The notes under the pieces are model-generated. The model did not search any database and was not told the origin of the DNA. It saw nothing but the letters and a program-made list of their open reading frames with translations. A DNA stretch of 64,000 bases from Siniperca chuatsi (taxonomy: Eukaryota > Chordata > Actinopteri > Centrarchiformes > Sinipercidae): the NCBI RefSeq assembly GCF_020085105.1, contig NC_058046.1, forward strand, positions 19,452,175-19,516,174. Reading direction: 5' to 3'. The position numbers and the translations under genes were made by a program. This document shows positions 1 to 64,000 of the stretch, piece by piece (the first letter of the stretch is position 1; each line of letters starts with the position of its first letter).

Positions 1-150
1 TAATACAATGAATAAACTTCACAGGGAGACCCTATATCGATTTTTTTTTTTTTTTTAAATAATATTATGTTAGAGAATTTGTTGATGCATAATAGATGAT
101 GAATTCACCAGCAGCAGCACTAATGCTACTGTTGTGTATCTCCTTTACAG

Positions 151-619
151 ATTGAGTTCCTGAATTCAGTCATTGTTGACCTCCAGAGGAAGAACAGGGA
201 ACTCAAGGACAAATTGGAGACAATGGCAGCTGCTGCTCTCAATGGGAATAATCAAAATGAGCTGGATAACTATGATAGGTAAGTCCCATTCATAGCCAAC
301 TTTCTCAGACTCCCTCTAAAATAATGGCAGCTGTGTAGCAGTACAACTCAATTTCTTTATATCACAGAGCTGCTTTCTTTTTCTCTGCAGCCATGACAAG
401 GAACCTGTGAAGAAGAAGCCTCCCCCAAGGCTGTTCTGTGACATCTGTGACTGCTTCGACCTCCATGACACCGAGGACTGTCCCACACAAATGCAGATGC
501 CCGACTCCCCTCCACACACCACCTACCATGGCAATAAGGGCGAAGAGCGGCCCTACTGCGACATCTGTGAGGTCTTTGGCCACTGGACCGAATCCTGTAA
601 TGATGACCAGACCTTTTGA
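151..619 (+). CDS. clip1: CLIP1 (CLIP-170), C-terminal end only
   Basis: These are the last two coding exons, 151-278 and 391-619, of the microtubule plus-end tracking protein CLIP-170. The first starts after a pyrimidine-acceptor AG at 149-150 and ends at GTAAGT. It encodes the end of the coiled coil ([15 protein letters not shown]). The last exon encodes the two metal-binding zinc knuckles, with cores [17 protein letters not shown] and [17 protein letters not shown], and ends in DDQTF just before the stop at 617-619. In the family the second knuckle binds p150Glued, LIS1 and the protein's own CAP-Gly domains, and the C-terminal acidic-aromatic tail (E/DETF type) is a CAP-Gly ligand. The N-terminal CAP-Gly domains and most of the coiled coil lie left of the window. 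The match to vertebrate CLIP1 is nearly residue for residue, so the identification is firm. Confidence 0.96.
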
Positions 620-2930
620 AGCCTTTTTCACCCTCGTTCGCACAATCACTATATTTGCACATCATGTTAGATCATGCGGTGCTTTTGGGTTTTGGTTTAT
701 ATGTATGTGTGCATTTCGTGTGCTTGTTTTTTCCAAGCGTCTTTATTGTCCATGCCAGTCCTTAAGCGCTCTTATAGGGGAATGGTCTCCTCAGAATCTC
801 TTTCCAAAAATTCAGACATCCAGAAAAATAATATACAGCAATTTGTATTTGTTATTGTAAATGACTTTGGAGGAAAAATGGTTGATATCCTGGGTTTGTG
901 TGAGTGAGAAGATACTGTAGGTGGATGTATCACTGCGAGAGAAGCGATGGTCTTCTTCAGATCATTTAATTTATCAATATCCTAACATTGTTTGCACAGC
1001 TTGTTGGGGGATTACAAAGAAAATATAATATCATAAAAGGTGTTTATTTGAAACTGTAAATGACTTGATTGAAAAACAAATGTCAGTTTGCGTAAGAATT
1101 GGTGCGCTATAGTTTATTTTTTTATGCCTGGAAATACTATGTACTCTTTAATGGTTTGATAGTATGTGTGTAATTTTGTGAAGGGTAATCACGGGGGAGA
1201 GATTTGCTTGCTCTTGCCTGGAGTGGAGCAGTGAAACCCAGTGCTATTTGGCTTTAATAAGAACATTTTTTATGGTCTTCATGAAGGAACTGCTAGATGA
1301 TTGGTAAGGACAGAGGCAGTGAAACTTCAAGCATTTCACACTTACTGTAACCCCTCAGATCCAGTGAAAGGGCCTTTCCAAAAAGTTTCTTTGCAATTAA
1401 AAGATAACTATATGTATGAAACAATGAAATACATAAGCATTTCTTTAAAAATGTTTTGGATATCTGTATAAAAATAAATTAAATTTATGTATAAATTAAA
1501 AATCAAACATCTGTGTCGATTGTTCAGTTGTAAGCACTATGCCATTGTGCTTGTACCCTGTTGCTTTAAGTACCGACAAGTACATCCACACGGCAGACTA
1601 CATATGACAACTTCATATTTTACACAGAGCCCCAGAAAACAACCAGTACTCCCAGTTATCATACTGCCTCTGCCAGATTTGATGTGTTTTCAGGTGATGT
1701 ACTTCAGTGTTGCATATTTCTTAACAAATTTACAGTCAGTCACATTACCACAAACCAGCTGACAGAGAGAAAACAGTCCCCTGGGGCATTTCTTCACTTT
1801 TTCTTATTAAGTAATTCAGCATTTCCAAGATATTAAGCACAGACCACATTAATTCACAATGGAGAAGACTAGTGGTAAAGAGCTAATAATAGGTGAATAA
1901 TGAAGTCATAGATGAAGCCATAAAGGAAAGTTTGACAGCATATTTTAGACTATTTGTACACATTCACAAGTAGACCTCCATGTTTGTTCAGGTTGTTGCA
2001 GTGCTCTTCTTATAATTGCCTCATCTTGAGTTTGGTTAAGCCCCCTGAGTAAATTTGTCTCTGTATCATATGTGCAGAACATTAACTTACATATGTAGCA
2101 TGCAACATGACATTACACAATTTGGAGGTTTCAGATAGGACTGTAGATTTTTTAGCGAGAAACTGAAGTCATCTATCAGTTGGATTATGCTGCTTGGTTT
2201 GTACAGGTGACATAATAGCCTCCATGTGGTGGAAACAGTCCTTCAGACTGCTTGTTGCCAAACTTTGCTTTTTGTCGGTTTTATTTATATTTATGTGACA
2301 TGCTCTTTTATGTTCAGGTTTTGGGCTAAAAAATGTTCTTTATTTTAATTGAAGTGCTTAAGTAGCCTTAAGCGTAACTTAAGAAAAAGAGTATTTCCTT
2401 ATTTTATTTTGTCTGGTGGGTAGATTGTAATACTGGTTAATACTGGTTAAGCCTGAGGTGAAGCTAAGCCTGAAAACCAGGACTAGTTTGGAGGGATGAG
2501 GTTCCATAATTTACAGTAGGTCAAAAAATAAATAAAATAAGCCAGATTAAAAAAAAAAAAAAAAAAATGGTTTAGCTGCTAATCTTGCTTTAAGACAAAA
2601 CAGGCTGTTTGCTTTAGGAGTTTTGGTGTGGGAGCAGAAGTTTGTGAGCTTCAGATGCAGACTGCCATTTCTCCAGCTCCACACTCAACTCCACAGTCAC
2701 TGGTTCCAGTTGGACGGACACAGAGTTGTCTGTGTGGACATCCATCTCACATTCCTTCCTTCCCTTTCCTTTGCCTACAGACAACAACATTAAACAGGAT
2801 TCAGGATTTTAAGCAGACTGAAAAGAGAAGTTTACTGACTTTGATAAATAAAAATCCTTTACATTGGATGCCGAATAGTTCAAAAACATTATATTTTACA
2901 GTATTTATTTATGTCAAAACCATTTTAAAA
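620..2930. other. CLIP1 3' UTR and gap to LRRC43
   Basis: CLIP1's 3' UTR runs from 620 to about 1.5 kb, where an AATAAA lies at 1473-1478. The rest is AT-rich sequence without a credible gene. Small open frames here (for example 1487-1762 and 2628-2975) have no splice context or family resemblance. A 19-base A run lies near 2549-2567. On the minus strand an AATAAA at 2904-2909 lies just past the LRRC43 stop and could be its poly(A) signal. Confidence 0.6.
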
Positions 2931-5900
2931 TTAATAATCTCTATACTCAGTTTTACAGTTGGAAAAGTTATCTAATGCTGTTATCCAGATGATTAGTAAA
3001 CCTTTTGAAACTGCTGTATTCTTCTGTCCTCTCCGCTCCTCCTTCTTCTTGTCCTCTTTGATTTTCTTTTCCGGATCCTAAAGATGAGTGAAAAACATAT
3101 CCCACATGAAATATGTCAATTTGACAACTGTCCCACATGTTGCTAGTTTCTGTTCCTTTTATAGTCAATATTACTCTTTTGGACATGATAAATTCTGTCT
3201 CAATGTTTCTTAATTTGAACTTCAACCCAAGCTGTTTCCTAGTAATTCCAGTGAAATGGACCAGATAATGATCATATATCTCAGCAAAGCGCTGGCTGTG
3301 TCAATACCTGTTTAGCCTTTTCAAGTGTTTGCGTAGCTTCCACCCCAGACTCTGTGTGCAGAGCACCAAGATCACAGAGGACATCGACCTTTTGACCTCT
3401 TTTGAACAGGCTTTGCAGGGGGACGTGGACAGACCCAAGGATTCTTCTGATGGGGGCATCCTGGATCAGCTCTGGTACAGATTTCTTCTTTTTGTCTTTA
3501 GACTTGTCTTTGGTGGAACCAGATTTGATTGGAGACTGAGGAAGATACCAAAGACATGAAATTATTATGTTTAGATGCAGTCTAATTTAATATGCCAAAA
3601 CAGACTTTTAACACCTACACAGAGCCGATGTGACAAGCTCTGGTGGATTCACCTGTTGACTGTTTATGTTTCTAACGATCCTCGCTGACTCTCACGTCAT
3701 GTGACACTAAAATCAAGGGCTAAATAGCACATTACAAATAAATGAGCACCTTTACAAACCATGGCGCAAGTGAAAATTGTCTTTTTGATGTATCAATTTA
3801 TGTAACTGTTAACTATATTGCAAAGGAAGGCTGAAATAGAATATACATTTAGGATAAGGGAAAGTAAAAGACCCTGACCTGCTCTCTCCAAAACGTCATA
3901 CTACACTACCTTCAACCAAAAGAAAATCTGACCCCCTCTCTCCCACTAATAATTTCTAATATAAAATTTATGAACTATACTGAACTATAATACACTCTGA
4001 TGTGTGGTCACAGCATAATGAGATGAAGAACAGCCGAGGTGGTTTGAATGAGTGAGTTGGGGGGGATGCAAGGGCTGTCTACAGTTTGTGTTTCCGTGGA
4101 AAGTAAATGATAAGCTCACTTCTTTCCCTTTTCCGCCTTTCTTCTCTTTTACAGTTTGACTGGGTTTGGCCACTGGGGCATCTTCGGAAGCTGCAGGCCA
4201 TGACAGGACCTAAAATGTCAAATGCCAGAATATGAGTCTTAACACATTTTGTATCTAAACGTTTACCACCTGAAACCTTATTTTCTGTACCTTTTCCTCC
4301 TCTATCCTCAGATAAAGGCCTTGATTGAGGAATCTCTTTAAGCCTCCCAGATCACTAACAATGTACGTTTGTGTGTCGCTGAAGTCCATGCACTCTGACC
4401 ATGTCAGCTTTGATGTGTTGTGTCTTGACACTGCAAAATCAGAAAAATACACAAGTGAAAGTCTGGCACACAAAAACACAGAAACAAGCCAGCATCTGTG
4501 AGTCAGAGACACTTAGTTGAAATAATATAAACGAACTTACCATACTGTTGAGTGGTAAGTTAAAAAAGTGTTTGACACATGATAATGCTTATTAAAAATG
4601 ACCTGCCTAGTCATCCAGTTTCAGGGCGTGTACACTCCACTGGCTGTTCTGACTGTATGTTTCTCTGAAGAAAATTTTGTAAATTCTACAGAAACTGATA
4701 AGAAGTTCATCCCAGTTATTACATTACTAAATCAAGTTAATCCAAACATCATACTGATATTATTTCCAAACTCCTTTATACCACTGCACTCAATGTGATG
4801 CAATAACCTGTTTTTTTTTTTATCTTTCTGTATAAACAACTGCTTCAGCGCTATCAGTGTTTGCGTAGTAATCAATTTTCCTGTATGCCTAAAAACTTGT
4901 GCAGTTACTACCATGTGCACTATCATGGCAGGTTTCCTCAGTATACACTATCAGGTCTCTTGTGTCTGGTTTGGATGTTTCTTTTTCACAATTCTTGTTT
5001 GATTGTAGGACAGCATCACTGGAGGCGTTTTCTTTCAGATGCGCTGTACCTGCTGCATCAAATTTAGACTCACTGTCGAAGTTCTGTGAACAGCAGCACA
5101 AAAAAAGATTTAAAAGATAGTGAAAATGTGTTAATTTCTGTGCAGTTTTACTTTTATCTGGACATATTAATTCCACTTCTAAACTCCATTTTTCACATCC
5201 CACAGTGTTTAATGTTCATTTTAAGATAACCTTACAAAACAAGGCACATACTGTGTGCAATGACAATAAAGTTAAATCTAATATAAAACAACAAAATGGC
5301 TTGTTGTGAAATTTCCCATGTAAGAAAGCACAGCTTAGGTATTAATTCTAATTTTGGCCAGTTGCTAGTGTGTACTTGTTTTTGCCATTCAAACCATTTT
5401 TAGACAAATTTGTTTTTATTACCTTCTAATTTTAACCTGTTTAATATTTTTTCCAAGTCGTACTATAATATATTTATATGGTTATATAATTGTTTCCTTT
5501 TCTGTTTGATTTATGTGACTAATGTATTGAGTTTTTGTGATGTAATAGATTTAATATGTTTTAGTACATTTTTTCTATTCTTCGATTGTTTCATACAGAC
5601 ATACTTTGTCCCATACGCTGATTGATTCAGTCTGTCTTTTTCAGTTCTGTGAGATCAAAATGTTTTAATTAAATGTGCAATGTGTGCACATCTTTTGTCT
5701 TTTGTCACTTACCTGTGAACTGTCTCTTTGACCTGAGATTAATGGATAGGTTCAAATGTTTTCAAGTCTATCTCAGAACATTACTCACATGTCCATATGA
5801 ACATTGAGAGAGTTATTAGTTGCTGTTATTGTTCCTCATTTCCATTTTGGCTGCAAATAAATCCTTTGCTAACATGCCTCCATTGAAAGTGATGGGGACA

Positions 5901-8900
5901 ATATTCTCAGTCCTCACTTTGTGTAAAAATTACTTCTTAAGTGGAGTTCTAAAGACTGAGCTAGTCAAATCAAGTGGGTATTTTCCAAAGTTACCTTCCT
6001 TTTAGTACAAAATTCCCCCTTTTTGTTTCCTTGCCAACTGTTTCCTTGCTGAGGTGTGGCAGAGGGTTTATATAACAGAGGGAATTTCATACTAAAAGGA
6101 CTCTAACTTTGGAAGATACCCACTTGTTTTGTCTAACTCAGACTGCTGAAACCACATATTAGCTTCAGCTGAACTTGAGAATGCATTTTTACAAAGCATG
6201 AGGACTGTAGACTGTCCCCCATCCCTTCCATTGGAATTGCTTTAGGAAGGGATGTCTTTGCAGCCAGTACAGACAAGAGGAACAATTTCAGTAATGAATG
6301 ACTCTTTAAACGTAAACGTGGGCATGTGAGTATTGTTTTAAGACAGACTTGAAAAAATGTGAACATTTCTTTTAAGTTCTTACGTGTGAAACAAACAAAC
6401 ACACACAAACGTGTGTGAATTATTATTGTAATTTATAAAACTGTCATAAAATATCACAAAGTAAAAAAATCCCATGTGCCAAAAACACATTTGCTTTGAA
6501 TTCATTTTTTATGTGACATTCTGGACAGTGTTAAACTTACAGAGGTGCATAGAGACGTAAAGAGAAGTGAAGGAATGATACGTCACCAGGTTAACAGTTG
6601 TTTGATGACTAAGGAACTGGTATGTGATAAAATAGCCGTAGGTGACAACAGGGAAGTCTGGAGTGTTTTCATCCACACTCATCAACGGGTCTGGGATTCC
6701 CCTCAACCTGCCCACGCTCACTGTGGCTGATGCCCGGTCCACTTTCAGATCTGTAAAGAATAAGTTATTATAAACTGTGACCCCGCTCTTGACATGGATG
6801 AAATGACTGATGAAAGAGCTGCCAACTTAGGAAATTAAAAAGAAACAAGAGCCCACATTCAGAAGACTCAGACATACTAATTGACAGCAGAGTCCACAGT
6901 CTCACCTGTCATCTTGGCCAAGCCCCTGAAACAATGTCTTTCCTCAGGGGAGATCCATGAGGCGTCCAGGCAAGTAAGCTGTGGGAGACTGTCCACAGTG
7001 AAGCCCGGGTAGCAGGACGCAAGAGTGAAGGGGTTTCCCTCCAGCAGCAGCGTCCTGAGGCAGGGGAGCGTGCTCAAGGCGTTTAGCAGGGCCTGCTGGT
7101 CCTGAAACCCACAGTCACTCAGGTCCAGACACACCAGCTGAGGCCTGAGGTCAGAGACAGTCAGTGTTTTTACAGAACAGCAGTGTGTTGTATTGCAAGA
7201 TGGATTCAGTTTGCCTTTTTATTCATAACTAAACCTTGTAGCACAGATAGAATAGCAACAATGAAACATATAAAGCTGCTTTTGAATTATTAACTATTAT
7301 GTGCAGCAGGAAAGGAATTATTTCAGAAGACCACTCCAGCGTTTTAGTATAACACTTCCATAATGTTGGATGACTCATAATCCAACTCGTATATTTGCCT
7401 ATATATACCTACTTCTTTCAAATGCCACAACTCCAGTTGGTAATGCAGGCTTTCTGTTAAAAATTGAAAGTCTCTGTTCGGGACACTTTTTACAAATAAA
7501 TTGCAACTGCAAGCTGAAAAGTCACCCTGCAACACACACAGTGTGTGTTCAGGCCAGACATCTGTTGACAAATGTATAGAATTACTGATTCTATTAATTT
7601 GGATGTTTTCCCATGTTTAATTCATTCAACTGGTCATATCTTTTTTTCTTTTTCTTTTTTTTTGTATTCATTTAAAAACAGTTGTATGTCCCAGAGTTTC
7701 TGGACATGATTATCTAAAAGCTGTTATCTAAGGGTCTGTTGTCTATTATATAACTGTTGTCACAGGATGTGTCCTTGTGACGAATATACAGAACTTCATG
7801 TGTAAAACCGGTGGAGTGTTTGTAGATATTTACAATTCTGTTTAATTGATGACAGAGAAGGAAAGCTTAAGAAATTAATTTCCCCTATGGCTTATTAAAA
7901 TGATAACCATATTAGAGTGTTTCAGAGTATTTGCCTCCTGAAATGCATCAGGAAACACAAGTCAGTTTGTTCTCTAAAATAATAAAGGCTAAGGTCTAAA
8001 GGTCAAGTCAATTCAGTCAACTTATATTTATATAGCCCAATATCAGAAATCACAAATTTGCCTCTCAGCTTTAATATAAAGCTTTAGTATAATACTTAAC
8101 TTTGATATCAGCTGACAAAATGGGGCTGTGGGTGTAATTTTGTAAAAGCGTGAACTCCTTGCTCCCACTGAAACAACATTCAATAGATGTGGTTCTTTTA
8201 GGTGGGATCAAAAGATTTTCTACCTAGCAGCGTCAACTGCAGTCATCACTGTGTCATACTAACTGACTACTTCGGCAGGAAAACATCCAGTGTTGCCTCA
8301 GTAGGCGTTACCTAAGCAGACGTACTGCCATCAAATCACTACATGTGTGAAATCTGTCACAGGTAGAAAAACCATGACACGATGTGATGCCATTGTCTTA
8401 CCTTACAGACAACAACAACTACACAATTCTACTTGAGTTTTTGTCAGACTTGGTTTGGGTTGTCCTCTTTTGCAACCAGCTGACTTCCTGTGTGTGTGCG
8501 CGCGCACTGACCACTAACCAGTGGCTTCCTGTAAGGTGAGAGACGTCTTCTTGGGAACCCAGACTGTTTGAGCCGAGGCCGAGGTACTGTAGTCGAGGAG
8601 GCGGACGGCTGGTGAGACTGTTCAGAGCAGACAACCGGTTGGCATGTAACTCCAAAATCTTTGAAAGAAACATATTTACAATCTAACAGTTAATCATCAC
8701 TAAATCACAACAGTCACTGCACTTGCACTGCTGGACATACCCCAACCAGTGATGTCACAGCAGGTGTTTTATCTTTGATGTGATGGAAAAGCAGGAAAGG
8801 CAAAAGTTTTGTACCATTTTGTAAATCACCCTTTAATGACAAACTTTTGTAGAGGAAACCGGTGACTCGTTTAATCTGATAAGCTGCAGATCAAGTTGGT

Positions 8901-10109
8901 GCAGGACTGTGACTCACCTTCAAGGTGCTGGGAAGGGTTACTGCAGGGATTTCTGAGATATTGTTGGCACTCAGCACCAGTTCCTCCAGCTTTGAGAACT
9001 TTAACAGGCCGTCGTCGATTACAGATACCTAAACACAACACAGACAGAACATCAAGTACAACTTTTTACAATCGTGTAAAAGCATCAAGCGTGCTTTTGA
9101 ACAAAGTCAGGTACAGAGTTGTCACAAGACCTAAGTGGTTGCTCTGAGCCCCTCAGCCACCAGAGGACCCCCAGACAAATTGAAAATGTGACTTACTTTT
9201 GGGATCTTCTGTTTATTTTTTGTACCCAAATATTCATTTTGGGTCCAATTGCTGAGCTCTTCTGAGAGAAAACTTTAACTTGCCTTAATATTTTGGGGCC
9301 ATTATATCAAATCATGCATTCGGGGATGCTATAAGAATGTCAGGGATTGTATATTAAAGTAATAATAAGTACATTGAGAGCTTCGAAAACTGGAGATAAA
9401 TTCCTTGTATGTGTACACATAACTGTGTATATTGTTTTTATTTTAATTTTTTATTCTATTCTAATTCTAAATATTTGTTTATTATATGTTCTGTGTGTGT
9501 AGCATGAAGGGGGCTACAACTTTAATTTCATTGTGCAGCCTTGTGTTATAGAAATGTACCTTGAACCTTGAACTTGGCCAATAGAGCTGATTCTGATAAT
9601 ATGCTTTTCTTTTTTAAGAACTATACACTGTACAAAACAGGTATTTAAAGTACAACATTTAGGTGTAGGAGAAAAAAATCAGTACACTCACGTCCTTGTC
9701 CACAATTCGAAGTGTAGTAAAGTATTTGTAAATGAAGTCAGTGTGCAGATGTTCAGGTGTGAGCACAGCCAGTTGTCTCAGGGCCAGAGCTTGAGGGCTC
9801 CATGATTCATCATGCCGCCATGGAGAGTGAGGGCAGCTCAGTAGATCCAGGAGGGCATCTGTCTCCTCTGCCTCTGCTCCCTCTGTACTGTCTTTGGTCT
9901 TTCTCTGAGAACATAATGACTGTTTAATATCTTATACAAAATGCAAGCTACTGTGTGCAGTGATGTGAGTGCTTTTAACCGCTAAATAGACATGATGATT
10001 CTTGAAGATAATCTAGAAAACACTGCAACCAATTTACAACTAAAAAAACACTCACCCAGCTGCCATATCCACAAGGAAAGTCATTCAGACACAGGCGGTG
10101 AATGTGCTT
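2931..10109 (-). CDS. lrrc43: LRRC43, leucine-rich repeat protein (5' exon missing)
   Basis: Eleven exons were read on the minus strand: 10056-10109, 9692-9904, 8918-9028, 8519-8658, 6906-7144, 6587-6750, 4912-5083, 4291-4430, 4120-4209, 3308-3535 and 2931-3077. All junctions keep codon phase and give about 565 residues. The human protein is about 656, so an N-terminal exon is missing and I could not find it upstream of 10109. Leucine-rich repeats are visible as [27 protein letters not shown] and [11 protein letters not shown]. The C-terminal part is Lys/Glu-rich ([23 protein letters not shown]). The 6587-6750 exon needs the weak donor GTGACG to stay in phase, although a stronger GTAAGT lies just downstream. 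The position between CLIP1 and MLXIP matches human 12q24.31. The function is poorly known; an association with ciliated cells is from general knowledge. Confidence 0.88.
5806..6304. mobile_element. Foldback (long-inverted-repeat) MITE in an LRRC43 intron
   Basis: Two arms of about 210-220 bp, 5806-6018 and 6078-6304, are reverse complements at roughly 75-80% by eye. They flank a short centre of about 60 bp. Matching words include AAGTGGGTAT, CCAAAGTTA and TCCTTTTAGTA on the left, found inverted on the right. The element has no coding capacity. Open frames 5820-6005 (+) and 6133-6408 (-) are the two arms and not genes. Target-site duplications are not clear. Confidence 0.75.
8005..8060. repeat. 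Short dispersed teleost repeat fragment
   Basis: The text TTATATTTATATAGCCCAAT, followed by a run ending AAATCACAAATTTGCCTC, is a sequence I recognise as very common in teleost genomes. It lies in the LRRC43 intron between exons 8519-8658 and 6906-7144. The assignment rests on memory of the motif and not on a search. Confidence 0.45.
9425..9580 (+). repeat. Dispersed repeat, copy 1 (LINE-tail-like)
   Basis: This stretch shares long words with 34375-34515: TTATTCTATTCTAATT, TAAATATTTGT, GTGTGTGTAGCAT, and a TTTCATTGTGC core followed by a TGAACCTT-type end. The short 3' repeat ACCTTGAACCTTGAAC is typical of the 3' tail of L2-like non-LTR elements. Only the tail seems to be present; no reverse transcriptase frame is near. 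Confidence 0.5.
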
Positions 10110-12557
10110 CTGCAACACAGCAGAAAGTGTGTTTGAGCTCATGCCTGTCAGCAGTAGTTACTGTATGACATTTGTAAGATACAAGAGGAAACACAGTAGC
10201 TGTAGTATGTTATGTGTGGATAGTTTAGTCTTTGGTCAGTCTTTCAGGGAAAAGGCCCCCAGTGTTTATTGTTTACAAATGGTTGCTGGTTGCCTGGCAA
10301 CAGCTAAGGCTCACTCCAGGAACACTGCATCAAGTCAGGACTTCAGTGTCTGTGTAGGTGAAGCAGCTGAAACTTTTTCCTGCTATGGCAAGGTACATTT
10401 CTTCTATGAAAAATGGGCTATTTATCTAACTGCACCCATGTAAGTGGCACTCACTGGCACCTTCTAATGCTATAACACACAGGACCCCACTCTTCCAACG
10501 CAAATCCTCCTGCTGTGGAGAGTGACTGCTCCCTGCTGAGTTACATCATTTGATATTTTTCATGCTCACCTCTCTTCCTATGTTGTAGTGTGACAATTTA
10601 TTGACCATTGTAGACATTTTTCTTCAAACAAATCTTCTAGAGAACTTTGCTGGGATCGAAACATCACTGCAACTCCCAGAGGTTCAAATCTGGCTCAAAA
10701 CTACTATGATTCAACAGCCCACACCCCCACGACTCACATGTTAGCATGGATCGACCAACAAACCAACATTGCCATGCCTCAACACATGCCATTAGCATGG
10801 CTAAAGAAACATGTTCTTAAAGCCACAGAAATGAAATATGTCTCCTTGTTCAAGGATTTTGACTCCAAATAAAGCTTTAAATAAAAGGGTGTAGAATAAC
10901 AGTTCTACATTGTGAGTAGTGTGTTATTTTTTCTTATGAAATTATCAGGGCTGAGTGATGACAAAGTAGGAAGTTTCCACTGGGGAATCAATCAACACAT
11001 CAGTCACATCACTATGACTCAGGTCCATTGAAATAGGACTCATTGCACATGGAAAGCAAGGAAATAGGAAAACTGGTGTTTTAATCCAAAAACAGAGTTG
11101 CAGGGCTGGACTGGGAATGGAAAATAGCCCTGGACTCAGACTGAAACGAGACAAAAACACCCCCACCGACACAACCCAAGCCAGACTTAAACAAGATTAC
11201 TGAACAATATTTATAAAAATAACTTTAGTAAAAAGTAATGGTATAATGTTAGCAGTATAGTATTAATATCTGAATAATATAATGTTAGTATATTCATATA
11301 ATTTCATATAACAGTATACTATATACCACTAGTATAATATTAATTCCAAATGGACAATACAGCTGTTTAATACTTAATCGGTTTTGTTCTCTCTGCTGCC
11401 AGTGCCTCCGGGCTCACTAGGCTGAGATGATTGACTGGTAATGGCGCCAAATTAATAATTTGTTATTTTAAAACATTTGGTTGCATCAGCCTCAAGGGAC
11501 TTCAACTTCTTCTCTCTCAGCCTTTTAGCACCACCTTTACGTTTTATCTTTTTCTATTTGTCCATCCTGCTCCACTCCACTATTTATCCAAATGACACCA
11601 CTTAACAGAGATGGAAAAGGGGTGGGCCCAGGTAAAGATGGAAGGAACTGGACCAAAAGAAATTGGCTGGGAGAGAGAGGCTGACAGATGTAATACCCAG
11701 CCGCAGCGGGCCAGTCAGCCACAGCTGGTGTATAATCAAAGTCTCTCTCGCTCTTGTTTTTATATAATTTTGGCACTCTGTAGGTTGTAGCTGTTACTCA
11801 AGGTAATCCACAAATAGTTCCTACATGATACTGCTCACAACAAGGTCTGTGGATTATACTGAGTAACAGGTTCATGATTTCTGGCTCTTTGAGCACCACA
11901 AGCCGAGGGCCATAGAGTAGCATTATATTCGAGAGAAGGCAGAAATCTCTACGGCCGATGTCTCCAAACCTCGGCAACACCAAAACAATCTAGATGGATA
12001 AATAGCACCACAGGTAAGAGTAAAATATGTATTTTGGGGTGAACTGTCACTTTAAGTCTCTACAGATCCACTTAATTTCCCTTTCACTCTCATCAGTTGA
12101 CAAGCTAAGCAGGCAGACTGTATCTTCCTCATACTTTGCTTATATTTTAAAAGTTATTCAGCACCTTCATGTGCTGAGGGATTCTTTTGAAATATTTGAA
12201 AGAGGAATGAGGAAAGCAATGTGATTCAGAAAGGTATGTGAGATAAACTATGCCAGTTAAACATTATACTCTGTTATGGTTTGATGGCATCATAACAAAA
12301 ATTTCTGGAATACCTCTGCAATCTATCAGGTGGTTTAAAATTATGTGGCAAATGACAGTTAAAACTTTTCAGATAGCAAAGTGTCGTTTCTTTCATTCAA
12401 CCGATAAACATCAGATATCTTAGATTACTGTGTTTCAGTTTGAACTGCCTACATAAACCAGTGACCTACAATTCAAACTAGAAACAATTACTACAAGATA
12501 TGATAACGTCAGCGTCATCCACCGAATGGCATGAAACAAAAAAATCCCATGTTGCGC
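10110..12557. other. LRRC43 to cytokine gap
   Basis: I see no credible gene. The open frame at 10102-10443 (+) is antisense to the last recognised LRRC43 exon at its edge and has no splice or family support. The missing first exon of LRRC43 may lie here but could not be pinned down. Between about 11780 and 12057 there is a teleost dispersed repeat ending in TGAACTGTCACTTTAAG. The remainder is AT-rich. Confidence 0.5.
11780..12057 (+). repeat. Teleost dispersed repeat
   Basis: The block begins near ACTCAAGGTAATCCACA, contains TGCTCACAACAAGGTCTGTG, and ends TGGGGTGAACTGTCACTTTA. I recognise this layout and its terminal 'gtgaactgtc-ctttaa' from other teleost genomes as a short dispersed element. 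No coding capacity is present. Confidence 0.5.
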
Positions 12558-12564
12558 TATATAA
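12558..12564 (+). promoter_or_regulatory. TATA box of the upstream cytokine gene
   Basis: TATATAA lies 60 bp upstream of the start codon at 12624, within GCGCTATATAAGCTCAG. Inducible cytokine genes commonly have such TATA-driven promoters with short 5' leaders, and the spacing fits a transcription start near 12590. Confidence 0.6.
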
Positions 12565-12623
12565 GCTCAGTGTGTGCCAGTTTAGGGGCATTAACACAAC
12601 GACAAAAAGACAAAAGTCACACC

Positions 12624-14066
12624 ATGTCTCATAGTAAAGGTAAGCTGTTTTTAAATGAAAGTTAAATAATTTAGGATTTTTTTTTTTCTGCAAAGAGTAA
12701 GAAAATTAAAAACTTGTCAAACTCACTGTCAAAATTATGTTGTGATTTCTGGAGTATTGCAAATAAGTGTTAAAGGAATAACTGAAACATTAACATTTTA
12801 CTACTTTACCAGCAGTTTATTTCCTTATGGTGTCTGCCTGATTAGTGAGGGACTGAAAAGTCTGAAGGGAAGCCTAAAATCTGAAATGAGCTTTTAAGCA
12901 ACATTCCCTTAAAATGTATTATTATAGAAGCAGAGTGGGGATTTTTCTGTAACAGCTACTTCCAAGGTGCATGGAGAAGGGAAAACTTAATCGTCAGTAC
13001 AGTGACAAAGGTCATTTGAATGACCATGATGGAGGCCACAAGCCGAAACGCAATGGTCTGACAATAAAGTTGTTCTTTATAGGCCTACTACATGTGTTGC
13101 TGGACTTTGAGTCTATTATTCTCTCTCAGTATAATCTTGAGTTTTGACTCTGTGATGTTGATTCTAGTTAGACTTGAGCAAGCTTCTGGTTGACTTTTTA
13201 TGCAGATGACAGCATCATATTTTTTGTGTATAACTTCCTGCAGAGCTCCTGCTTTCCTGCATTGTGATGATGCACATCTTCTTTATGGCCTCCGGATCAA
13301 CTGAATTTGGGAAGCTGCGAGAGAACATATTTCAGTATGTAGAGATATCCATGTGTGATCTACTGACGGCAGAAAAAGATTACGTAAGTAAACACGTCAT
13401 ACTTTAAGTTTATTAAGTATACAGTGCGTTGAAAGTGACACCAAACAACAAGGTCCTGCTTTCACAACTTTTACAACATATTTTTGAAATTCCATTTCAT
13501 TTGAGATGTATTCAGTGGTAAAAGCCAATTAGTGTTACACAACATAAAGGTAATACAAAGTCAACTTGCCTCCTCACTGTAGATGGAGGGACCTTTATTA
13601 AAAGTTATGACAGCTGACAGTGTCTAAGCTCTGCGCTCAATCATTGACTTTGTCATAATGACTTACACTTTCTTTTTAGGTGAAGCATATATTTAATGAA
13701 GATCCACCGATGAAATACACTTCAAAGAGTTTAGAGCCCCTTGAGGGAATAACTTTGCCTGTGGGAAACACCACGGAAGAAATCCATGCCTCCGTCTGTG
13801 CAATCACCGACTACCTGTGCAATCACCTGCCGCAAATCATCAACAATCACACTCAGGAGCACAAGAATGACATCATCAACAACGTTACCATGTTTCTAAT
13901 TCAGTTCAGAGGAGCAGTTAATAAAACCTTCAACACGAAACAGTGCCACAGAAAATATGAAACAACTTTAGACGATTATAAAATGAAAGTAATTGGTCTG
14001 CGAATCATTTACTCTGCCAGGCAATGGGTGGAGAGTGTATTAGGAAAAAAAATCTCCTGTGACTGA
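12624..14066 (+). CDS. Secreted IL-6-family cytokine (LIF/CNTF/M17-like)
   Basis: Three exons, 12624-12639, 13244-13383 and 13680-14066, join in phases 1 and 0 to give 180 residues. Residues 1-23 are a signal peptide with a hydrophobic core (LLLSCIVMMHIFFMA). The mature chain has predicted amphipathic helices, five cysteines and four N-glycosylation sequons (NTT, NHT, NVT, NKT). Exon 2 ends in helix A with KDY, and exon 3 opens with VKHIFNED. Human CNTF has ESY then VKHQG at the same intron, and OSM has DPY then IRIQG. This tiny-first-exon, three-exon plan is that of LIF, OSM, CNTF and CT-1. The locus, between LRRC43 and MLXIP, is where mammals keep IL31. It should signal through gp130-type receptors; that is inference. 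It could be the fish M17 gene or an IL31-locus paralogue. Confidence 0.72.
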
Positions 14067-14083
14067 AAACACTTTGGACAACT

Positions 14084-14195
14084 CATTTATTTATTCAATT
14101 ATCTATTTATGTATGTATTTATTTGTTGGTATGCTATTTATTTATATCTATATTTATTTATAGTTGCCAGTATTTATTTTATTTATATTGAATGA
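14084..14195 (+). promoter_or_regulatory. AU-rich element in the cytokine 3' UTR
   Basis: Directly after the stop codon at 14064-14066 there are at least eight ATTTA pentamers, some overlapping (TTATTTATT, GTATTTATTTG, CTATTTATTTAT). This is a class-II-like AU-rich element, the hallmark of rapidly degraded cytokine mRNAs, normally read by TTP/ZFP36 and HuR. A poly(A) signal AATAAA follows at 14283-14288. Confidence 0.85.
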
Positions 14196-14455
14196 TCTTC
14201 CACATTGTCTGTCAGCCTTGTGCTGCTTCATTCTGTATTCTGATACTGTACTATATGACCTTTTAAAATATAAATTGGCAATAATAAAATATTTAATTCA
14301 AACCACTTCCACTTCCATCTTTTTTTAAATTATTATTATAAATTATTTCATCTTTGGTTTCACTGCAAGACAATTTAAGGGTTCTTCTTCTATATCATGT
14401 GTCCATCACTGCAACTTTTTGGTGTAACCCATCATTAGACAGGAATCCTATAAGA

Positions 14456-14700
14456 TGCATGTTTGTCTTTCTATACTTGTGCGGACACTCATTGACATAA
14501 TGCATTCCCTGGCCCCTAACCATAACCATCACAACTTAATGCCTAACCTAAACCAAATTCTAACCTTAACCTTAAAACCAAGTCTTAACTTTCAGTTCTT
14601 TGAAGTAGTGAGGGCCCAAATGTCCTCACAAAGCTGAAATGTCCTCACTATTGGTTTAAAACCAAAATTGGTGCTCACAAAGATAGCAATACAAGCATGT
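14456..14700. mobile_element. Short terminal-inverted-repeat MITE
   Basis: The left end GCATGTTTGTCTTTCTATAC and the right end, ending GCAATACAAGCATGT, are imperfect reverse complements about 245 bp apart. The interior holds degenerate CTAACC-like repeats and AATGTCCTCAC. I recognise this as a common teleost element. It lies between the two cytokine genes and carries no gene. Confidence 0.55.
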
Positions 14701-15032
14701 GTTTTCTTATTTACATAATCACACAAGATAAAATCATCACACCACTTTAATAACCAGTGCTGTTACACATATTTGAGTTTTTTGCTTGACTGTAGGCATG
14801 TTACGGGATGTGTAGGTTTTTAAAAGGCAGAGATTCCTAAGAGGGAACCCCCAGAAAGTAAGACAGCACCCTGAACTTTTATGACTTTTTCTGTATACTA
14901 AAAACGCAGGGGAAAATATTAGGCCTAAGATGTTGATCTTTATCTAAGGAGCCCTAATAAAAGTGATCCTCGAAAGATGGATCAGAGAAAGTGTCACATC
15001 AGAGAGCCTGCTGATAAAAGCCTCCTGGAGTC

Positions 15033-16406
15033 ATGGATTGCCGTGCAGGTAAGCGTCTCGTGCGGTTCAGAGTCTATTTTTAAACCAGGCGGTCTTCCAA
15101 CTTCTGCAGGCAAAGTTGCGCAACACTTGGTGACTGCAGATCAGGCCTATCTGTCTGTGTGTGTATTCATGTTACACTTATCTCCACTGTGTGCTCTTTT
15201 ATGTCTGTGTTGCAGTTCTCATCTTCCTGTGCCTGCTTATTGCACAAGCAGCCTGCGTACCTCTCGGACAGGGAACAAAAAATGGGGCCTTAAACACAAC
15301 CATCAAGCTGATGCAGGAGGAGCTACGGACCGCTTTGGACCACCTCGTAAGCTTTTTGGTGCTTAATTAAATTTATTTACTAATCAAAACAGCTCGTATG
15401 GATATTCACATGCAGGGGTGGAAAGTTGCGAACTCTCTACTGTCTTTACTGAAACCTTTCCAGTGCTCCTATCTAAACTTTTATCGCTTTGATTTTCGAT
15501 TAAGTAGCCTCCACTACTTTTTGGGGGTAATTACAGTTTACAGTAATTCAGTTTTGGTACAACCAAAAGGATATTGGATTTGTAATCTGTTTTTTTTTCC
15601 AAATACAAAATATATGGCACCGCATTTAAAATGTAAGTACAGAAATAGGCTGTTAGCGACTAAATGTACTTAAAGTTTCATAAGTAAAGTAGCTTACTCA
15701 TTATGCAGAATGGCTCCTGTCTGTGTCATTATTGTTGATGCATTGACAAGAGATTAATCTGTAACAATGCATCATATTTTATAAACTGATGACATGTTGT
15801 AAAATCTGAATCTGCAAAGTAGCCTAGCCTAACCAGTAACTACAGCTGACCGATGACTGTAGTGGAGTAAAAAGTAGCCTACAATATTTCCCTCTGAAGT
15901 GTAGAGATGTGGAAGTAGGTCTATTAGGAACATAATATGGAAATACTCAATTAAAGTACAAGTAGCCTATGTCAAAATTGCACTTAACAACAGTACTTAA
16001 GTAAATGTACTTAGTTTACATCTCTTCATCCCTGGGGATTACTCATTGATTGAAACCTACCCGCCAAATCCGTCTCCTGCAGGCTGCACCCGGACTGCTT
16101 CCCAACAACTCCTGCATCTCCTTGAACATCACGGAGTTGGTCGGACAGGAGCAGCAGCCCCTCACCGCTCACCACCTCTCCTCCCTCCGCTGCTACATGC
16201 TGGAGATGTCCAGGCTGACCCCGGAGCTGTCGCATCAGCTGAAGAAAACCAGCCAGTACACTCAAGATATGGAGCAGATGATGAGCGGAGGGACAGCCAG
16301 TCGAAACTGCAGCCTACCCACCTTTGAGCGGGATATGCACGGTTATGTGTATGTCAGATGTCTGCTGCAGCTTCTTGACCAGCGGTTAAGCGAAGCAAAG
16401 TTTTGA
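15033..16406 (+). CDS. Secreted four-helix cytokine, IL-31-like candidate
   Basis: Exons 15033-15048, 15216-15346 and 16083-16406 (stop at 16404) give 156 residues. I start at 15033 (MDCRA) because only that frame joins in phase to exon 2; an upstream ATG at 14977 does not. Residues about 6-18 form a signal core (VLIFLCLLIAQAA). The mature chain has four sequons (NTT, NSC, NIT, NCS) and predicted helices: A, IKLMQEELRTALDHL; a middle pair around LSSLRCYMLEMSRLTPELSH and QYTQDMEQMM; and D, MHGYVYVRCLLQLLDQRL. Human IL-31 has the same order: VEELQSLSKML, IRAYLKTIRQLD, an NISVPT linker against NCSLPT here, then helix D. Being next to MLXIP also fits IL31. Resemblance is weak, as usual for such cytokines. 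It could instead be another gp130-family member. AATAAA lies at 16617-16622. Confidence 0.68.
15413..16034. mobile_element. MITE in intron 2 of the IL-31-like gene
   Basis: The left end CAGGGGTGGAAAGTTGC and the right end TTACATCTCTTCATCCCTG are inverted ends of the abundant teleost 'CAGTGGTGGAAAGTAACT' type element, probably hAT-related. The interior has its typical words GTGGAGTAAAAAGTA, AATACTCAATTAAAGTACAA and CTTAAGTAAATGTACTTAG. No perfect 8-bp target duplication is visible. The right end lies 48 bp upstream of exon 3. Confidence 0.7.
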
Positions 16407-18969
16407 TTTCACTGCATAGGCTACTACGAATGTTTATTTTATTTTATTTTAAATTATTGAAAAATTTATTTTTGTAATCAATTTTTATATGGATGAAAAA
16501 GTACACTTGCTTTATAGTTCGTATCCACTAATTATCAGTATCTGATAACCCTGTTTTATATAGTCTATGCCGATAACCAAGCAATATTTATTCAAATCAA
16601 AATTATATTTATTGAAAATAAAGTAATAAGAAGTCAAGAGTTTCATTTTTGTTGCTTTTATTGTGATTCAGAATCATTTAAGGCATCTTAAAACTTGGTG
16701 CATGAACACATTTGGGAAATTTGAAAGACAACAAAAAAACCCACTCAGATGCAGCATAAGAAAATATCTTTACTTCTTCAAACAAATGAATTACAATACT
16801 AAATTTGGGGAGAACCAACTTGACCAACTGATATACTGTACATCATCCGGTACAAAACCCCCTCATAGAAACAGCAAACAGAAGTTGGAAATCCAACCTG
16901 GTATGACAAACATTTTAAAATCATAGGACAAGAGAAAAAAACAACAATAAAATCACCACACAAATGTCCAGCTGCAGTGGAACATTGGGGCTTTCTGTCA
17001 TAAATTAAATAATCTGAGTCTCAGTTTGAAGGGGGAAAAAAACAAAAGCCAAAAAAATAAATTTTCATCCACAATCATGACAACCACAGCTGCATTCGGA
17101 GGTGCATTTTCATTTTCTTATAGTAGTAATAAGTCATTTTGGATAAATGTAGCCACTAAACATTACACGTGACTTAAAAATAGGCCTATTTGATTTCACT
17201 AGGCAACAGTGTACACTGTGTGTTGAATTTTGATGACTGCTTTCCCTGTCTTACTGTAAATTGAGTAGCCTGTACATCGACAGATACATTATTTCTATCT
17301 TGTAGAAAAGTAAAATCTCCCAAAAAAAGAAGTCAGCAATCCACAATAAAAAACTGCACACAAAAAGCTGCACATTCATCATATAAGAACTATCAGTGGT
17401 GCCTTTTGCTACCATAAAACTCCGTAAACTCAGTTGTTCTGCAGAAAAGAAAGTAAAAACACAAGTCACAAAATGACTGTTTGCCTGAGGAGTGCTAAGT
17501 CTAATCACGTGTAAGGGCACTTTATTTAACCTTAAGGCTGATGTACATCAGACATGTTGACTAAACATGCACAGTGTCTAATTCTCAAGCAGTCAACAGA
17601 GTGCACTGTCAAATGTGTTTTTTGTAACACAAAAAAAAAAAAAGAACTGAATGGATGGGTAAACTACTCTGATATGGCTTTTGGTTTGTTTCTGTTTGCT
17701 GTGTCTTTTAACATGACAGACTGATTGTTTTCTCCTGTGTCTGTCATTAACACACATAAATTAAAATAACTATGAGCAGAAGAAAACATCAGTAAATCAA
17801 ACTATGTGATGTAACTCGTACCCTTACAGAGGACGTGTTTTCCTGCTGAGGATTCTGACTTGATTTGTTCATAGCTGAATGGAAAATAATGCTGACCAGC
17901 GTAGCCCTGAGTGACCAACAAAGAACTGAAAAGACCCCTACAGCTGCTGTGCATTCAAGCTAAGATCGTGTAACACTGTACATGTGAATGGTATATATAT
18001 ATGTACTGCTATTTCAGTTATGCTCCCTATGAGGGCTGTAATTAACATAGCTCCATTGTGCTGTGACCTGCCCAGTAGAAACCTATGTATGTTACATACT
18101 GTATCTAAGACGACTGCTTTCTTGTACAATTTGCAGTTGAACTCACTGGAAATGGGCAGAGCAAGCAAAGTATGAAGGAAGATGTTCAGCATGGACGGAA
18201 AACCACCAGGAAACCATTATTGTTAACTGGCAAAATAACGTTCACCTGAGTAAATGAGGGATGGAAAAGACAATAAGGTTCTCATCTTTCTTGTACTAAT
18301 TAAGCACAGACGAGTGATCAACTTGACCATGTTTCAGGCGATCCCCCACCTTCTGGTGTGAAGCCTTTCTGGGAGGTTTCAGGGCCATCAAAAAAACAAA
18401 ACAAAAAACAAACAAATAAAAAAACACCACAAACTATACTGCCAGCTAGTCCTAAACCCCCCCCCACATTCATCACATCTCTTTGTGAAAAAAGCATCAT
18501 ATCCATACACTTTATACAGAACACAAAATGAACAATCACTCAGTAGTTCCCTTTTTAACACAATGTTGTGTTTTTACATTATAAAAGTAATTTAAATATA
18601 TGTTGTTGTTCAGAAAGTACCACCTTCCAGTAAAGTATTTAGAAAATCTTCACCTAAAGTAGGTGAAGGCAGTAGTAATTGCTGTCATTCAAATAAAATG
18701 TTTTTATTTTCTGTTAAAATGCGATGTCAAAGGAAGAATCAATGTACAACAGGACAAATGTATGACCATCGTACATACAGAGTAAAAGTAAGCCAGATCT
18801 AGCTTATATTTATCATTTCATGTATTTTTCAGGAAAGTTGTGGATCTGTGGAAGACGTGGTGACCTTACAGAATGGCTATAAGGTAAACTAGTGATATGT
18901 CATTTTGATGATTGCTGTTAGAGAGGTTCAGGTGGTTTTTGGGTCACCTCACCTCCTCTGAGAGCAATG
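16407..18969 (-). other. MLXIP 3' UTR, tail-to-tail with the cytokine gene
   Basis: This stretch has no gene of its own. It is best read as the long 3' UTR of MLXIP on the minus strand. A minus-strand AATAAA at 16657-16662 faces the plus-strand AATAAA of the IL-31-like gene at 16617-16622, so the two transcripts may end on top of each other. Small open frames on both strands here look like chance. Confidence 0.5.
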
Positions 18970-21900
18970 CTACACATCTGTGTGTGTTACTGCCTGGATG
19001 GCTTCTTCAGGCAGCAGGGATGGATCACTAAGAATGGATGTGCTTGTGCTCAGCTGGCGAAGGGTACTCAGCACCACTGAAAAACAATAAACCACAATTT
19101 AATAACCATAACCGGATTGTAAAACACAGCATTTTGAAGCCAGCCGTCTTGCTGTGTATCCTTGATTCACAGTTCATTATGATTTGGGTGCTCAATACAA
19201 CATGACTAGGTGGGAGGCAAGACTCGGAAACAAAATTTAATGTTCTATGCTTTCCAGGACATTGTGGGCAAATTTATCATTTACCAGTCATTTACCAGGA
19301 CTTTTCCATGACTGCTACATTAAACATTCTCAGATTTTCCAGGATGCAAAAGAACCCTGTGTGTCATGCTGAGGACAATTAAAAATTGTCTTACAACTGA
19401 TGATTTGACTGCAGGGCACTCAGACAGATTTGAATCATTACATTTGAGGGGACGGCCCAGCTAGACATGGAACAAAAAGCCGGAGTGATAAACCTGCTTA
19501 ATTCAGTTTACTGCAGCGATGCAGGTCCAGCCTTCTAAAGCTTAGCTGAGAGCTGCAAAAACTGTGACTGAATGATAGAAATCTTTTGACGTCACCTTAC
19601 ATTATCAGATCCACTAAGTGTACTTGCTAAAGTCAGACTGAGTCAGGGAAAAAAAGCATATTATTTTGATCAGGGGGGTGATTAAAAAAAAAAAAAAACT
19701 ACTGGAAAGTGTGATCACCACTGTTTGCCAATGCTCTTGAAGCTGGAGTGATTTCATATATTATTAAAAAATGAGATGCACTGTTAAATTTCCTGTCATG
19801 TCACGGTTGCTTGAAAACAGAATAAAAGGCAGGAAAAAACAACCAGATAGTGACAGATAGGAAGTCTTGAGTAACTGAATTATCTAGATCTAATGAATCA
19901 ATGACATAACACTTTGCAGCTGGAAGGAAGTCCCCTCTAAGCTGGGCTGAAAATGATCCACAACTACTGATCCTTTCTGTTGCAACCATAGAGTAGGTGG
20001 GCTGGTGACGTGCAGTACCTTTGTGTGTCTGTGTGCCCGTGTGTGCGTGTTTGTGCTGGATGTCGAAGAGACACAGTCTTTTACTTACTGGGTCTGAGCA
20101 CTGGAAGGGGGCAGTGACGATCGAGCCATTGCAATGTGGTCTGACACAGCTCTGCTCTGCTTGTAGTTGACACCATCCCATTGAATGACTCAAAGAGAGG
20201 CTTGATAATGATGCTGAACTAGAATGGATGACAGTCAAGGATCAATTATAAAACTGAGTGAGACAAACACAATTCTGCTTGAGCAACAGTTTGGGCTCCA
20301 GACTTGTGTACTACATGACTAACGTCTATGTCTGTAACTTTTGTTTTACCACTTCGTGCTTCAATTTGTGGTTTGCTTAACCTGAAAAGTACGCAAATAA
20401 TACAATCTTGTCTTGTTACTTCAAGTATGACTCAGGTTGTACTTGATCTCGGAACAGCTCAGTGTGTAGACAACTCCCTCTAAAGTACAAAACTATTTCC
20501 CCATCTAAAACACAGTGAGACTGGTTAAATAGTCACAGTGATTTTTTGGTTATTTGTATTAACATTAAAATCCTCTAGGCACTGTAGCCAATGAATAAGG
20601 TTTAAATAAGTCTGTCTATATAGTCTGGACTAACAGTAGGTTGACTTTCCTCAAGAGTGATGGGAAAAATTTAAAATGTTTCAGTTATGTGACCTTTACT
20701 TTCCATTAAGTCTACATTATTGTGCATGACACAGGATATATCATTCTGTTATGTATCAGTCCAATCTGAACAAGATGCTTCTCAGACAGAGCATTCCAGA
20801 TCAAAGCAAAATGCTTACACCATACTCTGTGTAATTAATAAGCAGCAAACAGTGGACGTCAGTGTAAGCTCTTTCATTGAAGGATACAATCCAGAACTTC
20901 CAGTTCTGAAGAGTGCGGTTCTTTACGTATTCATTGAACTTCTCTTGCATGTGGTCGAAGCGATGCCGCCTGATGGGTGCCCCTGTTGCAGGTAGCTGCT
21001 CCTGACAAATGCTGTGGTTGAGCGGTGACAGGAGACAGAAACAGGTGTGAATTAGTGTGTTAAGTGACGAGTGAGATATATACGATGTTGTAACATACTT
21101 AATGGAGGTGTTGAGCTCCTCTATCTCCTCTCGCAGTCTCTTGATCTCTTCCTGCATCTGCTGCCTCTCCTGCTGGAGCTTCCCAATGTGCTCCACTGTC
21201 TTCGTTAATGTGACTGCATAACTGATCTAAATGTACAAAGTTAATGAATATGGTAGGGAGAAAGCAAATAAAATATTTAGAACAATATGTGAGGCAAATA
21301 CTGTGGACAAACATGGTCAAAAATAGTAATGTCCTGACACAGACTTACATTTGATTGTGACTTTAGAGTGGGAATCACGTTGCAGAGTGTTTTGAAGCCA
21401 ATGTTTATGTTTGATCGTCTCTTTTGCTCAGCAGATATGTGTGTTGTCCTCCGGCTCTGTCACACAACAACAGTGGAAATGTTACACAGAGGCTTACTGA
21501 GAGCGTGTCATATATTACAGAGGAAAGGAGGAAATGCTACTAATGTTACAAACTGGGTTATAGATTTGCCCAGGCATTAAATTCAGGATTCTACATGCTT
21601 TAACATATAAAGCCTGTGAAAGCCCTATATGTCATTCAAGTAATAACAATATGCTCACAAAAATGTAGCGATCACACTAGCAAACCATTTATACTAAGAA
21701 ACATAAACACACACAAACACAAACCTGATTTCGTTCATTCTTTACCAGAGGTGTACTGCTGCCGCTGATCAGTGACTGGGGACTAGGAACTTGATCTAAC
21801 CCACATGGTGATCCTTGATCTGATCCTGGCTGACTGTGAACTGGAAAGAAAAAACAAACAAATTTGTAACAAGTGGTAGGTTTGGAGTTATGATGTGCTT

Positions 21901-24900
21901 TCTGAGTAAACTCTCACCGACACTAGAGGAGGCTTTCTGATTTTTGCGGCTGGAAGAATACGACTTGTCTTTGGGGACAATCGGCTGGGGAGACTTCCGC
22001 GTCTGACACAACGTGAAATCCAGGAGCCAGAGAAACATGAAAAGACAACAAATAGACAAGAAATAAAAAAGAGGTACAAGAGTGAGAACCACTACAATAA
22101 AATATGATCTTTCTTTACTTTGTAACTGATCCCCAATCAATTTCACGTTTATGAATTACACACATCAGAGCAAAATAAACAGTGAGATCAAAATGCTGCA
22201 GTTTTGTCATTTTCTAATAATTTCAAGACCCACTGTGGCATAAGAAGAAAATGAAACAGTGAGGATGACACTGACAGAGCTGAAAACATACCCCTCTCTG
22301 GACCACATCTGTTTTTAGAGGTGTCGGTGTAACAATCACAGCATTGGCATGACCTGGGAAAGGGGCTGAGAGGGTGAACATTGACAGTAAGGCACTGCAG
22401 TGTTTATGTGCATTCATACGTGAACATCCATTAATGAGTTATCATTTTTGACATATGGGTCCCCCCTGCCTTTTTCCTCAGTGACTTTTCCATTTATGCA
22501 GGAAATAACCTCTGTAGTTAACATAACTCTGAACAGGTTTCATCTTTTTGAGCGTTTTAAATTGTATAATTTAATAGAAAACTGAATTGTACAAAGATAA
22601 CTTGTTCTATTAAAACAAAAGCAGGGGGTCCATTTCCTCTGCCGTCAGTTCTCCAATAAAGGCACAAAATCAGTGACATTATCAGTGGTACAATCCACAG
22701 TGACTCCGATATGCATTGAAAATTCATTGTAAATCAGTATGACAATATGAGTAAGAAAGGCTTGAGCGCTATCTTGTGGTAACTAAGTGTAAACAGCTCC
22801 ACTGCCAGATCAACAATGTTAAATGCAAAATTTCTCCAAATGCAGAATCAATATCTTGATCTTGAGATTAGAAACAACAGACCTGTGAGGATGAGGTGGG
22901 AGGGGGGGAGGGCGTTAGCAGGAGCAATCCTTTGCACGGGGCGGTTTTTGCTGGCACTGGATGACTGAAAGGGGCGAGGCAGGGCAAAAGTCTGAGGGTG
23001 CTGGACAGAAGTGGCAGGCAATGGAGCCAATGGTTGGAGTTGAGACGGAGGAGGTGGAGGTTGTGTGGATATGGCGCTATACTCTGAGCCGTGGCTGAAG
23101 GTGGTGGCTGCTTCACTGGATGTGACAGTAGAGGAGGCTGTGTGTGTAATCACAGATGGCACTACAGTCTCACCCAGCACTAAGGTGTTGTCCAAGGACG
23201 AGGGAACCATGGGTGTGGCAGAGGCCATGTCCTGACCTGGAAGGCACTGTGCAAGAGGATCGTGGGATAACGGCTGAGAGACTGAGGAAACTACCGCTTG
23301 ATCACTGGGCGCCGCCTGCCCAGGAAACAGAGGCATGTAGTTTTGTGCATAGGCAGCATCACCACCACCAGCACCAGTCTGGCTGATTTGACTGGTCATG
23401 GGAGAGGAGATGGGCAGGGGGCCAGGAGGGGAGATGTGGTTGCTTGTGAGTTGCATGGAGGACATTAACTGGGCCTGGCAAGGGATGACAAAAGAAAAGG
23501 GAACAAACAGACTTAGTCTTTGCTTCTAGTTCTATGTAAGTTCATATAGCTGGAAATGTTCTCTTTTCTGCTGGTTAAGATTTTGACAGTAAAAAGGCAA
23601 TCTTACTACCCATTCTAAACCTTTTATATGGTTTATTTATTTGTCAGCAATGACAATGTCAGAAGTGGATTCATTATTCATTTAAAAATTAAAGAATAAT
23701 TGACCTTTCTGGCTGCTCAATATTGACCCTGCAGCTTAATTTTCACAACTGCATCCAACTTGAACTTAAGTAAACACTAGTTTTCTTAATGCGACTGATT
23801 ATACACTAATGAAAACATACTTATAAATATTATATTCCATTTCTGCCAATAGCTCCTCCTAAATGTTACACACTGGACCTTTAAGTCCTAAGGATATACC
23901 TATATTGTTTTCAAGAGGGTTTATGGTACACAAATGAAGAATAGAATTTAAGATCCTTTTATTTGTTTAAAAACCTGTCCATGAACGTGCCCTTAACTAC
24001 ACTAACATGTTGCGAAAAAACGCCTTTGGCATGGCTCTGATACAGTTACTGTTATGTTTTGTATCTAAAAAAGTCAGACAGGGACTAATGGTAAAGCTGC
24101 ATTTATGGACCCAACTGAAAATCTGAAATATACTTTCACCAAAATACGGCTAAATAAATGACTTCTGAGGGAGCTTCAAGAAGGAAGACAGCATGAAAGA
24201 GAAGCTAAATATTTAGCCATATTTTGTGAGTTATTCTCAAAAAAATATTAACTTAATGTTAAGCAGTTTGAGCAGCAAGTCATGTATGAAAAGTGCTATG
24301 TAAATACAGTTTAGTAATATTATTATGTTACGTAGATTTTTTTGTGTAACTACATTAAACAGAAAGATGGTAGAAGATGTGGCAGAAATCCTTGTGAATT
24401 GACCAAAAAAAACTAAAAAAAGTCTTCAATCTAGGAAAAATAATACGGTCCTTGCACAAAGTCTCTTCGTAGTGGTGTGTGTTAGGGACTGTTTACCTGT
24501 GACTGAGAGCTGCTGCTGAGTAGAGGGGTGACAGATGATGCAGTGGGGGAAACAGAGGGGAAGGCGGTCTGACGGAGGCTGTGAAATAAGTCTGGAACAA
24601 GAGTCTCTATGTTAGCTAGAGGTTAGTAAAACCACACTACTGTTTGTGTTAGGCTAAGCCAACTGCTATAGCAGAGATACTAGAACATGTGCACTCGATT
24701 ATTATAAAGTGTGCACTGTTAGTGTGTGTGCAGTACTACTGGGTGGTGTCTTACTGCTACCTTGCAGAGGATCAAAAGAGTCCATGAAGTCCAGGTTGGG
24801 TTGTAAGGGGATGAGTCCTGGTTGGATCATGTCTGCATTCCCTGCATGAGCTGTGCAAGGTAAAGAGGCAGAGGTAGGGAGAGCATGGGGAAGACATCCA

Positions 24901-27900
24901 GTATTTTGACAGATACATAACATATTGCTGAGATCCAGCCTCAAGCAGCACTCATATCAGCTGTTACATAATTTAGCGATAATTATACAACCAAAAATGT
25001 AGAGAAAACAATGAACGAAAGACAAAAGTAGGAGTTTAGCTAAAAATCAATGTTAAATCAAGTATTAAGCGAGTAGGAAGATACTAAAAATTTAATTGTC
25101 TCTACTGATTTCATAAAATAGATAGCTGTTGATTTTCTCACCAATCTCCCTTGGATTGGGCCAGGCTATAGGCTGGTGTGAGGCCAACGTAGAGAATAAT
25201 GTGTCTGAAAACTCAGACATCAGAACATCCATGTCAAAGAGGGGGTCCATCTCCATAGGGGCAGGTGTTTCATTATGCTTACGAGACACACGGCGTGCTG
25301 CAGTCTCTTCATCCTGATAAAAGGAGACACGGAGCATGTCTGGAGAGACTTCCCCAAACAGCGATAGCTGCTCCTCTGGTCCCTTTCAGTATTCAAAATG
25401 CAACCATCAAGCCAGTTAATGAAAACACAAGCAGGCAGTGTTAAGTACAGCAAAAATGGGATGGCACTAAACTAATACTTTGTCTTCACACTTCATGCAC
25501 TACTCTAAAAAGAATTCATTTATATATATTTTTTGTCTGTCAGCAAATTTCATGCTAAATTAGGTGCAAGCAGTCAAAAGTACTTAGTTTGCATAGTCAA
25601 AGGTGATATGTTAGAAAGTATATAAATAATGTGAGGGTGACTGGGTTAGCATGGGTTAATTCCATCAGTATCAACATCTGGTTGAACAGATGCTGATAGC
25701 AATGTTCATGTTGATACTAACAGCACTTTGAAGGGCTGAGCATGAGGCATTTCTTCATACCTTAAGCAAGCTTGAGAGGTCTTCATCCTTGTGCTTCTGT
25801 AACTATAAAAGACTTAGTGAGTGCCACAGTAGTTAAATATTCATATTTATAAGCAGTCAAACAAACAGGATACATCTACGAAATGCCCAGTATCCCCCAG
25901 ACAAAAACAAATATTACAGTGTATTTATAGAATATTGAACAATACAGTACCCTTTTCTTAAAGTATGTTCTCCATTTGTGGTATTCTCTTATGACAATTT
26001 CAATTCTTCTTTTCCAGCATTTCCCATCTGTAGCAGTGGCCTGCAGAAGAAAGACGGAGATGGAAAATAAACCCATAAAGTCCATAACAAAACACACAGC
26101 ACAAAGAAAGGAAGTGACAAGGGAAACATAAAACAAAATGAAAGTGTTTGGGAGACATAAAATCATCCACAGGAGGATTTCGGTGACAAGAAACAACAGT
26201 CACTATTGCTGTTTGTACACCACATAATGATCACATTTTCCCTCAACTTTACCTCTGCAGGACGATGGACATCCATGTCTATATTTCCATCCAGGGGAGT
26301 CACAAAGTGACAAACAGGATTCTCCCTTTTCTCCACATCTGGGGGTAGAAAAACAACCTCAAAGTCACTCTCTGTTGAAATACGCAGTTCCCTTTTTCCC
26401 CCTCCCCCTCATACCGGTGAATTACATTTAGTATTTAAGAAAATAAATGAACATCTCATGGCACACATTACTTAAAAGTATAAAGATCACAAAAGTGGTT
26501 AAAGTGACTTCACTTCCTCACCAGCCATACTTTGTTGATTGATTTTGGGTCATAAACATAAAAGTGGCCATCACACATGGGTGTACAAGACATCCAAGAA
26601 GTGTCACAAAAGAATATTAATAATTACACAAAACATAAATCATTACACAACATTAAAGAATGTAGTTTATTGCACAGGTTTTCACTGACATCTCCAAATA
26701 TTTTCCTACTATAAGAAATTCTATTTCTTACATCATGTATGCGAACGGTAATAGCTCAGCTAATAGCTCATGAAAAGCTTGACCTAGTGTGCACTGTTGC
26801 TGTTAGTCATTGTCACAAAACTGCTCATGGCATGTAAACTAGGGCTGGGGCGATTCATCAACGTTATCGACGAATACGGCGATTTGCATATCGTGCGTAG
26901 GCGCGTCGCAATGTAGTATGGCTGCACCGGTCAATGCATGGATTACCCGGAGATCAAGCTGCAGCACAAAAACCTCCCTACAATCTCCCCTCGCTCTACC
27001 CCTCTGCATAGAAACAAACACAGAGAGAGTCTCCTGTTTATGTAGGCCTACTTATGCTGTTGTTTTGTAAAAGCTTGTCATTCACAACCACATTGGTTTC
27101 GATCGATTCGATAGGCGATGTCATTAACAACAAGCTTTTTGCGGCTCACCTGCTGCTGTGAAAACGGAATCGCAGGTGAAAAAATGTAAACTGGAGTTGT
27201 GTTTTTTGGTCAACTTTATAAAACATACTGCTGACAAAGAAAGTCAACAGTGCAGACAGATACGGGGAGAGAGAAACAGATGGGACAAGCCAGTGTGTGT
27301 GTGACCAGAGGTGTAGGTGTGCGCGTGTGAGTGTGGGGAAAAGAGAACTGAAGGGAAAAGCAAGGTGAGCAGATTAAAGTAGTTTGTGAGTAAACACTAA
27401 AATAAGGTGGAGAATTAAGAATAATTAAAATGGTGACATAATAAATAAGCTACTAGAAATAGGGCAATATATTAATGTGTTCTTTCAAATATTATATTTT
27501 TAATGCCCTGTAGTACATACAATTGTATATTACTATTTATTACTATGAAAAAATAATCTTTAGAATAATCGATAAATCAGTCGTTAGATTAATCGACTAA
27601 TCAAAGAAATAATCATTAGATTAATCAATTAAAAAAGTAATCGTTAGGTGCAGCCCTAATGTAAACAAACTGTTACTGCTGCAGAGAGTTGCAAAGACTG
27701 TGCCAATATTTATCTTTAAATCATAAAAAAATAGAACTCAGTAGTAGTGTTCATGATTTTACAGATAATGTTGCAAGTACTGTTAAGTGTAGGTTGTATT
27801 AAACATACACATGTGAACTGAGAGGAAAAATAAAGCCTAGTGACAAGCCTGAAAAAGGCAATATTACTGGGGCTATACCAGATCCTGATGTCTTCACACA

Positions 27901-30900
27901 TGCTGCAGCTTGATTTAAGAAGTGTTAAGTTCAAGTTACTTTAAACTAAATGCTAAACAGTCTACACTCTATGGAAAACAAATGAAAGAGATGGTGTGGA
28001 ACTCTTACACTGCATATACCAGGCTCTCCATATGGCGTTGTTGAGGCGGATCTTGTCTCTCCAAAGCAGTTTTAAACCTTTGAAGTTCTTCCATTTGGGA
28101 GATACCAACTTACCACTGAAAAGACATGAAAATTAACAGTGAAATAATTTCACAAGTGATATGAGACATGAGACACTCTATGTAACAAATGCAATGGCTT
28201 AACTCCACAAGTAGATCACCAATATCTCGACAAAAATTCAAACCCTCAGAGATCACAGTGCTCTCCTTTGTGTTCTAGCAGACGAAGCCATTTGCTGATA
28301 TTCTTGCTTGTACAGGATGAAAAACAAATTCCACAGACTTGCTCACTCAAAAATGCTCACTGTATCTTCTACCCATAATAACACAACACCTTAACTTGGA
28401 TTTGTTTTATCGTGCATCTATTCTGCTCAACTTTAATAACTTGACACCAGAAAGGAAGAAATGTTGTCTCTGTCTGTTCTTTTAAAATGTCACCTTACAA
28501 ACCTCATTTTGACATTAATACCGACGCTTGACAATGACCCCAAGCCTTAATGCCTAAGAGTGTAACACTGAGCAAACGTCCATCACTCCATAAAAGGTAA
28601 GAGAGCACCATTCGGTGACAGGAGTTACATGTCTGATGGACTGGCCTGAATTTGGCTTCTAATTTCCAATGCACTAGGCTCTGGAACAATGTGTCTATTT
28701 TACAAATAATTACAATATACAATAATTAAAAATAAGTACATTTTAAAATAACTTTGACCTAAAAAAAAAAAAAAAAAGGCTTGTTACTCATTGCCGACAG
28801 AAAGAGCTATTTGTCTTTTGCCACAAGAACAGAAAAAAGCTAAACTCTACCCTGAGAATCCAATTGTACAAATAATTTAAAAAGAAAAAAAGGTAAAAAA
28901 GGTACAGGTCACCTTGACCAACACTGAAAAGACTTCAAGGAATAAAGCAAGCAAAACAAACAAGAAGGAATCTGCCAAGGTCAAGCTCAAGTTAGAATGA
29001 TAATTACAAATGTGATATGGAGACAAGGAGTCAGATAAACCGAGACAGCACACATGTGCGCTACTAAATGTAAAACGGGGTGACATTGGAGGAATTCATT
29101 AGTGTGCACTGCTATGGCTACAGTATGTGAAATTCATGATTATAGCACATTACTGTAGCCGTGGACAGTCTGTTCACAATTTTGTTCTAAATTGAACAGA
29201 AAATAATAAACATCTAAGTTGCCCCATAATGCACAGAAACTTTGTGGTCTCACAAAGAATGCAGGTATGAAGTTCAACATCTAACTGAGTGTATTAATAC
29301 TACTGCACTATAACGGCAATACACACCAGCTTTTAAAAATGTTTTTCAAATGTCAAATGACATGACTAAAGTTTATGTTTCATTTTAACAAGACAGGAGA
29401 TAATGCTTATTTACAATCTGCTTTGACAGGGACATGTTTATCACAATCCAAAAGGGTTAGCTCACAGTTTCTCTCTTTCCATCCTTCCTGTCCTGTCTTT
29501 TTTACACTCTGTCCTTCCTGTTCAGTCTTTCCGATTTTTTTCCTATTGTCATTTGTGTGCTTACTTTCTGTATGATGAGTCCTTGGGAGTGGAAAAATCT
29601 GTTTCAATAAGTAGGTAAGTAGGTAGGTAGTCTAGCTTGGTGCAATGAAGAGAGCAGAGGCAGTATTATAGGGGAAAACTTTGCAGATCCACCAATGTTC
29701 TTGTTGTGAGTAAATGCTCTCTCATGTACATAAATACTCTTCACTTTTCCTTTTCAGATGAATGACAACAGCAGCACAGTAACTGGTAGTGCTTTACTGA
29801 TCTATAATTAGTCTTCCTGGTGAATCCAAGTTGGTGCCATTTGCAAAGTCAGAGGGAATCCTCTGAGCAGCTGGCTCTGCATCAAGTAACACTACAGCTG
29901 TAAACAGAGAACCATGGGTAACGTGAGCCTAGCAATGTCTAGCATGTCATTATTTCTTTTTACAATTTACCTCTTAATATCTTGTTACCGTCAACTTCAT
30001 TTAAACCCAGCTTATGTTTGCAACTTTTAGTTTGTGTCTTAACAATTACACTGCTTTTACATTGTCTTAAGCCTATAAACTTATCAACATTCGCTTAAAG
30101 GATGGCATAGTCTGGAGAATAAAGTCCAGCATATAAAACATTTATGACGTAAATAGGAAAATGGTGGCACAACAAGTGTTTAAGTGTTGTGATATTAGGT
30201 GGTAACATTATGATGAACCTATAATTGTTCTTTGTCCATGTGTAGTGCTGAAACTTCTCACTCTAGCAATGTAAGTCAAGTCCAATTTTGATTTTTGTTT
30301 AATAATTTTGTAAAAATTCAGATTACATTACAGACTAAATACTTTTTTATGCTGTTTGTTAGACTAAAGATTTGAGGACATCTGGTAACTCTTAATGGGT
30401 CACTTGTCAGTATTTGTGACATTTTGTAGACTAAATGTTAAATCCAAAATTAAATTGACTGATACTTAAAACAATTATTTCCAGAGGACCCGGCAGATTT
30501 AGTAATTTGATAATTGTGCAGACAGCCAGAGTAAAAAGAAAAAGTTAAAGAGTAAGTTTGGGATTTGTTTGACTGATCGCACTCTCTCTCTCTCCCAAAA
30601 TAATTTGGACTCTCTGGACTAAAATTATTAAAGTAGTTGGTTTTCACAGCGATAGTGACAGAGAGAGGCATTCCCCCCCACATGCACACACATTATAGCA
30701 ATTTGACGTTCCGTCTTGCTCAAGGACAACGAAAGGCGCCAAGAATCGTACCACCGACTCTGCTCTGCTGATCTGCTCTAGCACCTGACCCACAGCAGCT
30801 CAGCAAGAACAGTATGTAATCTATATGTCATGACGTTGACTGTCTTATTTAAAAATGACAGAACAAGTTTGGGCTGTTTCTGCCAGTATTCCCTTTTGGC

Positions 30901-32339
30901 ACTATCAAAACAAAAAACTATTAAAGAATGGTATCAGATCCATCTGACAAGATTTACGAGTTGCACAGCCCGTGGCAACTTGGGCAAGACACGCCAAAGC
31001 TCTCCTGGCAGCGTATTTTGAAAGATTACAGTTTGTTCCTGGTTTCCTATTGAATCGTTCAGTTAGAACAAAGATCTTTCTTTCACAAGCAATGAGAGCG
31101 TGATCTAAGTACATCAGGCCCTGTCCTCATAATATCTCAACACTAAACCAGTGGTGAAAAGTAACAAGTACATTTACTCAAGTAATGCACTGAAGTACAA
31201 ATTTGAGATGCTTTTACTTGAGTATTTCTATTTTGTACTACTTTATACTTATAATCCACTACATTTCAGAGGGAAATATTGTACTTTTTACTACACTACA
31301 TTTATTTGACTGGATTTTACAATAAATACATATCATAAGCGAGTCGTTAGCATTTCCCCTCTAAACTTCTCAGACGGGTTAATTCAAACAACTGAGGCTC
31401 AAAGAAGGAAAATCATCCAAAATGAAATATGAATATAAATGTGTGTGGCAGGACTTTTTTTCATACCCCATTAATCATCTCACAACCCCCCAGATTTATC
31501 TTGTGACCCTTAGGAGGGGGCTAAACTAACTGTTTAGGCCTATATGTTAAAACTGACTCTACCTTGATCAGCTATAACAGTAAAATGCTGCCAAAGCATT
31601 GATGCATTAGTAATGTAATAACGTCATACACAGTATAATAATATATCAGTCACGGGGACCATTTTTCTGCAGTTTATTTACCTTTTGCTGATAATATTTC
31701 TGTACTTTCGCATTTTAAGCAGAATCTTGAATGCAGGACCTTTACTTGTGATGGAGTATTTTGACTCTGTGGTATTGGTACTTTTGTTGTAAAATGGTCT
31801 GAACACTGCACCAAACTGACTACAAATCGTGAGTGGTCAAGCAGGAAGTTGCATGAAGAGGAGACTCGTGACTGCAATTTCACACCAGTCTCCCGTTGCC
31901 TGACTTCACTGATCTGGACATGATAACAGAGAGGTCAACATGCATATGGCGAAGAGCTAAAGTGAAAATGAATGTTCCCACGCGAATACAGGGTGGTGAG
32001 GTGTGTTGTAACTTACCTGTACGCAAGAGTCATACACTCAAAGAGTTTGGTAAGTGAAGCGTCTATGGAGAGGTGCGACATGCTCGCCTTGCCAAAATGA
32101 TAAGTCTGACAGGTCTGCTTGTTGACAGTGTCGAAGTCGTAGCCTTTCTTCGGGGGGTGCTCGCTGTGAGGCGAAGACACCATGAAGTGTCCACTGTGGA
32201 TGATCTGAGACTCCAGCCCGTCTGACCTCCTCAGCCCCAGGTGAGCCTCCTCCGGGTCCGAGTCGTCCTCCTGCTCCTGCTTAATGCTCGCCGGTGGGCG
32301 ACGGTAATTCTGCCGTAAAGACATCTCTCTAGTAGCCAT
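18970..32339 (-). CDS. mlxip: MLXIP (MondoA), bHLH-ZIP glucose-sensing transcription factor
   Basis: Seventeen exons on the minus strand: 32017-32339, 28009-28115, 26253-26338, 25951-26040, 25761-25802, 25142-25382, 24761-24850, 24497-24591, 22883-23474, 22292-22365, 21918-22002, 21725-21840, 21349-21456, 21099-21226, 20888-21011, 20089-20218 and 18970-19076. Every junction is in phase, giving 845 residues (human 919). Exons 1-7 encode the conserved Mondo region: IIHSGHFMVSSPH, the cytoplasmic-retention segment RDKIRLNNAIWRAW, and the transactivation-linked NADMIQPGLIPLQPNLDF. The large exon 9 is Pro/Ser/Gln-rich and poorly conserved. The bHLH starts at HISAEQKRR (exon 13), the zipper is LQQERQQMQEE with LREEIEELN (exon 14), and the dimerisation/cytoplasmic-localisation domain follows with TLQNWKFWI and FSIIIKPLFESFNGM. 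The protein pairs with MLX and drives TXNIP-type targets on glucose-6-phosphate rise. N-terminal sequence favours MLXIP over MLXIPL. Confidence 0.96.
23803..23882 (-). repeat. Fragment of a 'GGTCCAGTGTGTAA' MITE
   Basis: The end CTCCTCCTAAATGTTACACA followed by CTGGACCTTTAAG is the reverse complement of the left end of the fuller copy at 45115-45364. The shared part extends through CATACTTATAAATATTATAT. It lies in an MLXIP intron and has no coding content. Confidence 0.65.
26832..27666. mobile_element. Non-autonomous hAT-type element with perfect target duplication
   Basis: The element spans 26840-27658 (819 bp) with ends TAGGGCTG and CAGCCCTA. It is flanked on both sides by the identical octamer ATGTAAAC (26832-26839 and 27659-27666), the 8-bp duplication expected of hAT transposition. 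Subterminal runs rich in ATCGATTAATC-like words are typical of teleost hAT MITEs. The centre is unrelated to the smaller copy at 56701-57042. It has no transposase frame. It sits in MLXIP intron 2. Confidence 0.85.
31149..31820. mobile_element. MITE of the CAGTGGTGGAAAGTAACT type in MLXIP intron 1
   Basis: The left end CAGTGGTGAAAAGTAACAAG is followed by TACATTTACTCAAGTAAT and CCACTACATTTCAGAGGGAA. The right part has GTATTTTGACTCTGTGGTAT and decays near 31820. This is the same family as the copies at 15413-16034, 52345-52800, 61600-62381 and 63290-63730. It is non-coding. Confidence 0.7.
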
Positions 32340-32559
32340 GTCGGTAACTCACCAGACAAATAGCTAACGTTAGCCAGCAAGCTAGGACAATAAAAACTCC
32401 CTTTCATGAGGCTTGCCAACAGCGCTGGAAAACGCGGTTAAGGCTGACTGTTGGTTAAAGTTTATCAGCTTCGTGCTGTACAGTCCGACTCCTCGGTTCA
32501 CTCATTTTTAAACCTCGCTGTTGGTAATTAATGGCCCATGTTAACGTGTTGTTGTCTTG

Positions 32560-32700
32560 TTGAATAGTTGACGTAGAGTCGCAGGGACCAGCTGACAAAG
32601 AAATAGCTTGCAGGCTCCTCTGTCCGGAGCAGGAAGTTCCTGTGTTAACGCGTTTCTGATTGGTCGACGTCAGAGCCCCACCCACCAAAGAACTCAAAAT
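32560..32700 (-). promoter_or_regulatory. MLXIP promoter: inverted CCAAT box and CRE-like site
   Basis: On the minus strand a CCAAT box lies at 32659-32663 (ATTGG on plus) with a CRE-like CGACGTCA at 32665-32672. They sit about 320 bp upstream of the start codon at 32339 and the region has no TATA box. The palindrome-like TAGCTAACGTTAGC lies between promoter and start (near 32361). This layout suits a broadly expressed gene. Confidence 0.5.
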
Positions 32701-33213
32701 AAACCTGAAGCGACAGATCAACAGTCCTGTTTTAATGTTTCTAGAGCACAAAACACTTGTACTGGATGTGTGTCAAAGTTATCTAGGCTTCAAATGACTA
32801 CAGTAACGATTAATGTATAAGTCTTATTTGCTAAGAAATATATTTTTTCTTTTGCTTCTGAATGGAAACAAAAAGAAAAGTATTATCAGAGGGTCCCTGA
32901 TGTTTGAAAGTGTCCTCTTGTCTTTCTCTCTCCCTGTCCAAAATGTTAAATTAGTCCTCCTAAAAAATAAGGAAGAAAAAATTAATGGATGCAACTGATC
33001 TTTTTGCATGAAGTAATGAAAGTATTCCAATCCTTTAGTTAAGCAAAACCACAAAATACTCGGTCACAAGTACAGGTTCTGCATTAAAATTTTGACTTAA
33101 GTGAAAAGAAATATTAACAGCAAAATGTACCTTAAATATCAAAAGGCAAATTCTGTTCAATTTGTTCATCTGTAATTTTTCCTTACAAAATACATTTTAT
33201 ATGTAGTACAATA
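32701..33213. other. Gap between MLXIP promoter and Tc1 element
   Basis: No gene is visible. From about 33000 to 33130 there are words resembling the interior of the CAGTGGTGG-type MITE (AAAGTATTCCAATCCTTTAG, AAAATACTCGGTCACAAGTA), so a decayed copy may be present and may be cut by the Tc1 insertion at 33214. Confidence 0.4.
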
Positions 33214-34348
33214 CAGTGGTGTGAAAAAGTCTTGAATTCTTATTTTTTTGCATGTTTGTCACACTTAAATGTTTCAGATCATCAAACTAATTTAAATATT
33301 AGTCAAAGATAACACAAGTAAACACAAAGTGCAGTTTTTAAATGAAGGTTGTTATTATTAAGGGAAAACAAAATCCAAACCTACATGGCCCTGTGTGAAA
33401 AAGTGATTGTCCCACCTGTTAAAACATAACTTAACTGTGGTTTATCACACCAGAGTTCAATTTCTCTAGCCACACCCAGGCCTGATTACTGCCTCGCCTG
33501 TTCTCAATCAAGAAATCACTTAAATAGGACCTGCCTGACAAAATGATGTAGACCAAATCTTCAAAAAAAAAGCTAGACATCATGCCAAAATCCAAAGAAA
33601 TTCAGGAACAAATGAGAAAGAAAGTAATTGAGAGCTATCAGTCTGGAAAAAGTTATAAAGCCATTTCTGAAGCTTTGACGAAAACACGGAACAGTGGTGT
33701 ATCTTCCCAGGAGTGGCCGGCCAACCAAAAAGGACCTGGAAGACTTGCTGTGATAAATGGAAACATGAATTCTGCTGTCTACCAAAAACTCTTGAAGGAG
33801 AATGTCCGGCCATCTGTTCGTGACCTCAAGTTGAAGCGAACTTGGGTTCTGCAGCAGGAAAATGATCCAAAACACACCAGCAAGTTCACCTCTGAATGGC
33901 TGAAGAAGAACAAAATGAAGACTTTGGAGTGTCCTAGTCAAAGTCCAGACCTGAATCCTATTGAGACGCTGTGGCATGACCTTAAAAAGGCAGTTCATGC
34001 TCGAAAACCCTCCAATGGGGCTGAATTACAACAATTCTGCAAAGATGAGTGGGCCAAAATTCCTGCACAGCGCTGTAAAAGACTCATTGCAAGTTATTAC
34101 AAACGCTTGATTGCAGTTGTTGCTGCTAAGGGTGGCCCAACCAGTTATTAGGTTTAGGGGACAATCACTATTTCACACAGGGCCGTGTAGGTTTGGATTT
34201 TGTTTTCTCTTAATAACAACCTTCATTTAAAAACTGCATTTTGTGTTTACTTATCTTTGACTAATATTTAAATTTGTTTGATCTGAAACATTTAAGTGTG
34301 ACAAACAAATAAGAAGTCAGGAAGGGCAGACACTTTTGCACACCACTG
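33214..34348 (+). mobile_element. Tc1-like transposon, internally deleted
   Basis: The element runs from CAGTGGTGTGAAAAAGTC to a mirror end ...CACACCACTG and is flanked by TA on both sides (33212-33213 and 34349-34350), the Tc1/mariner target. Long inverted repeats of about 215 bp share CACACTTAAATGTTTC, CAAAGATAA and AACAACCTTCATTTAAA. At 1135 bp it is about 450-500 bp shorter than a complete Tc1 element, the loss being inside the transposase. Confidence 0.92.
33582..34151 (+). pseudogene. Tc1 transposase, 189-residue deletion derivative
   Basis: One open frame starts with the first helix-turn-helix (SYQSGKSYKAISEAL). It then jumps, near residue 33-50, to the C-terminal catalytic part: GPGRLAVINGNMNSAVYQKL, a QQENDPKHTSK motif with the second catalytic Asp, and SPDLNPIETLW with the third acidic residue. 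It ends AAKGGPTSY like other teleost Tc1 proteins. The usual length is about 340 residues. The second DNA-binding helix-turn-helix and the first catalytic Asp region are absent, so it cannot be an active transposase. The reading frame stays open across the deletion. Confidence 0.9.
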
Positions 34349-34374
34349 TATATATAATATATGTATACAACTGT

Positions 34375-34515
34375 ATATATATTTTTTTTATTCTATTCTA
34401 ATTTTAAATATTTGTATACATATGTTCCGTGTGTGTAGCATAAAGGGGTTTACAACTTTCATTTCATTGTGCCACCCTGTGTTGTAAAAGGTCAAAAAAA
34501 TGAACCTTAAATCTT
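34375..34515 (+). repeat. Dispersed repeat, copy 2 (LINE-tail-like)
   Basis: This is the second copy of the repeat at 9425-9580, sharing TTATTCTATTCTAATTTTAA, GTGTGTGTAGCATAAAGGG and TTTCATTTCATTGTGC, and ending in a TGAACCTTAAATCTTG tail. It starts about 25 bp right of the Tc1 element. Confidence 0.5.
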
Positions 34516-34702
34516 GTATGTGACAAAGCTGGACATGAGGATCTACCTTTTTAATATTTTTAGAGTTTTAATTCAAATACATAAAAATTCCAGTATCTCT
34601 GTGAGGGCATGTTTTGGAAAGAAACTTTTAAAAAGAGCAGGAGAGAGTCTGAGGTTCGTCACCAACACAACTCTTAGACTAGCAGACACTTTGTTGCTTT
34701 GA

Positions 34703-37700
34703 TCACTCTGGAGGGGAAGACCTGTCGCTCTGCTCTGCTGAGGACGGGAAGCCTAGGATGTGACCTGTAAATGTCTCCACAGATATCTCATCTGGGATCA
34801 CACACTCCAGCAAATATTCTGAATCTCCACCTGGACACACACACACACCCAACAAAGAGTGATTATGATTTTTCAGCTGTTATGTGAATTCTTAGATTAA
34901 GGTTTGTGAGTTTCTCTTTTACATACTGTCAGATTTAAAAATGCCATGAGCAGAACGTTCCTCTTCTCCTCCTTCTTCCTCTTCCTCTTCATTGAGGCCT
35001 AAAAGAATTGTGAAACACTCTGCCACCTCTTCCTCTGTCATGTGTTCTCCTGTCAAAGATAATATCAAAATGTCTGCATATGTTGGACTTTGTGACTTTG
35101 TGTTGGACAGTAATACAGCTAAAACTGACTGAATAGCCTGCAGCGTACCTCGAGCCTGTAGAAGTTCTAGCAGCTCATGTCTCTGCAGAACACGCTGTCC
35201 TGCGCTATCACGGCCACCAAGGACATGAAAAGCTTGAGCAAGCTCATCGCTAGAGATGCCGAAGGCTGGTCGGTGGTTGACATACAGTTTGATGAACTCC
35301 TCTAGGTCGATGTCGGTCACATATTTTCCTGTTTCGGCATACTTGCTGAACTTGACCTCGTTATGCATATCTTCTATCTGGTAAAAAAATAATAATAAAG
35401 CAATTTGTAAATACAGGTCTGAGGCTGTGATGTTTTTACTGTCAGATAAAATTACATTTGCTGTTAAAAAATGTCACTTCATTTACACACATTGTACCTC
35501 TTGCTCAGTAGGGAAGTAGGCCAAAGCTCTCATTAGAGAGGGAACCTCTGACAGGGGGATTTTGGTAGACAGCTGTCGTTTCTCCATTGAGTCAATGCCT
35601 TGATGATGGATTTGGCAGTAATAGAAAAAGTCCTCCATCTCCTAAAGACATAAAAGCACAAACTGAGAATCTATGGTTAAAAAGGTATCAGAAATGACTA
35701 AAACTCATACAGCTGGAGGAGGAATGGAACGCCAAGTAAAAACTGTGGCCTTGTATAATCCAGAAATACAATATATGTGTGAATATGAGCAATGCTGTCC
35801 AATAACAAGTAGACAACATTTCAATGTTGAATGTTATATTTTGCCACCAAAGCATCCACTGTCCAAAATAATCACCCACCCACCTTTTCCAGCTTTCCAC
35901 AAAAACAAAGAAAACCCGAATTAAACTAAATCATCTTCACCATCAAAACAAACAGATGTAAAAGGGAAATTAATATAAATTGCTGGATGAACCAGATCAA
36001 CTCAGTGATACTTCATAAGATAAGATAAGATAAGATAAGCTTTTATTGATCCCCTGGGGGCCAGACATAAGTACAGATAAATCAATAATTAGAACTACAT
36101 AAAATAAAAATAAGAATAGAAATAAAAATTGTAACTATACATGAGCAATTAAATGCAAAATTACAAGGCATGCAGGGTACTATACCAATACAAAGGCTGT
36201 GTAGAGAAATTATGTTCCACCAGCACACTGAAATACTAACAACAAGTAAAGATTTCTACGAAAATTGACTTTAACCAAGAAACCAAATTCTTAAAAACAC
36301 AAATCAACATGCGTAATAACACAATGCATAACTATAGTAACTTTGATGACACTACATATTAGGGAAAAGGACACGTGATTCTCACTTCAAGTTAATGGAA
36401 TAATCTGTGGCTGTTCGTGTAACACTCGACAGTCGTAGGGAACAAGGAAAACTTTTAACTCACCCTGTAGAACTTGCCATGTCTGCCTCCCTCTAAAAGA
36501 GTGTAAAAGGGTAACAGGTCCTTTCCTCCCAAGGCAGCTGCTGCCTCCAATGCACTGCATTCACAACAAGAGAGAGGATTAACTCCAGAAAACACGATTA
36601 CACTGCTCACGCATTTCCCCTGCTTCTCAGGTTGGTACTTTTAAACCTTACTTCAAGCTTATCTCCCATGACAGGACAGTGCGGTCAGGTCCTCCTGCAG
36701 TGAAAACAAACCGGCCGTCGTAGGAGCAGGCAAAAGCAGACACCCCTGTTGGATGGCAGATCAAAGCATTGGACTTGTACGGGTTCCCATCCAGAGGGAA
36801 AATCTGGAGACCCACCTGGAAATACAACAGTGGTAATTTCAATAATGTGAATCGCTGTGTCTTCTCACCAAAACAGTGCTGGGTTCAAAATACGACTGAA
36901 TTTAAATATGGTTGAAAAGCCCTGGGGTCTGTCTCACTAAGCAGGATTACACAGAAAATATTCACATAATACGTTTGTGACACTTAACCCATAAATATAT
37001 GACCAAATATATTTTATTAAGACTGAAACAAGGCGTTGCTCTTGTCAGTGTTAATAAAAGACAATAAAAGACAAGCACTTGTGGTTTCTTTTTAAAGAGT
37101 AATAAATTACTTATTTTAGACACAGAGCCCCATTTAGATTTTACAAAGCAGGGTTATTTGATAAAATACTACAAACAAATTGCAGCACTGACCTTGTCTT
37201 CTGTGATGTAGACCAGGTAATATGAGTTCGTCTCGGGTTCTTTAGACGTGGGAAGGACCACCATTTTCTTAATGGGAGAGCCATATGCTGGGCCAAGGAG
37301 AGTCTTTCTGTTTTTGTAAAACACATGCAATAATGTTTTCCAGTATTTGCAGTGAGAACAGTCAGAGAAATACATTTCACAAATAATCTGATCTTATTAC
37401 AGTATTTCACAGACCTGCACATCTTGGTAGTGCTGTTGAAAAGCTTCATCTTGTATTGGTCCGAGGCAATGAGAAGAAATTGCTCCGTAGTGAGGGGAGG
37501 ATACCAAGTCATGCACATCGGCACAGCGCTTTGGTCAAGGCGCTCCGAGTTTAAGATGAGAAGCTTATTCACATCACTGTTTTCCAGGTCATACTCCACC
37601 TATTAACAAGTCCCACAAATTTGGCATAAACAAAAACAGTATAACAAAACACCAAAGTAGTCCAGAGTCCTACAACTTTGACCAAGCAGACTAACCAGTC

Positions 37701-40700
37701 GGCGGTCCATTCCCAGAGAGAGCAGTCTGGGTTGGGTGCTGTCCAGGTGAACCCCAAAAAGAAGGTCTTTGATGGGCTTGTAGTGGGAGTGATATCTGCC
37801 CATGTACGTCCAATGAGGCAAAGAGCCTTTATTAGTCTGCAAGTGGAACACCGTCACTGCTTTTCCGGCATCCTAAGAGTGAACAAGGAAATAAAACGTA
37901 CACGTCATACTTGAAGTTTGGACATATTACACTTGATAATCAAAAATGACTTGCTCACCGCAGTGGCAAGATACTTTGAGTCTGAGGAGAAAGTGATGTG
38001 ATGGATGCCGTCTTCAGTGTAATGGAAACACTCCTCTGGATCACTTTGTAAAGTGCTGGGGTTCAGTATGTGAACAGCTCCACTGCCAAAGCCAACTGCC
38101 AGGTATATTCCTGTTCAGAGACAAAAAGGCGGCTCTTTACATAGAAGAATGTAATGACGACATCACAACAGCTGGCTAACGCTGGTTATATGCAACGGCA
38201 AACAACAAAAGACAGCCAGTGAGCATGTTGGCTCACCTTGAGGGTCAAAAGTGACACACTGGATCTGCTTCTCTGTCTCGAAGACCCTGCTGCAGATGGC
38301 CACTTTGTTGTCATAGTCCCACACTTTTAAAACACCCCTTTGATTGCCCATGGCCACAGCTGGCTGTTTGGGGTGGCAGGCCACTGCATGTAGAGGCTCA
38401 CAATTCTCATGTAGCAGGATTTGAGGGATGCCTTTCTGCACATTCACATGTACTACTGTGGAACTTACTGTGGACACAACAAAGTTCCTGCAGAAAAAGA
38501 GATGTCAACTTGGCTAAAATGCACATAACAGTTCAGTTTGAAGACATAATAGATTGTATTTCTTCTACCTGATGATTAAAGGTTTTGCGTCCAAAGCGCA
38601 GTCCTCCAGGTATCCCTCTGTACACTCTTTGGAAAAGGAAATGGAAACAATAGCGTCCAGGTTGAATTCACTGTACCAAGTGAGAAGCATGAAAGCTTCA
38701 TCATAAAACTTGATATGACCTTGAGTGTCACCAGTTACGATACAGCTGTGATATCAAACAACACACAAACAAAGAGAGATTAGAGACCAATAAATACATG
38801 CCACTTTTATAAAACAACAATGGTGAATATTTGAATATTGTACCTGTCAGTTACAGTGAGGGCAGTGATCGGATCTTTTTGAAGGCAAATGAGCTTGACT
38901 CTGTCACCGGGGAGGCTTTGGTTTGCAGCTAAGTCTTCCGTCACAACCCACACCACGAGGCTGCCTGCTGCAGTCGCTGTTAGGATCTGAGACTCTCTCC
39001 AGTGAAACACAGACTGGCTGAGTGACCCGCCAGCCATGTTGACAGTTTTAGGAGAAGGCTGCGTGAATACAATAGCATATGATCGACCAGTGGCTGCATC
39101 ACAGAACTGCTGGTGAACAGCTGAATCAAAATACTCATGGAGACAGAAGACAGAAACATCTCTGATAATTCGATACCATCCTCTACAACATTTTTTATGA
39201 TTATCTTTACCTTCTTAAGCTTCAGGGCAAAGTATTGCAGACTTCCCAGGGCCTGAAAAAAGACCGGCTGATTATTGCAACAAACAAACACATAACAGCT
39301 GCATTATGTTTTTCTAGAAAAAGGAACAGCAGGACTCACCCTGCTGTAAAATAACACCTGGCGTTCACTGCTGCTGAGCAGCTGAGTGCTATCATTTGGA
39401 TTAAAAATGATGTAATCCTGAAAAATAATCCAACATTTGAACTCTTAAATGTCGCATCCATTAAGTTAGGTGACATTTAAATGTTAAAAGAAGACAAAAG
39501 TGACTTACTTGAAAACCATGTTTAGGATTGAGTTCAGTAAAGCACAAAGGCTTTTCTGTTTCATTTGTCCAATCCCAAATACACACGCACTGTGAAAAGA
39601 TCGACATACGGTTAATAGATTGCGAACAGATGGAAATTTTACTCTACAAAGGCATTTATTGTTTCAAACTGTCAAACCCAGTATGAAATAGTAATCGTCT
39701 AAGCTGTTTTTGTTTTTTTGTGAACTGTTGTAAGGTCACATCTAGAAAGAGTGCAGTTCTGAGATATTGACCATTTGCTAAAAAGTTGAATACTTTATAT
39801 CCTTTACATTTTTTGTGCATAAAACAGTCCTTAAACCCTAATCCTAAAAAAAGACAATAAAATCATGACATGACGTTTAAAGAGCCTAAATATATGGATG
39901 AATATTCTACACTATCATGTCATCAAGGGCCACTTTTTGGAGCTCTTACTTATAAAATGCCAGAAAGTCACACAGTGTTTGGTGGTGTCACACTCTTGAC
40001 CTTCATTTGACCTTCTTCTTCAAAATTAGAGTGAGTCCTGTGAGTGTCTGTTTCCAGACCAGAAGGTGCTACTTGGTAAAACCACAGATCATAAATTTGT
40101 CTCTTTTTTTTGTCCTACATTGTGCATTTCGCAATCTAGACTAAACAGCAGTCTTTAGTCTGGATTATTTTTTTTTAAATGTTTCATTTAATCTGTCCAT
40201 ACCCAACCATGCTGTCATACTCACTTGAACTTCCTCGGCCCCGAGGGTTACCAGATGTTTTGTGTCTCTTGAAAATGCAATCGCAATGACACCCCCTCCT
40301 GGGTGGCAATCGAACAATGTATGCACAGGAATGCTGGAATATTTATAATATATTTGGTTACCATCAAGAGCAAAGGTTAATACATAAAAAAAATGCCTTA
40401 ATACATGTAGAATCAAGAGCTACCCAGAGTAGGAGTCCCATATCATCACCGTGCTCTTCGGCCCCTGGTCTGCTGTTGCAATCCAGCGTCTGTCTTCACT
40501 CACACACATACATGAGATGGGGCGGCAGTGACCCTGAGAAGATTGAGTATATACAGAAGGCTTTTTAAATCAACACTGCAACCTGCATGTTAGTACTATA
40601 AAAAGATATCCGTTGTTACCCAGGTTACTCATTCCACTGACGCTGTCTCATCTCCTTTTTATTTCATATTCCTCAAGAAGCCGAAAACTGACTGGTGATT

Positions 40701-41181
40701 TTTACCTGAAGTATATGCTGGGAGTTTGAGGTGTGATTGTATATGATCCCAACATGAGCTCCAGCATAGAGGACCACCAGCTGATTGTGGTCTTGCAAAC
40801 TGAAGGCAGGAAGAGCAGGATTCATCCCAAGTACCCATTCTAGTGACTGCGTGAAGAGCAAATTTGCAGTATTGTTATGAGCCAGTGAAAGTTCTCAGAT
40901 AACCCTTTTATATAAAGAAATATGTTTTGGGGGTGAAAATTTTCCTCCAAACTTTCTTGACTACAAGTGCACAGAGTCAATATACAAATAGTACTCATTT
41001 TGTGCAAATACACACATCGATGAGACATACTTACCAATGCATGTGTTCCAGTGTGAGTTAACTTCTTTGGGAAGAGTGTGTCTCTGGTTGCAGTGTAGAC
41101 TTGAGACTGCCCGGTCACCTCTGTTTCTTCTCTAACTCCTGCACTCTTCCTGCCCTCTTCCTTAGCTTCAGCATCTGACAT
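34703..41181 (-). CDS. cfap251: CFAP251 (WDR66), ciliary radial-spoke-base WD-repeat protein
   Basis: Twenty exons on the minus strand: 41035-41181, 40706-40846, 40424-40533, 40225-40333, 39509-39589, 39340-39417, 39211-39252, 38844-39109, 38569-38745, 38237-38487, 37959-38110, 37696-37872, 37415-37599, 37193-37307, 36652-36815, 36464-36554, 35498-35641, 35149-35377, 34927-35049 and 34703-34830. Phase is kept throughout and gives 969 residues. The first ATG in frame is at 41181 ([10 protein letters not shown]). WD repeats fill exons 2-15, with blocks matching the human protein such as [41 protein letters not shown] and [12 protein letters not shown]. The C-terminal part is EF-hand-like ([32 protein letters not shown]). 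The long acidic N-terminus of the human protein is absent. CFAP251 belongs to the calmodulin- and spoke-associated complex at radial spoke 3 of motile axonemes; human loss causes sperm flagellar defects. Confidence 0.95.
36017..36195 (-). repeat. Non-LTR retrotransposon 3' tail (minus strand)
   Basis: On the minus strand the text reads GATCAATAAAAGCTTATCTT and then four more TTATC units, the tandem-repeat 3' end typical of teleost Rex/L2-like LINEs. The left edge is the (ATAAG)n run at 36017-36039, and the CCCCTGGGGGCC dyad follows. Only the 3' tail is present. It lies in a CFAP251 intron. Confidence 0.6.
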
Positions 41182-41487
41182 GATGTCTAACCACACACTT
41201 GGAAGATTAATCTTTATTTTTTAACAACTTCATACAGATTCCCCCCTTATTTTGTCGAGCCGAGGGCGCTAAGTCTCTGCTTACGGCTAAATTAGCCAAA
41301 GAGTAACGATAGACTACGAAAGATATCGCATTAAATTAATCGAAAACACACCACCACAATATCAATTCTTGTGTAATTTCATTCAAACGTCTATAACTGT
41401 ATGTTTAAAACACTTTGTATTCAGTCTTAACTGGTCTGTTGGGTGAAAAACACAATCTCTAAAACGTTGGCGCCTGCGAAGCGTCTC

Positions 41488-41501
41488 GTTGCCTAGTTAC
41501 C
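41488..41501. promoter_or_regulatory. X-box-like RFX site upstream of CFAP251
   Basis: GTTGCCTAGTTACC has one perfect RFX half-site (GTTGCC), a 2-base spacer and an imperfect second half. It lies about 310 bp upstream of the CFAP251 start. RFX factors commonly drive motile-cilium genes from such sites. Confidence 0.4.
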
Positions 41502-42107
41502 GTTGAGAGTGTGGGGGGATGAGTGAAGTGGTTTAAAACAAGATGCAGACATTCCGGTCAGGCATTTCAGATTAAAAGCACGATTAATAATGGATTTATT
41601 CAGTTGGCAGTTACAAAAATTGATTTTACACGCAAAACTTATTAAGATCCCATAGAGTATGATATACTGTTTGAGTTAAGGTTTAGTTTTACAAGCTAGA
41701 TTACCAACCCACATCCTACAGGTTGTTCATGTGGCAATTAGTTTGCAGTAATTTAAGTAATTTAAAATTTATTAGGTAATATACTAATGTATAATCTAAT
41801 CTAAACTACAGTACTGTATAGGCCACAGAGTATGCAGAGTAGTTAACCAAGCATTACCATTACCGTAGCCAGGATTTTAATTTGCTTCACTTTCTGTCTG
41901 AACACACCGCAAGAAATGTTTGTCTTTTTATATATTCATTTAATTGTTCAGTTATATTATATTAGTTATCATTAATTATTATTCTTTCTTTTTGAATTGT
42001 TCGAAATCATTTTATTTCTATTTGATTCTATATAATTTGTGTGTAATTGTTGAATGTAAACTTCTCCTCACAAGGAACCAAATTCCTAGTCACAGACACA
42101 TTGAGCC

Positions 42108-42898
42108 ATTTTGAAGGATTTGCCGGAAGTACTAGTATGCTGTCATGTCACACGAATCTAACTTTTGTGTTGCAGTTTCTCAATGTGACCGCTGGAGGGC
42201 AGTAAAATCCCGGGATCCTGACCCCTTTTAACAAATGTTACACTATATGTAAATCACTTGGATTAGGGGGATGAGGATATTATTCTCAGGACTAAGTTAA
42301 TGGACATTTAGACAATCTGTAAATAAAAGAAACAGACTTTAACACAATACATAAATTATAATGTGAATAAATTGAGTAAATCGGTGGCAAGATATAATAG
42401 ATTTGTTTTTTCAGTGACTTCAGGGAAAGACAGAGACAGAAAAAAAGCAAATATTCATTATAAACAACAAAACAGCAGTTTGATAACAACGTGCATATTA
42501 TTAATACACTTATTACAAAAATGACAATGAAAACCATAAAAAATATTCAAAATCACTATCACTATCTGTATTTTCCCACCGAAGAATGTGGAGTTGCAGA
42601 CTTGGACTGTGAACAATTAGCAATTAATAATGTCTGTTAGTTCATAGTTGCTTCAGTTTGGTCATTGTATTTTGAAAGTATTCCCCGGAAGTCTTGTCAT
42701 GTCTTCATTAATGACTGTGATTAATATAATGCTTTGCAGTCCGTCCCTGTGACCACTGGTGGGCAGTGAATACTCGTGATCTAATCAATTTTAACAAATC
42801 ATACTAAGCTATATCTAAATCTTGAAATAGTATTTTGAATATTTTAATTTGGGGGATGAAATTTCTGTCAGGACTGAGATCATTTTGTAAATCTAGAC
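42108..42898. repeat. Diverged tandem duplication with CTCF-like motif in each copy
   Basis: Copy 1 (about 42108-42320) and copy 2 (about 42668-42898) run in the same order. Shared words are ATTTTGAA..TT..CCGGAAGT, TGTCATGTC, TGCAGT..T....TGTGACC, a GG..GGGCAGT core, TTTTAACAAAT, GGGGGATGA and TCAGGACT.AG. The CTCF-like cores CCGCTGGAGGGCAGT (42189-42203) and CCACTGGTGGGCAGT (42753-42767) are 564 bp apart, the best-kept part of each copy. Confidence 0.65.
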
Positions 42899-43439
42899 AA
42901 GAGGTAAGACAGTTTTTCAGTAACTTCGGGGGAAGTGGGTGTGATATGGACATATTAAACATCTCTGTTACAGATGTTCAAACCAACTATTTTCATTTTT
43001 TGTTTGACTTGAATATTATGCTCTCATGACAACCATCAACCCACAGCGTCAAGGCACACTTAATAGCATGTGAACACTTCCGGTAAAGACACTGAAAATA
43101 AAATGTTTGAAATTAGGCAGACGTGATTCTGGTGCATTGAAGCAGGGAATCGATCGGTACATCTTGCCGCGATACTTTTGCTTTGAAAGGTCGATATAAC
43201 GTGTCGAAACGTCACTTCCGCTAACTTCCAACTTTACGTAGGTTTCCACACAAGCCTTTCCGGTTGCACAGGTTTGAAAGCAGCTGATTTTCTGGATGCG
43301 TTTTATTGCCGTCAACTTTTTATTTAACGCATTTTCGTTACTTCTGTTTCATACTTTTGTAACAACATCTCACTGGTCGAGGTCTGAAGTATTGTCGTTC
43401 TCATTGTACACGTTATGATCAGAGTGTGACGGTTAGGAC

Positions 43440-43510
43440 ACCAGAAAGTGTGGGGGGGAGCACTCCGAGAAGGAAGCGGCTAACTTAGTTATGATGTCAC
43501 CAGCTGACAG
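43440..43510 (+). other. Probable 5' UTR exon of RABGEF1
   Basis: A non-coding first exon likely ends at 43510 with a GTGAGG donor. It contains ATGATGTCACCAGCTGACAG. When spliced to exon 2 at 44553 this frame meets a stop after nine codons (MMSPADRWE), so it would be a short upstream open frame and the main start is 44582. The exon start is not defined. Confidence 0.5.
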
Positions 43511-44581
43511 GTGAGGAGGCATTTTAATAATTGGGACCTTATAATTATGGATATTTGCTTTGTAACTGTGAGACAAGTTGAATTAGTGTATACATTTAAC
43601 CGAAATTGTCGTCAGCTTTAGCCACTCGACGTTAGCTAACGTTAGCTGGCGGTTCTTATCTCCAATCCTCTCAGCTGACAGTCAGCCACTGCCGAGCTGT
43701 TAGCTAACAACGTTAGCCGACACTCAACTCTCATAAACTGTTATTGTGCTTTTAATAAGGAATTTAATTTGAGGTAAAACACCAGACTGGCAGTTCAGCT
43801 TCTTTTAGGCTATTGGCGCTCTGCTGTAGTATTAGATATTGTGGAAAAGTTTCCAAATAGCGTAAACAGTTAATAACCAGTCACTGCCAGTTAAACTTAG
43901 CATGGTTAAGTAGTTAAAACACAGTGATAAATTGTTGGACAGCATTTCCTTAAAATAAAGAGCAGTCCTGCACCAGTTAAAGCAGCGTTTTGTCCCTGAA
44001 AGTCTGAGTGCAAATTTATTTTTAACTTACTGGATAACAAAGTAGTTGGTAATTTACATAGTAATTTTATTTTTCTAAAATTATTAATATACACAACACT
44101 ATATTCGTCTGTTGTCAAGTGTTTTTGATTCTTGTTTTCTACTGTTAATGAAAGTAGTTTTCATAGAAGCAGAATCAGACAATATCTCAAATTAAACAGT
44201 TTAGCTAAAATAACAATTTTCATCCCCTTAATGGCAACACATTTAGAAATCATAACGTTTTGAACATGGGTAAAGAGTGTTTGTGGGTTTTAATGTGCTG
44301 TATTGCAGCATTGTGTGTCCCAGTCGACTCTCTGCATGATGCATGAACAGCTCCGAGTAAAGACGCCTGAGGTTATGTGCCAAGTTTAGCACGGCCAGGC
44401 TATAGTGAACAGTAAGCTTGTGAGATTTAGGCCCCTGCAGTCAGAAACACAGGACAAACTGAGTGTCTTTTAAAAAATAAAAATAAAGTAAACTTTTTAA
44501 TAAATAATATTAGATCTACAGAGTATATTAAACAACATGTTATGTCCAATAGGTGGGAGTAGCATATGAGAGAGTTCTACA

Positions 44582-47500
44582 ATGTGGACAGACAAGCAAA
44601 GAGGAATCCGAGTTTCTCAGGAGGAGCTGCTCTGCAAGAATGCCTGTGGGTATTATGGAAACCCTGTATGGCAAGGCTTCTGCTCTAAGTGCTGGAGAGA
44701 GAGAGCACATCCAGCAGCAGCCCCGAGACAAGACACAAGGTAAACACGACGCTTATGACAATCATTCGGACTCAACGAAGCAGATAGATCTTTTAGTCAG
44801 CTGTAATGACACTGGTATGATATCAACACAGTGGTGTCAGTGATGGATTCTTATCATAACATCTTAAAAGCAGCACACGATAGAAACTTTATAGTTACAC
44901 CATTGATGATCACCTGAATAGACATTGGAGGACATTGATATGCATATTAATTATACATATTAATAAGAAAATAAAATTACAATAAATACTAAATGCTTTA
45001 ATTTCTGAAGTTAAAAGTGCCTACTGGATATGCAAGTCTAACTACGTTAACAATGAAATAATTGCTAACACATATTAAGTAACTATTAATGGACTCATCA
45101 GCTTGACGCAACTTAAAGGTCCAGTGTGTAACATTTAGGAGGAGCTACTGGCAGAAATGGAATATAATATTTATAAGTATGTTTTCATTAGTGTATAGTA
45201 AAAATAAGAATCGTTATGTTTTTGTTACCTTTTTAGAATAACCGTTTTTAGTTTCGCGGCCACTGTAGTTTCTCCTACACGCTTGGAAGGGGAGGTTGAG
45301 GTGAGCGGTGTTTCAAACCGCAATTTCAACGCAAGATGCCACTAAATCCTACACACTGGACCTTCAAGTGCTTTTGGTTTAAACTGGCTTCAGGTTTGGA
45401 TGTCTAATGTTGTCATTCCTTGTAGGCCGAGCAATGATGGAACTCCTCCCACCTTCTCCAAATTTGAGGAGAAGAAAAACATTGAGAAAGGTCGTCGAAT
45501 TAACACAATGAGGAGACTCTTCTGGGGCAGCCCATCGCCTTCAAAACGTCAAGGTAGTTCTTTCAGCTTTGTGTATTTTTTTATTCAGTGTTCTCAGTTT
45601 CATCAAGTCAGAAAAGTATCTGCAAAATGTTTGGTTGTGTTCCCTTAGGGTGAAAAATCCCTCCATCAGCTTCTTTACCAGATTTGGTTCAGACACCAGC
45701 TGTATTGCCTAAAGATCAAGAGCAAAGGCAACACAATGATGAAAAGCCTTATTCACAACACAACTAAAAAGAAGTGTAAACAGTTTACGGCTTGAAGTGC
45801 ACACTGCTGCTGATTATGTGTCCCATGATCCTACAAAGTCTATTGAGATAAAAGCAAAAACCTTGACTTACTGACCTTTTTTGGTGGTCTGTTAGCAAAA
45901 TAGTAGATTGTTTGTATTGAATGTTTCTTCCACACTGTCCTGAGGCCTGTCTCATGAAGCATAAGAGTTAAATGGAAAAAGAGCTTCAGCTAGCTGTAGT
46001 TATTTTCATGACAACAAAATCCAGGAAATACCAGGCATTTTCCTTCATTGTCTAATGTACAAATAGGCCTCCATGTGCATATGTATGGGTAGTGTAGTGC
46101 TCTTATCCCTATAAGGGATTGAACCTTGGTATCTGGTCATTTCTGCCCCTTCTCCACCTGTGTGCCCTATTGATTCATTAACCAAATGCAGTGATAGGCC
46201 CAGTGTTTCAACAAATGTAGCCATTCTGAGTATGGATTTTCAGTCTTAAAACAAGTTTATCTTGAATAACATCCACTTGTTGTCCCTCTAGAGTCTTCTG
46301 AAAGCTATACAAATGTGTTAAAAGCCTACCAGAGCCTTGAGCCCGGGGACTTTACTGGTTTCCTAAAGATACTTCGGAGCCCTTCTTCCCAGCGCTTGCA
46401 GTCCCGATGTACAGCTTTCCTCAACACAATGGAGGCTTACCATGTAATTATCTGTTTAAAAGTTTAACATTACAGTTCTTATAACTTCTCTTTGATATGT
46501 CAGATGCTTTTCTGATCATAGTTTCTCTTCATCTTTACAGGATCTGCCGGTACAGAAGCAATCAGATCTTGTGCAAGATTTCTACCAGTCCTTCGCTGAA
46601 TATTTTAGCAGTGAGTACAGATCAGTTCAACACTTCTTAGTCTGTTTATTCTGAAGACGTGAGAACGTGGTCTTTTTGTTTTCAGGTTTTCCTGAGGCTC
46701 AGGTCACTCAGATAATGGAGCATATAGAGAAGTTAATAATGACACGGTTGCACAAATGGGTTTTCTGCCATGACAGCTGTGATGATGAACAGAAGGACCT
46801 GGCTCTCCAGAGAAGGATACGGTAAGCCTTATATACAAGTCACTTGTGTTGTATGTGATTGAAACCTCCAACCTGAAGCCCTGTTTGACACTGATGTCTT
46901 TACTTTGCAGCTCCTTAAACTGGGTTACTCCGCAGATGCTGAGCGTACCCTTCCCTGATAAAAAGACTGCAGACACAGGCGACCCCTTTCTGCCTGCTAT
47001 AACAGGTGATTTACAACTTCAGCACTGAAAGGAATAGTTTGACGTTTTGGGAAATATGCTTATTCACTTTCTGGAGGAGAGTTGGATGAGAAGATCAATA
47101 TTACTCTCACGTCTAACCATTGAATATGAGGCTACATAACCCACCTTAAAACAGCGCAGTCATTTTTACAAGTTTTTTGTATGGATTAAGCAAACGCGAT
47201 ACAACTTGTTAATTAGGTTAGCTTTAGAGCTGCTGGTAGGCAGATTTTGTTACCTTTGGACAGAGCCAGGCTAGCTGTTTCCTGTCTTTATGCTAAGCTA
47301 ATTGGCTGCAATCTGTAGCCTTATATTTAATGGACAGACATGAGTGGTTTTGATCTTGTTATCTAACTCGCAGCCAGGAAGCGAATAAGCAGTACGTTTC
47401 CCATACGCTGTAAACATCATTAATTATGTTTAAATTAATGCTAGTCTTTGACATTTTGTCCTGCTCTCTATTTTTTTAACAGCTATAATTGAAATGGATG

Positions 47501-48263
47501 CGAAACGAGCGCCTCAGGACAAACTTGCATGTGTGTCCAAATGCAGTCAACATGTCTTTGAAGCACTCTCCACCTCGAACAGTGAGCCCGCTAATGCTGA
47601 TGACTTCCTGTCAGGCCTGATTTATGTTATGCTGAAGGCCAATCCACCTCGCCTACACTCCAACATGCAGTATGTGATTCGTTTTGGTCTCCCTCACAGT
47701 CTGATGGCAGGAGAGAGCGGCTACTATTTCACAAATTTGGTGAGTTTATTGCAAAGTTACTCATCCAGCGAGTACACCACAGGATGCTGTGTAACGAGGT
47801 CAGTTGATCAGTCATGCATTTTGCCCTTGTCCCCCTGTTTTAGTCTTGTGCGGTGGCCTTCATTGAAAAGCTGGATGGACCAGCACTCAACCTCAGTCCA
47901 GAAGAGTTTGAGGGCTACATGCTGCACCAGCGTGCTCCCTCTGCAGGAAACAAGAGGCTGCAGGTTGCCAGCGACACACAACACCTGTTAGAAGAGCTAA
48001 AAGGCAGACAGGAGACGCTGGACCAAGGGATGGATGCTCTCAACGTGCAACTACAAAAGTGGGTCCAAGCAGTTCATTCACAACTTGATGAGGCAACAGC
48101 CCAGTTTGCTGTGGTGCAGAAGGAGATAACAGCTCAGGCTGAGCTCTCACAGGCTTTTTCATCCCCATCTCATGATTCATCACTGCAGGGGGATGACAGA
48201 GATCAGTCTGTGCTGGTGCTTACAGATCAACATGTCGAAAGTCCGAAAGATACAAACTGTTAG
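44582..48263 (+). CDS. rabgef1: RABGEF1 (Rabex-5), Rab5 guanine-nucleotide exchange factor
   Basis: Eight coding exons: 44582-44739, 45426-45553, 46292-46443, 46541-46610, 46686-46821, 46911-47005, 47483-47739 and 47844-48263, giving 471 residues (human 491). The start [20 protein letters not shown] parallels the human N-terminus. An A20-type zinc finger follows ([11 protein letters not shown], then CSKCW), the ubiquitin-binding module. Next are the linker [14 protein letters not shown], a helical bundle and the VPS9 catalytic domain: [59 protein letters not shown], with the catalytic Asp in the ADDF segment, and [17 protein letters not shown]. The C-terminal coiled coil ([20 protein letters not shown]) would bind Rabaptin-5. 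It acts on early endosomes. The linker is more diverged than usual, so this may be a fish paralogue and not the strict orthologue. Confidence 0.92.
45115..45364 (+). mobile_element. MITE with GGTCCAGTGTGTAA ends
   Basis: The left end AAAGGTCCAGTGTGTAACAT and the right end ATCCTACACACTGGACCTT are inverted repeats 250 bp apart. The family is common in teleosts. It sits in RABGEF1 intron 2. A truncated relative lies at 23803-23882. No coding capacity. Confidence 0.8.
47028..47410 (+). repeat. Teleost short dispersed repeat
   Basis: The block starts AAAGGAATAGTTTGACGTTT and contains TTGGGAAATATGCTTATTC, GAGTTGGATGAGAAGATCAA, and CAGGCTAGCTGTTTCCTGTC with TTATGCTAAGCTAA. I recognise this as an abundant teleost repeat. 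It fills most of the RABGEF1 intron between exons 46911-47005 and 47483-47739. Confidence 0.7.
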
Positions 48264-49670
48264 CTACATTATCAAAGACACCTAATCTGGTACTTGACTC
48301 TTTAATCATCAGCACTAATTTATGTAGGCTGCAAAACAAACGATGATTTATATTCCAATGCCACATTTGCACAAGTTACAACCACAGAAAGCTGGGATTT
48401 ATAAACCAGTTCAACATGAAGGAAAACGTGTTGAAGGAAACTTTTTTGCATTTGGTATCACAGGGCAAACAGATTTTTTTAATGACTTTGAAAATGAAAA
48501 TTATTTGCACTTGTATCATGTTTCAGGACAAAGGCCTTTAAAAATAGAGTCCAATTTATAGAAACCGGTGTGATCAATATTAATATTTAAGCACTCAGGG
48601 TACACAGCACTTAGGGATATCACATAACACTTCAAGAGTGCTTATTTAATATTCACTTTTTTCTATTAGTGTATACCAATGTGCCTATATGTAGACCACT
48701 GTGAAATTAAAAAATATGCTACAGGAGAAAATGTTTGAGGGTAGTTGTAGACCACTACAAGTCGGGGTGTATTTAGTCAAACCATGTTTTTCAGAGCTGT
48801 GTAACTGTTCTCAACATGTTGCCTTCACTGTCTGTACGAAGATGAAATACCTGGTGCAAAATGATTTGTAACACATTTTACAGTCTCTGTTAGTGTGCTG
48901 AAGGTATGTGTTGTTTACAACTGTTGAAATGTTTCTGAAGTAATTAGAGGGTTTATGTTATAATTAATGATTGTATCCAATATTATATTAAAGTTGACTT
49001 ATATGATTTAATATTATGTGTTTTTGTGTTTTCCTTTAGTGAATTTTTGAGCAAACAATTCTTTGTAGAACATTTAGTGTACAGTTTATTTTTTGGGAAT
49101 TTGCTTGTTTGCAAAGGGAGTCATGTATTAAAATACCAGGTAATGTACATAGTTAAATTCAGTGCTTAACTGATTTTGATGTGTTTTTGAATAATGAAAA
49201 TTGACAGTAAATGTATGTGTTGGAGAATTGTATTATTTGACAGGGGTGCATTGCTGTGGGAACTGGAACAGAGGTTTTGTTGACTTTAAATATGTTCAAT
49301 GTTGGTAAATGTATCATGGAAAGGAAATGTTTGGTCAGTCAAAAAATAAAGCTTCATTACTTAAAGGAAAAACTTAGTATAACCTTAAATATAAGAACTT
49401 TTTACTGAACATGCTCTTCCACTGCTTAAGTACTAATAGTTATAGTTAATTACTTATACTATTACATGTTTTTATACAATGATACCTACTTTAAACATAC
49501 TATACATACTGTATATTAATAATGTACTTAACTGTGAATGTGACAAGTAGAAGCAGACATTAATATTAGCAGTCAGATTTGTACTGTTTTTCTTTAGAAA
49601 GACCGTCTTGCGAATTAAAAAAGGGGGTTGGTGGCTACAAAATTGCTAATTTAAATTTTATTTTGATCGG
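48264..49670 (+). other. RABGEF1 3' UTR and downstream gap
   Basis: The 3' UTR follows the stop at 48261-48263. Candidate poly(A) signals include AATAAA at 49345-49350. No further gene is seen up to 49670; the sequence is AT-rich. Confidence 0.5.
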
Positions 49671-49685
49671 CCGGTTGGGGGCAGT
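49671..49685 (+). promoter_or_regulatory. CTCF-like motif
   Basis: CCGGTTGGGGGCAGT matches 13 of 15 positions of the CTCF core CCASYAGRKGGCRSY. It stands at the start of a stretch (GCAGTAAAGCGCCTAC) that resembles the repeat at 51090-51165. The call is motif-based only. Confidence 0.35.
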
Positions 49686-49795
49686 AAAGCGCCTACCATA
49701 AATTTGACAGAAAGAAGAAGAACGCACCTACTGCGTTACCGGAAATATCATCCTTGGTGTTGGACCCGGATGTAGCTTCAATACAATGTTATCCC

Positions 49796-49846
49796 CCACC
49801 CGTTTTGCGGCAGGTCCCGCCCTACTGTGCTGTGATTGGCTATTAC
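49796..49846 (+). repeat. Left arm of a 51-bp inverted repeat
   Basis: CCACCCGTTTTGCGGCAGGT and the following bases to 49846 match the reverse complement of 55722-55772 at 49 of 51 positions. The arm carries GGTCCCGCCC and an inverted CCAAT box (TGATTGG). ETS-like ACCGGAAAT and ACCCGGATG lie just to its left. The other arm is the PSMD9 promoter. Confidence 0.9.
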
Positions 49847-49911
49847 TCGTTACTTTGATGCGTCTCTGTGATTGTTTCAATTGTGACCAGTGTCAGGTGG
49901 AGGAGTCTGTT

Positions 49912-50925
49912 CATCAGAATCAGAATTGGGTTTATTGCCAAGTAGGTTTACACCTGGTTTACACATAGAAGGGAGTTGCTTTGGTATTTTAGTACAATAA
50001 ACATAGTAAGTAAAAAATATAAAGAAAGAAAAAGCAAGTAGGCCTACTGAAAGTCAAGAAGCATAAATAGAAAATAGAAAATTGACAAGATATGAAATAT
50101 GGATGGACTCGATGATGGCGGTGCAACATCATTGTCTTTGGCGGGTTGAATTTCTTCCGCTGCAGCAGGAAGTACATCCTCTGCTGGGCTTTCTTGGTGA
50201 GACTTGAGGTCCTGGGTGATGATGGTGCCCAGGAAGCCGGTGGGGCTGGGTTCTTCCTGTAATCTACAACCATCTCCACTGTTTTGAGAGTGTTGAGCTC
50301 CAGGTTGTTCCGACTGCACCAGGTCACCAGGTGGTCAATCTCCCACCTGTAGGTGGACTCATCCCCAGCCTAATGAGGGTGGTGTCATCCGCAAACTTCA
50401 GGAGCTTGTGACTGGAGGTGCAGCTGTTGGTGTACAGGGAGAAGAGCAGAGGGGAAAGGACACAGCCTTGGGGGGAACTGGTGCTGATGGACCGGGAGTC
50501 AGAGACAGTCGTTAAGTCCTGTGGTCCTTGTTTTTTGAGAACAGGGATGATGGTGGCAGTTTTGAAGCAGGCTGGCACATGGCATGTCAGTGCTTCAGGG
50601 TGGATGGATGCTTTCCAGGGTTTCTGCCTCTTAAAAAGTCTGTTAACGTCCCCCTTATGGATGGAAAGAGTCATCACTGTGGTAGGGGAGGTAGAATAGG
50701 TGGGCTGGTGCTGGTGGATGGAGTCACGGGGGATGGAGTCAGGACTGTCCCTGTCTCCACTCCTGAACACCTCTGCCTTTTCCAACCTTAGCTGTCTGAT
50801 GACCCTGGTGCATGTTGGTATACAGCAGTCCTCACAGAAGCTGAAGTAGGACATCACAGCTGTGGCTAGTACAGTCCAAGCACGCCCTGAAGGTCCATCC
50901 ATAGCTTGTCTGTAATCATGGAGTG
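49912..50925 (-). mobile_element. LINE fragment (L2/Rex1-type non-LTR retrotransposon)
   Basis: Minus-strand reverse transcriptase pieces are readable: KPWKASIHPEAL, PACFKTATIIPVLKKQGPQD, SPQGCVLSPLLFSLYTNSC, the catalytic-site box KFADDTT (FADDT at 50381-50395), then TWCSRNNLELNTLKTVEMVV. The fragments are not in one frame, and the part between the PVLKK and SPQG blocks is missing. The 3' end is at the left, near 49912, with the sequence CAGAATCAGAATTGGGTTTA on the plus strand. The 5' half is absent, as is usual after target-primed reverse transcription. Confidence 0.85.
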
Positions 50926-51089
50926 TAATATGAACAAGAAAGGCAAAGGATGCAAGAAGATCTCAAGAAGGCTGGAATTCATACTCGTAATATAAAAGCA
51001 TTAATGAACCTGTCAAGTGGAGCAAAAAGTGGAATTTTCTTTGATTTTATCAGAGAAACAGGATTAATGGATTGACTCTAATCTCTGAT

Positions 51090-51165
51090 CCATACTCCGA
51101 AGCAGTAGGTGGCGGTAATGCACCTAATATGCTGATTGCCAACCGCCGTTGAAACCCAAAACAAG
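51090..51165 (+). repeat. Short promoter-proximal teleost repeat with CTCF-like core
   Basis: TCCGAAGCAGTAGGTGGCGG followed by TAATGCACCTAATATGCTG and GCCAACCGCCGTTGAAACCC is a motif I recognise ahead of (GAA)n tracts near many teleost first exons. GCAGTAGGTGGCGGT at 51102-51116 matches 14 of 15 positions of the CTCF core. GGCGGT and ACCGCC form a small dyad. Confidence 0.5.
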
Positions 51166-51266
51166 ACGACGAAGAAGAAGAAAAAAGAAGAAGAAGAAAG
51201 AAGCAGCAGCAGCAGCAGCAGCAACAGAAGAAGAAGAAGAAGAAGAAGAAGAAAAAGAAGAAGAAG

Positions 51267-51297
<31 letters not shown>
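51166..51297 (+). repeat. (GAA)n / (CAG)n microsatellite
   Basis: About 130 bp of purine-rich GAA repeats are interrupted by seven CAG units. The Glu-, Arg- and Ser-rich open frames on both strands over this tract are artefacts of the repeat. It ends 40 bp before a possible short first exon (ATG at 51339, donor at 51353). Confidence 0.95.
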
Positions 51298-51941
51298 GAT
51301 GCTATCTGTGAGCGCGAGTGTAGTTAGATATCGCCGGTATGGAGAAGAAAAAGTAAGTGTCACATAGTTTTGTCTTTTAATTGAAGTGACTTTAAATGAC
51401 ATGTTTAGACTTTATATAGAGCTGAATATATTATCTAGCTTGCAACATTTTTAATTACATTTCTTCACACATTAGCTATGGGGTGCTAGCTATTAATACA
51501 TTTAATAATAGTTGTAGCTTGGTGAGGAAGCAACTGACAAGTGACCTAGCTAATCTTTATTTCAATCAAATTTGTCTGATTATACTGATAAACACAGCAG
51601 ACTAAAGTTATTTTTCATATTAAAAGGGTAGAAAATCTGACAAATCGCCTCAGCAATGCTGAGAGGTTTCACTGCACAGCTCCATCCGCGAATATAGACC
51701 AATACCCCGAATTGATGGTAAGTGATTTGTCCACATCATTTGAAACACCCTGCTAAAATAAAGAGTTCAATCCAGCTGTCAATCATTTGTATCATGTATT
51801 TGTATACCGGCTGTTTAAACTGAGGCTCATCTGACAAGAAAACATTGTCCCGTGATCAGTGTTTACTGAGATATACAAACTCTTGAATGTTAGTTTTCAG
51901 CCGAGCTGTGGGCATATTTCATTTGGTTTCTTGATAACATC

Positions 51942-53879
51942 ATGTTGTCTGTGTTGAAGGACTTTTTGCCAAAGGAGTATCAATACCACATATGCAGTTA
52001 CAAAGCAGTGAACGAGGGCAGTGACCATACGGATTTTGAAACCACCCTACGGATGACCCTCAAATCAAAGGAGGAGATACTGGTGTGGTTAAAGTCAATG
52101 CCAGTTACATGGAGAGTGGACTACACCAGGCCTACCAAAGGCTCAAAGATCATCTTCAAAGTAGGTCGTTCACTTGTTCTTTACAGAGTTGGTGTTGTGG
52201 CAACGTTTCTGGTTATTCATTCAATTTTCTTAATCAGCCACTTCTTTCAATATGAAAGTTTGAAAGGGGTCGAAAGGTTATTTCTGATTAGTATCCATAG
52301 TTCGTCGAAGGGCAGTTGAAAAGTTATTAATGACTTATATCCAGGGGTGAATAGTATTTCATTAGAACTACTTTATAACTTAAGTACTATTGTTGAGTAT
52401 CTGTACATTACTTGATTACTTGGCTGTAAAGATATGTTTTACTTGCCCGTTACATTTAAAACCAAAAAATGTACTTACCTCTCCACTACATTTGGCCACA
52501 AACTCATTGATCACGCAGTATTCCTCTCCCGACTAAAACCACCATTCACCGAGTTCAAACAAAATATAGTAAATGTATAAATTAGGACCTAATACAATGA
52601 TTGATTATTTTTCATTTTGTTGACATTTACTCAACATCATTATGTCTGTATGTTTGTACTTTTACTTTGGTAACCCTTTTAAGAGGACATACTTTATGAC
52701 TTTAACCCAAGTTTTTGTGATTAGTACTTAATACTTTCACTTGAGTCACTCAAGAGACAAAGTAACTGTATTTTAACTTGAGTGAAGACTGCCAGTACGT
52801 CCTCTAATAATTTTTTCCATAATATTTTAGACAGAATACCGCTGCCAGCGTAACACCAAGCCCAGGGCAACACCAAAGAATGGCAGGGTGTCCAAAAATA
52901 CAGATTGCCCTGCAAAACTTAAAGTCACCCTTGCACGCACTGAGGTCGCCTGCGGACGACAGAGCAGGTCTAACAATCCCCACTTAATTTCCTAAGCACT
53001 GCTTGTATTAATTTGATAATGTATGTCTGTACATATCCGTTTAACAGAATGATTTTTGCTCTTTTTCATCCAGAAGTACCGATCCTCACATTCCGGATTA
53101 CCCCACACTTGTGGACATCGTGAATGTTCACAACCATAACATTCACGTGGCGGATACTGTGCGTCACCAGGATGTGCACAGCAAGGCTGTAGAGCAGCTC
53201 ACCAAGTTGTTTGAGGCTGGGCACTCGCCATCCTCAGAACTTGATGTTTTTAAGTGTGATCTGCAAGTTCAACTTGGGAATGATTACATCTACGAGCATG
53301 AGGCTGATGAAACACTGGAAGGTCAGTTTAATTAAAATGATATGTTCACAGTGATGCATATAAATATATATACATTATATATATACATTGCTGATTAAAA
53401 ATACAAGGTAATCCATTGCCCTGTAAGGACATCAAAGCTCTTATTTTTCTGCAGCTGTTAGAGTCAGTGCACAGGAGTGGAACTCCATGAGCCAGGAGTT
53501 TGCAGCAATGGTGCAGAGCAGTGAAAGATTTCAAGTGGCAGGATCAGCATTCTTAAAGGCCTTCAACAGGCTGAAGGGAAATCCCTCTATGATGCAGTCG
53601 GCGATGCACATGTTTGGACGCTGTGGTGGAGGCAGCCTAGCTTCAAAGCGAGCAGGAGCTCTACGGCGGGCAGCTAACCAAGCTGGGCCAAGCATAGCAA
53701 CACAGCCCTCTGTCACCCGCCGAAAGGTGAAGCTTGTGAGTAGACATCGACTCACTGCTGGGAGGCTGAAAAGAAATTTTGCAACCGTGGACCATCGTTA
53801 CAGCTACCCAGAAGGAGTGAAGTCTGGGACTCACAGCTTTTCTCAAGCTGTAGAGGTGTGTCACAGCAACCCAAAATAA
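51942..53879 (+). CDS. MULE-transposase-derived DNA-binding-domain protein
   Basis: Exons 51901-52160 (start codon 51942), 52831-52967, 53074-53321 and 53455-53879 join in phase to give 342 residues. Residues 1-73 hold FLPKEYQYHICSYKAV, TTLRMTLKSKEEILVWLKSM and VDYTRPTKGSK. Next comes a zinc-finger module of FLYWCH/FAR1 (WRKY-GCM1) type: TEYRCQRN, KNTDCPAKLKVTLAR, and VNVHNHNIHV with the H-x-H pair. HSKAVEQLTKLFEAGHSPSSEL then follows. In related teleost MULE proteins this leads into the transposase and SWIM domains. Here an intron joins it instead to a basic tail (SLASKRAGALRRAANQ, RRKVKLVSRHRL), so the catalytic core is absent. Possible 5' exons are 51339-51352 and 51627-51717, but neither joins in frame. 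A poly(A) signal is at 55106-55111. It may be domesticated or a decayed element; family assignment is from memory. Confidence 0.65.
52345..52800. mobile_element. Decayed CAGTGGTGG-type MITE in an intron of the MULE-derived gene
   Basis: The left end CCAGGGGTGAATAGTATTTC and words such as AACTTAAGTACTATTGTTGA and GTACTTACCTCTCCACTACA, with a right part TTGAGTGAAGACTGCCAGTA, match the family seen at 31149 and 62381. The right end stops about 30 bp before exon 52831. Confidence 0.55.
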
Positions 53880-55721
53880 TGGACGCTCCAGCACCGCGCC
53901 CCTTACCTTCTCCCCCCTCCCCCCTCTCCATAGAGGCTGGACGCTCCACCACTGCCCCCCTCAACCCATTACTCTCCTGGAGTTCTTTGTATATAGTTAA
54001 TTGTATATAGTTCCTTTTACAAACCAATGCAAAGGGGGTGTACAGTTAACTGTCTATACCGGTAGTTCCTTTACCAAGTGGAATGGCTCCTATACAAAGT
54101 GGTTTATAACTGTGTTTAACTTACTTAACCAAGGTGGTGTATAATCCATTTACAAACCTAGCTATACCAAGTGATTAAGTTACTTACTGCCTATGCTTTT
54201 TTGTAAACAATCTGTCATCAGTCACTTGTTTACCTAGATTACATATGGTGCACTGCATTTTTCAGGGTGTCTAGTACCCCAGGATTTTAGTAGTGTGTCT
54301 GTGGCCTTGTTTTTACAACATAAAACATGTCTGTAATTTGTCATACCTCAACTCTCTGTTTGTACTAATTATATGTAGAATCAACATGCCTGTTTCACTG
54401 CCTGTACTGTGGTGGGTTGAAGGAATAATGTGACGGCAACCAGCGTATTTGTCACAGGGTGACTGACAAGTGAACTTGGGATGTACAGAATGTCGTGGTA
54501 TTGGTGCATAGTGCTGTTTGGTTGCCTTGCTCTATCTATTTAAACTCCAGATTTAAGGTGTTTGGAGGCTGGCGGCAGGAGCCGTGGGGGACCCGAAGGC
54601 AGCCGAGCGTCATCATCTACACCTTGTGGACCTGAGGCTCTTCTCATTTCTCTATTTTGTGCCACCTTGTCTCCTCTGTCCTCTGTCCTTCTGCCTGCAA
54701 CACGGAAAGCGATCTCAGGGCGCCATCTTGAAGGATGTCTCAATTCCTAAAATGCATCGAGAGGAGGCTTTCTGGAGGAGCTATGAGCGAAGATGCACAG
54801 GTGTATGCTTTGCAGAAGTCTTTTGGGCACCTGTGACGTATAAAAGAGCCGTGACAATGGACAGATGATGCCACACGTCATATTTAAGTCGCTTTAAAAT
54901 GACGGCTCCGGTGCAAAAATGTCTCATTTTGTGGAATGCCTGTTGCCTTGACTCCTCTCCTTGTGTCTCTTCCTTGCCTCCTCCGCTCGCATCTCAGGTG
55001 GGAGGGACTAAGGCGCAAGGAGAGGAGGCGAGGAAAGGAACTGAGGATGTACAGAGAGAGAGAGAATTTTATATATTATTAATAATATTTTTTTCTTTTT
55101 GTATAAATAAAATTGTGCTTTTTTGGATTAATTCTGTCTCCAATGCACCTACAGTTGCTCTTCACTTCCTACCTGGGATCCTCCCCATATGATGGTGTGG
55201 CCTAGCATGTGTCCCTAGGATGATAGAGATCCTAGGTGCTCCCTCTTCTGTGATTTATTGCATTCATTTTCTAGTTGGTCTTTATTACGAAATAGGAAAG
55301 ATCTGATTAGTTAATTTACCACACTAATACTTCTGAGGGGCATAATAAGCATTGCTTATGGAACGCTTTAAAGTGGGCATATTATGCTTTTTGGCTTTTC
55401 CCCTTTTATTGTGTTATATCTTTTTTGTGCATGTAATAGATTTGTTATCTTGTACAATTCTCCAACCCTTTATTTTTCTCGATAGCAGCACATGGTTCGA
55501 GATTTAGTGTAATACGTTCATTGTATAAAGTTATGGTTATGAATACATGATTTGCTGAGTAGCAAATGTTATATAAACAAGGGGTTAAATTGCGTACAGT
55601 TGAATTGAGTTGCATCCCCTCTGTAGATATAAGGATTTAAAATATGTATTTGTATTATTATTACATATGCATTATCGTCAACGTCAGTAGCGACACCTGC
55701 CGAAAATTAGACAGAAAAACC
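53880..55721 (+). other. 3' UTR of the MULE-derived gene and downstream gap
   Basis: No further protein gene is convincing. The stretch has repetitive short words (TTTACCAAGTGGAATGGC, TATACAAAGTGGTTTATA, AACCAAGGTGGTGTATAA) at 54064-54140, GC-rich DNA at 54560-55050 with a small hairpin (54946-54963 against 55016-55033), and AATAAA at 55106-55111. Open frames at 54540-54868 overlap on both strands and have no family resemblance. Confidence 0.45.
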
Positions 55722-55772
55722 GTACTAGCCAATCACAGCACAGTAGGGCGGGACTTGCCGCAAAACGGGTGG
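55722..55772 (+). promoter_or_regulatory. PSMD9 core promoter and right arm of the 51-bp inverted repeat
   Basis: A CCAAT box at 55729-55733 and a GC box GGGCGGG at 55746-55752 lie 64-87 bp upstream of the PSMD9 start codon (55816). There is no TATA box. The same 51 bases occur inverted at 49796-49846 with two mismatches. Confidence 0.7.
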
Positions 55773-55815
55773 TAAAAAAAACAAACAAACTGATCTCACT
55801 CTGAATTGAGCAGCC

Positions 55816-58266
55816 ATGAAGATGACAGGGGAAAACAGTTCTGAAAAGTCGGAAATAACTATGGATGATGTAAAAAACCTTGTTAAAAAGAAAGATGAAA
55901 TTGAAGAGCAGATAAAAGCTTATTACGATGTTTTGGAAGACGTAAGTTTGTCAGATAATCAGTTAGACATGCATGCCGCGCAAAGCTAACCCAAGGCCAC
56001 AGGCATTAATTGTGAACGTAGCTAATTAGCTAAACATGCCTTTCTTTACTTTATGTTTACAGCAAGGTGTCGGAGTTGAAGGTCCATTGGTTGACGAAGA
56101 GGGCTACCCCCGAGCAGATATGAATTTATACCAGATCAGGACAGCAAGACACAATATTTCATGTAAGCAGCAGCGTGTTTGTTGTTATTGACATTTTTGT
56201 GACGTTGTCTATGAGCCACAGTTTCACGTGAAGCAACACAATTTCCAGTACGGTTAAACCACCTGTTAACATACTGTGAAAGTCTGTTACGCACATTCAG
56301 GTGATGAGAGTCGTAATTCTGTTATAATAACGCCAAGTAGATTGCCATTGCGTGATGTTTAAATATAGCAGACAGCTCCTTAATTATATTTTGCAAACAT
56401 TCTCATTCCTGCTGTCTAGATAGCAGTTTACTATAGAGATGAACCTATGTTTCTGAAACCAGAACCAGTACCTGATATTTTCTCACACTGTATATTATGT
56501 GACACCAAAATGCAGTAGTTTAAATGTAGATCATTTCTTTATTTAAATGTAAATGTTTGTCAGGACATACTGTCAGAAAAATATATGACATAATGCCAGT
56601 CCCACAGATGGCCAGATATCGGCAGTTGATAAAGTTTGGACCAATACTGATATCACTTTTTAAAGATGATACTAGTTTGATACATATCAATATATCAAAG
56701 TAGGGCTGCTACTAATGAGTATTTTCATTTTCAATTAATCTGCAAATTATTTTCTTGATTTATTGATTATTCGTTTAATCTGTAAAATGTAAAAACACAC
56801 TGAAAAATCAAAACACCCCAGAGCGCAAGGTGACTCATGAAATGTCACGTTTTGACCAATGAACAGTCCAAGATATTTATTTTTCAATAATACAAAATAG
56901 AGAAAAGCAGCAAATCCACACATTGAAGAAGCTTCGCCCAGAGAATGTCATTTTTGCTTAAACCATTAGTTGATTATCAGAATAGTTGCCTAATAATATT
57001 CTGTCGATTTGACCAAATCGTAAAGTAGTCATTGCAGTTCTATATCGATACATTTCTCCATTTATAAATACACTTTTTCATAATTTCTTTTCAGTCATTT
57101 TAAAGGTAATGCTCTGCTCATGTATTTCAGGCCTGCAGAACGATCACAAGGGAATCATGGCGGAGATAGAAGAAGCCCTGCACAAGCTGCATGCTCGGGA
57201 GAAAGCCAAGCGGGAACAGGATGAGGCAGAAGCCCAGGAAGGGCCGATGGAGCAGCAGGTCATTCTTCCTCCTCCCTTTGCACGGGTGGATGCTGTGACA
57301 CAAGGCTCACCCGCCTGTGGAGCTGTGAGTGATGCGAACTATAATTTTGTATCTGGTAGTTGTTTCAGATAAACCATCACAATTCTTTGAAATTAAGACA
57401 TTAAAAAGTATGTTATTGTTCCTGTGATTATAGTAATTGGTTATTTCATCCCAAAGGGGCTCAGAGTCGGTGATGAAGTAATTGAGTTTGGTTCTGTGAA
57501 CACGGAGAACTTTCAGAACCTCCAGAATATTGCTTCTGTGGTACAACACAGTGAAGGGGTAAGCTACTGACATCTAAATTTGTCTAAATTTACACCAAAA
57601 AGATGTTAATACTAAACTAGATTTCTCCCAGAATGATTTATAAAATCCCTGAGGCTAAAAAATTAGGTTTGACTTCCTTTCAGTTTAACTTTTATTAGCA
57701 TTAGATGTATTCATACCTATCAGACCTTTTGTTAGATTTAGAAGAAAGTCTATCCTTCCTTCTTATTGCCCAACCAAAAGTTACATTTTGCTGAACACAC
57801 TCAATATTTGCATTGTAAGCAGTAATGTCACGTCCTTTTACAGAAACCATTACGTGTCATAGTCATCCGGGATGGGCAGAAAGCTCAGATGAGCCTGACT
57901 CCAAAGCGATGGTCAGGCAGAGGTCTGCTGGGGTGAGTGCTACAGACACAGTCATGTATTTGGATTGGCACAGATTTATCATTTGAGAGTCTAGTATAGT
58001 AGCTGATATTTAAAAGCAAAGAAAGCTGTGAAGCCCACAGGATCAAAGCTTCTAGTGAGCCGAGCAAATATGTTTCTCTTAGTGCATGTGTTTTACTTTG
58101 ACAAATGGCAGTGAAATTGGTAAAATACTCTTTAGTACATCCACCTTAAGATGCATGATTCAAATAGCTGACTGTTGCTATTAGCAGGTATAAAGTGGTT
58201 CACATTAGTCACTAGCCTGTCCTTGTTCTCTTTTTCAGATGCAACATTGTTCCAATCAATCGATGA
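55816..58266 (+). CDS. psmd9: PSMD9 (p27/Nas2), proteasome base assembly chaperone
   Basis: Six exons, 55816-55941, 56063-56162, 57131-57324, 57457-57558, 57844-57932 and 58239-58266, give 212 residues (human 223). The N-terminal helical hairpin ([20 protein letters not shown], then [20 protein letters not shown]) binds the Rpt5 ATPase in the family. The second half is a PDZ domain: [37 protein letters not shown] and [14 protein letters not shown]. The chain ends [17 protein letters not shown], close to the human tail. It acts as a chaperone for the Rpt4-Rpt5 module of the 19S base and is not part of the mature particle. It lies next to CFAP251 in human too, here separated by RABGEF1 and the MULE-derived gene. 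A poly(A) signal is at 58498-58503. Confidence 0.96.
56701..57042. mobile_element. Short hAT-type MITE in PSMD9 intron 2
   Basis: The ends TAGGGCTGCTACTAATGAGT and AGTCATTGCAGTTCTA are the two termini of a common 340-bp teleost hAT MITE. The interior has TTAATCTGCAAATTATTTTC and ACATTGAAGAAGCTTCGCCC. The flanking octamers (TATCAAAG and TATCGATA) match only in part, suggesting an older insertion than the copy at 26840. Confidence 0.75.
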
Positions 58267-59203
58267 TCACTATGCCATTGTGCAGAATTTCAATTGTGAA
58301 ATCCCTTCCATTAATGTTACCCCTGGATGGTTTCAAACTGACTTTGTACGTACTGCAGACATTTCCATTAGTTTATTTTTTCAGTATCTTAATTTGAACT
58401 GGAACTATTTCCTTCTTAAAAGGGCAGTCTTCAGAATGGGATACATAAATAAAGTGTCAAAGTACGAAGTAATGCAGAGTTTACTGAATGACAGCTGAAT
58501 AAACATTGTTACCTTATACTACTCTGATTATAATCCTGCATGTTCAAACTGTTTCATTAATCTATATCTTGTTTTCAAGTGGTAATTTTGGTGCAAGTGT
58601 ACCACTAAAGATTAATATGGTTAATCAAGGATATCTATGACAAAATCTGTAGTAGTAATAGTAGAAATATCTTGCAGGGATCTGAAGTGATGACAGACAC
58701 TGAAAAGCAATGACTGGAGACATTGGAAAATAATAGCTTAACTTTGCTACTATCGTCAATAAAGGCTTATTTGCAACTCATAGGAAAAGGACGACCAAAA
58801 CAAATCACACATAAGTTAAGACTTGTGAACAAATGATATATACACTGTACTCGGGCCAAATGTTTGAATGCATGTTTTATATGTTAAATATTTGCATATT
58901 TGCCCATTTTTTTTCCAGGAAAAACACTTATTTCTACAAAAAAGAAGTATTTGTCAGGGTGGGATGAGCTCTTGAGATGAGACTGGAATTAGCAAGTATT
59001 AATTTGAGAGCAGTTACGTAAAGGCTCACCCTTCATGTACATGTAAAGACTGACAACGTGTTCATATTGCCCTACTGCCTCAAAGGCATTCCTAGGATGT
59101 CACCGAAGCTTGTTACAAATCTATACCAAACAAAATAGTATAATCTGACTATCAAAAAAGGAAACTAACTAAATTCACTACATTAATGTAATCCCAGCAA
59201 AAA
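58267..59203. other. Convergent 3' ends of PSMD9 and GTF2H3
   Basis: There is no gene. PSMD9's 3' UTR ends near 58520. The rest is AT-rich and is probably the 3' UTR of GTF2H3 on the minus strand. Confidence 0.5.
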
Positions 59204-62843
<3,640 letters not shown>

Positions 62844-64000
62844 CGCGGCAAGATATTTGTTTGAAACGAGGAGACACCAAAGAAAGTGAAAACTGTTGTT
62901 GTCCTGGAGTTTTATCTTCTGTTAGTTTCCATCTTTGATCTGAAACTTTGCACAGTTTCCACAAACTTTAGAGCGATTTTTAAAGTCTAGATATTCTGAC
63001 AATGTATAGTTTAGTAAAAACTGTGAAATGTATGAAAATACAGCCTGTTTAACTGATTATGTTACCCACCACATCAGCCATACTGGATAGCCTTTGTGCT
63101 TCACTAAGGCTGCGACCTGCTATGTTCGTCTTCTTCTGCTTTAGCAGACTAACTAACACACGGTGCACTGCTGCCACCTAGCGTCTGTAGTGCTGTAGCG
63201 TAAATTCACTTAAAGCCCCTACACACCCATGGTACACCCACACAGGTGCTTTCACTTATTTTGCCTGATTAGACCTGATTAGGAGAATTATTCAGATCTT
63301 TTGCAACACAACAATATTAAAATACTCAATTACAAGTAAAAATCCTGCAATAGTATGTATTATCAGCTAAATGTACTTACTTATGTACTTAATGTAAGTA
63401 TCAGTAAAGTATTTGGTATGCAGACAAACAGCCCCTGTGATTTTTATGTTATTATATATTATATTATTGGACTGTTGTCAGTAATGCAGTAATGTGGAAG
63501 TAGCATTTTACTGTTGTAGCTGGATGAGATGGAGCTCATTTTGATTACTTTATACTGTATACTGTTGGGTAGTTTAATCTATAACAATGCATCATATTTT
63601 ACAACCTGATTTCCAATAAATGTTGTGGAGTAAAAAGTACAATATTTTTGAAATTTAGTGGAGTACAAGTATTAAGTAACATAAAATGGGAGCACTCAAG
63701 TAAGGTACAGTGCCTCATTGTACTTACGCACATTACGTTCATATCATTTACCATGATAATGGGGCATAAAAATAATCATTTCATCATCGATCATTAATCA
63801 TTTAATCAGTCATCATTTCTACCAAAAATAAACAGTATTTGTGCACCACTGAATAATTACAAACCACAATATTCTGTAGCAGTCGCAGTTCAGTATCAAC
63901 AAACTGCAAAAGCAGGTGTTAGAATAAGAATAATTTCATAAATGCCAGACATTTCTACATCACACCTACTGATTTGATTAATGTCTGCAGTAAAAGAAAC
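62844..64000. other. GTF2H3 promoter region and right flank
   Basis: The GTF2H3 5' UTR and promoter lie at about 62844-63180, with TCTTCTTCTGC-rich sequence and a CTCF-like motif at 63170-63184. No TATA box is evident. From about 63290 to 63730 there is another diverged CAGTGGTGG-type MITE (GTGGAGTAAAAAGTACAATA, GAGCACTCAAGTAAGGTACA). No gene was recognised between 63200 and the window end. Confidence 0.5.
63170..63184 (-). promoter_or_regulatory. CTCF-like motif, minus strand
   Basis: Read on the minus strand, ACGCTAGGTGGCAGC matches 13 of 15 positions of the CTCF core, including the whole GCTAGGTGGCAGC part. It lies at the GTF2H3 promoter and points toward the plus-strand motifs near 42.2-51.1 kb. 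Confidence 0.5.

Follow-up and report, generated by a model that had tools for sequence, protein, structure and literature searches.

IL31 is the itch cytokine gene of mammals, and the locus described here raises the question whether the slot of this gene also holds a cytokine in fish and, if so, whether that cytokine is akin to IL31. IL-31 is given as unknown in fish by a 2016 review (PMC4929537), and a 2026 survey reports IL31 and OSM from mammals only (PMC13203501); the earlier note on this DNA was aware of no well-established fish IL-31. A literature search, covering titles and the beginnings of abstracts of the papers listed with most subscription papers outside its reach, revealed neither a fish IL31 nor a cytokine pair at LRRC43-MLXIP.

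In the window, by which we mean the whole 64-kb stretch of Siniperca chuatsi DNA that was analysed, the interval between an LRRC43-like and an MLXIP-like gene is filled by two three-exon genes on the + strand, gene A (12624-14066) and gene B (15033-16406). Position 12624 is the first base of the gene A ATG and 16406 the final base of the gene B stop codon. All four introns possess GT-AG borders, and in both genes the first intron lies in phase 1 and the second in phase 0. The products, of 180 (A) and 156 (B) amino acids, each begin with a hydrophobic leader and contain four sequons. The presence of two adjacent genes for secreted proteins, which the earlier note had read from the same stretch, is thus confirmed. 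The features are as follows.

6880-9028 (- strand): leucine-rich-repeat exons, LRRC43-like, named by reading of the open reading frames 6880-7218 and 8891-9028
12558-12563 (+ strand): candidate TATA box of gene A, TATATA, 66 bases ahead of the ATG
12624-12639 (+ strand): gene A exon 1, coding for the beginning of the signal peptide; ATG, GT donor, phase 1
13244-13383 (+ strand): gene A exon 2, coding for the remainder of the signal peptide plus helix A; AG/GT sites, phase 0 end, aligned with P0001 and P0004
13680-14066 (+ strand): gene A exon 3, coding for helices B to D and carrying YxxK at residues 152-155; 14 homologues
14085-14295 (+ strand): AU-rich 3'UTR of gene A, by its ATTTA count; poly(A) signal at 14283
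14929-15024 (+ strand): conserved DNA ahead of gene B, promoter or 5'UTR, matching the tail of P0007
15033-15048 (+ strand): gene B exon 1, coding for the beginning of the signal peptide; ATG, GT donor, phase 1
15216-15346 (+ strand): gene B exon 2, coding for the remainder of the signal peptide plus a putative helix A; AG/GT sites, phase 0 end
16083-16406 (+ strand): gene B exon 3, with FERD at the FxxK place by reading; open frame to the stop
20804-32348 (- strand): MLXIP-type gene (MLXIP or its paralogue MLXIPL), named by open reading frames, C-terminus at 20804-21226 and N-terminus at 32016-32348

The order of genes in the window is a CLIP1 zinc-knuckle exon, which was identified by Pfam, the LRRC43-like exons, A, B, the MLXIP-like gene, a WD-repeat-like gene (below family cut-offs), a VPS9 gene and a PSMD9-like exon (Nas2_N match slightly below cut-off). 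The Pfam search gave no name to the LRRC43-like or MLXIP-type open reading frames, and the C-terminus of the latter was without a match in the PDB. The strands of the genes in the human block agree with those in the window. In a horse study the genes are listed as HPD, PSMD9, WDR66, BCL7A, MLXIP, IL31, LRRC43, B3GNT4, DIABLO and CLIP1 (PMC6402180), and against this list A and B occupy the position between MLXIP and LRRC43. We therefore take the window to be the gene block that surrounds mammalian IL31, with LRRC43 and MLXIP named by reading of their frames; of the other genes on the horse list, B3GNT4, DIABLO and BCL7A were not noticed in this reading.

Two further genes of the window were noted. 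An open reading frame at 33552-34148 (+ strand) matches the DDE_3 endonuclease and, below cut-off, an HTH domain of the Sleeping Beauty type; by these domains it is a transposase copy of the Tc1/mariner type. The VPS9-domain gene lies at 47452-48260 (+ strand) and reads as RABGEF1-like. Since it is missing from the horse list (PMC6402180), it may have been inserted into the block in fish. An Rfam search of the 64-kb window gave zero matches. The gene content of the window, like the homologues of gene A, points to a fish.

Judged by its homologues and its 3'UTR, gene A is a real gene, beyond chance. A search with the single sequence revealed three homologues and a profile search 14, the best with an E-value of 4.2e-69. 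Five come from named fish, Pampus argenteus, P. punctatissimus, Solea senegalensis, Boreogadus saida and Arctogadus glacialis, all of them acanthomorphs, and the other nine lie on environmental contigs. None of the 14 carries a functional name; database names, where given, are "hypothetical" or "unnamed". The 3'UTR contains 11 ATTTA elements in 264 bases, the maximum for the + strand of the window, against a shuffle mean of 2.2 (at least 11 in 0 of 2000 shuffles). Codon usage was uninformative for this AT-rich gene, its exons scoring -0.004 and -0.066 bits per codon.

The family of gene A was approached through the predicted structure of P0004, its orthologue in Solea (pLDDT 84); a second orthologue, P0001, gave a poor model. 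In fold comparison the top matches of the P0004 model were LIF, CNTF and CLCF1, followed by IL-11 and IL-6 among others. A long-chain four-helix bundle is thus predicted for gene A by way of its orthologue rather than from A itself, and to that extent the membership of the gp130 family proposed in the earlier note gained support for this gene. In LIF, CNTF, CLCF1 and OSM the contact with LIFR/OSMR is made by an FxxK motif at the start of helix D. Gene A has YxxK at the same place, tyrosine replacing phenylalanine, and the motif was present in 15 of 15 aligned rows. Because of the fold of the P0004 model and of YxxK at the FxxK place, gene A is most likely a cytokine of the gp130 family.

Sequence comparison was less specific. 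Pfam, at E-values up to 10, assigned neither A nor B nor any of the 14 homologues to a cytokine family, and in the PDB either sequence singly gave weak unrelated matches only. Pairwise tests of A against the cytokines compared gave z below 2 in a four-setting comparison and at most 2.0 (EPO) in another, and no significant score to CNTF, CLCF1 or cardiotrophin-1. CNTF lacks a signal peptide, from which gene A also differs in possessing one. When the PDB was searched with the A profile the top match was IL-19 (E=0.073, not significant), as might be expected if A belonged to the IL-10 (class II) family and not to the gp130 family. We regard this as very improbable, since none of the 50 fold-comparison rows shown was an IL-10-family entry, and A agrees with the LIF group in its YxxK site as well as in its arrangement of three exons.

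The fish repertoire of this family comprises IL-6, IL-11, CNTF-like and M17 according to the 2016 review (PMC4929537). In the genome studied a single match to LIF_OSM (PF01291) was found, over cut-off at 25.6 bits (E=8.7e-06), and corresponds to the M17 (LIF/OSM) gene at L001:1438-2229 (- strand) on contig C18; the window belongs to contig C5 of this 719-Mb genome. Since this match is the sole one and lies on C18, A and B are not M17, and neither A nor B matched the LIF_OSM model. Gene A thereby differs from LIF/OSM and fish M17 in both model match and locus; it most likely encodes, on the modelled fold of its orthologue, a cytokine of the gp130 family other than M17. Exon 2 of M17, by reading, closes the helix A region with a phase 0 end, and exon 2 of A and of B has the same phase. 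M17 served as the positive control in the pairwise tests, with z of 7.9-9.9 against LIF and OSM in four settings. Its neighbours on C18 read as TESC-like and TAOK-like, and Pfam named neither. The human TESC and TAOK genes are on 12q24, as is IL31.

Gene B is probably less conserved. When it was used as a query, none of 20 candidates proved to be a homologue at E 0.001. The coding score was +0.25 bits per codon for exon 2 and +0.34 for exon 3; as controls, 16 open reading frames were picked by hand from the window list, 15 of which scored -0.014 or lower and the remaining one, overlapping B exon 3 in a different frame, +0.188. Four sequons were attained in 0.6% of 5000 shuffles. P0007, the gene A homologue of Pampus punctatissimus, possesses a tail matching 14911-15024 at 27 of 38 residues, and no second place in the window scored above 25. 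Since the matched stretch lies in a frame other than that of gene B, P0007 is probably a gene-prediction error; it nevertheless places A and the region upstream of B side by side in Pampus. That gene B is a remnant or a chance open frame beside gene A would agree with the empty homology search and with the other open frames of similar length in the window that belong to no named gene. This appears improbable in view of the coding-like codons in both main exons, the four sequons, the consistent splice phases and the DNA conserved upstream in Pampus. Gene B is, on its sequence features, probably a second, less conserved gene of the gp130 family. At the place of the motif its phenylalanine is kept and an aspartate stands at the position of the lysine, so that B may use another receptor partner. 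A first reading of the end of gene B as LIF-like gained no support from the pairwise scores with LIF and OSM.

How, then, do A and B relate to IL31? Like IL-31, they occupy the MLXIP-LRRC43 slot and encode small secreted chains, and B is weakly similar to mouse IL31; they differ in being two genes and not one, and neither has a specific sequence match. One explanation is that A or B is the true IL31 orthologue, present in the ancestor of bony vertebrates and diverged beyond recognition by sequence. Beyond the shared slot and gene block, it draws on the top pairwise partner of B being mouse IL31 (z 2.5-3.1 over four settings), on the score of B with a three-sequence IL31 profile (7.2 bits, 0 of 500 shuffles) and on human IL31 ranking second for the A profile (4.1 bits, 2 of 300 shuffles). 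Judged by eye, NCSLPT, ahead of the last helix of B, resembles NISVPT of human IL31. The same IL31 profile, however, scored human IL-3 (9.6 bits) and P0012 (7.5) above B, with IL-4 at 5.9 and A at -0.6, and in two settings M17 did better than B when compared with mouse IL31 (z 4.3 and 5.2). The Pfam IL31 model had zero matches in the genome at E 0.001, a search in which the control likewise matched nowhere (0 of 14). As for the fold, two comparisons with P0004 listed 50 rows each, and no IL-31 chain was seen among these rows; the IL-31 entries 22pl and 9uk5 are present in the sequence collection. Against orthology there is also a receptor study that reports no GLMR (IL31RA) in zebrafish, but LIFR-a, LIFR-b, OSMR and gp130 (PMC1963337). 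Orthology is a real possibility, with the balance leaning somewhat against it.

It is the position and the gene architecture that speak for kinship with IL31, a question on which the sequences give no decision. Of the earlier view of this locus as the fish counterpart of that of IL31, the slot was supported, through CLIP1 as identified by Pfam and the horse list, and the orthology of A or B with IL31 gained no specific support from the sequence scores. Nor was the suggestion of a duplication upheld, as in the pairwise tests neither A nor B was among the eight best partners of the other.

The predicted fold and the motif of A speak for LIF/CNTF and not for IL31, its homologues from named sources are confined to acanthomorph fish, and sequence provides no specific link to IL31. 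These points would suit gp130-family cytokines peculiar to fish, which arose in or moved into the interval independently of IL31 and share its slot by coincidence. Against this stands the surrounding block, which is that of mammalian IL31, and the argument, which is not a computed one, that chance is unlikely to have brought a member of this broad cytokine family into just this interval. We consider such an independent origin unlikely.

The explanation that we prefer, and consider probable as a whole, is that A and B are two small secreted helical cytokines of the gp130 (IL-6/LIF) family in the IL31 slot, A being of the LIF/CNTF type. It rests on the gene structures, the conservation of A, the predicted fold of its orthologue, the motif, the neighbourhood and the separate location of M17. 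From these we infer a course of action in which the product of gene A would most likely bind gp130 by one face and, by site 3, a chain of the LIFR or OSMR type, site 3 being formed by YxxK at the start of helix D and the conserved AB loop; this binding would start JAK-STAT signalling. The AU-rich 3'UTR would probably render the mRNA of gene A short-lived. Gene B would be the second, less conserved member, presumably of similar fold and possibly with a different partner.

The slot, and a gp130-type ligand within it, probably predate the split between fish and mammals, and the fish ligands would use gp130 together with LIFR- or OSMR-type chains. On the side of the receptors, a further study lists a transcript of the elephant shark with resemblance to IL31RA as well as to IL6ST (PMC12162339). 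We tentatively propose, at a little under an even chance, that the IL31 slot is older than mammals, that in ray-finned fish it is still occupied by two cytokines of the gp130 family, one of them still LIF/CNTF-like with a LIFR/OSMR-type binding signature, and that mammalian IL31 came from such a ligand, its receptor partner changing once IL31RA was available. With gene A the immune repertoire of fish gains an unnamed cytokine, probably of the gp130 type, and a conserved cytokine in the matching slot is a specific candidate by which ideas on the origin of IL31 can be tested.
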